NCBI GenBank assembly: GCA_008330645.1
Contig: VLTN01000021.1
Span: 186,001 to 250,000, forward strand
Length of the DNA: 64,000 nucleotides
Reading direction: 5' to 3'
Origin: Cafeteria roenbergensis
Taxonomy: Eukaryota; Sar; Bigyra; Bicosoecida; Cafeteriaceae
The translations under genes were made by a program, and so were the position numbers. The notes below the pieces were generated by a model that worked only from the letters and a program-made list of their open reading frames with translations, did no database searches and was not told the DNA's origin. Position 1 is the first letter of the stretch. Every line of letters begins with the position of its first letter. Shown here one piece after another: positions 1 through 64,000 of this stretch.

Positions 1-472
1 GGCGGCGGGCAAGACGGCCCGGTGGGGGAGCTGCTGCGCCAGCGCCAGATCGCAAGTGCAACGCGCCGCGGGCACGGCCGCCCGAGTGCTCGGAGGGCGC
101 GCTGCCACAGCCACACTCACGGGAACTGCGGCCACTGTCGCGAAGATGGCAAGGATTGCATCTGCAAAGGCGCCGACGCGCTCGTGCTCGAACAGCGACG
201 AAGCCTTCTCGGCCGCGGTGAAGGCGCCGGGCCCCGGGCCAGGCATCGAGGCAGACCCCCGGCCTCCACGAGGCCTTCAAGGCTCCGGAGAAGCAGGCGG
301 CTGCCGCCCTCGGATCCCCAAGCGCGAGCTGGTGCGCGCCACCCGCTTGCAGCCGCCGATGTGCGAGTGTGCCGGTTCGCGGAAATGGCCCAAGGAGTGC
401 CAGCCTTGACTCTGCCAGAGTCGGGCGCCGTTTGAGTTCGAGCGGCACACCCACCGCCCCCGTGTTTGCGTG
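1..472. other. Window-edge region without a supported gene
   Basis: Open frames exist here on both strands, but none has a recognisable domain and none joins in phase to the gene that begins at 473. It probably holds the promoter and 5' leader of the downstream TPR-SGNH gene, and perhaps the end of a gene lying outside the window. I see nothing else in it. Confidence 0.4.
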
Positions 473-3400
473 ATGCCCGTTCTGTACTGCCACTGGCGAA
501 GCGGCGGCGAGGGGGTCTTCCGCAGGGCGTTCCGGCTGGTGGTTCCCGGCACGACCCTGTCCGAGGGCTCGGTGGCGGACCTGTGCGAGGTGAGGGAACT
601 CCGACGCGTGGCTCCAGCGGACCGAGTTTGACGCTCGCTGGGCGCCGCGCGCGCGTGTGCAAGCGCGTCAACGCGCGAATGCGGAATCGATGACATCCTG
701 CGAGTGTAGCACGGCTTCCATCACCCTCGCAGCTTGTGCGCCGGAGCGCGCTGTTCGAGCGCTCCCTGCGGCGAGCCAACGCCGACCCTGCGCTCCGCGG
801 AAGCTCCGCGTCTCTGTCCCTGCGGTGGTGCTGCGACGACGAGCCCCTTGAGCGGGCGGCATCCTTCTCGGAGCCGCTGCTCGGGTGTGTCGAGGTGAGA
901 AGCGCGCCTCCGGCGCTCCGCTGCGCGCCAGACGCACGGCTGGCTTTGCAGCGCGCGCCTGCATGCCCAGGCGGCACTCGCACGACTGGCTTTCTTCTCT
1001 TCGTCGTCGCTGCATGCGCAGGCTGGCGGCGATGTGTTTCTGGACGTGAGGCCGCCGCCTGCCGAGGCCGCGGCAGCCCCCGCCAAGGCCCCGACAGCGC
1101 CCGCTGCGTCGGCCGGCTCGGCAGCTGCGACGGCCCAGCGCAAGGACCCGGCGGAGTCGCCGCCAGCCGTGCCCGCCGAACGCCTGGAGCAGCTCCTTCG
1201 CGATGCGGATGCTGCCTTTGCTGCTCGAAAGCTTCGCCGGGCAGACGACGCCTGGGCGGCCGTCCTGGAGGCAGACCCGGCCAACGAGCGTGCCACTATC
1301 GGCAGAGCCAGGGTGCACTTGGACGCCGGGCGCCCACGCAAGGCAGCGCGGCTGCTGGACGGCCTCGTGGCCCGCCGCGCGGCGGCCAAGCGCGTCGTCG
1401 ACCCCGCGGTCCTGCAGCTCCACGGGCAGGCGCTACGGCAGGCCGGCCGGTTCGACGACGCCGTGGCAGCCTTCGACAAGGCAGGCGTGGCCCTTCCCAT
1501 CGTGGCGCCGACCGCTGGCGCGCCCGCTGCCGCCGCAGGCGCGCTGGCCGGGACCAAGGGCGGGAGGCCCTTGTCGCGGCTGGACTGCCTGGCGGCCGCG
1601 GCCGCGGCTATGCTCGACCAGGGCAACGACGTCGGCGCCGTGCAGGTGCTCAACAGCGTGCTGGCGCACGCGGACCGGCACACGGGCGTGCTGGTTCAGT
1701 ACGCGCGCGTGACCGCGCTCAAGGGCGACACCCCCGCGGCCATCGGAACCCTCATGCGGGCCGTCGTCGCGGACCAGACCAGCGCCGAAGTGAAGGAGGC
1801 CTTCGCCAAGACGGTGGCCCTGCCGGGCGCGCTGGACGCCCTCCTCGCCCTCGTCCCTGCGAAAGATGCCAGCGCCGCCTCCGCACTGGGCTTCCTTGCA
1901 ATGTGCGCGCGGGACTTTGGCGCGGTGGGCGCGGCGGCGCGCCTGCTCGTCCACGCCACAGACCGGGACCCCGCCTCGGCCACGTACGCGCTCAACCTGG
2001 TGCACTGCCTGGAGAGCCTGGGGGCGCTGCAGCTTGCGTTCGAGTTCGGCCGGCACTTCCTGCGACGCAACGCAGCAGCCGAGGTGCGCCGGGCAAGCCT
2101 GCGCGGGGGGGGCAGTGTCGTGGACGCCGACGAGGCCGACGCGCCAGGCGGCAGCGCCGGTGCCGACGCTGCGGACGGCCACGCTTTCACCCTTGGCGAG
2201 GTGGCCACACTGCTTGACGGCGTGGCCGACGTCTTCTGCTTCGCAAGGGCGGCGGGGGTGCCGTGCCCCCCTGCAGCGGCCGACCCTCGTGGTGCAGGGG
2301 CCCCTGCGGCGCGCGCTCTCAAGGCGGGGGGGGGGCGCGAGGCGGCAACCCTGGGTGCCGCAGCCCCGCCCGACCCCGCGGCGGTGAACAGATGGCTGGG
2401 CGAGCTCACGGCCGCTGCCGCGACGGCGGACCACGCGAGGGCAACGCGCGAGGCGGGGGGCGACACTGGCCGGCCCAAGCATGCCGGGAGGGTTCTGGAG
2501 GCTCTGCCGCCGTGCACGCTCTCCCGGGACAAGCGCACGACGATCGACGGGGCCGCCATGGCGGGGGCAATGGCCCTCTCGGTGCCGACCGCGCAGGAGC
2601 AGGAGGAGGCCGCTGCGGCCGCTGCTGGCGTCGCCACGAGGGCTGGTTCGTGGCGCTGCGACTGGGTCGGGGGCGACGCGCCGGGCGCCATCGTGGTTCG
2701 CGCGGACGGCGACAGCGACAGCGACAGCGACGGCGGCGGCAGCGGCGGCAGCAGCGGCGGGGAGGGCGAGTGGCACCTGCTCGGGGGCGCCGAGGCGCAT
2801 GACCGGATGGCCCTCTGCATGACACTGGTGCGCGTGCTTCACTGCGCCGGCGCGCTGCCTCTGCTGCCGCCGGTGGTGCGCGTGGTGGAGCGGGCGCGCC
2901 GCGGCGTCCGCCTGCACCGCACGCAGGCGCGCAACGAGGCAGCGTACTACTGCTGCGTGGCGCAGTGCCTCGGGACCCTCCAGCGCGGCAGGGACGACGC
3001 CGCGGGCACGGCACCCCGCCCCCCTGCAGCCGCCGGAGCAGCGGCTGCCACGACGGCGCGCCCCGGTCTGGGCACCTCGCTGTCGCTGAGGGGAGAAGCC
3101 TCGACTGGCCCGGCCACCGTTGTGCACGTGCTGGGTGACTCGCACGTGATGTCCCCGTCGTGGCACCGCGTCCAGCTGCCCAGTTCCCTCCTGCCGTCGT
3201 CGTCGGCCTCGTCGTCGTCGTCGTCGTCGTCATCGTCGCCAGGAGCTGCTGCTTCTGCCGAGACCGCGGCTGCGACTGCGAATGCGACAGCGCTGCTCGT
3301 GCCCGCCCTGACCACGGGCATCAAGGCCTGGCACTTGCGCCCCGCCTCCGTCTTCTACCCGCGGGTCCACTTCGAAGCGGTAGCGGGTGCTCTGCCCACG

Positions 3401-3847
3401 GGCAGCACCCTCCTGTGCTGCATCGGCGAGATCGACTGCAGGGAGGGCGTGCTCCTCGCGGTGGAGAAGCGGCGGTACAAGGACGTCGAGTCGGGGCTTC
3501 GCAAGGTCGCGACGATTCTAGCCGCGCGCCTGGGCCGGCTCGCCGCCGAGCGCGACCTCACAATCCTGATTCAGCCCGCGGCGCCCGTGCTCGACCCCAC
3601 CCGCCCCATTGTCGTGGCCTTCAATGCCAAGCTGCAGCCGGCCATCGCCGCCGAGCAGGAGCGCCTGGGCTCCCAGCGGGCCGCCGGCCGCCTCGTGTGG
3701 CTCGACTACCTGCCCCGCATGCTCGACGGAAGCGTCGCCGACCTGCGCTTTCGCGAGCCGGAATTCGGCCTTGACGGCACCCACCTCCACCCGCGGTATC
3801 TCTCGCTGGTGGAAGACGCCGCAGCTGCGGCGGTCCGGGAAGGCTGA
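473..3847 (+). CDS. TPR-repeat protein with C-terminal SGNH/GDSL-hydrolase-like domain
   Basis: Three exons (473-589, 733-894, 1022-3847) join in phase 0 across GTGAG...CAG introns and give 1,034 residues. Residues about 145-445 are helical repeats of TPR type, with alternating Ala/Leu and DPAN-like turns. Low-complexity Ser/Gly/Asp stretches follow, including a poly-Ser run near 820-832. Residues about 790-1,025 resemble an SGNH hydrolase: LGDSH near 797 supplies the nucleophile-type Ser, GEIDCREG near 895 sits where block III lies, and DGTHLHP near 1,011 supplies the Asp/His pair. That fold usually has esterase or acyl-transfer activity, or acts in glycan modification; the substrate here is unknown. 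There is no signal peptide or membrane segment, so a cytosolic protein is likely. The start was chosen because exon 1 begins with ATG and stays open to a clean donor. The domain call is good; catalytic activity is inferred from motifs only. Confidence 0.72.
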
Positions 3848-4147
3848 GGGCCGCGGCGTCGCGGGCCCTGCGTTGAGCTTGCCCGCAGCGCGATTCTGGC
3901 CCAGCAAACCGCTTCGCGACACAACGACAGCGCCACCCGCGCTGGCATCGTGCTGGCATGGGCACCACACTCGCCGGAGCTCACACGGCCTGCCACAGAC
4001 GCGAGCCGCGCTCGGTTGCACGCAGCTGCTGCCGGCAGAGCCGAGCGACCCCCCGCAGCAGCCGCAGCAGTTGCGGCGAGGACGGCGCCCGGGCCGCGCC
4101 CCCACTGGCCTGGGGAAGGGCCAGCGGCGAAGGCCTTGGTGGGAAGC
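3848..4147. other. Spacer before the carboxypeptidase gene
   Basis: This is GC-rich sequence with short CAG/GCC runs between two plus-strand genes. It must carry the 3' end of the TPR-SGNH gene and the promoter of the next gene. I see no further gene or RNA in it. Confidence 0.4.
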
Positions 4148-6373
4148 ATGGCCAGGTCGCTCGCCGCCACGCTTGCGGCGGCCCTGCTCGCCGCCGCGGC
4201 GGCGCTCCGCGTGCCGTCCTTTTACAGCTCGTCCGCGCAGCTCGAGGCAGCGGTCAACGCCCTCGCCGGAGACTGTGTGCGCACGATGAAGGTTGACTCT
4301 GTGTCGGGCACGATGCGGGTGGTGTTGGAGGCCGAGCCGCCGATCGTCGAGCCTGAGCCGGGCAAGCCGGCGCCTGAGCCGACCCGAGCGCTGCTCTTTT
4401 TCGGCGAGCACGCACGCGAGTGAGCCCGACGCTGGAGCCACGCGCCCGGGTGCAGTGTTGTTACTGATGTTGCTTCCGTTGGTGTATGCGTTCACGCGCC
4501 GCAGCGGCGGGCCTGCGGCCCAAACGCGAAGCCCTCAATTTTGTTTGTGTTGTGCTCGGTGCTTTGTGCGCCCTGTCGTGTTCGCCGCAGACTCATCTCG
4601 CCCGAGGTGGGCCTGGCGTTCATGCGCGGCCTGTGCGCGCCGCACGGCAAGGCACCGGCGTGGGCGCACACCGCTGCGAGCGTGCAGTTCACGATCTTGC
4701 CCTTGATCAACCGCTGGGGCCACGACGAGGTCCACAAGGGCCACTTTTGCCTGCGCACCAACGCCAACGACGTGGACATCAACCGCAACTGGGACGCCCA
4801 CTGGAGGCCGGCGCAGGACGGCGACCCGGCCCAGACCGGGCCCGGCTCCGGCCCGTTCAGCGAGGCTGAGACGGTTGCCATGCGCGACGCAATGACGCAG
4901 GCGAAGCCGCACCTCTTTGTCACCGTGCACAGCGGCGCGGTGGGCATGTACACGCCCTACGCGCACTCGCCCAAGGACGTGCTGGAGGCCACGGCCGAGG
5001 AGGAGAAGCAGGCCAACGCAGATGCCCAGCGGTTTCGCGCCGCTGCTGGCATGCTGCGGGGGGGCAAGGGCGGGGACGAGCCCGACTCGGCCGAGGCGAC
5101 GGCTGCCAGGGAGCGGGTCGCCAAGGCTGCCTCGCGCCACCGCCGCGCGGTCGCCATGTCGTCCACGCTGAAGCAGCTTGCAAGCGAGTTCGGGACGTGC
5201 CCGCACGGCAGCGCGGGCCACGAGCTCGGGTACCTGTGCCCGGGGACGTGCCTCGACTACGCGTGGGACGTGCTCGACGTGCCGCTGACGTACGCGTACG
5301 AAGTGTGGGACCTCGAGGCGCGCGGCAACCGCGGGGCGGGCCCTTGGGCCAGCACGGGCCGCGTCGAGGACACGGACGAACGGCGGATGACCATGTTTGC
5401 CAGCGCGCTGCTGGGGGCGGAGGCGCAGCGCGGGGGGCCGCCAGGCGACGGAGAGGAGGCCGCGGGCCAGGGCGGGGACGGCGTCGGCCAAGCGAGGTTT
5501 CAGACTGAGGAGGAACAGGACGGCGCCGGCGGTGCCGACGCCTGGATGGGCACGGGGGGCGGCTTGCCCGACGACGTTGGAGGCCTGGTGGCGCGTGCGC
5601 GAGAGGACGGCCTCGACGGCGCCAGCGACAACGGCCGCCCGGGTGCGGTGTGGGGCGGCCTGGCCGAGGCTGGCAACGCCGCCTCCACGCAGCCCGTGCT
5701 CGGGATCCTTCCCACCGCCACCGCGCTGGAGCGGGCGATGACGGGCCTGCACCCCGGGGAGTACGTCCTTCCGGACGCCGTCTCGCAGTCGCTGCTGCAG
5801 GCGGCGGCCGAGCCCGCCGGCCCGGAGCACCAGGCGGCCGTCGCGGAGCACAGCAGGGCGACGTCGGCGCACGGGGCCGCCCGCGCCCACCTGGAGCAGC
5901 TTCACGCCAGGCACCAGCAGTCCACGGCCCAGTCGGCGGCCCTAGCGCAGCGCATCAGCGCGCTGCAGGCCGGCATCAACGAGGACCGCGCCAAGGAGCT
6001 GGCTGCGATGCGGGCGTCCCTCATGCCCGAGGTAGCTGCGGGCATGCAGGTGGACACGCTCGCCCCGGCGCCGATGCCCTCCCCAGAGCAGCTCAGCGGC
6101 GTGGCCCTGCTGCAGGCGGGCTCCCTGGCCGCTGGCGGACGCCGCCGGCGTGCGTTTGCAGACGCGTCGGTCGCGCTGGAGCAGGCCTTTGCGGCAGACG
6201 GGCAGGAGGGCGCGACCTCCGCAGAAGCAAAGACGCTTGAGGACGAGCGCTGCATCGCGCAGTTCAACCCGCTCGTCAAGGGCGATTTCGACGCGGTGGT
6301 CGAACGCTGGACCGCCGTGCTGGCGTCCACGGCCGCGCAGGCGCACAGGGCAGTGTCTGCCAAGAGCCTTTGA
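4148..6373 (+). CDS. Secreted M14-family zinc carboxypeptidase with coiled-coil tail
   Basis: Two exons (4148-4419 and 4591-6373; phase-2 intron) encode 684 residues. The intron falls inside the HARE zinc motif and splicing restores it. Residues 1-20 are a hydrophobic Ala/Leu signal peptide. M14 residues visible are H88 and E91 (zinc), the NRNW motif at 155-158 (substrate carboxylate Arg), H204 in TVHSG (third zinc ligand) and E328 in TYAYEVWD (general base). The gap between H204 and E328 is longer than usual because of a charged Ala/Arg insert near 225-270. Residues 345-505 are Gly/Ala-rich and probably disordered, and about 510-570 form a Gln/Ala-rich coiled coil. It should remove C-terminal residues from peptides in the secretory path, vacuole or outside the cell. 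Family assignment is firm; specificity cannot be read. Confidence 0.88.
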
Positions 6374-6966
6374 GCTCGTTTCCGGGCCGCGATGGCGCGG
6401 GACAGGCGCCCGCGCCGAGCCCGTTCGCTCTGGGTTCACTTGGCGCTCGCGGGTGCAAGCGAGCCTGGTCCGACCGGAAGGCTTGGGAGCCAAGCGCGAG
6501 AGTCGTTCCTAGTGCTGCGCGGCGTCGAGGCATCCTTGCCTTTGCTGTGGCACGGTGAAGTGCTGCCTGCAGGCTTTCTCAAGAGACTTGAGGTGCGCAA
6601 CAAACAAACACACAAAGTCACACGAGCACACGCACACTCGGACACATGGTGGAGCAACGGGCACGCAAATTGTGAGCCCTGGCCGTGGCGCGCGCCCATT
6701 TCGGCAGGGGACCGCACGAGAGCCCTTCGAAAGGGAGGGGCCGTGCGCCGGATGCGGCCGCTCAAGCAGGCAGCCCGGCGCCGCCTCGGCGCCGACGAGG
6801 CATGAGGCATGCCGTGCCGGCTCCGCGCTGGCATTCGGCACCAGGGAGCTCGTGAGGAACGCGGGGCTCCTGTCGCCGCGAAGGGAGGCCATCCACGCCA
6901 CACAGAGAGAAGGCACGCACAATAGAGCATGAGCCTGGGCGGAGCTTGGGACGAGGTTTCGCGCCA
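6374..6966. other. Convergent 3' spacer with CA-rich run
   Basis: This lies between the ends of the carboxypeptidase and Atg18 genes. An AC-rich simple stretch sits at about 6598-6650. It should hold both 3' UTRs. No supported gene or RNA was found. Confidence 0.4.
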
Positions 6967-9420
6967 CTACGGTGAGTCCCCGCCGGCGCTCGGGGCCGAA
7001 GACCCGCGATTCCTGGCCGATGACGCAGACGAAGGCGCACCGGCAGAGCTGGCAGAGCTGCGGCGGCGGGTGGACGCCGCTGCTGGGACCGGCGCAACAA
7101 CCCCGGGCCCCGCTTCGGCGTTGCTTGAAAGCACTCCAACAGCTGCCGCGGGCCCGCCCGCGGGTGCAGCAGGGCAGTCCTCTGGAGGCGGAACCACTTC
7201 GGCCGTGGGTGCACGGCCGTAGAAGGCGTCGAGGCCGCCGCCGTGCCCCTGCCCTGTGCCGCCTCGGACGCCCTGCTCCTCGTCCTCGTCGTCGACGGTC
7301 ACCCGCCCCTCTCCGACGAGGCTCCCCTCGCCTCCCGATGTGCCGTCCACTGCGAAGCGAAGCACCGCGCCCGACTCCACCACCAGCACCGCCTCCAAGC
7401 GAGGGTGCCCCTTGGGGTCGGCGTCGATGCCGCAGGCCCAGTCGTCCGCGGCCACCCACCGGAGCGACATGGCCGCCACGGGCGCCACCTCTCGCCCGTC
7501 CACCCCGGCCCGGCGCAAGTGCGCGAACGACCGCTCCCCCTCCACCCCGCCCAGCTTCAGGCCGGCGTACATCGCCTCGCTCATGGCCGCGCTGAAGGAC
7601 GGCTGGCTTGACCGCCGGGCGGCCGCGGACGAGCCGTCCGCGCGGGCGAGGGCGAGGTCCAGTCCCACGGCCGCGTCGAACGACCCGTCGGCGGAGCTTC
7701 GGCTGCCCTGGGCACGGGCGCCGTCTGACGGCCCCCGGCCGCTGCTGCCACCGCCACCGCCGCTGCCGCTGCCGCGGCTGCTGCCGTGGCCGCGGGATGC
7801 CGCCTGGGCCAGCTCCGCGGCTGGAAGAGCCGAGGGAGCGGAGGTTGAGGCAGCGCCAACGCCGTCCCCTGCTGACCCGACCGGCGCTGCGCGGGGAGGC
7901 GCGCCGCTGCCTGGCGCGTCCTGGAGGTCGCCCGCCGCACGCGGGGCTGCTTGGTCCGCCGGTCGCGTGCCGGAAAACAGTCCTCGGGCCATGGACGAGA
8001 TGAACCCGCCTGCGGCGGAGGCCATGGCCGCTGAGGCGGAGGCGCGCTCCAGGCCCTTGGCGAAGATGTGAACGGTGTTGGAGTCGCTCGCGGCCGCGAG
8101 AATGATTGGGGCGTCGCCCACAACGGTCGGGCGGTCGGTGGTCGCCGGAGGCGAGAGCCATGCCAGGGAGCGCAACGAGGTGGGGCGGGACCCGCGGCGG
8201 AAGGACGCGAGCCGACCTCCACGGGGGACGGCGTGGACCCTCACGATGGTTCCCCTGGAAGACGCGGTGGCAAGCATTTGGCCGTCGGGTGAGGCCACAG
8301 CGCAGGCCACCGCTGCCTCGTGAGCCGCCACGAGCCCGACCACCTCGAGACTGCGCAAATCGTAGGACGCAAGGTCCCCGGAGTCGGAGCTGGACGGCAG
8401 GAACAGGAAGCAGGGGGCAGACCGCGAGCCCGAGGACGCGCTGCTGGAGGCCGGATTCGGGGGCGGCGCGGCCGCAAGCGCCGCCACACCGAGCGGGTTG
8501 TCCGGAGTTGCGAAGGAGACGAGCTGGCGCCGCGAGTGCATGTCAAACACGTCACACGCGCGCCTCGTGACCACAACGAGGCTGCAAGGGCGAGCAGAAC
8601 GAACAAACGAAGCAAGCAGCGCGGGCAGCGGAGTGGAGAGGGCCGGCAGGGGAGAGGCAGCGTCAGAACCAGGCCCGGCCGCATGTCACTCTCCGCCATG
8701 CGGCACGGCGCGCGCAGGCAGCGATCTGGGGCCCCGTTGCAAGCTGCCACAGCTCGCATCGCCAGGCACGGAGCACCCTGCCAAGCAGCAAGCTCACCGA
8801 GTCGGAGACATGAGCACGCGGAGGACCCGCTCTGACACCGCAAATTCAGCAAAGACGCTGCCGCGAGGCTTCGCCGCGTTCACTAGGAGGACTCGATGAC
8901 GCTGCGGGGGACAAGAGACAAGCCAAGCAGCGGCGCACATGCACTGGGGCCGGCACTGCAGTGGCCCTTGGGCCGCGCGGGGGGCCGAGCCGGCGAACTC
9001 GGCCGCCCAACTGGCACTTGCCGCGCTGGCAGAACAACGACAGGCAAGCGCGCGAGCTGGACGCCAGGTCGGGCCGCTGCGGCCAGGACCGCCACACGCT
9101 GGAGCAGCGCCAACACAGTCCCACACAAGCAGCAGGACAACCTCCAGAAACGCCTGCACGGGGCTGCGGGGACGGCTCGTTCGAACCCAACTCCACCACG
9201 TGCATTTCCGCGACGAGCTCGGGACCCTCACCGTTCCGTGAGTCGCTGCCACCGCCAGGAGCGACGTGTCCCCGCACAGGGTCGCAAAGTACGCGCCTGG
9301 GAGCAGGTAGCGAAAGCGCTCGCGCAGGTCTCGCGCGCTGACCACCCGGACAAGGCCATCCGCCGGCAGGGTTGCCACGAGCGCGGCGCCTGAGGCCGAA
9401 AAGGCCGCGGCAATTGCCAT
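6967..9420 (-). CDS. ATG18: PROPPIN beta-propeller, Atg18/WIPI family
   Basis: Minus-strand exons 9420-9232, 8901-8798 and 8581-6967 join in phase to 635 residues. The N-terminus matches the first propeller blade, and the third exon opens with LVVVTRRACDVFDM, equivalent to the VVVLE...IYIYD strand of Atg18. The diagnostic FRRG phosphoinositide-binding motif is at 225-228, within LASFRRGSRP. A late blade with a GGEG turn lies near 490-525. An Ala/Ser/Gly-rich linker of about 150 residues (275-425) separates the middle and last blades, and the last 100 residues are low complexity. Family members bind PI3P and PI(3,5)P2 on pre-autophagosomal and endosomal membranes and recruit the lipid-transfer machinery of autophagy. 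The ATG at 9420 has a purine/G context and starts directly before blade 1. Confidence 0.86.
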
Positions 9421-9946
9421 GGGAGAGCCTGCGCGCTGCCCTGCGCTCTCGGCCGCTTTCAGGCTCGGCCCGGCCCGCCTTGCGGGGCGAGGGTGCCCAA
9501 GAGGTGTTCCGGCGCCGCGCGCTGGCCGCTCGTTGCACTGGAAACTGCAAGCGGCTCTGCCGCGGCAGCGCGGCGCCGCGTTGGCCTGCGCGCCAGGCCG
9601 CGTGGCCGCGGCTTCGGCGCCGGAGCCCGCCCGGTGGCTTCGTGCTGGGCACAGGCGCGGCGGCAGTGGCGGCGGCGGCGACTCTCAGGCCGAGCAGCGG
9701 CTGCGGTTGCACGTGCCGGAGTCGCTCAAGGAACACGCATTCGAATTGGCCCCCACCCTTGTGTGGAAAGCTCGGTCGGGCTTGTGTGCGAGAGGGTTTT
9801 TGCGCGCGCGCATGGAGAGCCCCCCAAGCACTGGGCGCGAGCACGCTATTGACCGGCGCTGTGCAATGGGGCACGCTGACGAGCGCTGCACGTGGTGCGA
9901 TCGGCGCGACAGCCGTGCGAACGCGACCAGTCGCACCGCAACTGCG
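9421..9946. other. Spacer between Atg18 start and the upstream minus-strand gene end
   Basis: It should contain the Atg18 promoter and the 3' UTR of the next minus-strand gene. Open frames on both strands show no family features and have Arg/Ser composition typical of shadow frames in GC-rich DNA. Confidence 0.4.
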
Positions 9947-11938
9947 TCACTCCTTGCTCTCCAGCTCCGCCCCCCGCGCGGCCGTGTGGTGTTCGGCATG
10001 CCGCTTCCTTGAGTAGGGCCCCTCCGTGTGGGGAGCGCGCTTCTTGAGATACTCCTCCGCGGCAAGGCGCCAGTACTCGGCGTAGTACTCCCCGTACCAG
10101 TGGGTCAGGTGCAGCGCGTGGTACGCCATCATGTCGGACTCCAGGCCGAGCGGCGAAAAGCACAGCCGGCAGTGCCGGAGCGTCTCCGGCGAGGGATCCG
10201 ACTCGCCCTCGGACTCGCCTTTGGCAATAAGGTTGCGGGCGTCCAGGTAGGCGCGCAGGCACGCGTCGCAGTGCTCCTTGCGCTGCGGGGTGCCATCTTG
10301 AGGGGAAGACGCGGGCGCTCCCCGGAGGGGCTGCAGCCCCGCTGCGAGCGCGGGAACCACGGTATGCGAGGTTGCCAGCGCCACAGCCTTGAGCAGAGCT
10401 GGAAACAGCGCGTTGTAGAGCCGAGGGGTGACCTCCGCCGACGCCGCCGCGGGCAAGCTGGACTCAAGCAGCCGCGAAGCGGCGCCCACGGCCGCCTCTG
10501 CCCCGCCGACGTCATCCGTCGGCAGCACAGCAAGCAGGTACGAGCCCAGGGTCCTGGTCAGAGCAGAGCTGAGCGTGGACCCGAGCCTGTGCGAGAGCGC
10601 ATCCGCCGCCACGTTCATCACTTCGGCCTTGAGTCGCACCGCGATCATTGCCCCCAGGTCCCCGTCCGTCTGCGCTGGCAAGGCCTCGTTGGACGTCTCC
10701 GGCCCCGTCTCGCCCCCTCCCGCTGGCATCAGCTGGTTGACCATCGGGTTGGCGATCTTGTTCATGGCCTCGTTCACCACCGGGTCCATGATCTGCTTCA
10801 CCATCGGGATGGACCGCGCCCTGGCGTTGGCCTGCAGCTCGATGAGCGACACACCAGCCCAGCCGTCCGGGTCGGCCGCGGTCCCTGGCAGACCCGCGCT
10901 GTGGGCAGCGGCAGCGGCAGCGACCGCCTCCGCCGACGAGCCGGCCGCCGTTTGCAGGAGCGACTCGTCGGCTCTGCTCGCTGCCCCCTCTGCGACGATG
11001 ACCGCCGTCTCGTGGGACCACGCCTCAGCGTCGCCTCCGCAGTCGACTGCCCAGGTGTCCGCCGTCTCTACGCCTTGGCCCTCGCCCTCCGCTGCAGAGC
11101 TCTCGCCTGGCTCCCTCGCTGGAGGCCGCTCAGTCGAGGGGCCGGCCAGCGATGCGGGCAGCATCGTGAGCGAAACCCTTCGCACTGTCGAAGCATTGCC
11201 GGCGCTCGCGGCGCTCGGCGCAGCAGCCTGGAGCAAGCAGCCACGAAAGGCCTCCGCCGCCGCCGCTGCTGCGCCAGCAGCGCCAGCAGCAGTGCTACCG
11301 CTGCCAAGGCCACCAGCATCAGGTGGCCGGCCCGTCTCAATGGGTTCCGGCAGCGGCAGCACCAACACGAGCCCCAGGGGGGCCGTCCCTCGCTCGGAAC
11401 GGGAGCTCGCGCGCATGTGGTCGTCAGTCTGGTGCATGGCTCTGACCCAGCGCAGCAGCTCCGGGACGGGCGCCGGCGAGTCTGCCCCGCCTCTGGCCAG
11501 CAGGAACGATCCCCAACCATGAGCAGGCGCGGCGCTGCCTGCCACAGTGCCACGCCCCTGGCCCGGCCTTGCGGACTCCCCTGCGGCCGGCACGAAACTC
11601 CTGACCCGCCCGGGCCGCAAGGCATCGCCGGGGCAAGCAAGCTCAACCGCCGCGGCAAGCTGCGGGGCGGACAGCCACCGAAGCGGGATGAGCGCCGGCG
11701 GGCCCCGATGCTGCTCCACCCGAAGCCCGACCTGCCACCGCGAATCGCTGGGCTGCACAGCCACAACTGCCACGGGTGGCACCTGCGCCAGCGCGCTCGC
11801 TCCGGCTGCGGGGCGGACGAGCAGTCCGTCAATTGCGGCGCATGAGACTCTGGGGCGGGCAGCAGCGTCGATGGGAAGCACCAACCACAGCCCGATTGCC
11901 AATGCTGCCCCAGCCAGCAGCCGGGCCCGGCCCTGCAT
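9947..11938 (-). CDS. Secreted protein of unknown function with C-terminal Cys/aromatic domain
   Basis: A single exon of 663 residues. I start it at ATG 11938 because it opens with a textbook signal peptide (MQGRARLLAGAALAIGLWLV, then Pro and small residues). The middle is Ala/Gly-rich with a short helix containing alternating Met and Asn near 375-400 (PVVNEAMNKIANPMVNQL). The C-terminal 110 residues are the most protein-like part. They hold a CDAC pair, a CRLC pair, then YHALHLTHWYGEYYAEYW followed by basic residues. Two CxxC pairs suggest a metal site or disulfides. I do not recognise the family; secreted proteins with CxxC pairs plus Tyr-rich helices occur in some protists, but I cannot name this one. 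No membrane anchor is seen, so a luminal or extracellular role is likely. Confidence 0.68.
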   Translation of the reverse strand: MQGRARLLAGAALAIGLWLVLPIDAAARPRVSCAAIDGLLVRPAAGASALAQVPPVAVVAVQPSDSRWQVGLRVEQHRGPPALIPLRWLSAPQLAAAVELACPGDALRPGRVRSFVPAAGESARPGQGRGTVAGSAAPAHGWGSFLLARGGADSPAPVPELLRWVRAMHQTDDHMRASSRSERGTAPLGLVLVLPLPEPIETGRPPDAGGLGSGSTAAGAAGAAAAAAEAFRGCLLQAAAPSAASAGNASTVRRVSLTMLPASLAGPSTERPPAREPGESSAAEGEGQGVETADTWAVDCGGDAEAWSHETAVIVAEGAASRADESLLQTAAGSSAEAVAAAAAAHSAGLPGTAADPDGWAGVSLIELQANARARSIPMVKQIMDPVVNEAMNKIANPMVNQLMPAGGGETGPETSNEALPAQTDGDLGAMIAVRLKAEVMNVAADALSHRLGSTLSSALTRTLGSYLLAVLPTDDVGGAEAAVGAASRLLESSLPAAASAEVTPRLYNALFPALLKAVALATSHTVVPALAAGLQPLRGAPASSPQDGTPQRKEHCDACLRAYLDARNLIAKGESEGESDPSPETLRHCRLCFSPLGLESDMMAYHALHLTHWYGEYYAEYWRLAAEEYLKKRAPHTEGPYSRKRHAEHHTAARGAELESKE

Positions 11939-12864
11939 GCTCCTGTGCGCCGAGCCTCGCCCCGAGCCGGCGTGCGGCAGCCGCAGCGATTGCCGGCAGA
12001 GCCGCGCTGCTGGAACTGGACAGAAGACAGGCACTTGGCCTTCGCCTGCGCTCGGATGACGCGCGCACAGCGAAGCAGGCATCCCTGGCACGCAGTGGCA
12101 GAACGGCGCGGGCCGGCCTTTGCGACCCCTCGGTGGCCCACTCCAGCTTGAGCTGCGCGTGTTGCGAAAGCGCCAGGCGCGGCTCGGCGCAACCGCTGCC
12201 GCGCGGGAGTCTCGAAGCAACCCGACCACCAGCCTCGGCCGCCTTGGAAACGCCTGAGGCGCCCGAGGCGCAGGTTTTTGCTTCGGACTCTACGGCGAGG
12301 AGGACCCCCCGCTGCATGGATCCGCTGCGCCGCGCTGCTGCGTTGGCAGGCGTGTGCATGGCTGCGGGTTCGCGGGCACCTCAGGGTTGCCGACCCAAAA
12401 GTCGCACTGCGCGCTCACAAAGCATCGAACGCGAGCCGTCCCTCGCTGCGCTCCGGTTCTGTGGTACACGGGTTGCTTGAGAGGCCTTGCATGCCTCAGC
12501 CCACTCCCTCAAATCCACCATGACCTCGGCGGGAGCCTTTGCCGCTACACCAGGTCACACCTCCCGAGAAACGTTCTGCTTGGAGTCTCGCTCTTCGGGC
12601 ATCGCCACCGCGTCAAAATGCAAACGCCTCCTGGCACCCCCATGCCTGCCTCGTGTGGGCAGCCCATTGCAACGGCGCTTGACACGCGAATGCCGCGCAG
12701 CTCGCGTGTCGGGGGCTAGCTAGCTGGCGCGGTGGGGGAGCGGCAATGCGACGCTGCTCGTGCTGCTTTCTGCAAAGGCGCTGCGCAAGCTTCAGCACTG
12801 CGCGCACTCCGCAGGTCTGCCGGCGGCCCAACGCTGCGTGCCTCTGCCTGGGCTCACCGAGCCC
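11939..12864. other. Long spacer upstream of the secreted-protein gene
   Basis: No frame in this stretch shows a domain, and no exon joins in phase to the flanking genes. It should hold the promoter of the secreted-protein gene and the 3' UTR of the deacetylase. Low confidence that it is empty of small RNA genes. Confidence 0.35.
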
Positions 12865-14394
12865 TCAAGCCAACGGCTCCGGAGCGAGCAAGGACCAGCC
12901 CGCACCAACAGCCTGGCGCCGCTTGGCAAGCTGCCCGGCCTGCATGAACACGTCGGCGTGGGCGCGGACCGAGTGCTCAATGGGCCTGCTGTACCCCCCT
13001 CCCATCATCACCACGACCGGCAACCCGCGCTGGAAGCACCATTCAAAGACGATCTCGTTTCGTTTGTGCAAGGCCGTTCTCGACAGCCCAAGCCTGCCCA
13101 GTCTGTCGCTGCGAAGCGGGTCGACCCCCGCTTGGAACAGAACCAAGTCCACCTCAGGCGGTGGAGCCAACGGGTCGCCACCTGCAGAGAGAAGGGCCTC
13201 GGGCTCCACCGTGGACCCGCGAGGGGTTGAGTCACAAGCAAGTCCGCCGTCTGGCCTCGTGCAAAGCGGCTGCTGCCCCGGCTGCGCTGGCGACGACGGG
13301 TCCGGCTCGGCTGGATGGTCCTCGCGGGCCTCTGACTGCAGCTCGGATCCGCGGCTGCAACCTCGATCGCGGTCCTTTCGTTCCTCCGCCAGAGTCGCAG
13401 CCACGGCCTTTCCCCGCTCCTCAAGCGCCGACAGCCCCTTCTGCACGGCGGCGAGGTAGCCCTCGTCTGTGACGTCGTCCGCAAGGCCAATGTCGATGTC
13501 CGACGGCGAGCGCGTCCGCCAAGGATAGTTGCGCTCAGCATGCACTGAGAGCGTGAGGGCCCGGGCGTCGGCATCCGAGCCGAGGATGGCCGCTGTGCCG
13601 TTTCCCTGGTGTACGTCCAGGTCCACGATGTACACCAAGCGCACCCGGACCGGGAGCCCAGGGCGGGGGCTGCGGTCTGCAGGGGCGTTGGGCTGCCAGT
13701 CGCTGCAACTTGTTGCGTCGGACGGCGAGCGAGGCCGGCCGCCTGCACCTCCACTGCCGGCACTGCGGTGGCTGCTGCCCGCGCTCCTGTCCTGCTCCTC
13801 ACTGAGGCTGGAGCCGGCGCCCTGAGTGCCGACTCCGCTGCACGCAAAAAGGGTTCCGGTCAGGGCGGCACGGGCCACCACGGCGGCGTCGTTGAACACG
13901 CAAAACCCCTCTCCGCGGTCGGCAAAGGCGTGGTGAGTCCCGCCGGCCTGGTTCGCCTCCACGCCCCAGCCAATGACATCATGCCTGCTGTCCGCCCCCG
14001 TCGGCTGGCTGCGGTCATGTGCAGCCGCTTGCACTGCGAGTCTTGCGGCCTCAAGCGTCCCCCCCGTGATGCGCAGTGTTCGCTCCACGAAATCGGGAGA
14101 CCATGGAAAGCCGATCTCGCGCTGATGCGCCTCCGACAGCCTCCCTTGCACGAAGGCGTTGACGTACTCCGGGCAGTGCGCGCGTGTCAATTCCAGCGCC
14201 GTGGCTCTGGGGCTGAGAGCAAGCCGAATCGGCGCGGCTTCTGCCTCTTGCAATCGCCGGAGGAGCCTGTGCACTGCCCGATATCGCTCCATTGGAAACC
14301 TGTGCTTTGCAGGCAAGTCCACATGGTAGCTGGGGTGGAAAAACACTCGCGCCGCCGCCGACGCCACGGACCGCGCCGGCTGGGAGCGCATCAT
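12865..14394 (-). CDS. Histone deacetylase superfamily enzyme (class IV/bacterial-like)
   Basis: A single exon of 509 residues. The start MMRSQPARSVASAAARVFFH is just before the conserved HPSYHVDLPAKHRFPMERY block. The His dyad is in GGTHHAF near 152, the zinc Asp/His pair is in DLDVHQGNGTA near 257, and the second zinc Asp is in FQAGVDPL near 425. The loop MGGGYS near 470 ends the core, so all catalytic positions are present. The HPSY..LP..HRFPM signature is that of HDAC11/class IV and related bacterial deacetylases rather than of class I. Two hydrophilic inserts of roughly 70 residues (about 185-250 and 325-400) interrupt the fold in loops. The basic, Ala-rich N-terminus could be a mitochondrial presequence. 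It likely removes acetyl or longer acyl groups from lysines; the substrate cannot be deduced. It shares a divergent promoter with the PAS gene. Confidence 0.87.
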   Translation of the reverse strand: MMRSQPARSVASAAARVFFHPSYHVDLPAKHRFPMERYRAVHRLLRRLQEAEAAPIRLALSPRATALELTRAHCPEYVNAFVQGRLSEAHQREIGFPWSPDFVERTLRITGGTLEAARLAVQAAAHDRSQPTGADSRHDVIGWGVEANQAGGTHHAFADRGEGFCVFNDAAVVARAALTGTLFACSGVGTQGAGSSLSEEQDRSAGSSHRSAGSGGAGGRPRSPSDATSCSDWQPNAPADRSPRPGLPVRVRLVYIVDLDVHQGNGTAAILGSDADARALTLSVHAERNYPWRTRSPSDIDIGLADDVTDEGYLAAVQKGLSALEERGKAVAATLAEERKDRDRGCSRGSELQSEAREDHPAEPDPSSPAQPGQQPLCTRPDGGLACDSTPRGSTVEPEALLSAGGDPLAPPPEVDLVLFQAGVDPLRSDRLGRLGLSRTALHKRNEIVFEWCFQRGLPVVVMMGGGYSRPIEHSVRAHADVFMQAGQLAKRRQAVGAGWSLLAPEPLA

Positions 14395-14762
14395 CGCAGG
14401 CCTGCCGCCCGCTCGGGCCGCACTCGCGCCCCGACTGGCCAAGCCGCCCGCGCAGCGCAGGCTTCCCTTCGGGCTGCCCCTTCGAGGCCCGGCCGAGCCA
14501 GGTTTGAGGGCGCACTGGTGCCAGGTCGGTCGTTTTCGCATGCGTGCTTGGGCCAGCTCTGCCGCCCCGGGCAACTCGGGCAGACTGGCTGAGGACAAGG
14601 TGGGCGCTGCACTTGAAGCGGCTGTCCGCGCGGCGCGGCCGCCGACTCCCCCTCCACCCCCCGTCTCCCGAACCTCGGTCGCCAGTCGCACCCCTGGCGC
14701 CTGGATTCGGATCGCGCCCTTTGCCGCAGCAAGGACCGGAAGCAGCGGAACCACGAAGCCAG
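14395..14762. promoter_or_regulatory. Divergent promoter region, deacetylase / PAS protein
   Basis: Two genes start outward from this stretch. I find no TATA-like box and cannot assign individual sites. The regulatory role is inferred from gene orientation only. Confidence 0.4.
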
Positions 14763-16740
14763 ATGATGGACTCCACTCGCGACGACGGCAGCGCGAGGCC
14801 TGCCGCCGCCGCGCGCGAGGCTCCCAGGGCTGCGGACGAAGACCCGCACGCGGCGTCCATGGACCAGGTCGCGGCCGTGAGCTCTGCGTGGCTGGAAGCG
14901 TGCACGGCACGAGGCGCTGTTTTGCGGCTGACACCTGCGACACCGATCATTCGTGGGACCAGAGAGCCTCGCTTTGTCCGCGGCCTTGAGCCGCCTCGTT
15001 GCCTTGCTGCCGTCAGCCCAGTGTGCCTGCCCAAAGCATCCAGCGCTGTGCCGGTGCGCGTTGGGTGCGTCGCTTGCGTGGCCCGGAGAGCACGCTGCCG
15101 GGTGTTGCGCGGTCCAGCCGTGCTCATTGTCACGAGCGAGCGGTCGGTGACCATCCGGTGAAGCCCAGTGCGAGCGGGGGCCCGCTAGCCCTGCTCTCGT
15201 CACCCCTCCAACCTCGGTCGTGCGCCCGCGCTAGCGCTCAACGGGTGTTGGTCGCGACAGCCCGCCACGCCTGCACGCGCGTCGGGGCATCGCCTCGTTC
15301 CCCAGACTGTTTGTAACAGCAGCGGTTTCCACCCGAAATCGTGCCTTCCCCTTGCAGGCAAGGAAAGAGGCCTCGATGCTCCGGCGCAAGCTCGAAGAGG
15401 TGGTGCACCAGCGCAACGCGCTCCACGAGCTGATGCGGCGGTCTCAGGACCTGCATATCCTCTTTGACATGGAAGGCCGAATTTGCTACGCGGGCTCGGA
15501 GGCCGCGTGCTCGCAGCTGCTCGGGCGGGTTTCGCAGTCACTTTTCGACGAACCCCTTCACAAAATCTTGGCCCCCGGGGCACAGCACACGTTTGAGGCG
15601 TACATCAATCACATCCTCGAGGCCCAGTCAGTTCGCGAGCTGACAGTGGAGGAAAGGCGCGTGCGCACGGTGCTAGTGGACGCCAAGGGCCGACAGCGCC
15701 ACGTCGAAGGACATGGCCAAGCCTGGCAGCGCGGGACTTTCATCGAGTTCGTTTTTGCATTCCGGTGAGCCTGTGCCACGTCGCCTGCTGGAACCGCCGT
15801 GGCCGGGGCCCAGGCTATCGATGCCTGGAGGCAACAGCGTAACGTCGTTTTGCTGAACATGGGAAACCGACTGTCAAAGCTAGACGTTGGTTGGCTGCGT
15901 TTCGCCCGCGTGGCGAGAGCCTGCTCAGCCCTTTCGCATGCGCTCGCCAGACGCGTCTCCCGAGCACCCACGTGCTCGACGCGTGCTCCTCTTCCGGCCG
16001 GGCAACGCAGGGAGATTGCAGCGCTTGGAGTTGGGCCCGAGCGGGGCCTTCCCGCGTCATCTGAAGCGCCCCCAAGCTCAGCAGCGGCAAGCAGCCACCC
16101 GCCCCACGCGGGGTGGAGTGCACAGCCGGGGGCGGCTTTTGGGCCAGCTGCTCAGGCTCAGGCCCAGGCTCATGCTCACGCTCAGGCTCAGGCTCAGGCT
16201 CAGGCCCAGGCTCAAGCTCAGGCAGCAGCCGCGGCCCAGCACTCTGCCGCCGCCGCGGCCGCTGCGTCTCACCAGCATCCCGGAGGGATGTATCACGCAG
16301 GTCCGGGGCAGCACCAAGTCGCGGGCTTCGGGCCCCCGCCGCAGCAGCACCCAGCGCCAGTTCCCCAGCAGCAGCAACAACAGCAGCACATGGCCGGAGC
16401 TGCCCACGGCTTCGTTGGAGGCTACGGGGGGGCGCCGGGGCCCATGTCTGCGTCTCCGCCAGAGTACATGGCATTCGCCCACGCCCACGGTGGCGGCATG
16501 CTCCCGCCCCACGGCTATGCTCCCCCAGCGGCCGGCGCCCCGCCCATGAGCATGCCTGCCACATCTGGGTCGTGGCATGCGCACCCGGGCGGGATCGTTG
16601 GCATCAGCAGTCACGACGCAGCGCGGGGCGCGCACGCTGCATCGGCTTCAGCTGGCATGCCGGTGGGGCCCATGGCAGGCGGACCCGTCCACCCAAGGGG
16701 CCCGGATCACACCAGCTCGTCCTCCCAGATGGGCCCCTGA
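14763..16740 (+). CDS. Coiled-coil/PAS-domain protein with Gln/Ala- and His/Pro-rich tail
   Basis: Exons 14763-14876, 15358-15764 and 16011-16740 keep one frame and give 416 residues. The first intron (481 nt) is the longest in the window, so exon 1 is the weakest part of the model. Residues 39-68 form a short coiled coil with L46, V53 and L60 at heptad spacing. Residues 69-174 read as a PAS domain (DLHILFDMEGRICYAGSEAA, later FIEFVFAFR). The C-terminus holds AQ repeats, poly-Gln and Gly/His/Pro-rich sequence typical of transactivation domains. Leucine-zipper plus PAS proteins of stramenopiles are usually bZIP transcription factors, but no basic DNA-binding region is visible in any frame of exon 1 or the long intron. 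It could be a transcriptional regulator or a partner lacking DNA binding. Confidence 0.66.
16143..16222 (+). repeat. Hexanucleotide repeat GCTCAG/GCCCAG in PAS gene
   Basis: Near-perfect copies of a six-base unit encode alternating Ala-Gln in the PAS-protein tail. Unit variants (CAT and CAC for CAG) give the occasional His. The run is in frame, so length changes would not disrupt the gene. Confidence 0.85.
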
Positions 16741-16982
16741 GACACTTGCTGCCCGCGTGCTTGGGCGCGCTGGACCGGCCGCACTCCGTGCATAGCGTTG
16801 CGTGGATCCCATTTTCAACTCTGTCGTGACCTGTCGAATGCGTGGCACTTCAACCGGTGTGTGATGCGAAAGGACAAGCTGACGTATTTCCCGACTTGTG
16901 GAATGACAGGCGACTGCACACGGCCGGCCAGTTTGAGCTCCGATGCCAAACTAGCGCACCCGATACCAGAGCAGCGGCAGAC

Positions 16983-19115
16983 TCACTCAAAGCTGGCGCC
17001 GACGGAAACGAGCTTGTCAGCGTCCTCCTGCTTCTTGAAGCGCAGCATGAACCTCGCCGGAGCGGTCACGCCCTTGGCATCCTGGTTGGTGATGAGCGCC
17101 GAAACGATGGGCTTGCCCCCAGCCCTGATGGTTGGCTTTTCAAGGAAGCGGCCGTTGATCACAGTGCGCGGCACCGGGTTGTTGTCCTCGTCCATGCCGA
17201 GCAGGATGCAGTGTGCGACGCGCATGCCACCGCTTGCGCTCTTCATCACGCACAGCCGGCCAGCGGCAAGGCTCACCCAGGGGTCCTTGGGCAAGGCGCC
17301 CGACTCGTCAGCCGGCTTCATCCGCAGGGGCTTGCACACGGCATCGAATTCAAGCGTCTCGTCGTCGAGAAGCTTGGCACGTGGTGCTGCGCCGGCGTCC
17401 ACCTTTGGGGGCGGCTTGTCCTCCTCGGCAGCCCCACCACCAGGGGCGGGTGCAGATCCGGCGTCGGCCGGTGGGGCCAGCGTCGACGAACCCCCGAAGA
17501 TGCCGGCGGCTCCGCTGCCACCAGTCGGGGCTGAGCTGGTGGCGGGGGCGCCAAAGGCCCCGCCTGAGGCCGAAAACGCCGCAAACGGGTCGCTGCTGGC
17601 CGGGGCGGGCGCCGCGGAGGACGCCGCGGGCTTGGCAGCAAACGCCGCAAACGGGTCGCTGCTGGCCGGGGCGGGCGCCGCGGAGGACGTCGCGGGCTTG
17701 GCAGCAAATGCCGCAAACGGGTCGCTGCTGGCCGGGGCGGGCGCCGCGGAGGACGTCGCGGGATTGACAGCAAACGCCGCAAATGGGTCGCTGCTGGCCG
17801 GGGCCGAGGCAGCTGGTGCAGGCGGGGAGCCAGCCAGCGCAGGGCTCTGCGCGCTGGGTTTGAAGGAGAAGAGGCCGTCAATGGCACTCGAAGCTGAGGG
17901 TTTGGCAGGGGACGAGGCCGCCGCAGGCACGGCTGTTGGAGCAGGCGCGGGCGAGGTGGCAGCAGGGGCCGCCGCAAAGGCTGGAGCAGGCGCGGGGGCG
18001 GGAGCCGGGTCGGGCGAGTTTGTGGCAGCCGATAGCTGTGCCGTGCCAGCTGCGTCGTGGCCTGCCGCGGGCACGGACGCGTGAGGGCCAGGCGTGGCCA
18101 CTTGGCGCCTCCCTGGGGCAGAGCCTGTCTTCTTCCGCCACGTGCCATGCGTGATGTCGGCAGCGTGGTTGACGTAGTCGATGCACATTGCTGACCAGTC
18201 GCCGGCCACGGCGTCTGCCGTCTTCCCGTGAGTTGCCACCCAGGCAGCAAACCGCTTGTTCAGGGAGGCGAAGAGCCGCCGGCGCTCTTGCTTTGTCAGC
18301 TGACGCGCGGCATCGTCGGCGAGCGCCGACTTGGTCGCGCTGGGCGGCGAAACCGCGTCGGATCCAAGGTCAGACACCTGAAGCTTGGTCGTCTGCTGCG
18401 GCACGGCAGACGCACTGCCTCCGTTGCTGCTCTTGAACGGGTCCGACGCGGGCGCCCCGCCGCTCTTGAACGGGTCCGACGCGGACGCCCCGCCGCTCTT
18501 GAACGGGTCCGACGCGGACGCCCCGCCGCTCTTGAACGGGTCCGACGCGGACGCCCCGCCGCTCTTGAACGGGTCCGACGCGGACGCCCCGCCGCTCTTG
18601 AACGGGTCCGACGCGGGCGCCCCGCCGCTCTTGAACGGGTCCGACGCGGACGCCCCGCCGCTCTTGAACGGGTCCGACGCGGGCGCCCCGCCGCTCTTGA
18701 ACGGGTCCGACGCGGGCGCCCCGCCGCTCTTGAACGGGTCCGACGCGGACGCCCCGCCGCTCTTGAACGGGTCCGATGTGGACTGAGCTGCTCCGAAGAG
18801 CGCCTCCTTTGCCGCGGCTACACCACTGGCTGGGGCAGGCGCGGGAGCAGCAAGTCCAAAGTCAAAAGTTGCCGGCCCGCCACCTCCTGCTCCGCCCAAG
18901 CTCACGCCCGAGAAGAGCGATGCAGGCGTCGTTGAAGGCGCTGCGCGTGCACCCGTCCGATCCGAGCGCTTCTTGAGCCTGATGCGCTTCCTGTTGGCCA
19001 GGACCTCGGCGGGCGCGCGAGAGTACTGGACTTCCTCCTCCTCGTCCGCGGCGCCAGACTCCAGCATCTCGCGAGTCAGCTGGCTCTCGGGCCCCCGCTT
19101 TGCGGCACGGCTCAT
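16983..19115 (-). CDS. NUP50: Nucleoporin Nup50/Nup2-like, with RanBP1-type Ran-binding domain
   Basis: A single exon of 710 residues. The N-terminus matches the Nup50 importin-alpha-binding motif: basic AKRGPESQLTREM, an acidic stretch, then EVLANRKRIRLKKR by residue 50. Residues about 110-231 are eleven copies of an 11-residue unit with DPFKS at its core. Residues about 440-515 hold four longer repeats with SSDPFAAFA. The C-terminal 125 residues are a RanBP1-like domain (DPWVSLAAGRLCVMKS, then RFMLRFKKQEDADKLVSV). Nup50 and Nup2 sit on the nuclear basket, bind importin-alpha and Ran, and speed cargo release during import. The usual FG repeats are largely replaced here by DPF motifs. It shares a divergent promoter with the RAD18-like gene. 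Confidence 0.88.
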   Translation of the reverse strand: MSRAAKRGPESQLTREMLESGAADEEEEVQYSRAPAEVLANRKRIRLKKRSDRTGARAAPSTTPASLFSGVSLGGAGGGGPATFDFGLAAPAPAPASGVAAAKEALFGAAQSTSDPFKSGGASASDPFKSGGAPASDPFKSGGAPASDPFKSGGASASDPFKSGGAPASDPFKSGGASASDPFKSGGASASDPFKSGGASASDPFKSGGASASDPFKSGGAPASDPFKSSNGGSASAVPQQTTKLQVSDLGSDAVSPPSATKSALADDAARQLTKQERRRLFASLNKRFAAWVATHGKTADAVAGDWSAMCIDYVNHAADITHGTWRKKTGSAPGRRQVATPGPHASVPAAGHDAAGTAQLSAATNSPDPAPAPAPAPAFAAAPAATSPAPAPTAVPAAASSPAKPSASSAIDGLFSFKPSAQSPALAGSPPAPAASAPASSDPFAAFAVNPATSSAAPAPASSDPFAAFAAKPATSSAAPAPASSDPFAAFAAKPAASSAAPAPASSDPFAAFSASGGAFGAPATSSAPTGGSGAAGIFGGSSTLAPPADAGSAPAPGGGAAEEDKPPPKVDAGAAPRAKLLDDETLEFDAVCKPLRMKPADESGALPKDPWVSLAAGRLCVMKSASGGMRVAHCILLGMDEDNNPVPRTVINGRFLEKPTIRAGGKPIVSALITNQDAKGVTAPARFMLRFKKQEDADKLVSVGASFE
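18424..18786 (-). repeat. 33-bp tandem repeat (11 copies) in NUP50
   Basis: Eleven consecutive in-frame units of 33 bases encode the DPFKSGGASAS / DPFKSGGAPAS alternation. Copies are almost identical at the DNA level, differing mainly at one G/A site that decides Ser against Pro. This is the signature of recent expansion or gene conversion. Confidence 0.92.
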
Positions 19116-19437
19116 CGTTCGGACGGCCCGCCGCGCTCCGTGAGAGCGCCGGTGTGACCAGCAGGCCTGCGTTCGACTTTGAGGATTGCCCGACCGGCAG
19201 AGTCGTCAGCTTGTTTTCGCATGAGCGCAATCGTGGCCGCCCTGCAGTCGCGCCCCGAAGCGCACCAGCACAGCCGGAATCAGGGCAAGGCCGAGCCTGT
19301 GGTTGGGCCTGGCCCCCTGTGGAGGGCAGACTTGCGGCCAGGACGACGCGCACGGCTGCGGCGCGTCGGGACGCTGGATGGACAAGTTCGTGCAGCGCGA
19401 GAATGGTCGGGACAGACCGTGCGCTGCGGCCGGGGGC
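19116..19437. promoter_or_regulatory. Divergent promoter region, NUP50 / RAD18-like
   Basis: The region lies between the starts of two outward-facing genes. No specific site is recognisable. An alternative in-frame ATG for the RAD18-like gene lies inside it at 19378. Confidence 0.4.
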
Positions 19438-21663
19438 ATGGACGCTATTGTGGCAGCGCTTTCATGCGGGATTTGCAGTGCCACCTTCGAGTCGCCCGTG
19501 GTTTTGAGCTGTTGCGGGGCGATGTTTTGCAGCGCTTGCATCCGAGCAGTGGCTGCCCATCGCTCGTCGTGCCCAGCCTGCCGGCAAGAGTTTCCTGCCC
19601 TGGAGCGGGTGCTGGTCAGGGTGCCTCAGCTGGTAGACGTGTGCTCCGCGGTGCGGGCTGCTGGGGAGGCGATGCACGTCCCGACGACAGGCGTGGTTCC
19701 CAAGGCAATATGCGATCCGCAGCAAGCCAGGGCTGGCCTGCCCAGCCCACTTCGCAGGCCACGGGCAGGCGCGATGCGGCTGGCCGAGCTCAAGCAGCTG
19801 CTTCGCGAGGCTGGACTGCCGCTCACTGGCGGCAGAGGCGCCATGGAGAAGCGGTACTGCAGGCTGGTCGACCTTCACAACGCAGCGCTTGACGGCGGCC
19901 GAGCGCCGAGGCGCGCAAAGATCACGTCGCAGATTGTGCGAGAGGAGGCAGCAAGGGTAGCCGACAGCGCGGGCGCCTCCGAGTCGCCGGCAGCGGCGGA
20001 GCACTCCCCGCCCGAGGTGCCCCCTTCAGCCGCCGACTCGCCCACTGTCTCACCTCGGTCGCCAGCAGACGGCACGGCTGACCCCGCCGCTGGGACAAGG
20101 ACGCCGAGCCAGGCTGGGGCTGCCAGCGGCGCCGCCGCCCTGGCGAAGGGGACGGAGCGAGTGCGGCGCGGCCGGGTGGTCGTTCACGTCCACGTTCCGC
20201 CCGAGCTCGCCGGCCTCTCAGGCGAGGCGGCCTCGGCAGCTGCTCGAGCCAAGGCGCAGCTTATCGAGCTTGCTACCGCGGTGGCTTCGCGGGACTGGCT
20301 GCGCCGGCGCAGGGCAGCCAGGGCAGAGGCAGCGTCGCAGGCTCGGCAGGCGCCAGCCGCGCCCGCCGCGCCCGCCGCGCCCGCCGCACCCGCCGCGGCT
20401 GGTCCGCAGGAGGCCGAGCCCGCAGCAGGCGTGCCGCCTGCTCGTGCTTCGAGCGCACCCGAGGCCAAGTCCCCCCCGCCCGCCAGTCCTGCTGCTGAAG
20501 CCACCGTGGCTCGCGCAGCCGCCCGCTCGGCGGCGGCGCCTCCGGCCCCCGCCCCGCCGGCCCTGGACGCGAGCAGACGGCTGTTGTCCGTCCTGAGCGC
20601 CGAGTGCGAGGCCGTAGGCTGGAGGTCGCTGTGGAGCGAGGCAGCGTCGCGGCCCTTCTTCTACAACGAGGCGACGAGACGGGGGCAGTGGGAGCACCCC
20701 GAGGCCCCGGCGCCCCCGTCAAGCAGCGCGACGGGGACAGGCGCGCGCGGCACAGGGCCGTCACGAGGGCGTCGAGGCCAGGCCACCACGCCAGCGACTG
20801 GCATGCCGCCGTCAACCCCGCCTCGCAGCGGCGGCGGCGAGGAGGCGAGCCGCGCCCGGCCGGGGACGCCGCCCCTTTCGCCACGGCCGCGCTCGGCCGG
20901 ATCTCCCTCCCCCTCTGCCAGCGTGGACAGCTTTCCGGCCTCTGGGTCGCCCTCGCAGGCAGTCCCGGCCTCGGCCTCGCCTGGGCTCGTTGCCCCGCTC
21001 CGCGCCTCAGCGCCCAGGGTCACCGGCGGGGCATCCAGCCCGCTCCTCGACGCTTCGTTCGACGTGGATGCCAGCGACAGGCGCGGGCCTTCCAGCCAGG
21101 TGGCTGGGTCGCCGCCACCGGCTTCGGCGGGCTCCGAGGCAGCGGCAGAGCGGCCTCCCTCCGCGCCTGGAGGCGGCTCCCCAGGCGGTCGCCCCGAGCC
21201 TGACCGGGCGGCTGCGACGGGGCCTACGCACCGGCCGGGCCCGCCACCAGGCGTCGCAAAGGGCCCAAGCGGGTCGGGCGCCGCGTCAGCCCAAGGCGCT
21301 GACGCTGCAGCGGGCGCCGCAGCTGCGGAGGGGCCTGCCGCCGAGGCAAGCTCGCCCAGTGAGCCCCGCAAACACAGTCGCCGCAACCACCCTTTGCCAG
21401 ATTCGGGCACGAGGGCAGCTCGGGCGCCCAAGCGACGGAGGCGGAGCAGCGGCAGGGCCTCGCAGGGCAGCCTGGCGGCGGCTTTCGCAGGCGGCGCGGC
21501 GTCCCAAGCGAGCCCTTCCGGGCCGTGGGCTTGCTCGGTGTGTACGTACATGCACGACGAGCCCGCCGAGGCCGCCGCCACTGCGTGCGTGATGTGCTCC
21601 GCTGCCCGTGGGCCGAGCACGAGGACGCGCGCGAGGAAGCGCCGCCCGCCCGCAGACGCCTGA
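19438..21663 (+). CDS. RAD18-like RING/SAP ubiquitin ligase with WW-like and RanBP2-type zinc finger
   Basis: A single exon of 741 residues, or 761 if the in-frame ATG at 19378 is used. A RING finger at 10-48 has the CCGxxxC form (C10, C13, C25/C26, C31, C34, C45, C48), as in some C4C4 RINGs. Residues about 112-150 match the SAP segment of RAD18 (ELKQLLREAGLPLTGGRG, then KRYCRLVDLHNA). A WW-like module is at about 395-424 (WRSLWSEAASRPFFYNEATR). Low-complexity Pro/Ser/Ala sequence follows, then basic patches. A RanBP2-type finger is at about 696-725 (WACSVCTYMH, then CVMCSAARG). RING plus SAP is the RAD18 layout, which monoubiquitinates PCNA at stalled replication forks. The RAD18 UBZ finger is not seen, and the RanBP2 finger may replace it as a ubiquitin binder. 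The ortholog call is likely but not proven. Confidence 0.74.
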   Translation: MDAIVAALSCGICSATFESPVVLSCCGAMFCSACIRAVAAHRSSCPACRQEFPALERVLVRVPQLVDVCSAVRAAGEAMHVPTTGVVPKAICDPQQARAGLPSPLRRPRAGAMRLAELKQLLREAGLPLTGGRGAMEKRYCRLVDLHNAALDGGRAPRRAKITSQIVREEAARVADSAGASESPAAAEHSPPEVPPSAADSPTVSPRSPADGTADPAAGTRTPSQAGAASGAAALAKGTERVRRGRVVVHVHVPPELAGLSGEAASAAARAKAQLIELATAVASRDWLRRRRAARAEAASQARQAPAAPAAPAAPAAPAAAGPQEAEPAAGVPPARASSAPEAKSPPPASPAAEATVARAAARSAAAPPAPAPPALDASRRLLSVLSAECEAVGWRSLWSEAASRPFFYNEATRRGQWEHPEAPAPPSSSATGTGARGTGPSRGRRGQATTPATGMPPSTPPRSGGGEEASRARPGTPPLSPRPRSAGSPSPSASVDSFPASGSPSQAVPASASPGLVAPLRASAPRVTGGASSPLLDASFDVDASDRRGPSSQVAGSPPPASAGSEAAAERPPSAPGGGSPGGRPEPDRAAATGPTHRPGPPPGVAKGPSGSGAASAQGADAAAGAAAAEGPAAEASSPSEPRKHSRRNHPLPDSGTRAARAPKRRRRSSGRASQGSLAAAFAGGAASQASPSGPWACSVCTYMHDEPAEAAATACVMCSAARGPSTRTRARKRRPPADA

Positions 21664-21922
21664 GCTTCCTGGCACTTGTCAAAGGTGTGGTGCGCTCACG
21701 TGCGTTGCGTGTGGAAAGGGGCGCTGTGCGAGGCGGCTAGGCTCGTGCCTCGCGGATCTCGGTTGGATGGAAAGGCTGAGCAGCACACGACCAAATCGCG
21801 ACTGCCCCAAACCTCACACAATGTTGCCCCATGGTGCATCGCCAGCAAATGATGCACGGCGACGGCGGAGACGAAGCAGGGTCGTCCTCCGCTCTGGCAG
21901 CAGCCCCTGTCAAGTGGGGGAC

Positions 21923-22510
21923 TCACTCCTCGCGCGCCTTCGAGATGCGGATGCCGGCCAGGATCGGCTCGTTGTGGAGCTCGCGGGTGGCCTTGTACGC
22001 CTCGCGGCTGCGCATGGCGTCGGTGATGGTCACGAACTCGGGGGTGGCCTTGGCGGCGACAACGGGGAAGGCGGCCTCGATGGAGCCGACGACGGCCTTG
22101 CCGGCCACGTCGATCTTGCCGGTGGGCTTCTCCTTGTTCCACACCACCTTGTCGAGGTAGGCGCGGAGGCGGGCCACGTTGGCGTCAAGGGCCTCCTGGC
22201 TCTTGTTGCGGCGGCGGTAGTCCACGGCGATGCCGATGGTGCGGGCGTCGTTGCGGGACACGCCGGCGGCCTTGAGCTCGGCGAGGGTGAAGCCACGGCC
22301 GGCGCGGACGCGCATGTTGTAGCGCGCGGTCTGGCAGTGCACGGCGGGGCGCAGGAAGCCGACGGGGCGGGGGGCAGCCTTGGCGGCCTTCTCCTTGCGA
22401 AGCTGGCGGCGCGCGGCCTTCTTGGCCGGCTGGTCGAACCACGTCTTCACGCGGCGCTGCCACTGCTTGTGGAAATGGCTGTTGGGGATGACGTTGTTGT
22501 GCTTGACCAT
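21923..22510 (-). CDS. RPL13: 60S ribosomal protein eL13
   Basis: A single exon of 195 residues. It opens MVKHNNVIPNSHFHKQWQRR and contains the eL13 blocks TWFDQPAKKAARR, GRGFTLAELKAAGV and IGIAVDYRRRNKSQEAL. It is close to the family length of about 205-210. eL13 is a large-subunit protein near the 5.8S/28S rRNA. Codon use is strongly biased to C/G-ending codons, as expected for a highly expressed gene. It faces away from the uS9 gene across a very GC-rich promoter. Confidence 0.96.
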   Translation of the reverse strand: MVKHNNVIPNSHFHKQWQRRVKTWFDQPAKKAARRQLRKEKAAKAAPRPVGFLRPAVHCQTARYNMRVRAGRGFTLAELKAAGVSRNDARTIGIAVDYRRRNKSQEALDANVARLRAYLDKVVWNKEKPTGKIDVAGKAVVGSIEAAFPVVAAKATPEFVTITDAMRSREAYKATRELHNEPILAGIRISKAREE

Positions 22511-23194
22511 GGCTTCAAGCCTGCGAGCGGCGCATGGGACGAGGCGGCGAGGAGGAATGGCAAAGCGAAGGCGGTCGAGCAAGCAGCGGCCGAGCTCAGG
22601 GTGCCTTCCCCGCCTCGCAGGCCGAAGCGGGCGGGCCCGGGGCCTCGGGACTGCGACCCGGCGACGGCGCCGATATGCGCGGCCTGGCGCGCGCCAGGCC
22701 GGGAGCCTGGCGGCCAGACGCCCGCTGGCGCGGGAGGGGCCGGCGGTCGGGCAGCCCGAGCAGCAGCAGTGGTCGCGGCCGCCTGCCGCTGGCTGGGGAG
22801 CCCGCCGCGTCCCCACCCGCCCCCGCCTCCCACATGCTCCGGGCGGGACCGTTCCGTCAGGCCGGGCCCAGCCCGCCAAGGGGCGGAGCGGGGGCGGGAA
22901 GGCGCGGGGCGCGGCCCGAGAAGCGCAGTCGGCGCCAGTCGTCACGGCCGCAAAGGTCGGCCTCGCGCGCCTCCCTGGGGGCCGCTCCCCGCCCCACCCC
23001 CGCGCGCCCTGCCGCTCTCTGCGCATCCGCGCCGCGCTTTCCGCTTGCTCACCTCGCGTGGGGGTTCCCGGGGCTGAGAATCCGCGAGTGCGAGCAAAGG
23101 CAGAGCGCATCACGGTCGGTGGACGTCGGCAGAGGGCTCGTTTTCGTGACGCACTCTCGGGGGACTCATTCTCACCAGCAGGCCCGTAGCAGCT
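22511..23194. promoter_or_regulatory. GC-rich divergent promoter region, eL13 / uS9
   Basis: This lies between two outward-facing ribosomal protein genes. It is extremely GC-rich and has no TATA box. Shared regulation is inferred from orientation and the common function. Confidence 0.5.
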
Positions 23195-24256
23195 ATGGCT
23201 GACGCCAAGTCGCAGCAGAGCGTTCAGGTCTTCGGCCGCAAGGTGAGCCCGCCGCAGCCGTTCGGGCCCCGGGGGCGGCGCGAGGGGCGGTGAAGGCGCG
23301 ACGGAGGACTCTGCCCGCTGGCCGGACGCTGCTTGCGCCGCTCGACCACGCTTTTCCCCTCCCTGCGCGCTCCCCGCCCGCCTCGCAGCGTAGCGCCGTG
23401 GCCGTCGCCCATGTGAAGGAGGGCAAGGGTGTCCTGCGCGTCAACGGCGTGCCCCTTCACCTTGTGGAGCCCGAGCCGCTCCGCGCCAAGGTGCTCGAGC
23501 CCGTGCTTCTCCTCGGCGCCGACCGCTTCAACGCCCTCGACGTGCGCGTGCGCGTGCGCGGCGGTGGCTTCTCGTCCCAGGTGTACGGTGAGCAGCCTCT
23601 TCGGCGCCGACAGCGTGCTTTGGGCGGAGCGCCGACGCGCTGCGGCAACCGCGGCCGCAAAAGCGTGGCAGTCTTGCGCGCTCGAGGCTGGGCTGGTCCC
23701 CCGCTCCGTCCCGCCACCCCTCCCCGCCTGGCTTCGCCTCGCCGCTCTCTCCCGCAGCCATCCGTCAGGCGATCGCCAAGGCCGTTGTGTCGTACTACCA
23801 GAAGTGTGAGTCAGCGGCCGGACCACCTGCGGGACCGGGGCAATCGCGCCGTCCTGGTTCTCGTGCGCGGCGCCGCGCTTGCCGTCCACACCGCTACGCG
23901 CTGCCCAGGGATGACTTCGAAATATTAAAGTTTGAGATCACGGGATACCGATTCGTGACACAACCCCTTCGCTTGAGGGCACGCGTGGCCCAGGACGGCC
24001 TGCAGTCTTGGCCTGTGAACTGATGGCGCCCGCCCGCCCGCCGCCACCAGCCACACCGTCGTCCCCGCTTCGCAATCCCCCCCCCCCCCCTGCCCGGTCG
24101 CCACTCGCAGACGTCGACGAGGCCCAGAAGAACGAGATCAAGGAGCTCCTCCTCCAGTACGACCGGGCCCTCCTCGTGGCCGACCCCCGCCGCTGCGAGC
24201 CGAAGAAGTTCGGCGGCCCCTCGGCCCGCGCTCGCTACCAGAAGTCTTACCGTTGA
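23195..24256 (+). CDS. RPS16: 40S ribosomal protein uS9 (RPS16)
   Basis: Four exons (23195-23242, 23389-23587, 23758-23805, 24111-24256) give 146 residues, the same length as animal RPS16. Junctions reconstruct [28 protein letters not shown] and [15 protein letters not shown] without a gap. The C-terminus RARYQKSYR is the invariant tail that reaches the P-site tRNA in the decoding centre. The third intron (305 nt) contains an AT-richer, structured stretch unlike the rest of the locus. The acceptor of exon 4 follows a long poly-C tract. Confidence 0.97.
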
Positions 24257-24724
24257 GTGGCAGACGGCGAACCCCCCGCTCGGGCTGGTCGCGCTGCTGT
24301 GGGCCGGTGTGGCATCTGCCATTGTGTGTCGGACTGCCTGGAGAGCCTCTCGCTCCCTGGTCACGGCCGCCGCCCCGTGCAAATGAGAGTGCCCCCTCGT
24401 CCGCTCCCTCAGCACACAACCGACACGCAAAGTCTCCGAGAAAGCCGAGGGCATCCCGGGGTCGCCTTGCCTCTTCGCCCAGAGACATTCCGCGCGAAAG
24501 TCAGGGGCAGGCCGCGCAGAGGTGCTGTCGAGACACAGGGCGTGTTCACGGTGCGTGGGAGAGCGTTGGGCTACACGGACAGGCGGTGCGGTGTCCCTGA
24601 AGGTCGCTCCTTTTCCTACGTGCGAAAGGCCATGCCTGACGGCACGGGCGGGGCATGCGCTCACACAGCAAAGCCGCAACACACGATGCCCAGTCCAAGC
24701 CTCGGCACGCCACCACCGCCGCGC
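24257..24724. other. Convergent 3' spacer, uS9 / uS19
   Basis: This must hold the 3' UTRs of two converging ribosomal protein genes. Frames within it lack domains. No RNA gene is recognised. Confidence 0.4.
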
Positions 24725-25584
24725 TCAGCCGTGCAGCGGCACGAAGCGGTTGGCGGCCGCGAGGGCCATGCCGGGGCGTCCGTGCACGGTCGGCTTGTAG
24801 GTGACCGAGAACTCGCCGAGGTAGTGGCCGATCATCTCGGGGCGCACCTCGACAACGGCAAGCTGCTTGCCGTTGTACACGGCGATCTGGCAGCCCACCA
24901 TCTCGGGGAGGACGATGGCGTTGCGCAGGTGCGTGCGGATGAGCTTGGGCTTGTCAAGAAGGGCGCACTCCTCCTTGGACTTGCGCAGGCGCTTGAGGAG
25001 GCCGGTGTACTTGAGCACGTTGCGCACCTCCACCTTGGGGGCGTCGGGGCCGACCTCTGCCATGCGCCTGAACTTGCGCTGGATGCGGGCGGGGAGCAGG
25101 CGCACGAGCTCGGCGTTGCTGAGGTCCAGGAGGGTGTCGAGGTCCTTGCCCTTGAACTGGAACTTCTTGAAGGCCCGCTTGCGGCGCTCCGCGAGGATCT
25201 CCTCCTCGGTCATGTCCTCCTGGGGCTTGGTGGCATCAGCCTGCGGGCAACGAAGGTGGGCGGCGGCGGGGCACGGACAGGGGGGCGGATGGAGCGCGGG
25301 AGGCGCAAAGCAACTCTGCGAGGCGGGCAGCCGACGCCCATGCGCGCAGCCTCGCTGCGATCGCAAGCCGCGCCCCGGAGCTCCCCGCGGGGGCCCCGCC
25401 CTGGACCGAGGCCCCTGAGCCCGCCCCGCCCGCGGCGCGGCCCGGCTGCGCCCTCGCGGGCGCAGCGGCCGCAGGCGAGCGCCGCCGCCCAGGCAAAGAG
25501 CTGGCGGAGAGGCCCGACCGCACGCCGCGCCCGCCAGCGCCCCAGCCAGCAGCGCAGCCGCGCGGCCTCAGCCGGCCTCACCAT
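24725..25584 (-). CDS. RPS15: 40S ribosomal protein uS19 (RPS15)
   Basis: Coding exons on the minus strand are 25584-25582 and 25240-24725, giving 172 residues. The first coding exon is only the ATG codon, directly followed by a GTGAGG donor; the second begins ADATKPQEDMTEEE. The match to RPS15 runs through FQFKGKDLDTLLDL, TGLLKRLRKSKEE, VRPEMIGHYLGEFSVTYK and the end of the small-subunit head protein. It is about 25 residues longer than the animal protein, mostly at the ends. Splitting directly after the start codon is common in ribosomal protein genes. It is divergently paired with uS3. Confidence 0.95.
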
Positions 25585-25955
25585 GGTGACCGGTTCCGGG
25601 GGAGTGCGGTAGGGTCCGCGAGGAGCCTACAGAACGACCAGGGTGCGGGGGGCGCCGGACGGCGCGCCGAGCAGTCATGCTGGCAGAGGCCGGGAGGCGC
25701 CGACGTCGTCACCTGCACGGCGTCTGCCCACGCCAAGGCCTGCAGCCACCCCGTCGTCCCCGGCGAGCTTTTCGATGTGAGCAGGACCTGGGGCGGACTG
25801 CTGGTGCCCGCGGGGCCGCGTTTGCCGGAGCGCAGCCGCGGGGCCGGCCAACTCGGCGCTGCCGCAGCAGCAGGCCGCGCGAGGCGTCACGGACCGAGCG
25901 CAACCCGCCTGCGAAGCACCCGCCGCCGCGCCCGACTCCCTCGCCGCCCCGCAGC
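25585..25955. promoter_or_regulatory. Divergent promoter region, uS19 / uS3
   Basis: This is the second ribosomal protein divergent pair in the window. GC-rich, no TATA box seen. The shared promoter is inferred from layout. Confidence 0.5.
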
Positions 25956-27079
25956 ATGGCCACGGCCAAGAAGGACCTGCTGTCCAAGAAGCGCCTCTTC
26001 GTGAAGAACGGCCTCCGCGATGCCGAGCTGAACGAGGTGAGGAAGCGCTTGCCATGCACCGACAGCTTTGTTGCTGGCGATGCTTGAAAATCGCCAGCGC
26101 CCCTCAGCCACCGGGAAGGCAGGGACCGGGGACCAGCACCCAGGGTCTCTCCAGCCCGGACAACACGGTGGCGACTTGGGCGGGGGTCGATGGGCTGTCA
26201 AGACAGCGGTGGTTGAGCGCTTCGGCGCGCGGCTCCAGTCCTTGGGCTTCTGCATTTCCGCGCTCGCCTCGCCTCGCCCGCCCGGCATGCCAACGGCGAG
26301 GGCGCAAGTGCGGGCCGCGACCTGCTTCCCCTGCCCGCCCTGGTCTCGGTTGCCCCGCGCTCCCGCAGTTCTTCACCCGCGAGCTCGCTGACGCTGGCTA
26401 CGCCGGTGTCGAGGTGCGCGACTCCCCCATGCGCACGGACATCATCGTCCGCGCCACGCGCCCCCAGGATGTCCTCGGCGAGAAGGGCCGCCGCATCCGC
26501 GAGCTCGCCTCCATGGTGCAGAAGCGCTTCAAGTTCGAGGAGGGCCAGGTCGAGCTCCTCGCCGAGCGCGTGGCCAACCGCGCCCTGTGCGCCGAGGCCC
26601 AGGCTGAGAGCATCCGCTTCAAGCTGCTCAGCGGCCTTGCCGTCCGCCGCGCCTGCAACGGCGTGATCAAGGGCGTCATGGACGAGGGTGCCAAGGGCTG
26701 CGAGGTCGTTGTGACCGGCAAGCTCCGCGGCGGCCGCGCCAAGGCCATGAAGTTCCGCGAGGGCTACATGATCAAGACCGGCCACTCCAACCGCATCTAC
26801 GTGAAGGAGGCCGTGCGCCACGTGCTCATGCGCCAGGGCGTGCTCGGCGTGAAGGTCCGCATCATGCTCCCCCAGGACCCCGAAGGCCGCCAGGGCCCCA
26901 AGGAGCCCCTCGCCGACATCGTCACCGTGCACACCCCCAAGGACGAGGATGTCATGCCCGTGCCCGCCAAGGTGCCCGCCAAGCCCCACGGTGCCGGCTT
27001 CGCCGCCGGCCCTGGCGCCGCTGTGGCCGCCGCCCCCCCCGCCACCGGGGCTGCCCCCCCTGCCGCCCCCATGGCGTGA
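25956..27079 (+). CDS. RPS3: 40S ribosomal protein uS3 (RPS3)
   Basis: Exons 25956-26036 and 26369-27079 join in phase 0 to 263 residues. The N-terminal block [19 protein letters not shown], the KH-domain segment [20 protein letters not shown] and [19 protein letters not shown] are typical of uS3. The C-terminus is an Ala/Pro-rich tail, slightly longer than in animals. uS3 lines the mRNA entry channel of the small subunit. The single intron (332 nt) carries a perfect 9-bp hairpin. Confidence 0.97.
26073..26098 (+). other. Hairpin in the uS3 intron
   Basis: A nine-base perfect inverted repeat (GCTGGCGAT ... ATCGCCAGC) with an eight-base AT-rich loop lies 36 bases into the intron. It could be part of an intronic small RNA or a splicing aid. 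No C/D or H/ACA boxes can be assigned with confidence. Confidence 0.5.
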
Positions 27080-27187
27080 GTTTGAGCTGCGAGTGTGCCG
27101 CCGGGCTCGCGCCCCACGCGGACGTCCAAACGGGGACACTGACGGGTCATTCGAGCGCGAGACTCACACGCCACTCGAGACGCACCT

Positions 27188-29072
27188 TCAAAGCTTATCC
27201 AGCTTGGTCACAATGTAAACACGCAACGTCTGGTCAAGGCACGCAGCGCAGGCAAGGCCGATCATGTCGCGCGACCAGTCCAGCGAGACCATGGGCTGCG
27301 TGCTCAGCACGCGGCTGTTGAGCAGCTCGACGCTCCCCGCCACTCCGCGGTAGTGCCCCTCTTCGTCCTTGAACGTCCTCTTGCTCGGGTACGAACTGCG
27401 AAGGGAAGCGGGGCACGACGACGGCAGCGACCAGAATGAGAGTGAGCACGGGCTGGCCGGCAGGTGGGCGCCATGCGCTGCCTGAGGCAAGGAACGCGGG
27501 CGAGGGCGCCGCGGGCTCACTACCGGTACAGGTTGAGGCCACCGTTGCCGCCCGTGGTGGCGAAGAGGTCTCTGTTCTGCGGCAGGTGGCGCGCCCGCCA
27601 GATGGTGCTCTTGTGCGCGCGCTCCTCCTTGAACGCGAATCCCTCCGTCGGGTGCAGCGTGCGCGCATCGAACACGCGAAACCTGCTCTCCAGCGTTGTC
27701 GCGACGATTTTGTTCATCTCAATGTCCTTCCGGTCGAACTCCACGTTCACGACGCCGTTGCCGCAGTTGGTCTCCCATCGCAGCCTGCGAGGAGCTCGCG
27801 AGCGCGAGGCGAGGTGGCCGCGAAGGTCAGTCTCCGGCAGCGTCGCCGCAATCTTCCACCCGCGTGTGGCGGCCCGCCGTGTGAGCTCGAACCGGCCGCC
27901 ACCCTTGGCCCAGCAGGAGGGGGGTCCACTGTGTCCACGCCCACACCGTCGAGCCGCGGGCCTGCACCGCAGGACAGCTGGCTGACTCACGTGTTGGTCC
28001 TCAGGTCGAACAGCTTCACGTCGCCGTTGTCGTAGCCGGCCAGCACGCACCGCTCCGCGTCCGAGTAGGAGTTTCCAAATGCCACAGTCCAGCAATCGCG
28101 AGCGGTTTCGCCGTCTGCCGGCTCGAGCGACACCACCGGGTCAGGCACACGCGGGTCCCAAATGCGCACGCAGCCTGCGGCCGGGCTCAGGGCGAGAGGC
28201 GCGGCCGAGGAAGGAAATGATCATGGGAGGCGACGCTGCAGGCGATGCTGGAGGGCTGGGGGCCAGGGCGCCCGGACCAGGCAGCGTTGGACGAGGTGCC
28301 GCGACTCACCGTCTCTCGAGCAGGTGGCAATCTCGGGCGCCCCGCCGCCGATGCCGAGCCCGCCGCACCCGTCCACACAGTTGATGATCTGGGAGTGGGC
28401 CTTGGGCGCGGCGAAGACGGGCGCGTCTGTGCGGTTGAGGTCCCTGCGGTCGGAACAGGGCGCGCACTGGAGGGAGCGGACATCTCGGGGACAAGCGCGG
28501 CGGGCGCAAGAACGGGGGCTAAGCACACGGGCGTCGTGCGGGGCCAGTCCGACCGGGTGATGGCGGGCCGGCTCACCACACGCTCAGGCCGCCGTTGTAG
28601 TCCCCAGTCGCCAGGTGGCGGTCCTCCACCAGAGAGGCGCCAAACGTGGCGCACTTGAACGCCGCTGGCTTCTCGCACTGCAGCACGAGCAGGGGAGGGG
28701 GAATGGGACAATACCACAGGCTCGGTTCGCCCGACTGCGAGGCGGCCACGCGCTCGCGGCCAGCGGCATGCGCGAGGCAGGGCGGCAAGCGACCCAACGC
28801 CTGGTTCGAAAGCGGCTCACCTCGTGGACGAGCTTTGCCTTTCCCCCGTCCAGCTCGTACACCTGCAAGGCACCCGTGCCTCGGGGCTTCTCGCCAATCG
28901 CGACGAACCTCGCGGAGGAGGGCACCCAGCGGATGTCTGTGGGCGAATAGGTGATGGAAAGCTGGCAGTGCTCAATGATTTGCGGTGCCTCCGTCGTGAG
29001 CATGGTGCTCTTGGGCTCGGCGATGGCCGCATCGCTTGCAGGCCCCGGGGCCGTCCCCGCTGCCGCGGCCAT
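27188..29072 (-). CDS. WDR92: WDR92/Monad WD40 protein (dynein axonemal assembly factor 10)
   Basis: Six minus-strand exons (29072-28821, 28677-28577, 28443-28310, 28174-27991, 27784-27521, 27395-27188) join in phase to 380 residues. Alignment to WDR92 is almost continuous: PQIIEH near the start, [77 protein letters not shown] and the end IVTKLDKL. It forms a seven-blade propeller. WDR92 works with the R2TP/prefoldin-like chaperones to pre-assemble axonemal dynein arms, and is found in organisms with motile cilia. It is the most intron-rich gene in the window. The ATG at 29072 was chosen over an upstream in-frame one because the known N-terminus is short. Confidence 0.94.
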
Positions 29073-29554
29073 GATCTTCCCTGCGGACGCTGAGTGGGGA
29101 GTGCGCGGCGTGCAATCGCAATTTGTCGTTGGGGAGCAGCTCTGTCCCGAGTGCTGAGGCAAGGTCATTGAATTCGCCTCGCGCGAACAGCACCGCGCAG
29201 CAGCACAGAGTGCTCACTCATAAGAAAGCGCGCGGCTCAGGCAAAACCCAAACCAACACGGGTCGGACATGGAGCAGACGGAAACTTTGCGCAACGGGAC
29301 GTTCACGCACTCAGTTCGAGTTCCTTGCGCACCGGCTGCTCACGCAGCAGCAGCGGGTGCGGAGAAAAGGGAAAAGAAGGCCTGGGGGCTGTAGGTAATA
29401 CCTGTCCGACCAGTCAAGACTTCTGTCGGGAGTAGGGAAGGAGTTGGCGAAGGCAGGTCAACGTTCGCGGTGCCAAACTGTTGAAAGCGCGATCTCGGGC
29501 CTGCAGCAGACAGCGCGCCAGCCACGAGTGGCGCTTTGGTCACGCAGGGTGGGC
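29073..29554. other. Spacer between WDR92 start and the giant fusion gene end
   Basis: It holds the WDR92 promoter and the 3' UTR of the upstream minus-strand gene. AA-rich runs near 29221-29260 are the only departure from high GC. No RNA gene is seen. Confidence 0.4.
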
Positions 29555-32500
29555 TCAATCCTTGCTAGAGGCGTCGGCCTTGGCGGCTGCCGCGGCGGCG
29601 GCAGCGCTCACGGCTGCTGCCGCGTCCGCGCGCTTGGCCGCTCGCCTCGCGCGCCGCTCGGCAGATCGCATGCGCTGGTAGGTGAGCTTCAAAAGCAGGC
29701 GAAGGTCTTGGGCGTCCCTGGACCCGCTAGAATCGGCCAGGGCTCGCTCCACCTGAACGCAGAGCATGTCGGTTGCGCTGGGCTCGACTGCGGCAGCAGC
29801 GGCTCCGGCAACGCCACCCGAGGCCCGCAGCTCCCCGTCGTCGTGCGGGCCTGGCCCCGCAGGGCTGCTGGGTGACTGGGCGCCGGCGACGCGGCGAACT
29901 GAGCTGGAGGCGGTGAGGAGCAGGCGGGCCATCAGGTCCTCCTCGTCGTCGGAGCCCATCTCCAGGTCCCTCGCGTCTGAGGAGTCCATCAGGCCGCTCA
30001 GGGCACGCGAGGAGGGGCCGCCGCCGGCAGCGCTGCTGCCGTCGCTGTCGCTGTCGTCCTGGTCAGAGGCGTCGTCGTCGCCCGCGGCCACAGCTGCGGC
30101 AAGCAGCCTGCGCCGGCTCTTGAGCACCATCTCCCTCTGCTGCCGCTTCTGAGCGACGCACCTGTCCACGGTGGCGAGCCTGTCGGCGACCGCCGCCACG
30201 TTGTCGAGGGCCAAAACGCGCAGCTGCCCCGTGAGGAAGCCTGCGGGCACGCCGTTGCGAAGCAGCTGCACGCCGAAGTAGGCTCCCCCGCCGCGGGAGG
30301 CAAGCCGCTCGTACCGCCGGCGGTAGGCGGGGAGGAACCGCGCAAACGAGTCCGTGGCCATGAGCTTGAACACCTCCGCGCTGGCCTCGGCGAAGAGCTT
30401 CTCGAGGCGCTCCCACGTCCAGCGAGCGCGCTCCGCCTCCGGGTCGGGGGGCGCGGCGCCGGCGCCGGCAGCGGCGCCGCCGATGGCGCGCGACCCGGCG
30501 GTCACGGGCGGCCTCGCGTCGGGGAGGCCCGCCGCCCACGCGAGCGAGCGGATGCGCGAGGCGACGACGGAGGCGATTTTGGCTGGGAGGTTTACCATGG
30601 CGGGGGCGGAGGACGGGTCGATGTACTCGTCAAATATGGCCCGGGCGGTTTCCGCCACGGCGGCCAGCTGCTCCGGCGTTGGCCGGGCGTCGGCGTCGGC
30701 CGCGGCGGAGACGGAGGCAGACGCCACTCCCGCAGCTGCAGAGCTGCCGGCCGCAGCGGAAGCGGCGACGGCCGCGCCCGAGCCCGCCCCGCGCGCACCG
30801 GCAGCGGCGGCGCCCTCGGGTGCCGCCGATCCCGCCGGCGCGCCGGTGCGCGCGGACACAATCGGCGCGAGCACGCTCAGCCCAGAGAAGGAGTCTGCGC
30901 CCGGCGGGGAGCCCCTCGGGTCGGCGTCGTCCTCGTCCGCCTCGACGGCCAGGGCGGCCATGGAGGAGCGCCGAAGGTCCGTGACGGGGCAGGTGGCGAG
31001 GCTGGCGCGGCGGTGCTCCGCGTCGATGGCAAAGGACCTGGAGGCCGTGCGGCCGCGGCCCCCAGAGGCGGCGCTGGCGCTGGAGAGGAACGAGGAGGCG
31101 CGGCCGCGAGAGGGCGGCTTGGGCCCGCCGCCGGATGCGCCCAGCAGCTTGGCGGCCTTGGCGCTGATGCCCTGGGGCGGCGCTGGCAGGACGACGCCGC
31201 CCGATTCGTTGGCCCTCTGGCGCTGCGCCGCCCTTGCGCGGGTCGAGAGCAGGTCCTGGGCTGCCTGCTCCCGGAGCCGGGCCAGCCGCTCCTTGGCCAT
31301 GCTCAGCGTTCGCTGGGTGGCCATGGAAACCGACTGCCTCGGGGCGGGCCGGCTCGCGGGCTCGAGCGGTCGCACGCTGCCTCTGCGGCCAGACTGGCCG
31401 CTCGGGCGACGAGTCTTTGCTGTCGGGGACCCGCCGCCGTCGCTGGCCTGCGACCCCAGCAGGCGCGTGTGCGCGTTGATGCGAGCCAGGAAGTCCTGGA
31501 CCTCGAGCCAAAAGTCGATGTTCTCGCCCGAGCGCTCGCGACGCACGTGCGCGGCGAAGGTGCGAAGGAGCCCGGGGCGGTCCAGCACCTTTGCGAGGGA
31601 CAGGTCCTTCGGGGCCACGTCCTCGTCCGCACACGAGGCGCCGAAGACGACGGAGAGCGGCAGCTCCGCCTGGCCGACGAGGCGGCCGGCGCGGGTGCGC
31701 AGGGAGGCGATGACGTGCTGGGAGCGGAGGAACTCCGTGTCCACGTAGAGGGGCTGCATGGGGGGCAGGAGGGCCTCGGGCCAGGAGGCGGCGTCGGGCG
31801 AGGCCGGGTAGTCCGGGGACAGGCCCACCATGCCGGAGGTGACAACGTCCGGCAGGAGGGAGGAGGAGAAGGTGACGAACAGCTCGTCCGTGGGCGAGAG
31901 GGGAACGTGCTTGCCGTCCGGCGGGGGCGACGGGCGGCCCAGCGAGGCCATGTCGACGTCCAGCCCTGTCTCAATGGCCGCGGTCTGGTCCGCGTCCGCC
32001 ACGGCGTCGAGGAAGCCGAGGCAGCGCGGCTGCAGGATGAGGCGGCCGGGGAGCGAGGGGATGCCGACGTGCTCGAGGTGGAAGTAGGGCATGGACGTGG
32101 AGAGCTGGAAGCCCGCCGCGACCGGCCGGTGGTCGGAGGGCGTGAGGGAGAAGGTCGCCCCGTAGAAGAGCTGGAGCACGTTGCCCTGCTTGGAGGCCGC
32201 GCTCCGCCAGAGGACGCGGTCGGTCCAGCTGGCGTTCTGGTTCTTCTTGTTGGAGTACTCGGGCGGGTTGGTGCGGCGCAGGAGGCGGTACGTCGGCGCG
32301 AAGTCGATGGCGCCCTCGCTGAACCCGCCAAAGCCAATGCCGTCGGCCCTGGCCCGCGTGAGCTCGTCGTGGGCGAAGAGGCTGGCCAGCTCGCCGGCCT
32401 TGATCATCTGCTGGACCTTGGAGAACTCCTCCGACGTGCCCTGCTTGCCCATGTCCACGCGGAAGTTGAGGTCCCCTGCCCAGAACACGTGGTCGTACTC

Positions 32501-35500
32501 GTGCAGGAGCTGCGAGCGGAGAGAGCCCTGGGCCGAGAGGTGGATTCTGCTCCCGCGCACGATGTCGGCAAAGTCCCCGCAGCGGGCCAGGCTCCTGCCC
32601 ATGCGTGCGGCGAGGTGGCAGGACACGAACGCCAGCGACGTGCAGCCGCGGTAGACGAGGCCGATGGCCACGCCGCCCTTGTTGCCCATGACGCCGCCGA
32701 TGCCCGTGGCCGTCGTGCAGGCCTGCACCTCCGAGATGTGGTGCGCGACGGACTCGCGCGCGAAGATGAGGAGGTGGATGCCCCAGAGGCTCTCCTGCGC
32801 CACCAGCACGTGCGTGGAGGGGCGGAAGGGGAGCCCGCCGCGCTGCTGGAACACGGCAGCGGAGGCGCCGGCGGTGTTGGCGGGGCGCAGCACGGAGGCG
32901 ATGGCCCTGGCCCACTCCTCCTTGTGGTTGCACTCCTGCAGCGCGACGGCGTACAGGTCGTAGCGGTGCGGGGCCAGCCACTCGGCGACGCGCTCGAGGG
33001 CGTCCTTTGCGGGGCGGGACTCGCCGCAGTTGAAGGTCCCCGTCCACACGTTCAGGGTGGGGGGCGCCCACCCGCAGCGCTGCAGGCCGAGCACGCGGGC
33101 GGCGGACACGTCGAGGCCCTCGATGACGATGCGCAGCAGGCCGAGGAAGCGGTCCCTGAGGGCGGAGGAGGGGAAGATAGCGTCGAACGCGTCAGCCTGG
33201 GAGGCGGCGTGCGGAAGCACCCGGACACGAGTCGGGTCCGTGAAGGACGGCGCCAGCCTTGTCGCCGGCCCCACGGGGACGGGCTTGCCTCCGTCCACGG
33301 TGTCGAACGAGCGGGCGCGCACGAGGGTGCCCTGGTTGTGGTTGAGCGCCAGAACGCGAGACACCACGCCGGCGCGAGTGGGCATCTTGACGGAGAAGAG
33401 CGACACCCCGGAGTGGTCGTAGCGCTCCCCCGTGGCGCACACCTCGACGTCTGGCTCGATGAGGTGGGCCAGGGTGCAGAACGCGGCGCTGGACTCGGCG
33501 TCGTCGAAGCGAAGCCACACCTCCCGCTCGTCCGCGCCCTGGCGGACCCACACGCTCACCTGCCGCTGGGAGGGATCGTCAGAGTGGATCTCCATGCGCG
33601 TGATGTCGATGAGGGCGAAGGTGTCCGTCTCGGCGCCCATCCCGACGGAGCTGGAACGGGAGCGCTGGCTCCCGTCGGAGCTGTTTCCCGCCAGCACTGG
33701 CGAGCTGGGAAGCCGTCCGGCGCTGGGCCCAGTGGTCCGCACGGAGGTGGCGGTGGGCGACGAGGGGCTCAGCTCGCACAGGCGGAGCTCGCACCGCTCG
33801 AGGTTGAAAGTGGCCTGTCGGGGCAGCCACTGGCCGAGGCGGGACCGCTGGGCCACGTCGAACGGGTTGGACTCCACGGACCGCATGCCCGAGGCGAGGG
33901 CGCGGCGAGAGGCAGCGCGCCTGAGCTTGCGAGAGCCGGCGTCTGCGGCCGCCTCGCTGTCGCCGGGGGAGCTGGCCCTGCCGTCAAGCTCCGTCACCGG
34001 GTGGGCTGCCGGCACCAGCACGGCCCCGGCCACGATGCGCGCCGCGTGGGCCCCCGTTCCCTTGGTCGCCTGGTTCGTGGGGGTGGGGGGGGCGGCGGGC
34101 AAGCCCGTCTCGCCGGTGCCCTCGCTGCCCGCCGGCGCGGACGCCCCACCCTGCCAGCCTGAGTCGCCCTTGTCGAGGATTCGCAGCAGGCCCTGGAACA
34201 TGGAGTGCGTGACGAAGTCCGACCGCTGCAGCTCCAGCTGGGCCGAGACCGCCGACACGCAAAAGTCGAACGCGTTGGGCCGAAGGCCGGCCCCGCCGCA
34301 CCGCGACACCGTGGCAACCTCGTTTGCCACCCGAGCGGCGAGGGCGGGGGGGATGAGGCGGAGGACGGGGGAGTCGCCGGGAGCACCGCCGGCGAAACCC
34401 TCGCCGCCGTGGTGGCCTCCAAGGAAGGTGTCGGCGATGTACACAGCGTGGTTGACGAGCCACTCGGGCGGCGCGGCGATGGGCTGGTCGGGGGCCGGCG
34501 ACAGGGCCACGGCACGCCTTGCGAAGGCGTCACACCTGGCCACAAAGTCTACAACCTGCGGGCTCACGTCCGGCGTGAACCTGAGGAAGCCAGCGCGGGC
34601 GGCGGGCACCCGGGCCAGGTGCGCCAGAGACGCTGACTCGCGCAGGATGGACAGCTCCAGGGCGGCCAGAAGCGCTCCGTCGTCGCCCACGGCCGACACG
34701 AGGTCGCGGCGGGTGAACTTGACAACCTGCGCGCCCGTCGTGGAGCCGGTGCTGACGTCCAAGCGGCGGGTGGCGGGCATGTACTGGCAGAGGGCGTCCA
34801 CGCCCACGACGGCGCCGGCGCCAACGCGGAGGCTGCGATCTCTCCCGGCGGCGTCGTCGGTGACGCTGACCTCCAGGGTGCCCTGCGTCACCACGAAGAC
34901 GGCGCTGTCGGAGGTTCCGCGCTCCACGATGGCGGTGCGGGGGGGAACGGACACCGGGCGGGCGAGGCCGAAGAGCCGCCGGAGCTGCCGGTCGTCGAGC
35001 GCCGCGAGGCAGCCCACTCGCAGAAGGCGCGCTTGCTGCGCCGAGCGTCGGATCACGTGCCGCTGGATGCTGGTTCGGAGCTCGGGCGCCTGCTCCAGGG
35101 TGTGCAGGAACGCGGTGCGCGTCTGGCAGAGCAAAAGGCAGTCCTCGGCGCCTGTGGTCACGGTGGCCGACGCAGGAGCCGCATCCGCGTCGCGGAGGAG
35201 GGACATTTCGCCGAAGAAGCCCCCGGCCCCCACGTCGGCAATTCGCTCACCGCGGATGGTGACCGTGACGGATCCGTGCAGCAGCACGTAAAAGGCATCG
35301 CCCAGAGTCCCCTCGAGGATGAGGCGCTGGTGGGGGGGCTTTCGGAGCAGCACGGCGCGCTCGATCACGGCGGCCAGGGCGTGGCGAGAGGCCCCCCGCA
35401 AGAAGGGGATCTGGTGCAGGTACACGGCCAACAGCATGGGGTCGTCGGACACCAGCTCCCGCGCGCGCGTGAGCAGCCAGTCGGACCCGTGCGGCATCGC

Positions 35501-36958
35501 GGCGCTGACCCTGAGGGCGTCGGAGCACAGCAGCACGACGGGGGCCTCGGCCTCGCCGGAGTCGCCGCCGGGGCTGGAGCTGCCGGCCACTGACCGGGCC
35601 CCGCCGTCTGTGTCGGTTTCGTTGTCGTCGTCGTCGGCGGCGGCGGGCATGGCCACCACAGTGAACTCGTAGCGAAATGCGGGGTTGAGCATCGCCGCGG
35701 AGGCCACCACCTCGCCCGGACCGGCGTCCGCAACCACGACCTCGCAGGGGCCAGGCTCCCAGGGCGGGAGCCCGGGGGCGGGGCCCGCGGCAGGCCCGGC
35801 CGGGGGGGGCGTGGACGCCCCGGAGTCCGGCTGAGACTGCCCGCTCCTCGGCAGCGAGCCCATGAGGCGCAGGCGGCCGCGCACGACCATCAGGGCGCCA
35901 AGCCCCGCCGTGGCGAGGGCGCCTCGGACGCAGACGACGTCCCCTGGCTGGAAGGCCACGGTGCGGAAGGCCCCTGCCGCCCGGGCCACGTCGCTGGGAC
36001 CGCACCTGCGCAGCAGCGGGAAGGACGCCCCCAGCGACGCGGCCGAGAGGAGCGGCTTGCTCTGCCGGCGCAGCGCCTTGAACTGGTCCGGCTCCAGCAG
36101 GTCCTTGGCCTCCACGGCGGGGGAGGACGTGCGGCCCGCAGCGTCGGTGCCGCCGGCTGCAAGCAGCTGCTCGGCGGCGTCGAGCTCCTCGCCGTCAGCG
36201 GCGCCCGCGGTGAGCGGGTCGGCGGCATCGACGTCAGTTGCGGGTGTCAGCGGGGGCATGTGGGGCGAGGGGGGCGGCTGCGCGGGCCTCGCGGCGCCGG
36301 GGCCGGCGCCCGTGCTTGCTTCGTCGCCAGCCGAGTCGCTCTCGCCGCAGTCCGTGGCAACTTGCAGGGAGCCGCCGGGCTGGTCACCGGACCCCATGCG
36401 GCCCAGGCTGGCTGCAAACGATACGCTTTGGCCAGAGGCACGCGCTGAGCGCACTGCTGTCGGCCCCGAGCCGGCAACGTCCAGGCTTGCAGCAGGCGAG
36501 TGCGCGTCGCCCGCGCCTCCGAACGAGTCCGCATCAGGCTCCGGCGAGGCCACGGGCGGCTCCTCTGCATCTGCGCATCCCGACTGGTCGTCGTCGTTGG
36601 CCACGGACCCGGGGCGGGAGTGCTCGGCGGGGTTCACGTCGGCCGGCGGATCCCAGTCGCTGGTGCCCGTGTCGCTGTTGAACCAAAAGGTGGCGCCGCT
36701 GTCCTCGTCCCTGCACAGCTGCCACGCGGGATTGCTGAACTGGGCCTCGCCAGTCAGCTCGTTGCGCCACCACACGGGGAACTCGTCAGCGTCCCCGGCC
36801 TCGGGCTCGTCGAGCTGCACCCAGCCCCACGCTCGTGGCTGCTCCCACGCCGACTCGTCCGTGTGGGTGTTGTAGAAGAAGGACTCCTCTCCGTCCTCGT
36901 TCTCCGACACCTGCTGCCACACCCCGTACTGGGCGAGCACGTGGAACCCCTGGGCCAT
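29555..36958 (-). CDS. Giant signalling fusion: WW, cNMP-binding-like, inositol 5-phosphatase, RGS
   Basis: A single uninterrupted exon of 2,467 residues. Three WW-like modules lie at about 12-104 (ESFFYNTHTDESAWEQP, then ATFWFNSDTGTSDWDPP). Three cyclic-nucleotide-binding-like domains follow at about 320-470, 505-630 and 635-765. The middle one has FGEMSLL near 582, but the phosphate-contacting Arg of the usual PRxA motif reads Ala (APASATV), so ligand binding is doubtful. PH-like segments lie near 1,100-1,280. Residues about 1,300-1,617 are an IPPc catalytic domain with GNKGGVAIG, WAGDLNFRVD near 1,494, SWTDRVLW near 1,576 and SDHRPV near 1,607; these suggest an active 5-phosphatase. A beta-rich segment follows, then an RGS domain starting at LDRPGLLRTFAAHV near 1,787 and resuming at 2,103-2,218 after a low-complexity insert. 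It probably removes the 5-phosphate of inositol lipids under G-protein or second-messenger control. Confidence 0.85.
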   Translation of the reverse strand: MAQGFHVLAQYGVWQQVSENEDGEESFFYNTHTDESAWEQPRAWGWVQLDEPEAGDADEFPVWWRNELTGEAQFSNPAWQLCRDEDSGATFWFNSDTGTSDWDPPADVNPAEHSRPGSVANDDDQSGCADAEEPPVASPEPDADSFGGAGDAHSPAASLDVAGSGPTAVRSARASGQSVSFAASLGRMGSGDQPGGSLQVATDCGESDSAGDEASTGAGPGAARPAQPPPSPHMPPLTPATDVDAADPLTAGAADGEELDAAEQLLAAGGTDAAGRTSSPAVEAKDLLEPDQFKALRRQSKPLLSAASLGASFPLLRRCGPSDVARAAGAFRTVAFQPGDVVCVRGALATAGLGALMVVRGRLRLMGSLPRSGQSQPDSGASTPPPAGPAAGPAPGLPPWEPGPCEVVVADAGPGEVVASAAMLNPAFRYEFTVVAMPAAADDDDNETDTDGGARSVAGSSSPGGDSGEAEAPVVLLCSDALRVSAAMPHGSDWLLTRARELVSDDPMLLAVYLHQIPFLRGASRHALAAVIERAVLLRKPPHQRLILEGTLGDAFYVLLHGSVTVTIRGERIADVGAGGFFGEMSLLRDADAAPASATVTTGAEDCLLLCQTRTAFLHTLEQAPELRTSIQRHVIRRSAQQARLLRVGCLAALDDRQLRRLFGLARPVSVPPRTAIVERGTSDSAVFVVTQGTLEVSVTDDAAGRDRSLRVGAGAVVGVDALCQYMPATRRLDVSTGSTTGAQVVKFTRRDLVSAVGDDGALLAALELSILRESASLAHLARVPAARAGFLRFTPDVSPQVVDFVARCDAFARRAVALSPAPDQPIAAPPEWLVNHAVYIADTFLGGHHGGEGFAGGAPGDSPVLRLIPPALAARVANEVATVSRCGGAGLRPNAFDFCVSAVSAQLELQRSDFVTHSMFQGLLRILDKGDSGWQGGASAPAGSEGTGETGLPAAPPTPTNQATKGTGAHAARIVAGAVLVPAAHPVTELDGRASSPGDSEAAADAGSRKLRRAASRRALASGMRSVESNPFDVAQRSRLGQWLPRQATFNLERCELRLCELSPSSPTATSVRTTGPSAGRLPSSPVLAGNSSDGSQRSRSSSVGMGAETDTFALIDITRMEIHSDDPSQRQVSVWVRQGADEREVWLRFDDAESSAAFCTLAHLIEPDVEVCATGERYDHSGVSLFSVKMPTRAGVVSRVLALNHNQGTLVRARSFDTVDGGKPVPVGPATRLAPSFTDPTRVRVLPHAASQADAFDAIFPSSALRDRFLGLLRIVIEGLDVSAARVLGLQRCGWAPPTLNVWTGTFNCGESRPAKDALERVAEWLAPHRYDLYAVALQECNHKEEWARAIASVLRPANTAGASAAVFQQRGGLPFRPSTHVLVAQESLWGIHLLIFARESVAHHISEVQACTTATGIGGVMGNKGGVAIGLVYRGCTSLAFVSCHLAARMGRSLARCGDFADIVRGSRIHLSAQGSLRSQLLHEYDHVFWAGDLNFRVDMGKQGTSEEFSKVQQMIKAGELASLFAHDELTRARADGIGFGGFSEGAIDFAPTYRLLRRTNPPEYSNKKNQNASWTDRVLWRSAASKQGNVLQLFYGATFSLTPSDHRPVAAGFQLSTSMPYFHLEHVGIPSLPGRLILQPRCLGFLDAVADADQTAAIETGLDVDMASLGRPSPPPDGKHVPLSPTDELFVTFSSSLLPDVVTSGMVGLSPDYPASPDAASWPEALLPPMQPLYVDTEFLRSQHVIASLRTRAGRLVGQAELPLSVVFGASCADEDVAPKDLSLAKVLDRPGLLRTFAAHVRRERSGENIDFWLEVQDFLARINAHTRLLGSQASDGGGSPTAKTRRPSGQSGRRGSVRPLEPASRPAPRQSVSMATQRTLSMAKERLARLREQAAQDLLSTRARAAQRQRANESGGVVLPAPPQGISAKAAKLLGASGGGPKPPSRGRASSFLSSASAASGGRGRTASRSFAIDAEHRRASLATCPVTDLRRSSMAALAVEADEDDADPRGSPPGADSFSGLSVLAPIVSARTGAPAGSAAPEGAAAAGARGAGSGAAVAASAAAGSSAAAGVASASVSAAADADARPTPEQLAAVAETARAIFDEYIDPSSAPAMVNLPAKIASVVASRIRSLAWAAGLPDARPPVTAGSRAIGGAAAGAGAAPPDPEAERARWTWERLEKLFAEASAEVFKLMATDSFARFLPAYRRRYERLASRGGGAYFGVQLLRNGVPAGFLTGQLRVLALDNVAAVADRLATVDRCVAQKRQQREMVLKSRRRLLAAAVAAGDDDASDQDDSDSDGSSAAGGGPSSRALSGLMDSSDARDLEMGSDDEEDLMARLLLTASSSVRRVAGAQSPSSPAGPGPHDDGELRASGGVAGAAAAAVEPSATDMLCVQVERALADSSGSRDAQDLRLLLKLTYQRMRSAERRARRAAKRADAAAAVSAAAAAAAAKADASSKD

Positions 36959-37265
36959 GATCGGGGGCGGCGGACAGCCGGTGCCGGCCAGGCGAGACTT
37001 GCCGCGAGCTGATCGGGTTTCCGGCCTGCCTCGGCGCTGTATCGGGAAGCCGTCACCGCCTCCCCCGAGTGAAGCTGTGCCGGGGAAGCAAAGGCGTCCC
37101 CCGTGCGGGCAGCGGTCCGGTGCGGGCGCCGGGGCAGCCGCGGCAGGCCTCGGCCGGGGCGATCCCCGTGCGCCGCGCTTGCGGTCTCTGTCAGCTCTGC
37201 CGGCCGGCGCGCGCGGCGGAATGCCTCTGTTGCGGGGCACCTCGGCGGCGCGGCCCGCAACCGCC
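36959..37265. promoter_or_regulatory. Divergent promoter region, giant fusion / RBM22
   Basis: Two genes start outward. No motif can be assigned. The role is inferred from orientation. Confidence 0.4.
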
Positions 37266-39186
37266 ATGGCGAGCGGCCGACTCGGCGGGCGCATCAAGCG
37301 CGATGACACCATCGCCGGGGTCGACGACTCGGAGATGCCCAGGCTCTGCGAGACGTGCTTGGGCCCGACGGCATACTTGCGAATGCAGCGCCTGCCGCTC
37401 ACGAGCGAATGCCACGTCTGCGCGCGCGCAATGACGTCGTTCCGGTTCCAGCCAGGCCCGCAAGCACGCTACAAGAAGACGGTGCTGTGCAACGTGTGCA
37501 GCGACCACAAGAACGCCTGCCAGTGCTGCATCAACGACTTGACGTACAGTGAGCTTTTCCGCCGCCCGTCCGCGTGACGGCCCAGCGGCCGACGCCCCCC
37601 TTTCCCGCGCACCGCGTAGCCATCGCGTGTGCTGTGCCGCGCCGTGTCTGCGCCGGGCCGCGCGCGGGGCCCTCTGGCCTCGCCCTCTGTCGGCTGGCAG
37701 CGACGAAGGCTGGGGCCGCTGCGCCGTTGGAGCGCTTGCGCTGGCCACACTGGCGGTGCTCCCGGCCCGCGGTTCCCTCGGGCGGGATGGTTGCCGCCTG
37801 GCCTGCTCGTCTGGCTGCCGCCCGGCCTGCTTGCGATTGCCCCGTGCCGCCTGCTGCGGCTGCCGGTTCCTCGCCCGACCGTTCCTTCGACTCCATGAGC
37901 TGCCCCCGCCCCTGCCTGTCCGCCCCGCAGACATTCCGCTCAAGGTGCGGGATCGCATTCTTGCCAAGCACCACGCCGTGGCCGAGACCGCGGCGCCCAA
38001 GTCGGAGCTCAGCATGCAGGTCTATGCCCAGGAGACGGCCCGCAAGCACGCTGCGGGCGAGGCCTCTGGAATCGCCAGCTTCATCCCCCCCGCTGCGCAC
38101 GCCGAGCTGCAGCGCCTGGCGCGCCGCGCGCCCAACTACTCCCGCAACAAGGCGAAGCTCTGCTTCCACTACATGAAGGGCACGTGCACCCGCGGGGCGG
38201 CCTGCCCCTACCGGCACGAGTTCCCGGATGACTGGGAGTCGAACAAGGAGTTCTACACCAAGGACATCTCCCAGAGCATCAAGGACCGCTTCTTCGGGAC
38301 CAACGACCAGGTCGCAAACAAGTGGATCGCCAAGATGGACGAGGACGAGGAGCGGGCCAAGAGCGCCGCCTCCAGCGCCGGGTCCACGCTCGTGGTCCTG
38401 GGGATGGTTCCGGAGGTGGGGACGGAGGACCTCAAGGACGCGCTGGGCGGGTACGGCGACATCTCGCGGGCGGAGGCGGTTCCGTCCAAGGGCGTCGCCT
38501 TCGTCGAGTTCGCGTCCAAGGACGACGCGACGGAGGCGATGCAGTCCACAAAGGGCCGCCTTGCCATCGACGGTCACCGCCTCCGCCTCAAGTGGTCCAC
38601 CGCAGGGAGGGGCAAGTCCGACGGCGGGCTGCTGGGTGACGTGCCGGGCCTGGCAGCGGGCGGCGCTGCTGCTGCAGGCGGCGCTGCTGCTGCTGGAGCT
38701 GCTGCTGGCGCTGCTACTGGCGGCGTGCCGGCGGTGGTGCCGATGGCGGGGCAGCGGGCCGGAGACCCGGCCGCCGGCCATCGGGCGGGCGGTCCCGGCC
38801 CCCAGCAGGGCTGGGCTGGCGCGCCAACCGGCCACCCCCACTGGGGTGCGCCGCGCCCTGGGTTCCCTCCGCTGGCTGGCTATGCTGCGGGGTGGGCAGC
38901 GGCCGGCGCAGGCGCGTACGGCCATCACCACGGCCACCCCCACCACCACCACCACGGCGGCGGCGGGCAGCCGCGCCTGATGTCCACGGCGGCGCTCCCG
39001 GCACCGGCAGGCATTGCTGGCGGACCAGGCCAGTGGCAGCAGCAGCGCCCCGGGGCTGGCCCTGCGGGCAGAGGCCGCGGGCGCGCTGCTCCCACGGTGC
39101 CGTACGCGTCCATGCACCCGCAGAGGTTTGGCTCCGCGCCCAAGCCGCCCGTCGCGGACGCGGCTGCTGCGAGGCCCGGACCGTGA
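37266..39186 (+). CDS. RBM22: Spliceosomal RNA-binding protein RBM22 (Cwc2/Ecm2 family)
   Basis: Exons 37266-37548 and 37931-39186 give 512 residues; the junction restores DLTYNIPLKVRD. Paired cysteines at about 30-92 (LCETCLGP, ECHVCARAM, LCNVCSDH, ACQCC) form the Ecm2-like zinc module. A CCCH finger is at about 170-191 (CFHYMKGTCTRGAACPYRHE) and an RRM at about 247-318 (STLVVLGMVPEVG, then GVAFVEFASKDDA). The C-terminus is Ala-, Gly- and His-rich, with a His run near 430. RBM22/Cwc2 contacts U6 snRNA and the pre-mRNA and helps shape the catalytic core of the spliceosome. All modules are in the family's order. Confidence 0.95.
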
Positions 39187-39712
39187 TTGGCTGCACCACA
39201 CACTCGCGTTCGTTCCCTTCCCCGTGTTTCTGCGTGGATCGTGTGTTTGCCGTGGCGGCGCTGCAACGCCGCAGCGGCAGTCGCTTGAGGCATCCCGGGC
39301 ATCGTTTGTCACTCTCGCTCACAACCCTGGTGCTCCGCGGCAGCGAGGTGTGCGCAGTGCGCTCATGGACCCAAGGCCGACGCGTGAACTGGTGACGCCC
39401 GGTCGCCCTCCGATCGCAAGGGTACGTGGCGCCGCCCCAAAGGAAACTGACAGCGCTGGAATCATGATTCCGAGCGTTCTAGAAACAGGGAACCTTTGGC
39501 AGCTTCGTCCTTCCCAGCTCTCCCCGTATCCCCGCCCGAGCGGTGCCCGCACGCCGCCCGGGCCGCGGAGACCAATCCGGCTTTGTTTGGTGCGTTTCGC
39601 GGCGCGGGGGCGCGTGCAGCCGCGACACGCATCTGGCAGAGCAGCTGATGGAGACTTGCCTGCCGTCGCGCGCGCGTGGATCCGATCGCGGCACTCTCCC
39701 GCGCCAGAAGCC
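39187..39712. other. Spacer between RBM22 and FBPase
   Basis: Two plus-strand genes flank it. It should contain the RBM22 3' UTR and the FBPase promoter. Frames within show no domains. Confidence 0.4.
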
Positions 39713-41131
39713 ATGGCTGCCGCCGCCGCTGCGTCCTCCCTCGGCCATGTCACCAGCGCGTCCATCGCCCGTGCTGCCGGCCTTGACTCCGACCCTGCCA
39801 CGCTGCAGCGCTTCATTCTGACGGAGCAGTGCAAGCACCCGGCAGCCAGCGGTGACTTCAGCCTGCTGATGAGCTCCATTGCGCTTGCCTGCAAGGCCAC
39901 CGCGGTCGCGGTCAAGAAGGCGGGCATCGCTGGCCTGTATGGCATCGAGGGCGTCGTCAACGTCCAGGGCGAGGACCAGAAGAAGCTGGACGTGATCGCG
40001 AACGACAACTTTGTCAACGCGCTGCTCGTGAGCTGACAGCTCGCGCACGCGCGCGTTTCGTAGCGATGCGCTTGCTGGCATTGTCGCGTGGCGTGGCGCG
40101 CCCGGCGCGAGCTCGGGACGGGCGCCAGCCTGGACTCGTGAGCTGTCGCCAGTGCAACCGCCGCCGTCGCCCCCTCGCCGTCCTGCTCGCAGTCGTCCAC
40201 CAAGGTGGCCATGCTCATCAGCGAGGAGCTTCCCGAGCCCATCGTGGTCCCAGCGGACCGCGCCGGCAAGTACATTGTGGCGTTCGACCCGCTTGACGGC
40301 TCCTCCAACATCGAGTGCAACGTGTCCATCGGCTCCATCTTCGCCATCTACGAGCGCACCACGGACCTCAAGACCGCGTGCGACGTCGAGAAGGACGGCC
40401 TCCAGGCCGGCACCAAGCTGGTGGCCGCCGGGTACTGCATGTACGGCGCCGCCACCGTCATGGTGCTGTGCATGGGCGCCAGCGTCATCGCCTCCACGCT
40501 CGACCCCTCGCTCGGAGAGTTCATCATCACCAACAAGGACCTCCGCCTCCCCACCCCCGGCAAGCGCATCTACTCCATCAACGAGGGCAACCTCAAGTCC
40601 ATGCCCGCGGGCGTCCAGGCCTTCGTGGCCGAGTGCAAGGACGGCGCCAAGCCCTACAGCCTGCGCTACGTCGGATCCATGGTTGCCGACGTCCACCGCA
40701 CCCTCTGCTACGGCGGGATCTTCCTGTACCCCGCCACCGCCAGCTCCAAGTCGGGCAAGCTCCGCCTCCTCTACGAAGCCAACCCCATGGCGTTCCTCAT
40801 GGAGCACGCTGGAGGATCCGCAAGCTCCGGTGAGCGGGCCAGCACCGCAGCGCACGGCGACCGCGCGCACACACTGCCACACCCCGGCGATGCGCGCCCC
40901 TGCCGCATGCGCGCACCCCCGGTGTGTCATTTCCGCTCGCAAGTCGCTCACAGGCAAGCCCCGTTCCCGTCGCTCTCGCCCCCCCCCCCCCTCCCTCTCC
41001 CCTATGCAGGCTCGTGCCGCATCCTCGAGGTCGAGCCCAAGGGCATCCACTGCCGCTGCCCCGTCATCATGGGGTCCCCCCGCGACGTGGACAACGTTCT
41101 CGCCAAGATGGCGGCCGCGGGCGAGTGCTGA
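39713..41131 (+). CDS. FBP1: Fructose-1,6-bisphosphatase
   Basis: Exons 39713-40027, 40193-40829 and 41010-41131 give 357 residues. The substrate/metal loop FDPLDGSSNIECNVSIGSIF is intact, as are SEELPEP (metal Glu), YVGSMVADVHRTL and KLRLLYEANPMAFLMEHAGG. The enzyme hydrolyses fructose-1,6-bisphosphate to fructose-6-phosphate, the committed step of gluconeogenesis or, in plastids, of the Calvin cycle. The N-terminal extension is short and Ala/Ser-rich; I see no clear plastid signal, so the cytosolic gluconeogenic form is more likely. The cysteine-rich redox loop of chloroplast FBPase is not evident. The last intron is 180 nt and open in frame. Confidence 0.96.
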
Positions 41132-41280
41132 GGCGCCCGCTGCGGCCCTGCGGCGCATGCTTCCCAGGCCCTGCCCCCTCGCTGCCGGGCGCGCACCAGA
41201 GACTCCGTTTTGCTGCTCCTGCCCGGCCGCGCCTCACGCACACGCTCACCGCTGAACCACGCCGCAGTCGCGCTGCCGCC

Positions 41281-41352
41281 GAGCCTCACACTGGGGCCGA
41301 GCCTCACACTGGGGCCGAGCCTCACACTGGGGCCGAGCCTCACGCTTGGGCC
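41281..41352. repeat. Four tandem 18-bp units at the end of the minus-strand gene
   Basis: Three identical units and one variant of GAGCCTCACACTGGGGCC lie head to tail. Read on the minus strand, each unit contains an in-frame TGA, and the variant unit supplies the actual stop of the neighbouring gene. The block lies in the short convergent spacer after FBPase. Confidence 0.9.
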
Positions 41353-42860
41353 GAGCCGCCGGCCCGCACCTCCGCTGCCGGCCCCACGCGCACGCAAAAG
41401 TCCTTGGGCTCGATGGCAGACACCACGAAGCCGCAGTACGCGCCGGCGGCCGCCTCTGCGAACCTGACCACCCGTGCCCTCGGGGCCTCGGACGGGTCGC
41501 CCGCGCCGCACGAGCGCGCAATGAGCTCTGCCGGAGACGGGCAAGCGTCGGGCGCCGCCCCGCGCCTGCGCAGCATGTGAACCTGCCCAGCGGTCGCCAG
41601 TGCGTGCGCGCAGTCGCTGCGCTTCACGTGCTCCAGGAGCCAGTCTGGCACGCCGCCTGCACCCACGAGGCTCTCCAGGGACGCGGCGGCCGTTGCGGCC
41701 GCCTCAGCATCAGCGGCTTGCGATGGCACATCGGGTTCACCGCCGCCGACGCCGCCGCCGCCCCCGGCGGACGCCGCGCTCGCCCCTGACACGGCACCCG
41801 CTCCGGCCATTGCGGAGGCAAGCGCGGCGGCGACGGTGGCCCCGGCGTCTCTCCTGCCAAGGCCGAACACCTCCTTCGCAACTGCAACCTCCTCCGCCTC
41901 GCCGCCGGCGCCGCCGGAGCCGGCGGCGCTGCTGCCCTCCTCGGAGGAGCCAGCAGAGGGCAGCGGCAGCACCTCCACTGCCGTGGCCTCGGACGGCTCC
42001 GACGAGTGCTCGATCGCCACGTCCGATCCCTCCACGGCGCCGAGCGCAGCCATCACCGCAGCAGGAAGCACCACAACGTCGTCTTCGCCGACGTCCAGCG
42101 ACGTGGCGGGGGCAGAGCCCAGCGCTGCCACGTCTGCCTCCGCGGCCTCGTCCCTGCCCCCGGCGGCCAGGCACAGCGACGCGCCGGTGCGCAGAGACCG
42201 GACGGTAACGGGGTCGCCGGGAAAGAGGCCACAGCGGAGCAGCGACGCGGCGCTCACTCGGGCCGAGCCGCCCACCACAGCCACTGGCGTGCCCGCAACG
42301 AAGACGTTGCCGCGCCAGCCTGCGGGGAAGGACTCCCGGGTGAGCCGGCCCTCGATGGCGGCCGAACCGGCAGAGCTGGAGACAAGGCGCCCAGTCGCAG
42401 CGTCGACGAGGAGCAGCTCGGGGATTCGCACGGCCATCGACAGGCCGAGCCGGCGCCGCAGCGCCACCTCGCCCGACACGAGCTCCGCCTTGCTGCAGTC
42501 GGGAACAAACGCGCCCGGCACGCCTTCCATGACAGCACTCGCTTCCGGAGCCACGTCCTGGGGGAGAACCACCACCGCAAAACGATGCGCGGCTGGCGCG
42601 GGGGGTGCCTCCTCCTTCGACTCGGCGGCTGCGGCCCCGTCCGCCACTGCGGCGGTAGCGGGCGCCTCTGCCCCGTTTACCTCTGCAAGAACGCAGGCCA
42701 GCGCCTCGGCCACCTCCTGCGATGCCTCCTGAGACATGTGGGCGGAGAATATTCCCACGAGCTGTGCCCCCTGCAAAGCGTCCGCCACGCTGACAGCCTC
42801 CCCGTCCATTTTGCCACGCAAAGACGCTCCTAGCAGCGAGACGACATCAACCCCGCTCAT
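41340..42860 (-). CDS. Thioredoxin-fold-like (tryparedoxin/nucleoredoxin-like) protein lacking CxxC
   Basis: A single exon of 506 residues from ATG 42860. The first 45 residues resemble the nucleoredoxin/tryparedoxin start: LLGASLRGKMDGEAVSVADA, then LVGIFSAHMSQEAS, where active relatives have FSAxWCxPC. A later block (ELLLVDAATGRLVSS) matches the strand after the cis-Pro. Both redox cysteines are absent, so an oxidoreductase role is unlikely. The rest is Ala/Gly/Glu-rich with a possible small helical domain near 430-460 (WLLEHVKRSDCAHALATAG). An earlier in-frame start at 43088 would add a hydrophobic segment but would overlap the divergent methyltransferase gene, so I prefer 42860. The function is unknown. 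Confidence 0.62.
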   Translation of the reverse strand: MSGVDVVSLLGASLRGKMDGEAVSVADALQGAQLVGIFSAHMSQEASQEVAEALACVLAEVNGAEAPATAAVADGAAAAESKEEAPPAPAAHRFAVVVLPQDVAPEASAVMEGVPGAFVPDCSKAELVSGEVALRRRLGLSMAVRIPELLLVDAATGRLVSSSAGSAAIEGRLTRESFPAGWRGNVFVAGTPVAVVGGSARVSAASLLRCGLFPGDPVTVRSLRTGASLCLAAGGRDEAAEADVAALGSAPATSLDVGEDDVVVLPAAVMAALGAVEGSDVAIEHSSEPSEATAVEVLPLPSAGSSEEGSSAAGSGGAGGEAEEVAVAKEVFGLGRRDAGATVAAALASAMAGAGAVSGASAASAGGGGGVGGGEPDVPSQAADAEAAATAAASLESLVGAGGVPDWLLEHVKRSDCAHALATAGQVHMLRRRGAAPDACPSPAELIARSCGAGDPSEAPRARVVRFAEAAAGAYCGFVVSAIEPKDFCVRVGPAAEVRAGGSAQA

Positions 42861-43008
42861 TGGAGCTGACCAAGCGGGTGCCCGGTGTGCCTGTCTCGCT
42901 TCGGCGCCGCTCTTGCGGGAATGGGCGCTGCCCAGCTCTGCATTCCACTCGGCGCCCTGCCCGCACAAGGCACAGGCAAGCGCGATCGAGACCAACAGGA
43001 AGGGGGGT
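42861..43008. promoter_or_regulatory. Short divergent promoter
   Basis: Only 148 bases separate the start codons of the thioredoxin-like and methyltransferase genes, so both promoters must overlap here. No motif is assigned. Confidence 0.5.
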
Positions 43009-43894
43009 ATGGCAGACGCTGGCGCCGCGCTCGAGAGTGCGCCGGGGCGAAGGCGGCGGCCAGGCACCGGCACGACTGACGTGGCCAAATGGGACGCGTA
43101 TCACTCCGGGCCCGAGCCGCCGCCGTGGGAGAGCGGCAGCTTCTGCTCACACCTGGCGGCCGCTCTTCCCCGGGCAAAGGTGGCCCCTGGCGCGACTGCC
43201 CTGGAGATTGGGTGCGGCGGGGGGCAGAACACCGTCTACCTGGCCACGCAGGGCCTGCACACAGCCGGGGTCGATGTCTCTCGCAAGGCGCTGGCACGGG
43301 CTGCAACAAATGCGCTGCCGCCAGGGGTGGTGGCAGTCGATGACTTGGCTGACCTGGGAGCGGTGCCGGGCGCCACGGGCAGCGTGTGCTTCCACCATGC
43401 CGACGTCCTCAAGGCAGACGATCTGAACCGCCTGCTCGGCGCTAAGGCGCTGGCAGGTGGTGTGGAGCTGCTCTTCGACACGCAAACCTTCCATGTGCTG
43501 CGGGGGGTCGATGAGGCCGGGGCTGCAGCTGCGTATGCGCGCCTCGTCGCCCCGGGCGGCAAGCTGATCATGTGAGTCCGAGTCGACCGAATCGGCTCGC
43601 ATGCAGACTCGCTGGCCTGCAGCTATGACAAGCACCCCCCCCCCCGCCCCCCCGCCCCACACACACAAACCCGCCGCCATGTGTTCGGCTCCCGCGCGCA
43701 GGCTATGCGGGGCAGTCGGGGACCCCGAGCGAACAGAGCCGGGCCCCCCAGCTCTCACCAAGGAGGAGGCAACCGGCGCCATCTGCGCAGCAGGCTTTCG
43801 GCTGGACGCTTGCTCAAAGGTCAGGTTTGACTCGACGCCCACATACGGCGCCGTGCCCCCGCTCGCCTGGCTGGTGGAGGCCACCCGGGAGTGA
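43009..43894 (+). CDS. SAM-dependent methyltransferase (TPMT/TehB-like)
   Basis: Exons 43009-43571 and 43702-43894 give 251 residues; the junction reads GGKLIMLCGAVGDP. An N-terminal WDAYHSGPEPPPWESG segment is followed by SAM motif I, ALEIGCGGGQNTVYLA, near 63-78. GVDVSRKAL then carries the acidic residue for the SAM ribose. The late block GPPALTKEEATGAICAAGF and PPLAWL is typical of the thiopurine-methyltransferase-like/small-molecule group. The substrate cannot be deduced. Splice phases fit exactly, and the exon 2 product ends just after the aromatic block expected at the C-terminus. Confidence 0.84.
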
Positions 43895-43989
43895 GCCGCG
43901 ATGGGCCAGAGCTGGCCCAGCCTGAAGAGGGAAGCAGTCGCTTGCCTGTGCGGCTGCGGTCTCAAGGAGCTTTGTTGGCCGCTCGCACC

Positions 43990-44082
43990 GGGAAGCACAA
44001 GCACACACACAGGCGCGCGCTTGCAAACAGGCACGCACACAGACAGCGAGCGAAAGCGAGGGAGGGAGACACAGAAGCACAG
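43990..44082. repeat. CA- and GA-rich simple sequence
   Basis: Imperfect CA dinucleotides give way to purine-rich GAGGGAG-type sequence in the convergent spacer between two genes. It probably lies in overlapping 3' UTRs. Confidence 0.7.
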
Positions 44083-44121
44083 CAAACCATAGACGCCACC
44101 TGCCATCCCAGACCCTCTTGC

Positions 44122-44508
44122 TCAGCTGCGCTCATCCCCTTCCGAAGGAGTCGGCTTCTCGTTCGCCACGTTCCACATCGTGGACACCATGACAGTGCCC
44201 CCAAGGACGACCCCGATCGCGAGAACCAGCCGCTGCCAGATTCTCTCAACTCGCTCCATGCCGGGGCGGACAGCCAGCTCGGAGTTGGCCGTGGAAACAG
44301 ATGCGCCGGCCTCTTGCGTCGCCTTGCGAATCAGAGCCACCTGCTGCTCCACCTTTGCAAAGTCAATTTGCGCGCGCCGCCCGTCGCCCTCCGTGTACGC
44401 ACGAGCACCGCTCAGGCGCCATGCCCTTGGGCCGGCCGCCGCCAGGCCGCCCGAAGCCCGGCGAGTCGCGACTGCGGACGCGCATCGCGCTGCCCGAGCC
44501 GCTTGCAT
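44122..44508 (-). CDS. Small mitochondrial single-pass membrane protein, unknown
   Basis: A single exon of 128 residues. The N-terminus MQAARAARCASAVATRRAS is rich in Arg/Ala/Ser with no acidic residue, and a typical cleavage context RAYTEGDG follows at about 42-48. A heptad-like helix (FAKVEQQVALIRKATQEAG) precedes one membrane segment, LVLAIGVVLGGTVMVSTMW, near 92-110. A short acidic tail follows. This is the layout of small inner-membrane or respiratory-chain accessory proteins. The family is not recognised. It faces away from the Mak5 gene 256 bases upstream. Confidence 0.66.
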   Translation of the reverse strand: MQAARAARCASAVATRRASGGLAAAGPRAWRLSGARAYTEGDGRRAQIDFAKVEQQVALIRKATQEAGASVSTANSELAVRPGMERVERIWQRLVLAIGVVLGGTVMVSTMWNVANEKPTPSEGDERS

Positions 44509-44764
44509 TGCGAGTGAGCGCCTGCGCGTGCCACGCCGCGTGGGACTTCGAGTGGGCCGAGAGCTGCTGCGTGGCTGGGCTGGCTCTCTCCGCCAGCACG
44601 CGTGTGCTCCCGCACGGCTGCGTCGGGGGAGGGGCCAGGGCGTGGCAGAGCCGCAGCTCGCCCTCGCAATATTTGCATCGTGCGCCACATGGCGAGGGCG
44701 CTGCGCGAACGCGCCATCGCCCGAGTTGGGCGGCACAGGGCCGGCTGGGCACGCTCGGGAGACA

Positions 44765-46679
44765 ATGCCCAAAGCCAAGGCTGCAGGTGCGCCCCGCCCC
44801 TCTGGAAGGCGCAGCCGCAAGGCCAAGGGCGGCGCCGATGACGACACGGAAGTGTTGCGCTCGATGGGCTGGTCCACCGTCGACGCGTCCCAGGAGCGCC
44901 TTGGGACTGCCGCAGCTCCAGGCCGCAAGAGCGCGCTTCCCTGGATGATGCGGGACTTGGCAAACGACGTCGACGGCGTCCTTGAGGACCCGGATGAGGG
45001 GGGCTTGTTTTCGCTCGAGGTGCTCGACTCGAGCGCCGTGGAGATCATCAAGCACGAAAACGGCGCCATGGAGATCCGCCCAAGGGCAGCTGCGGGCACG
45101 GGGGCGGCTTTCTCGAGCGGGGACGAGCCTGCTAGCGCCCCTGCAGGGAAGAAGCGCCCGCGCGCGCAGGCGTCGAGGGCAGAGGAGCCAGGGGCGGACG
45201 CGGACGCTGACGCAGGCGATGCAGCCGCCGATTCCGACGACGAGGCGCCCGCCTCGGCGGCTCTGGACGAGTCGCCCGAGGCGGTGAGCCACCGCCGCAC
45301 CGAGAAGCGCCGCCGTCAGCGGCAGCGCAAGCGCGAGAAGGAGGCAGCCGCCGCTGCCGCTGCCCGCAAGGCGGCCAAGGGGGACGGCGAGGACGACGAC
45401 GAAGACGACGACGGCGACGCGAGCGACGACGGCGAGCCTGCCGGCCCCAGCCCCTGGGAGCTGGCGTCGAAGCTGCCTGCGGCGTGGAAGGCAGACGGCC
45501 TGGAGCCGCACCCGCTGCTCGCTGCCGGCATCGTCTCCTTCGGCTTCTCGCAGCCCACGGCCGTGCAGGCAGGCGTGCTTGCAGAGGCGTGCACCCACCA
45601 CCGCGACGTGGTGGCGGCTGCCGAGACCGGGTCGGGGAAGACCCTGGCCTACGCCGCGCCACTGCTCCAGCGAGTGCTGGAGCGGCGCTCGCAGGCTGGG
45701 CTGGCCGTGGAGGTGATGCCCAAGGGCAAGCACGCTCGTCGGTTCGACGGCCTGGTTGGCCTGGTGCTGGCGCCCACGCGCGAGCTGGCCATGCAGGTTG
45801 CGGCGCACACGAAGCAGCTGGCGCGCCACACCTGCGTCGCCGTCGCTGCCATCGTCGGCGGCATGTCTCTGGAGAAGCAGCGCCGCCTGCTTGACCGTCG
45901 CCCGGACATCATCGTCGCCACGCCAGGGCGCCTCTGGGACTGGGTGAAGCAGGGACACGCTCACCTTGCGTCGCTCAACCGCCTGCAGGTGCTGGTGCTG
46001 GATGAGGCAGACAGGATGGCCGGCCAGGCCTCCAACGAGGACCTGGGCGGCCTCCTCGGGCTCATCGCCGGCTCGAAGAAGCGCCACCGGGAGACGACAG
46101 ACAGCGTCCTGGTGGAGATGGAGCGGCAAAAGGCCGCCGCGGCCGCCAAGAAGGCTGCGCAGCGGCTGGCCGCGGCGACTGCGTCGGGCGACGCTGCCGC
46201 CACCAGGGCGGCAGCTGCCGAGGCCGAAGCCCTGGACATGAAGCCGCTGCCCCTCAAGCCTGCCTGGCGGCATCGCCAGACGATGCTGTTCAGCGCCACG
46301 CTCGGCTTTGCCAAGGGCGGCGACGGCGCCTCCTCTCGCGGCAAGAAGCGGCCTCCGTCTCAGGCTGCGTACCTGAGCTCCCTCATCCGCGCCGCTGGCG
46401 GGGAGGCCGCCCTGAGCAAGAAGCAGCGGAAGCGCCTGGAGGCCAAAGCCCGCCAGATGGGCGACGTCGACGCCCTCCTCGCAGCCACGGGCGTGGGGAG
46501 CAAGCCGTTGGTGCTGCGAGTGGCGCGGGCGGACGAGCCTGCAGTGGCGCCGCTCGTGCGTGCCGCGCAGAGTGGGGACTTGGAGCTGTGCCCCGTCGGC
46601 GAGGACGGGTCGCTGGCCTGGGGCACAGCAGGCCACCCCATCGTGGAGGTGCTGGGCAACCAGGAAGAGGGGGAGGACA

Positions 46680-46711
<32 letters not shown>

Positions 46712-48097
46712 GCGAGCCAGGCCGTTGCGCGGCGGTGCGGTGTCGCCATGGTGCTCCTCCGTGGCCGCGCGGCCGTGGAGGCTGGCGGCGTGTCCGCCGC
46801 CGGCGAGGCCGCCGCCAAAGATGGCGATGCCGCGGCTGCGACTGAGAGCGGCGTCAGCGCCGCATCGGAGGCTGCCGCGCGGCAGGTCGCGGAGGCGGGA
46901 GCCAGCGTGACGCTGCCCCCCGGCCTGAGCCTGCGGCGCATGCTATGCCTGTCAAAGGACCGCGACGAGCGGCTCTACTGGGTGCTGTCGCTTGTCACGG
47001 GCCGGGCCATCGTGTTCGTAAACTCCATCCGGGCTGTGGCCGAGGTGACGAACATCCTGACGGCCCTCGGCCTCTCTGTGGAGCCGGTGCACGCCAAGAT
47101 GCAGCAGAGGCAGCGGCTGACCCACTTGGACAGGTTCCGCGCGGCGCCCTCGGGGATTCTGGTTGCAACGGACGTCGCGGCTCGCGGCCTGGACGTGCCG
47201 GAGGTTGCGGCCGTCATCCACTACCACGTGCCCCGCCAGGCGGACACCTTCGTGCACAGGTCTGGCCGGACCGCGCGCGCGGGAAAGTCCGGTCTGGCTG
47301 TTGCGCTCGTGACGCCGGCAGAGGCGCCAGCTCTGGACCGCATCCTGGCGGCCGTGCGGGACACGTCTGGCGCCCCGCTGCTGGCGGTGGACAGCCGGTA
47401 CGAGCGGCGGATCGCCGAGCGTGTGTCGCTTGCCCGCCGCATCTCCAAGTACCAAGCCGACGCCAACAAGACGGCTGTGCGCCAAGGCTGGGTGGACAGG
47501 CTGGCAGCCGACGCCGGGCTCGCCGCAGGCAACGCGGACGAGGAGGCGGTCAAGGGAGGGCTGGCCGGAGGGGCGGGCGAAGCGCGGCGCCTCAAGGCGC
47601 AGCTGACGGAGCTGCTGTCGAAACCGCTCATGCCCGAGGGCGTGTCGCGCAAGTACCTGACAGCCTTCGCCGGCATGCCCGGAGCTATGGACAAGGGCAC
47701 GGCCGCGCGCCTTGACGCCGGGAGCGGGTCGGCGGCGAGCGTTGCGGGCGTGGCAGCTGTGCCGTCCAGGCCGTCTATGGTCCTGGGCCGACAGGCAGCC
47801 AGGGCGACCAAGCGGGCCAGAGACGCTGCAGCTGCCGGGGAGGGCGGCGAGGAGTCCGAGGACGAGGAGGCATTCCTTTCGGACGACGACGCGCCACTGG
47901 AATGGAGCGACAGCGAAGGCTCAGACGATGAAGGTGACGCTGCTCCGGCTCGGTCCGCTGCGGCATCCCGTGCGGTCCGCAGCGAGCCGACGTCGAAGCG
48001 TCAGCGCGGGCCAGGGCGCTCCGCCGGGCGCAGACCGAGATCGGGAGGGCTCGTTGCCGTGCCAGTCGGCGACATCCGCCTCCCCGGCCAGGCATGA
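44765..48097 (+). CDS. MAK5: DEAD-box RNA helicase Mak5/DDX24
   Basis: A single exon of 1,110 residues. The order is: basic/acidic N-terminus, FGFSQPTAVQAGVL (Q motif), AAETGSGKT near 283, APTRELAMQV, IVATPGRLWDWV, VLDEADRM near 412, MLFSATL near 508, then a charged insert. The C-terminal RecA domain has IVFVNSIRAVAE, VHAKMQQRQRL, LVATDVAARGLDVPEV and HRSGRTARAG near 831. The HAKM..QRL block and the long inserts are typical of Mak5/DDX24, which acts in 60S ribosomal subunit assembly in the nucleolus. A poly-Asp run at 46679-46710 and other low-complexity inserts lengthen it beyond the yeast protein. The start was chosen at the first ATG followed by a basic nucleolar-type sequence. Confidence 0.92.
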
Positions 48098-48414
48098 GCG
48101 CGCTGCATTGTGTGAGCACGCGCCCAGCGGAGCAGGGAGCACTCAATCTGACCATATCGACGCCACGCACAATCGTCATGCTCGACACTCGGACGCGCAC
48201 GCGCATCGCAGCCCAGAGCAGGAGTCTGAGTGTGATGTTGGCCTTGCATCCGGCGGCGACTTGGCAGCTCGCGGACACGTGCTCTGGCGTGGATTGGCCG
48301 GCGCTCCAAGGCGCCACGGCTGGGCTTTGCCAAAACCGAGGTTAGGTCAGTGCCATTCCAGGCTGGCTGCTTCCGCCCGCAGCGCGGGTACTGGCCACAA
48401 CTCACTGAGAAAGC
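48098..48414. other. Spacer between Mak5 and ACBP
   Basis: Two plus-strand genes flank it. It holds the Mak5 3' UTR and the ACBP promoter. Nothing else is recognised. Confidence 0.4.
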
Positions 48415-49130
48415 ATGGCCGCCTCCGCTGCATCCATCACCGTGAGGCTGGCGCGGCTGGCCATGGCCTTGTGCTGGTTGGGCGCGGGCCCGGGAGGCGT
48501 GCGCGCTCCTGGCCGCCTCGGGGTGGCGGGGGATCCTCGCCGCGTGCTGCCCCGTGAGCTTGCCGCCCCTCTCCCACCCCCGCCTCGCCTCGCAGACCTT
48601 CGAGGAGGCCACGTCCTTCGTCAAGGGCGGCGCCAAGCCGTCCAAGGACGTCCCCAACGAGCGCAAGCTGCGCCTGTACGGCCTGTTCAAGCAGGTGAGA
48701 GGCGCCAGCGAACCGGCCATGCTGGGGCACGCGCCTTCGCGCTGCTTCCGACCTCGCTGGTACGCTGACGAGCCCGCGCACCGCAGGCCACCGAGGGCGA
48801 CAACACCGCCGCCAAGCCCGGCATGCTCTCCACGTACGAGGCGACGTACAAGTGGCAGGCCTGGGAGGACAACAAGGGTGAGAGCAATCCTGCCTCGGAA
48901 CGCCTCGTGTTCCTGCCGGGCAGGGGCGGGGATGGCCACGCCCCTGCCCGGCAGGCCTGGGAATGCGAGCTTGGGCCCGGAGGGCGTATCTGTCGCTCTG
49001 GCCACGCCTCCCCTGATTCATGCTGGCCCTTTCGCGCGGTCTGACTGCACGTGTCGCAGGCAAGTCCGCGGACGATGCCAAGAAGGCCTACGTCGACGAG
49101 CTCAAGGCCCAGATTGCTGAGTTCTACTGA
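48415..49130 (+). CDS. ACBP: Acyl-CoA-binding protein
   Basis: Four exons (48415-48441, 48596-48694, 48787-48877, 49060-49130) give 95 residues, close to the 86-90 of the family. The acyl-CoA site is clear: LYGLFKQATEGDN, then KPGMLSTYEATYKWQAWEDN and KGKSADDAKKAYVDEL. The four-helix protein binds medium to long acyl-CoA esters in the cytosol and supplies lipid synthesis and beta-oxidation. The first coding exon encodes only nine residues. Confidence 0.95.
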
Positions 49131-50155
49131 GTGCGTCTATGGGAGAGCACTGCCTTTGTGCTGTGTGCCTTCTGCCAACTGCCAGCCCTCCAAAGCCTCG
49201 CTCAGGGCGCACTGCGCAACCATGCATCACTCCGCGGCAGCTGACCGCCACAGCCACACCCTGGTGAAGCGTGCGTAACCCCGCTTTGAGCGACCGCTCG
49301 ATGTGCGGGCGCCGCCATCGAGCTCCGACCTCAGCCACCGCCCATGGGCACCAATGCCACCAATTGAGGGCACGGCAGGAAATGTGTGCCGCTCCCCTTG
49401 GCGACCCACGACTGGCCAAAACGCTCGCGAGCGCAAGCAGTGCTCCGGTCGCTTTGGAAACAGGCAGTGTTGCATGCGGAGCCAGGGCTGATGAGGACCT
49501 TATTGGGTGCTTGGGCGCGCGTGCACTCTCGTGAAGGCGTTCCACGTCCAATTGAAAAGAGGACCCGAGCCTGCACGCAGCCGGTCCCACTGCCTCGGAG
49601 ACATGCGGGTTTCAAGCCTCGAAGTGCCGAGCGGTGCGGCTTCCCTCCACAAATTTTAAAGTCAGATGTATGCGTGAGCGCGTCTCTCCGCCAAGATATC
49701 AGCCACAATCATGTGGTGAAACTGCCAATGCTGGCGGGCGGAGACGGACTCGGACAGCGAGTGAATTCACACAACGAGACGTTCTGCCACGTCTACCCAG
49801 AGCCCACTGCGCCCTTTGGGGCAGACGTACGCAAAGGCATACGTGTCGCTGCGTCCAAGTGCTGCAACGCGCGGAAGCCGCGAGTGATAGCAACCGCCCA
49901 CAACGCCGCGCGAGGATCAGAACCGCCCGCAAGAGAAAGCCGCGCCTGTCCGGACAAGCGTGCAGACCGGCAGCGCCTCAAGGCTCCTTGTATCCCCCGC
50001 TCCACAGTTGCGACTGACCCCGTTCTGTGAGCTATGCGCGGGGAGGCGCGAGCCGCAAATCGCACGCGAGCTTTGAAGCAGCGCAGCTTGCTCTGCTCGG
50101 CAGTTCGACGAGCAGCAGCGAAGCAGCGGCACCCTGGAGGCGTGGGGAGGCCGCG
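49131..50155. other. Largest unexplained non-coding stretch, lower GC
   Basis: About 1 kb between ACBP and NOT4, both on the plus strand. Base composition is visibly less GC-rich than the rest, with AT runs near 49650-49670 and 49740-49775. No open frame has a domain. I tried to read tRNA arms and snoRNA boxes and found none convincing. It could be a long 3' UTR plus promoter, or host an unrecognised non-coding RNA. Confidence 0.4.
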
Positions 50156-53049
50156 ATGGCTTCGGGGAACGAGCCTGTGTGCAAGGTGTGCTACAACGAG
50201 CTGGACATCACCGACCGCTCGTTCCAGGCGTGCGAGTGCGGCTTCCAGGTGAGCCCGGAGCTCGAGCGCAGACCGGGCCGCAAGGCGGAAGCGGTCGGCT
50301 GCCCCGCGAGGCCCGGGCCTGCTTGACCGGTGAAGGCACCTGCCCTCGCGTCCGAGCACATGCGCAGGTTTGCATGTTCTGTTGGCACAAGCTGCGCGAG
50401 ACTGGCAAGGGCAGGTGCCCTGGGTGCCGCACGGAGTACGGAGACGCTCCAATCCGAACCGACGAAATTCCGCCCGAGGTGTGAGCCGTGCCCACGTGCC
50501 GGGGAGCGCTTTGGGCACACGCACGCCGACGAGCTCGCCGTTGGCACGGGCGGGGGCGGGCCTGGCAGCTCCGCCCGAGCTGCCCGCCCCTTCGCCCAAG
50601 CAGGCTCCGACGCGGCCGAGGGCTCGCGCAGTCACAGCCGGCCGCTCTCGGCGCCACAGCCTTTCTGGGGCGATCCCGAACTGCGCCCACCCGGCGCTGA
50701 TGAATGCGTCCCACAGCGAGCCATCCACCCCGCCAGGCGCGGCGCGGGTCTCGGGGCGCTTCACGCGGAGGCGAACGCGCGGGCGATGCAGACGAGCGTG
50801 CCCGCGCACCAGCAAGGCAGACGGCCCTTGATCCCCCCCCGAGTGTCGCGACGCGCAGGCTGGAGCGGGAGCGAGTTGCGATGAAGCGCGCGCAAAAGTC
50901 CAAGCGGGGGGCGGTGCGCGACGGGCTGACGGCCAAGGAGCAGACCGAGCTTGCGACGGCGATCAACATCTCTCGCCAGCAGCGCGAGGACCTTCTGCGC
51001 CGCGCAGGACACCTCGGTGCAGCAACTGCAGCGGACGCGGCGGTTCCGTCGGCGCTTGGGGACGCGGCCGTGGCATCAGGCCCGCCCACCGTCGCAAGCG
51101 TTGCTGCTGCGGCAAGCCGTGCTCGCCCCAAGTCTCCCTCGCCGCACCCCGGACAGAGCGATGCCCTGAAGCTGCTGGAGACCATGGCCCCCGCGGACCG
51201 CGAGGGTCTTCGCGACGCCCGCGTGATCCAGCGCAACCTGGTGTACGTCACCGGGCTGGCGCCCCAGTACGCCGTGGAGGAGGTGCTCGCCAAGGCTGAC
51301 TTCTTCGGCCAGTACGGCGACGTCCTCAAGGTCGTCGTCAACCGATCCAACCTGGCGGCATCGGGCGGCCGCCCGCCCTCGGCATCTGCTTACATCACCT
51401 TTGGCTCCAAGGAGCAGGCAGAAACCGCAGTGCGGTCGGTCTCTGGCCACAGGCTCGACGGGCGGGTGCTCAAGTGAGCCTGCCGGGATGCGCGCATCGC
51501 GTGCTGTTTGCACTCTGCCTGTCTCCCGCGGCGCCCGGCCTCCCACTGGCGCGCGCGTGCTTGGCCGCCGCTCGCCCATGACCCCACTCCAGGCCAGCCT
51601 CGCTGCGCCCTCTTCCCCCCTCCCCCCCCTCCTCTGCGCCCTCGTCCTCACCCCCCCCCTCCTCTGCGCCCTCGTCCTCACCCCCCCCCCCCTCCTCTGC
51701 GCCCTCGTCCTCACCGCCCCCTCCGCAGGGCCTCGTTCGGCACGAACAAGTACTGCGCCGCCCTGCTTCGCGGCACCCCGTGCATGAACCCCGAGTGCAT
51801 GTACCTCCACACCCTCGGGTCCGACCACGACTCCTTCTCCAAGGAGCAGATGGCCAACCCGCGGTTCCTCGAGCTCACCACGCCGGCACGCTCTGGCGCT
51901 GCAGCTGTTGCCTCTGGTCACGTGGCCACCACGGTCACTGCCATGGCCGGGGGCGGCGTGCGCCGGGTGCCCGTCACTGTCGGAGCCGACAACGGCACCG
52001 GCGACGCGACCGGGGCGCACAGCCAGGCAGCTGCCGGGGGCGCCCGTTCCGCCCGCTCGCTTGGTCCCGGGGGGGGGGCAGCGGCGGGGGGAGGGGCCGC
52101 ATCGGCCTCAGGCCACTCGGGCGCCGGCCGGCCTCGCACCGCGGCCCGTCGCAGGCCCCTCCGCCGCATCCCGCTGGCCTCTCTCAATGCCACGTCCAAG
52201 ATCCTGGAGGCAGGCTCCCAGGAGCCCCGCGAGCTCTCGCCCCGTGACGTGGTCGTCACCGGCAGGGCGCTCACCTCGGAGCTGCTCATCCCGTCCGTTC
52301 GCCCCGACCCCTCGAGCCGGGACCGGGCCGCGCGGCCGCCCACCCACCTACCGTCCACCGCAGCGCCATGGGTCATGTCTCTTGGCGCGGCCTGCGCCGC
52401 CTTTGTGCTAGCGGGAGCTGCCGTGCCCAAGCCGTCCGGAGTGCCGGAAGCCAAGGTGGCAGCCCGCGCCGTGGCACGCTTCATCCACCCCAACACGGAC
52501 GCTGGCATTGTGGAGAACCCCAGCGACCCGGCGTCGAGCCCGGACGGCGACACAGTCTCGTCGTTCGAGGCCCTGGACCGCACCGCCTACGAGATCGTCG
52601 GCCCGCTCGCCCGGCTGATTGCCAAGGGGGTCTTGCCTCGCGTCGGCCGGGACGCGGGGGCAGCCCGCGCAGCGCAGGTTCGCGTCAGCGAGGTGGCGCG
52701 TGCCGCCGAGGGGGGGTCCCAGCCGCCCACCTCGGCCTACCAGTCGCAGCACTCCGCTCGCAAGTCTGCCGGGGCAGACGGCCGAGGAGCAAGCCGGGCG
52801 ACGGGAAGCGCGGCATCGGTGGCCGACTCTGTCGGCGGCGCCACCGCATCGACCGCAGGGGCGGCAAGCGGCCTCGGTGTTGGCAGCTCGCTTGCGGGGG
52901 CCGGGGGCGGCAGCGCCGGCAACGGCGGAAGCAGCGTGGGGGGCGACGACGAGGACGACAGCGGCCGTGGCGCGTCCGGTCACAGGCGGAAGCAGCGGCA
53001 CCGCAAGCGAGGCGGGAACCGCAGGCGGGGTGCTCAGGCGGGCAAGTGA
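50156..53049 (+). CDS. NOT4: NOT4/CNOT4 ubiquitin ligase of the CCR4-NOT complex
   Basis: Exons 50156-50248, 50368-50480, 50859-51473 and 51729-53049 give 713 residues. A C4C4 RING occupies 9-51 (C9, C12, C26, C28, C33, C36, C48, C51) with ACECGFQVCMFCWHKL, the NOT4 signature. An RRM spans about 195-275 (NLVYVTGLAPQYAVEE, then PSASAYITFGSKE). Directly after it comes the zinc finger YCAALLRGTPCMNPECMYLH with C-x8-C-x4-C-x3-H spacing. This RING-RRM-CCCH order is unique to NOT4. It ubiquitinates stalled-ribosome and other substrates within the deadenylase complex. The C-terminal 400 residues are Ala/Gly/Ser-rich and end in a basic tail. The third intron holds C-rich repeats. Confidence 0.95.
51621..51720. 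repeat. Three C-rich ~31-bp repeats within a NOT4 intron
   Basis: A unit of about 31 bases (CTCCTCTGCGCCCTCGTCCT plus a CAC and poly-C tail) is repeated three times just before the acceptor of exon 4. It doubles as the polypyrimidine tract. Unit length varies only in the poly-C part. Confidence 0.8.
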
Positions 53050-53359
53050 CGCGCGTGTGCGCGTGTGAACCGTCTGCACGACGTCGCGATGCCGGCATGG
53101 GCGCGAGCCGCGCGAGCGAGGGATGGCGGCAGCGCGTGTGCGGCGGGCGCCTGCGCGGCTGTCGGCCCCAGAGCGCCAAGGAAGCTTGATCGAATTGCAA
53201 TGGTGCGGGCGCCACTCAGCACTCGAGCCGCCTCCACCCCACAAACGGCACGGACGCTCGCAGCACATCCACGAGCGCGCGCGACCCTGAACGCACTGGG
53301 CGCAGCGGGGCGAGCAAGGTTGAGCACGAGCGCCACACACCCACTCTGCACCGTCCCGC
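53050..53359. other. Convergent 3' spacer after NOT4
   Basis: This holds the 3' UTRs of NOT4 and of the converging 235-residue gene. No other feature is seen. Confidence 0.4.
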
Positions 53360-54572
53360 TCAGACGATGCGGTCGTAGTACTGCCAGTTGACGCCAGTCA
53401 GGGTGCGGAAGCGGGGCTTGTAGGGCGTCGGGGTCACATCCGCGCCGAGCAGCTCCGACTTGCGCTTCGAGGTCTCAATGACGTCAATGGCCGCAGCGCG
53501 GCTCCTCATCCACACGGGGTCGTCAAGGTGGTCGGGCTTGATCTTGTGCAGCGCCTTGTCGGTGGCAGACCAAGAGGTGGTCATGGCGGAGCGGAGGCCG
53601 TCCTTGGAGTACCGGTTCACGTCCGGGTCGCGCCTGCCAGGGCTTCCCTCGTAGAACATGTCGTCGTCAGGGATGGTGTCGACCAGGTTCGGGTGCGTGA
53701 GCTTGGCCTCGCCGGAGAGGTGGCCCTTGAGGGCCGCCAGCTGCACGTCGATGGGCTGCTGGTCCAGCTTGGCAGCCCGGATCAGGGTGTCGTCCTCCAG
53801 GGTGATCTGCTTGGTGCGGTTCAACAGGTTGCGGGGGTCACGGTGGTAGTACCCGATGTCGTAGTGCTTAGCATGAGGGCCGCTGGGCATCCGGACCGCG
53901 GGGTTGGAGCTGCGAAGGTCGGGAGGCAAACACGGCGAGGAGCACCGCGATGGACGCGCAGCGTGGACTCGGGCCGAGCAGCCCGCTCGACGGCTACAAA
54001 CGGGCACCGGGCCCCCCTCCCGCATCGGCGGGGGAGACCGGGAGCGGGGCTTGGGGGGCGTGGGGCGGGACGGGCGCGTTCGCATGGGGTTCTCGTCGCG
54101 CCCTCCTCGAGGGTCCGGCGACAGCCTCTCCGCCGGCAGGCCGGTTCCACCGCGCGCGGCCTCGGGGCCGGGCGGCTCCACCGCAGCGGGCGGGATCGCG
54201 AGAAACCCCTTTCAGCCGTGCCCCTGCACTGCGGGCGGGCCGCAGCGTGGCGGGGCTGAGGCTCACGCAGGGGGCTTGCGGTGGCGGGCGCGCTTGTCAA
54301 AGACAGTTTCCTCGCTGGTGGCACGCATGAAGGCCGTGTCCATGGCTCCTCCCTGGAACTCGGTCAGGTCCCGGATCTGCGGGCACCGAGGGACAGAGGG
54401 GCGGGGGCGCAGCTCAGCCAGGATTGGCGGGCTCGAAGGCGGGCGAGCCACGACGACGGCGCTGGGTCGGCCCCGCGCGGGCAGCCGTGCCGCGAACGGC
54501 GCCGGCCGGCGTGCGCAGGCTCACCCGCTGGCGGAGGCCCGGGGGCAGGAGCGCCAGAGCGCGCTTGTACAT
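53360..54572 (-). CDS. Conserved-looking 235-residue protein, family not recognised
   Basis: Exons 54572-54525, 54376-54267 and 53909-53360 join in phase. The product starts MYKRALALLPPGLRQR, continues IRDLTEFQGGAMDTAFMRAT, and includes HYDIGYYHRDPRNLLNRTKQ and DDDMFYEGSPGRRDPDVNRY. It ends LTGVNWQYYDRIV. It has normal globular composition without the Ala/Gly bias seen elsewhere, which argues for strong conservation. No membrane segment or classic domain is visible. The short basic start and aromatic, charged body recall accessory subunits of mitochondrial complexes, but this is a guess. Splice phases support the model strongly. Confidence 0.72.
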
Positions 54573-55245
54573 CTCGGCTGCGGCGCGCCGGGCGGGTGGG
54601 AGGGCGGGGAGGGGCCGTCCCCTCGCTCCGCGCCGGCGCCGTCTGACATCTGCGGAACTCGGCAGAGGTAGTCGGCGCCCCGGAGTCCGGTCAACTCACG
54701 CCGAACTCAGAGCGGCCGGTTCTTGGTCAATCGCTGCGCCTGACAACTGTGCTCGCCGCCGCCGCTTCGAGCGCAGCAGCACGCGGTGTGCGCCGAGCAT
54801 CTGGGGGCCCTTCCCGGAGGCAGCCCCTCTCGCCGGGGCCATCCTGTGCCATCGCGCTCCGAAGAAAACAAATGGGAGCCGCTGCTCCAGCGAATTGAAC
54901 GTGTGTGGCACCCGCAAGGCAAATCGAGTGTGGAGGGGCGCGGGCATCCGGTTCCGCGCGTGCGCCGCACGGGCGCCCCCTCCCAGCTGACCCCGGTGCA
55001 TGTGCGATGCACTGGACCCTGCAAAACGGCCGCCGGCCGACGTGCCCAGCGCGCTCGTCGGGAGCGGCTTCCGGGTGCTCTGCCCGCTCGCCGCCGGACA
55101 CGGAAACCAGCCGCCAGATATGTCTGCCCCGTGGCGGGCCACAGCGAGCGCCAGCGGGCAGCTCCGCGCGGTCGCCGCCGCAGGGTCACGTCCACGCGCC
55201 TCCTCACCACCGAGGAGTCAAGGGGCGCGCAGAGCGGGCAGCAGC
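54573..55245. promoter_or_regulatory. Divergent promoter region, 235-residue protein / Rab21
   Basis: The 673-base region lies between two outward-facing genes. It is GC-rich with a short A-rich island near 54862-54875. No individual site is assigned. Confidence 0.4.
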
Positions 55246-56605
55246 ATGGCTGCCGCCGCGAGCGCGAGCTTCAAGCTGGTGCTCTTGGGTGAAGGTGCGG
55301 TTTTCGCGGCAAAGGCTCGCGCTGCGCCTCCCCCCTCCCCAGTAGTGTGCCGCCGTGCCGCGCTCGGTCCCGCGCGCGCGTGTTTCGCGCTTCCACTCGC
55401 TCCGCCGCCTCTGGCCGGCTGCCGCCCCGCCTGTTGCTCGCAGGGCGCGTGGGCAAAACGTCCATTGTGCTCAAGTTTGTCAGGGGCGCCTTCGACGACA
55501 AGCAAGTCACCTCCAGCGACGCGTCATGCCTTGAGCGCACAGTGTCCGTTGGCGGAAGCGTGAGTGCGGCGGCGGGGGAGCAAGGGGCACCGGGACCACT
55601 GGGGCCTTCGAATGCTGCTGGAGCGGCTGTTCCCGCGGTCGGCGCGCCCGCGATCGAGCCCCGCCCGCTCGGCTGACCTGCCGCTCCACGTGATGTGCAG
55701 ACGTACAAGCTCAATATCTGGGACACTGCTGGGCAGGAGCGCTTCCATGCCCTCACGCCCCTCTACTACCGCGATGCCGGTGAGCTCGCGAGCACGATTT
55801 CTGTGCAGCAGCGGCACCGACGCAGCCCTGGCCCCTCGAACAGATCTTGCGTGGCCAACCCACGCAAAGCGAAAAGCTTTGGCCCGTGGGGGAGGGGTCG
55901 CCGAGCCAGCAGTGCCACGATGGTGGTGTCCCCGCTGGACACATTTCGGGACTATTCGCGCCGGCATTGGTCAGGCCATTGCTTTTGGTCTCGCTCCCGC
56001 CCTCCCCACCCCCTGCTCGTGCCCCTTGCGCAGACGGGGCCTTGTTGGTGTACGACATCACAGATGTGAAGAGCTTCGAGCGCGTGAAGCACTGGGTCAC
56101 GGAGCTGCGCCGCATGGCCTCGCCCTCGATCCAGCTGGTCATTTGCGGCAACAAGGCCGACCTGGAGCGCAGCAGGAAAGTCGACAACGCGGCCGCGGCG
56201 GCGTATGCCAAGGAAATGGGCGCCTCACACTTTTTGACGAGCGCAAAGATGGGCGACGGCTTGAAGGAGGCCTTTGCCGACCTGACCAAGCGTGAGGCAT
56301 GCGTATGCGGCCGGGGCCCCGCCTGCATCGCCCCGCCCCAGCAAAGCGCGCTCGCCCGGGCCAGGGCGTGTCCCAACTGACCGTGCGCGCGCTCTTCCAT
56401 CGCGTTCGACCCTTGCTGCGCCGCAGGCATCGCCGCAATCAAGGGTGCTGGGGAGTCAGCTGCAGCCGCGGCTCCGGGCGGCCGTCGCGGCCGCCGAGGG
56501 GAGTCCGCGACGGGCCCGGCAGCAAGGGCCAAGCGCTCCAGCCGCTTCGTCGTAGTCGACGACGACGCGGCGGAGCCCGCGAAGCGCTCTGGCGGGTGCT
56601 GCTGA
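55246..56605 (+). CDS. RAB21: Rab21-type small GTPase
   Basis: Five exons (55246-55294, 55444-55559, 55701-55779, 56034-56291, 56427-56605) give 226 residues. The P-loop is GEGRVGKT at 15-22, switch II is [20 protein letters not shown] from 62, and the base-binding motif is GNKAD at 120-124, with SAK later. The GEGRVGKTS start, [11 protein letters not shown] and [16 protein letters not shown] are closest to Rab21. The C-terminus [12 protein letters not shown], then GGCC, matches the Rab21 tail and would be doubly geranylgeranylated. Rab21 acts in early endosome traffic and integrin/SNARE recycling. Switch I reads VTSSDAS, with Ser where the magnesium-contacting Thr is expected. The first intron has the only GTGCGG donor in the window. 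Confidence 0.93.
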
Positions 56606-57528
56606 TCGCGGGCACGGGTCTGCGTTTTGCCATCGTAACGGCGCGCGCTTGTGTGACGACGCATCCGACACCTCTGCCCTGAGGCCGAAAGTGCACCGAG
56701 CGCCTGCAAGACTGTCGCCCCAGCCAGGGTCCCTTCCGCGCGGCGTGCAACGCACACATTGTGGCCCTGCATCTTGTCTGTCCCGTGCGCGCTCGGACTG
56801 CACTCGTGACCACGGGAGAGCTGCGGTTTGCGCTCGACGTTGCATACCTGCTCGTCCTGATGACCGCCAGAGCGGGCGGCCACAAGTCTGCCCCGCAACG
56901 CACTTGACTGCCCGCGGCTTGGAGCGGCTGCCTGGCGCAGGTCTACGTGTTTGAGTGCCACCCACGGGCACGGCCTTTCTCGGGCCAAGGCCTTGGCTGC
57001 TGCTGCGCGCGTGGCGAGGCCTGGAGCAGACTTTGACGTCCCATCGCTGCTCGGCACGACCTGGCGCCCCCCCGCTGTCCCACAGCCTCCGCCTGCGGCT
57101 CCGCGCGGCGCTCGTTGCGTCACCCTCCAGCTTCTCGCACCCCCCACACCGGCCCTGGCGTTGCCTAGGCTCCCCGGGGACTGCTGGGGATGCAACGCCA
57201 CACCCGAACACCTTTGCCTCGAGCGGCGTCGTCCCAGGCAGCGCAGCGAATGGTCGCCAGCAGGAGCACCGGGCAGGACGGTGAGCTCGCCAAGGCCCTT
57301 GCACCTGCGGGCGAGTGCAGTTGCGCGCAAGTCCCTGGGCCTCGGGCCAGCTCGGAGAATGGCCGGCCACACGTCCGCCTCGCCTTACCTCGCTCAAGTC
57401 TGACCGCAAGTCGCAACATGATTGCGATGCACTTGCGCGCCGCCGGCCCTGCGCCCCCCCCCACTTGCCAGCGAGCCGTGCGAGCATAGTTGGGGCGCAC
57501 CTGTGGACACGCGTCCTTGTGCTGCTGT
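56606..57528. other. Spacer after Rab21
   Basis: The 923 bases hold the Rab21 3' UTR and the promoter, and possibly non-coding 5' exons, of the large downstream gene. Long minus-strand frames here have Arg/Ser/Ala shadow composition and no domains. Confidence 0.35.
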
Positions 57529-60500
57529 ATGTCCGCAGGTGGAGCCCGCAACAAGTTGGCCGAGCCGTCACGCACGTCAGCACTGACACAGGCGCTCGGC
57601 GATTCCTCGCTTGCTCGCCGGTGCAGCGGCAGCCCGTCCGGCACCCGCTCCATCGGCAGCGAGCGGTCCACTTCGCCGCCCCCGAAGCCAGGTCCTGACG
57701 CTTTGGCGCAGGAGCGCCGCGACCGCAACCTCGCAAGCACTCTGCAACGCAGGCTTGCATGCAACAGAGTCACCGACGGAGCGCCGATGGCCCCTGCCAA
57801 GGCGATTGAGTCAGCCACTGAGGCACACACCCGACGGCTGCCCACGTCCTCGTCGTCCCCAATGACGGACGGACTGGCGTGGTCCGGCACACGGGCGCGA
57901 GGGGCGCTCTCTGGCCGCGAGGTCGAAGCTGTGACGGCGGCAAGTTCCCGCAGAGTGGATGTGGACCGGGCATCCCAAACGAGCCAGCGGTCCAGCACAT
58001 CAGGCGGCCACGATCGTCGTCGTGCTGCTTGTACTGGAGTGCCGCCTGGGAGCGCGAGCATGGGCGGTGATGACGGCGACGATGAGGGTCAAGACGAGTT
58101 TGCTGACGGCGAGTTCGGGGACGACCCGACAGACGACGCGGAGGGCGACCACGACGACGCCGGCGGCGACGGCAGCGACGCCGACGGTGCCGACGGCGAT
58201 GAGGGCGACACGGACTCCGACGGCGCTGGCAAGCGCGAGAACGGCGCTGGCGCAGAGGGAGCAGCTCTCCAGGCCAGCGACGGCCGGTCCGGACTGGCGG
58301 CTCGTCAGGACTGCGGCCCCGCCGCCGCCGCACCACCTGGAGCTGCCAGCAGTGCCCAGTGCCGGGATGGAGACCAAGCTGGAGCACGTGCCGCCGCTCG
58401 ACGAAGCGGTGGCGAAGGCTGCCAGCCGGCAACCTCCTCATCGTTTCGCCAGCGCGAGTGCGGCCGGGATGGCACGGACGCTGGCCACAGCAAGCCGCCG
58501 AGCAAGGTGAGAGGTGCGGCAAGCCAGTCGCGACATGGTGGGGCCTGGGGCGGGAGGCTGCGTCGGGCCAAGCACGCGAGCTCGACGCGCTCCGCTGGCA
58601 AGAGCGCCACGGACACGGGCAGAGGGGACCTCCGCCGCGTGAACCTGCGCGTTGCGGAGGAGCAGGTCACGCGCCTGCGCACCACCGTCCGGATGCTGCG
58701 AGACGCCCTCGTCGAGGCCCTCTCGTCCTCAGGGCGCGGCGACCTGGTGGCTGGCATCGCGAGCGCGGCGACATTGAGGAGCGGGGGGAGCGCAGAGCAG
58801 GGCGGGGGCGCTCGCCGGTCCCCTCACCGGGAGCTCCTGTACGGCGGGGCTGCGCCGCCGGAGCTCCCCGCCGGCATCGTCCAAGGGCTCCGCTTGCCCG
58901 AGCGGCCGGCTGGCACGTCCTCGTCCCGCGCCGACGGGGTGTCCACAGAGCCCACCGAGGTGCAGAGCAGGGGGGATGCCGGGTCGCAGGCCCGGCGGGG
59001 CAGCGCCGGCCAAGGCCTCTCTGATGCCGCGAGGCTCGGACCGCCCGGCATGTCCGACCGGAGCAGCGAGGCGGAGGCGGAGGCAGCCGCCAACGGCCAT
59101 CGCGCAGGGCGCGGCCAGGCACGCCCGCCAGCCGGCTCCCTCTCGGGGGCGGCTGGCTCCAGCGACTCGGCACAAGAACGGCAGAGCGAGGAGAAGGACG
59201 CGAGCAAGGCAGACGGGGACTTTGAGGCCCAGGGCGATGCATGGCAGGGCCGCGCCGCCGGGGAGGACCAGGCGAGCCGGAGGGAAGGGACGACGAGTCG
59301 GTCGACGCCATCGCCGGACCAGATGGGACTGGCTGCGCTCGCTAAGGAGGCGCACCGCTTGCAAGTCAAGAGGGAGGGGGCTGCCGCGGCAGCTGCGCCG
59401 GTCGAGGCTGGCCCGGCGGGTCCATCGGGCGCTGAGCTGGCTTCGCCGGCACGTGCGCGAGCCCGCTTCGACGCGTCTGGGGTCCGGGGAGGGGCGGGCT
59501 GCGGCCCCGTCGACCCGCTGGTCCAGCGGGCGCAGACGAGCCACAGCAACACCGCGAACTCGAGCAACAGCAATAACATGAGCGTCAGCGGCAGCCGGGG
59601 GAGCGGCAACGGGGCAGGCCGCAGCAGGAGCGAGGGAGGGCGGGAGGGCGCCACCCGAGGCGGTGAGCGGGGCGGCAGCAAAGGCGGCAGCAGCAGGAGC
59701 AGCGACAGCAGCAGCCGCAGCCGAGGAGCAGCACAGCGAGATGCGGCCGGCAGTGGAGGCGGAGGCGGAGACGAAGGCGGTGGCACTGAGCGCAAGGCCG
59801 CTGAGGCAGTTGCCGGGGGGGGGGTAGCGAGGGGCGACGTGCTTGAGTTTGGCCCGGCGCTGCGGTTGCCCGAGCACCGCGCGCGCGACCAGGTCCTTGT
59901 CCGGGCGCTGGCGATGGCAGAGGCGGTACTGGGGGCGAACCCCGTCGAGCCAGGCACCGAGAGTGAGGCTGCGGACGAGGACGGGAGCGGGGCAGCGCGG
60001 CGCGGCCGCAGCAGCGACGGCGACGGCGACAGCGGCTCCTCCTCTGCGCGGCCTACGTCCACTGCGTCCGACGGCTCCAACCCCTCGGCGGAGCTGCGGT
60101 GCAGGCGCTCCGCGGGGCACCTGGCGGCCGCCCCGAGCGCGGAGCTCGGCCGCACGCGCGCCCCGGCAGGCTCCTCCGAGGAGGCCAGGGCGGAGCAGCA
60201 GAGCACCGAGGGGAGCTCCAGCCTCGCCCAGACGTCGTCCCGCTCGGAGAGCAAGCGGGAGTCGCGGAAGCGACGCCGGGAGAGCGAGCGCAACGGAGAC
60301 CAGGCACCCTCTTCAACGTCCTCGAGTGCCGGGCAGCTGGTGGAGTCTGGCGGCGACCCTGGCCCTGACGCGGTGCGTCCGCGCTACGCGAGCGGCACGC
60401 GAGGCGCCTCCATGCTCGATGCGCTCCGGCCAGCAAGCGGCGCGGACGACGGCAACTCCGCATCGAGGCCGTGCTTCGACCTGCCCTCGCTCTCAGCCGG

Positions 60501-63003
60501 GTCCAAGGCCAGCCCCACGGCGCTCCCGCTCATGGGAGGCCCCGGGAAGGAGGGGGCTGGGCGCGACAGCGGATCCCTACTGAGCGGAGCAGGGTCCGGG
60601 GCCAGCGTGTTCGGCCACGACCAGCGGGCGCCGTGCTCGCACCGCCCGCAACAGTCTGCTGCGGCAAGGTTCGCGCGTGGTGGAGCCGACGACGGCGGAG
60701 GGCTCTACATGGGAAGGGGCGTGAGCGACGCGCGGAGCCTCGACACGCTGAATCACGACGGTGGCAACGGCTTCGGCGCCGGGAGCGACCTCGCAATCCA
60801 AGGCCAGGGCGTGGCGGATGCCGGCGAGGTGAGTGCCCGGCTTGCTGCTGCCGGAGACGAGCAAGGCAGGCGAGCGCGCCTGATGGCCGAGCGGCGCGCA
60901 ACAGCGGCAGAGCTGTCCCGGGCCTACGGGGCAGACTTCGGCCAGCAGGCTGCCGCACATCGGCCCGCGGCGGTGCGGTTCAGCGAGCTGCAGGCTGGCC
61001 ACCACGACGGCGGCAGTGCCATGAGCGGGCAGCTGGGCGCCTTTGAGGGGTGGGGCAGCGGCGCCTCGGCCGGCACGAGCTCCAGGCTAGGCGCCGTGGC
61101 CGCCGCCTCGAGCGACGCTTCCGGCCGACACATGACAGGGACGGGCGCCGGAGAAGCCTTCGCAACCTTTGGGCCTGTGCCTGGGCTCGAGGGCCGCACC
61201 GACGGCCTCCATGCGGCACAGCCGCAGCCGTCCGCGTTCCCCGGCGGGGGTCCAGGCGCCACTGCCCGCACGGGGCAGCTCACCAGCCCCGAAGCCAGCG
61301 GGGCCCAGGCCAGGGACGGTCTTCGCCCCGCGGCCCAGCAGCCCGCCCCGCCAGGGTGGGCAAGCGGTGGCGTGGGTCCGGCGAGCGCGTCAATGTTGCA
61401 CTCGCCGGCGCAGCGAACTTCTGAGGCCGCCGGTCACGTCCCGATGACCGGCGTGCCGAGACCACCTCCAACCAGCGCTGCGCCCTGGCACGAGGGACCC
61501 AGCTCCCACAGCCCGCCGGAGGGCCAGCACGTGCCCTACTTGCACGGCCCAGGCCACCAGCAGCCGCAGCACCACCAGCACCAGCAGACGGCGTACCAGC
61601 AGTCCGTCTTTCTGCCCACGGTGTCCAGAGACGCCATGTCGGCGCAGAGCCCTCACGCCGGGCACACGGGCGCTGGGTCGACAACCTCCGTGCATTCGGA
61701 CGGGCGCAGCCCGCTCGCCGCAGCCAGCGAGCCCTTGTCCGATTCTCGCCTCCTCCCAACCCCGGCGCACCTGCCCGAGCCTCCGCCCCCTTGCAAGAAC
61801 CCCGGGCACCGCAAAGGAAAGCTGGACGCAGCCGAGCGCGCCCGCGTGGACTTCTTCCTTCGTGCCGTCATCCGCGGACAGCTGGTCGTCTACAAGGGCG
61901 AGCTTGCGAAGCAGCTGCGAGACTTTGTCAACCAGGACAGGGCGCAGTCCTTTTACGAGAAGCTCATTTCAAGGCGAAAGCTCAACCAGTCGCTCAGCCC
62001 GCTGCTGCAGCAGCGAAGGCAGCGGCGGGGCACGCTTGACGAGCAGATCGAGGCAGGGCTGCTCGCGGCAGGTATCATTAAGCAGGCGCCACCTCCGGAC
62101 GCCAGCCTCGCCTCGCCCCCCGCGGCCGCTGCCGCAGCGACTGCCGCAGCCGTCGCCCCCGTCTTCCACCCCAGCGCGGCAGGCTACCCGCAGTGGCAGC
62201 CTCAGCTTGCCCCAGCTCACCAGCCAACCGCCCGGCCGTCCCACCCGGGGCCGCTTCAATACGACCCACGCGCTGCGCCTGAGTCCGGCGGCCCGGCCGC
62301 TGGGATGGTCGCCACTTCGCATGCTGGCGTGGCCAGCGATGTGCCCTCCCAGCCGCTGCAGCAGCAGCAGCAGCTGGCATTCCAGCGGCTCCAGCTGCAG
62401 AGGCAACAGCACCAGCAGCAGCTGGCGCGGCAGCAGCAGGCGCTGAGGCTGCAGGCAACCGCAGGAGTGAACCGCAGCGACTTTAGCGACGAGGCTTGGC
62501 TCCGGATGCACTCTGCTGCGAACACCTACGGCGAGGCTGGCGCCCCGGCAGCGGACCCGGCGTGGCACCAGGTCTCTCTGGGACTGGCACCCCAGTTCCA
62601 GGCAGCCGCTCCCCGCGCGCCCCTTCAGCCCCTGTCAGCGCCCTTTGTGGTGTCGGCCCCGCCACCGGACGGTGGCTTCCTCAGCCCTGACCACTCCCTC
62701 ACCAATGCCACAATCGTCGCCGCGCGTCCCCTGATGCGAGGTCACACTGCTTCCGTGGGGGCGGTCGCGCCGGCCGTGACGGGTGCCGGAGCCTTTCCGC
62801 GATCTTTCGCCACAGCAGGGTGGTCTTCCCGCCCCCCGCCCTCGAGCGGCGCCGCAGGCGCCCCGCTTGCCGCCCAGGCGAGGCTATCCGGCACGGCGGC
62901 CGGGGCCTCCCTCGGAGCGGCAGCCGGGTCTGGGCACCCCCTAAACGCGGAGGCATCCTCCGGCGGCAAGCAGCGCTCGCCAGCCGCCGCGTCCACCGGC
63001 TGA
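57529..63003 (+). CDS. Very large, mostly disordered protein with a conserved-looking basic C-terminal region
   Basis: The frame is open for 1,824 codons from ATG 57529; a later ATG at 58060, followed by a highly acidic Asp/Gly stretch, is an alternative start. The bulk is Ser, Gly, Arg, Ala and Gln low-complexity. Two parts look structured. The first is a coiled coil at roughly 365-400 (LRVAEEQVTRLRTTVRMLRD). The second is a domain near 1,425-1,500 beginning CKNPGHRKGKLDAAERARVD and including VYKGELAKQLRDFV and SFYEKLISRRKLNQSL. A Gln-rich coiled segment lies near 1,610-1,650. This resembles transcriptional or chromatin cofactors by composition only. An intron between 58507 and about 58660 cannot be excluded, because a GTGAGA site lies there, but the frame stays open without it. 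Confidence 0.6.
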   Translation: MSAGGARNKLAEPSRTSALTQALGDSSLARRCSGSPSGTRSIGSERSTSPPPKPGPDALAQERRDRNLASTLQRRLACNRVTDGAPMAPAKAIESATEAHTRRLPTSSSSPMTDGLAWSGTRARGALSGREVEAVTAASSRRVDVDRASQTSQRSSTSGGHDRRRAACTGVPPGSASMGGDDGDDEGQDEFADGEFGDDPTDDAEGDHDDAGGDGSDADGADGDEGDTDSDGAGKRENGAGAEGAALQASDGRSGLAARQDCGPAAAAPPGAASSAQCRDGDQAGARAAARRSGGEGCQPATSSSFRQRECGRDGTDAGHSKPPSKVRGAASQSRHGGAWGGRLRRAKHASSTRSAGKSATDTGRGDLRRVNLRVAEEQVTRLRTTVRMLRDALVEALSSSGRGDLVAGIASAATLRSGGSAEQGGGARRSPHRELLYGGAAPPELPAGIVQGLRLPERPAGTSSSRADGVSTEPTEVQSRGDAGSQARRGSAGQGLSDAARLGPPGMSDRSSEAEAEAAANGHRAGRGQARPPAGSLSGAAGSSDSAQERQSEEKDASKADGDFEAQGDAWQGRAAGEDQASRREGTTSRSTPSPDQMGLAALAKEAHRLQVKREGAAAAAAPVEAGPAGPSGAELASPARARARFDASGVRGGAGCGPVDPLVQRAQTSHSNTANSSNSNNMSVSGSRGSGNGAGRSRSEGGREGATRGGERGGSKGGSSRSSDSSSRSRGAAQRDAAGSGGGGGDEGGGTERKAAEAVAGGGVARGDVLEFGPALRLPEHRARDQVLVRALAMAEAVLGANPVEPGTESEAADEDGSGAARRGRSSDGDGDSGSSSARPTSTASDGSNPSAELRCRRSAGHLAAAPSAELGRTRAPAGSSEEARAEQQSTEGSSSLAQTSSRSESKRESRKRRRESERNGDQAPSSTSSSAGQLVESGGDPGPDAVRPRYASGTRGASMLDALRPASGADDGNSASRPCFDLPSLSAGSKASPTALPLMGGPGKEGAGRDSGSLLSGAGSGASVFGHDQRAPCSHRPQQSAAARFARGGADDGGGLYMGRGVSDARSLDTLNHDGGNGFGAGSDLAIQGQGVADAGEVSARLAAAGDEQGRRARLMAERRATAAELSRAYGADFGQQAAAHRPAAVRFSELQAGHHDGGSAMSGQLGAFEGWGSGASAGTSSRLGAVAAASSDASGRHMTGTGAGEAFATFGPVPGLEGRTDGLHAAQPQPSAFPGGGPGATARTGQLTSPEASGAQARDGLRPAAQQPAPPGWASGGVGPASASMLHSPAQRTSEAAGHVPMTGVPRPPPTSAAPWHEGPSSHSPPEGQHVPYLHGPGHQQPQHHQHQQTAYQQSVFLPTVSRDAMSAQSPHAGHTGAGSTTSVHSDGRSPLAAASEPLSDSRLLPTPAHLPEPPPPCKNPGHRKGKLDAAERARVDFFLRAVIRGQLVVYKGELAKQLRDFVNQDRAQSFYEKLISRRKLNQSLSPLLQQRRQRRGTLDEQIEAGLLAAGIIKQAPPPDASLASPPAAAAAATAAAVAPVFHPSAAGYPQWQPQLAPAHQPTARPSHPGPLQYDPRAAPESGGPAAGMVATSHAGVASDVPSQPLQQQQQLAFQRLQLQRQQHQQQLARQQQALRLQATAGVNRSDFSDEAWLRMHSAANTYGEAGAPAADPAWHQVSLGLAPQFQAAAPRAPLQPLSAPFVVSAPPPDGGFLSPDHSLTNATIVAARPLMRGHTASVGAVAPAVTGAGAFPRSFATAGWSSRPPPSSGAAGAPLAAQARLSGTAAGASLGAAAGSGHPLNAEASSGGKQRSPAAASTG

Positions 63004-63025
63004 GGCAGGGCCGCTTGCGCCGGCT

Positions 63026-63046
63026 CTAAATTGTAATTTTTAGGCT
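63026..63046 (+). terminator. AT-rich candidate polyadenylation region
   Basis: Just after the stop codon of the large gene, the sequence changes sharply to TAAATTGTAATTTTTAGG, the most AT-rich short stretch in the window. It is a plausible 3'-end signal. No canonical AATAAA is present. Confidence 0.35.
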
Positions 63047-63280
63047 TCTCATGTCAGTATGCTTGCAGCGAGTCTTGCCTAATGGCGGGTGTTGGTCAAA
63101 CCTTGTGGTTTTGCAGCGCGCTCTATTGGCAGCGAGCATCCCCGCGCAAACCGCGCGTGCTTCAGCCACACGCAGCACCAAGCCACCGTGAAAAGGCTAC
63201 GCAGTGCTCATCGCTTCCGCCGATGACGCAGCCTCGTCCCCGCGGGGACCCCGCCACACGCAACTGCTGACCGCCGGAGC

Positions 63281-63649
63281 TCACTCACCCGTTCGCGCTG
63301 CGCGCTGCGTCGCTGGCTCCTGGGCCGCTGCGGGGGTGGCGGTGGCGGCCTTGTGGCTAGGCGCGACCGACTGCCGCCCACTTGCTGAAAACACCAGCTT
63401 GTGCGTCACAAGGGCCACGTCTGCGCCGTCGGGCGACGGGAATGTCGCAACTGCGGTCATTCCCGGACGCGCGGCGGCCGCCCACGAGCCCGTGAACACT
63501 GCCAGCGACCCCACCTCGAGCCGCGGCGGATCAGCGTGAGCGTACACTTGAAAGTCCCCGTGCTCAATTCTCGCGGCCAGCCTGCTGTCGGCCAGGATGC
63601 CGGGCCCGATTTCGAGCTCCACCCGCATCTCGTCCTCGGCCTCGGCCAT
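63281..63649 (-). CDS. Small 122-residue protein, unknown
   Basis: A single exon from ATG 63649. The first 85 residues look globular: MAEAEDEMRVELEIGPGILA, HGDFQVYAHADPPRLEVGSL and DVALVTHKLVFSASG form alternating beta-strand-like segments. The tail is Ala/Thr/Gln-rich. A GTGAGT donor-like site overlaps the stop codon, but no CAG acceptor follows before the neighbouring gene, so I keep a single exon. The family is not recognised. The gene converges with the large plus-strand gene. Confidence 0.55.
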   Translation of the reverse strand: MAEAEDEMRVELEIGPGILADSRLAARIEHGDFQVYAHADPPRLEVGSLAVFTGSWAAAARPGMTAVATFPSPDGADVALVTHKLVFSASGRQSVAPSHKAATATPAAAQEPATQRAARTGE

Positions 63650-63855
63650 CAAGCACGGCCACTGGCAAGGCCCAGCACGCCCCCGCCGACGCCCTCCTGT
63701 GCCGGCCTTCCTTTGCCGCGAGCAAGCAAGAGTGCGCAGCGAGTGGCAAGCGGAAGCGTGGGCATAGCGCCGCTCGTGAGGGGCGGCGGCTCTGCAAGCT
63801 GTTGTTGCCGGCAAGCGACCGAGCCACGGACACACACACAGCGGCGGCTGCAGCT

Positions 63856-64000
63856 TCAGCCAAGCTGGCGGACCGCAGTGCGCTCGACGTACTTCCCCAT
63901 GGCGTAGTCGTCCGGGACGCGGAAGAGCTCGGCCTCGGGGGCGTCGAGCACCATGGACACGACCTTGACAGTCGCGGTCACAGTGGGGAACACGGGCAAG
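63856..64000 (-). CDS. C-terminal fragment of a gene running off the right edge
   Basis: The last 47 residues of a minus-strand frame are open to the window edge. They include FPTVTATVKVVSMVLDAPEA, then RVPDDYAMGKYVERTAVRQLG before the TGA. Composition is that of a conserved protein and not of a shadow frame. Its start lies outside the window, so the function cannot be judged. Confidence 0.55.
   Translation of the reverse strand, partial: LPVFPTVTATVKVVSMVLDAPEAELFRVPDDYAMGKYVERTAVRQLG

What the first reader, a model, noticed from the sequence alone, without database searches (positions are those of the whole stretch)
29555..36958. WW + cNMP-binding-like + inositol 5-phosphatase + RGS in one polypeptide
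The uninterrupted frame encodes domains from three signalling systems. The 5-phosphatase catalytic motifs (GDLNFR, SWTDR, SDHRP) are intact. RGS domains normally end G-alpha signalling, and cNMP-binding folds normally sense cAMP or cGMP. I know of no standard protein family with this combination, so this could be a lineage-specific switch coupling G-protein state to phosphoinositide turnover.
Basis: partly seen in the sequence, partly recalled or inferred. Interest (0 to 1): 0.8.

Follow-up and report, generated by a model that had tools for sequence, protein, structure and literature searches.

The report
Protist lipid-phosphatase fused to G-protein regulator
One long protist gene appears to join an intact-looking inositol 5-phosphatase to a G-protein regulator domain, cyclic-nucleotide-type sensor folds and WW protein-binding modules, a combination that could tie G-protein signalling directly to membrane-lipid turnover but has not been tested.

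Summary
Window 29555-36958 (-) is one open frame of 2,467 codons, with WW, cNMP-binding, inositol 5-phosphatase and RGS domains above Pfam cut-offs. Corrections: (1) At least two cNMP-type folds sit in tandem; the best keeps the FGE motif but lost the phosphate-binding arginine, so cAMP/cGMP sensing cannot be assumed. (2) The phosphatase is followed by a weak, below-cut-off trace of a SHIP-type C2. (3) The RGS domain is split by a ~259-residue insert yet keeps the G-alpha contact residues (list recalled). Codon bias supports one coding frame through the cNMP-phosphatase-RGS part; the WW-cNMP linker and the last ~107 residues are weak, and two possible in-frame introns outside the recognised domains are not excluded. 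Unrelated genes (WDR92, RBM22) flank it. Most likely it is a G-alpha effector and GAP in one chain, working like RGS-RhoGEFs but with a 5-phosphatase as output; that is inferred. No relative was found in the two collections scanned (viral, prokaryotic); no eukaryotic proteomes are on hand, so uniqueness is untested. Fusing G-protein parts to phosphoinositide enzymes is a known stramenopile theme. Rated a new variant of a known kind.

The parts
29555..36958 (-). Whole open frame, 2,467 aa plus stop
   Evidence: codon bias; splice-site scan
36833..36922 (-). WW domain 1 (residues 13-42)
   Evidence: WW has two stretches when the N-terminal 120 residues are scanned alone (only the best, 77-105, is located there); W..FFYN..T..S.WEQP by inspection
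36644..36730 (-). WW domain 2 (residues 77-105)
   Evidence: Pfam WW, E=4.1e-8 whole protein
36359..36598 (-). WW-to-cNMP linker, residues 121-200, without clear coding bias: weakest join of the frame
   Evidence: no GTGAG donor and no pyrimidine-rich acceptor here, one weak donor at codon 169
35504..36031 (-). Possible degenerate first cNMP-type fold (residues 310-485) with two low-complexity inserts
   Evidence: Pfam E=0.13, 12.7 bits against 27.5, partial; suggestion only
35039..35416 (-). cNMP-type fold, best one (residues 515-640); FGE kept, phosphate-binding Arg replaced by Ala
34664..35026 (-). Second cNMP-type fold (residues 645-765), degenerate phosphate cassette
   Evidence: E=2e-5, below cut-off; PDB sequence hits only E=0.071 and weaker; low-confidence model matches cNMP-type folds with TM-scores of 0.25-0.29
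34154..34663 (-). Region of residues 766-935, helical in a low-confidence model, RGS-like by eye but not supported
   Evidence: no Pfam or PDB hit for residues 770-930; 24 of 1,000 shuffles score as high
33089..33871 (-). Region before the phosphatase (residues 1030-1290), PH-like by eye, unsupported
   Evidence: no PH family hit; only OB_DEPS-1 E=0.013 below cut-off; one PDB chance hit E=1; model unusable
32093..33052 (-). Inositol 5-phosphatase catalytic domain (residues 1303-1622)
31634..32092 (-). Possible SHIP-type C2 domain (residues 1623-1775), weak
   Evidence: Pfam C2_SHIP1-2_2nd E=0.0047 alone, E=0.15 in the whole protein, both below cut-off; SHIP2 E=0.46; a 1.1-bit second stretch in the SHIP1 alignment
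31454..31603 (-). RGS part a (residues 1786-1835), with GENIDFW
30677..31453 (-). 259-residue Ala/Ser/Gly/Arg-rich insert inside RGS (my boundaries)
   Evidence: coding-like codon bias in most windows, but not at 2041-2080
30524..30676 (-). RGS part b (residues 2095-2145), with VNL
30284..30424 (-). RGS part c (residues 2179-2225), with LMATDSFARFL
29558..29878 (-). C-terminal 107 residues (2361-2467), no clear coding bias

Best explanation
A single multidomain signalling enzyme: a 5-phosphatase, probably SHIP-like with a C2, carrying WW domains and tandem cNMP-type folds on its N-terminal side and an RGS domain on its C-terminal side. Proposed mechanism: GTP-bound G-alpha at the membrane is captured by the RGS domain, which brings the phosphatase onto its lipid substrate, where it removes the 5-phosphate from phosphoinositides or inositol phosphates. 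The same RGS contact speeds GTP hydrolysis and so ends the recruitment, making a self-timed pulse. WW domains dock proline-rich partners. The cNMP-type folds act as a regulatory or scaffolding module, more likely for an unusual ligand or none than for cAMP/cGMP. Shown: domain content and order, conserved motifs, continuous frame. Inferred: catalysis, G-alpha binding, recruitment, ligand state of the cNMP folds, and that the whole frame is one transcript.
For: Domain hits above cut-off. Catalytic-motif alignments with SHIP1, INPP5B and synaptojanin. The three RGS pieces occur in the correct order, all three aligned to RGS6 and the outer two to RGS4, with E-N, N and L-M..D-S..R-F-L kept. The C2 trace is co-linear with SHIP1/2. 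Frame 0 was best of the three sense frames in 39 of 40 held-out windows; the FBPase exons scored show the same bias and three neighbour introns do not. No donor/acceptor pair of 50-600 bases removes the RGS insert or the WW-cNMP linker in frame. Precedents: RGS-RhoGEFs act as positive effectors of activated G-alpha (PMC3499586, passages; PMC9283941, passages); the C2 of SHIP2 raises kcat on PI(3,4,5)P3-diC8 about 10-fold (PMC5550278, passages).
Against: No transcript, protein or activity data. The RGS domain carries inserts of about 259 and 33 residues, and its PDB matches are weak (best E=0.0042). C2 is below its Pfam cut-off. In the 5-phosphatase substrate loop an Arg kept in INPP5B and synaptojanin is Gln here. 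Frame 0 beat all six frames in only 32 of 40 held-out windows, and 5 of 40 scored zero or below. Seven donor/acceptor pairs of 50-600 bases exist, two of them in frame. No G-alpha from this organism was sought or seen. Structure models were poor (mean pLDDT 41.9 and 32.4).
Confidence: 0.45

Rival explanations
1. Simple co-scaffold: the RGS domain is an ordinary GAP and the phosphatase an ordinary housekeeping enzyme, joined to share location but without one controlling the other.
For: Motifs of both look intact; long low-complexity stretches give no hint of rigid coupling.
Against: The phosphatase-(C2)-RGS order puts the RGS next to the presumed lipid-facing module; RGS-RhoGEFs show that an RGS domain can act as an effector module. 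This is analogy only.
Confidence: 0.27
2. cAMP/cGMP-gated phosphatase: the tandem cNMP folds bind cyclic nucleotide and release or inhibit the phosphatase, as in PKG.
For: Best PDB matches of the main cNMP fold are cGMP-dependent protein kinases with several such folds (E=2e-21); FGE is conserved. A mammalian RI-alpha mutant of the arginine kept cAMP activation with EC50 changed only 5-fold (PMC6440977, passages).
Against: The phosphate-binding Arg is Ala in the best fold (alignments, cassette), and the next fold has Val in place of the FGE glutamate. Kinetoplastid PKAR, with neutral residues in place of the Arg, is cAMP-independent, though the same paper says that sequence alone did not predict this.
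Confidence: 0.18
3. Artefact of GC-rich sequence: two or more genes, or exons joined through stop-free introns.
For: In this genome an intron can be stop-free and in frame: FBPase intron 2, 180 bases. Residues 121-200, 2041-2080 and 2361-2440 lack coding bias. Two in-frame pairs of a weak donor with a good acceptor exist, at codons 1173-1268 and 2266-2352.
Against: Most held-out windows from the cNMP folds to RGS keep coding bias, whereas the three neighbour introns are flat. Both in-frame pairs lie outside the Pfam-recognised domains and would leave these joined. The one GTGAG pair (codons 1134-1268, 404 bases) would shift the frame. RGS parts a, b and c must be joined to make one domain.
Confidence: 0.08

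Closest known systems
SHIP1/SHIP2 (INPP5D/INPPL1) phosphatase-C2 core
   Same: Best solved relative of the catalytic domain (SHIP1 E=6.4e-34), followed by a weak co-linear C2 trace
   Different: No SH2 among the hits; WW, cNMP and RGS parts instead; C2 below Pfam cut-off; INPP5B and synaptojanin match almost as well
RGS-RhoGEFs (EhRGS-RhoGEF, NfRGS-RhoGEF) as G-alpha effectors
   Same: RGS domain in the same chain as a downstream signalling enzyme (PMC3499586, PMC9283941, passages read)
   Different: Output enzyme is a lipid/inositol 5-phosphatase rather than a RhoGEF; RGS split by a long insert
GPCR-INPP bigrams of oomycetes and Nannochloropsis
   Same: Fusion of a G-protein signalling part with an inositol polyphosphate phosphatase in stramenopiles (PMC6033456 and PMC5784254, passages read)
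   Different: Those carry a 7TM receptor; here no receptor family was hit and the G-protein part is an RGS domain; that this organism is a stramenopile is a guess
PKG/PKA regulatory cNMP-binding tandems; kinetoplastid PKAR
   Same: Tandem cNMP folds, FGE cassette; loss of the phosphate Arg resembles kinetoplastid PKAR (PMC6440977, passages read)
   Different: No kinase among the hits; the next cassette is more degenerate; the kinetoplastid Ala-to-Glu change is not seen (Ser at that place in the best fold)

Membership tests
Inositol polyphosphate 5-phosphatase | Profile match over the catalytic domain | tested here: met
   PF22669 E=1.1e-54, profile 2-287 of 288
Inositol polyphosphate 5-phosphatase | Conserved motifs GDLN, SWxDRVLW, SDHxP, NKG, HL (list recalled) | tested here: met
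   alignments, positions; one substrate-loop Arg of INPP5B/synaptojanin is Gln here
Inositol polyphosphate 5-phosphatase | Removes the 5-phosphate | not testable with these tools
   needs enzyme assay
SHIP subfamily | C2 directly after the phosphatase | tested here: inconclusive
   E=0.0047, 17.5 bits against cut-off 27.5
SHIP subfamily | N-terminal SH2 domain | tested here: not met
   no SH2 among hits up to E=1
RGS domain | Profile match above cut-off | tested here: met
   42.2 bits whole protein, 49.5 bits segment; cut-off 23.9
RGS domain | G-alpha contact residues (E-N, N, L, D-S, R; list recalled) | tested here: met
   alignments to RGS6 and RGS4; profile from recalled sequences; positions
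RGS domain | Accelerates G-alpha GTPase | not testable with these tools
   needs GTPase assay
cNMP-binding domain | Profile match | tested here: met
   E=1.6e-18; second fold below cut-off alone
cNMP-binding domain that binds cAMP/cGMP | Glu and Arg of the phosphate cassette | tested here: not met
   Glu kept, Arg replaced by Ala in the best fold; Glu replaced in the next fold
WW domain | Profile match with two Trp and Pro | tested here: met
GPCR-INPP bigram | N-terminal 7TM receptor | tested here: not met
   no 7TM family among Pfam hits up to E=1; no separate transmembrane predictor was run

The most novel reading that the evidence does not exclude
A one-chain signal integrator in which tandem orphan cNMP folds sensing a non-canonical ligand and an RGS domain reading G-alpha-GTP jointly gate a SHIP-like 5-phosphatase: a new class of G-alpha effector whose output is phosphoinositide removal.
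Probability: 0.15. Interest if true: 0.75.

Novelty: new variant of a known kind. Interest (0 to 1): 0.45.

Why it matters
If real and active, it would be a direct molecular link from a G-alpha subunit to phosphoinositide removal, complementing the better-known link to phosphoinositide breakdown by phospholipase C (recalled). It would add an RGS-phosphatase to the known RGS-enzyme effectors and give the question of orphan cNMP folds a testable protein.

Tried and rejected
A second RGS domain at residues 766-935, suggested by eye, was rejected: no Pfam or PDB hit for residues 770-930, and in a homemade profile 24 of 1,000 shuffles scored as high.

A PH domain at 1030-1290, suggested by eye, stays unsupported: no PH family in Pfam (only OB_DEPS-1 at E=0.013, below cut-off) and one PDB hit at E=1 to an unrelated protein.

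AlphaFold without an alignment gave poor models. For the first, the five best matches at E<=0.001 (of 730 at E<=10) are cNMP-type proteins, with query TM-scores of 0.25-0.29, so this is weak support for fold 645-765. The second model was not searched.

Relatives: the whole protein was scanned in viral contigs, and the phosphatase region alone in viral contigs and in prokaryotic genome contigs: 11, 6 and 15 stretches matched a pattern, and 0 were confirmed as relatives. Six viral scans and one genome scan were still allowed and were not used. The phage, plasmid and E. coli collections were not searched. No collection of eukaryotic genomes or proteomes is on hand.

Stop-free introns as the source of the inserts: considered because FBPase intron 2 is of that kind. 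Searches list 4 GTGAG donors, 9 weaker donors and 5 pyrimidine-rich acceptors in the frame; 3 of 3 neighbour acceptors pass the same acceptor test. Of 7 pairs 50-600 bases apart, 2 are in frame (codons 1173-1268 and 2266-2352, both with weak donors). They cannot be excluded but would leave the recognised domains joined. No pair explains the RGS insert.

Searches returned 0 papers; in the lists I recognised, from titles and abstract starts, no paper describing it. A zero for so common a pair of phrases as makes me distrust the sensitivity of these phrase searches. Most subscription papers are not held, and one that I asked for on the evolution of G-protein signalling was not. PMC9694693 (oomycete inositol signalling, passages) did not mention the combination in the passages seen.

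Full report
What is there. The minus-strand frame 29555-36958 is open for 2,467 codons from an ATG at 36958. The longer GTG-start version (to 37402) overlaps the start of a divergent gene. That gene encodes an STL11/RBM22-type splicing factor: the STL11_N profile hits the + frame 36879-37574 (E=5.8e-18); an RRM hit above cut-off and an RBM22 zinc-finger hit below cut-off lie further on; and its likely ATG is at 37266, read. Downstream on the same strand lies a WDR92-like gene (PDB 3i2n, E=2.5e-12). So the gene is bounded on both sides by unrelated, conserved eukaryotic genes.

Domains. Pfam reports, for the whole protein, a 5-phosphatase catalytic domain (E=1.1e-54, 1308-1615), cNMP-binding (E=1.6e-18, two stretches), RGS (E=1.2e-10, two stretches) and WW (E=4.1e-8), all above curated cut-offs. 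Scanning pieces alone adds a second WW stretch, a second cNMP fold at E=2e-5 (below cut-off), a fragment of a possible first cNMP fold at E=0.13, and a SHIP-type C2 at E=0.0047 (below cut-off; E=0.15 in the whole protein). The proposed order is WW-WW-(cNMP?)-cNMP-cNMP-unknown-phosphatase-(C2?)-RGS.

Phosphatase. The nearest solved relatives are SHIP1 (E=6.4e-34), type II 5-phosphatase INPP5B (2.1e-32) and synaptojanin-1 (1.8e-30), so the subfamily is not decided by sequence score. The C2 trace after it, aligned in order to SHIP1 and SHIP2, is what makes it SHIP-like, and that trace is weak. Motifs GDLNFR, SWTDRVLW and SDHRP are intact. One Arg of the substrate loop that INPP5B and synaptojanin keep is Gln here. 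In SHIP2 the C2 raises kcat about 10-fold on PI(3,4,5)P3-diC8 (PMC5550278, passages), which is why a C2 here would matter.

RGS. The domain is in three pieces (1786-1835, 2095-2145, 2179-2225; my boundaries), split by inserts of 259 and about 33 residues. All three align in order to RGS6, and the outer two to RGS4, and all three to a small profile typed from recalled sequences. Residues that in RGS4 contact G-alpha (recalled) are kept: EN in GENIDFW, N in VNL, and L, D-S and R in LMATDSFARFL. This predicts G-alpha binding and GAP activity; neither was tested. The PDB matches themselves are weak (best E=0.0042).

cNMP folds. The best fold matches cGMP-dependent protein kinases (E=2e-21; apicomplexan origin recalled). 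It keeps FGE, but the arginine that neutralises the cyclic phosphate is Ala in the displayed PKG alignments that contain it and in the cassette FGEMSLL...PASATV. In kinetoplastid PKAR, neutral residues at this place go with cAMP independence, yet the mammalian Arg mutant kept activation with EC50 changed only 5-fold, and the authors state that sequence alone had not predicted the altered ligand (PMC6440977, passages). The ligand, if any, is therefore open. The next fold has Val in place of the FGE Glu. A low-confidence model of residues 640-935 drew cNMP-type structures as its five matches at E<=0.001, of 730 at E<=10, with TM-scores of 0.25-0.29 on the query.

One gene or several? Three introns that I read in two neighbouring genes start GTGAGC and end in a pyrimidine-rich stretch plus CAG; one of the three is 180 bases, in frame and stop-free. 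An open frame alone is therefore not proof. Codon bias trained on domain cores was tested on 40 windows that share no residue with the training set: frame 0 was best of three sense frames in 39, best of six frames in 32, and above zero in 35. The two FBPase exons scored show the same bias, and the three neighbour introns do not. The frame holds 4 GTGAG donors, 9 weaker donors and 5 pyrimidine-rich acceptors, and all 3 neighbour acceptors pass the acceptor test. Seven donor/acceptor pairs are 50-600 bases apart: the only one with a GTGAG donor (codons 1134-1268, 404 bases) would shift the frame, and two with weak donors are in frame (codons 1173-1268, 285 bases; 2266-2352, 258 bases). If real, these two would shorten the unrecognised stretches before the phosphatase and after RGS without separating the recognised domains. 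Absent bias at 121-200 and 2361-2440 (windows) leaves the WW join and the C-terminus less secure.

Source. No genome is held for the window; no tRNA or Rfam hit. GC of about 71% with introns fits a bicosoecid such as Cafeteria, whose genome is about 70% GC with 1.67-1.89 introns per gene (PMC6972860, passages), but this is a guess.

How it most likely works. RGS domains can serve as effector modules: RGS-RhoGEFs bind activated G-alpha and pass the signal on (PMC3499586; PMC9283941; passages). By analogy, G-alpha-GTP would recruit this enzyme to the membrane and its RGS would then end the signal. In stramenopiles, G-protein receptors fused to inositol polyphosphate phosphatases are known (PMC5784254, PMC6033456; passages), so coupling these systems by fusion has precedent. 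The RGS-phosphatase-cNMP combination was not found in the 8 searches of the open-access library that bore on it, four of which returned nothing. That is weak evidence of novelty.

Verdict. Interest 0.45: a surprising but not unprecedented kind of domain fusion, with specific tests.

Noticed in passing
40830-41009 (+): FBPase-like gene has a 180-base intron, as I read it, that is in frame and free of stops, so open frames in this genome can run through introns.
   Followed up: yes
18429-18783 and 17574-17804: Tandem arrays of a 33-base unit (10.8 copies, 97% match) and a 66-base unit (3.5 copies, 96% match), units being multiples of three, inside a frame with a NUP50 profile hit.
   Followed up: no
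57490-63003 (+): Open frame of 1,837 codons, stop to stop, with no Pfam hit at E<=0.01.
   Followed up: no
28584-29168 (-): N-terminal part of a WDR92-like gene just downstream of the focal gene.
   Followed up: partly
4424-6373 (+): Zinc carboxypeptidase (Peptidase_M14, E=3.6e-21) gene with coding-like GC3.
   Followed up: no
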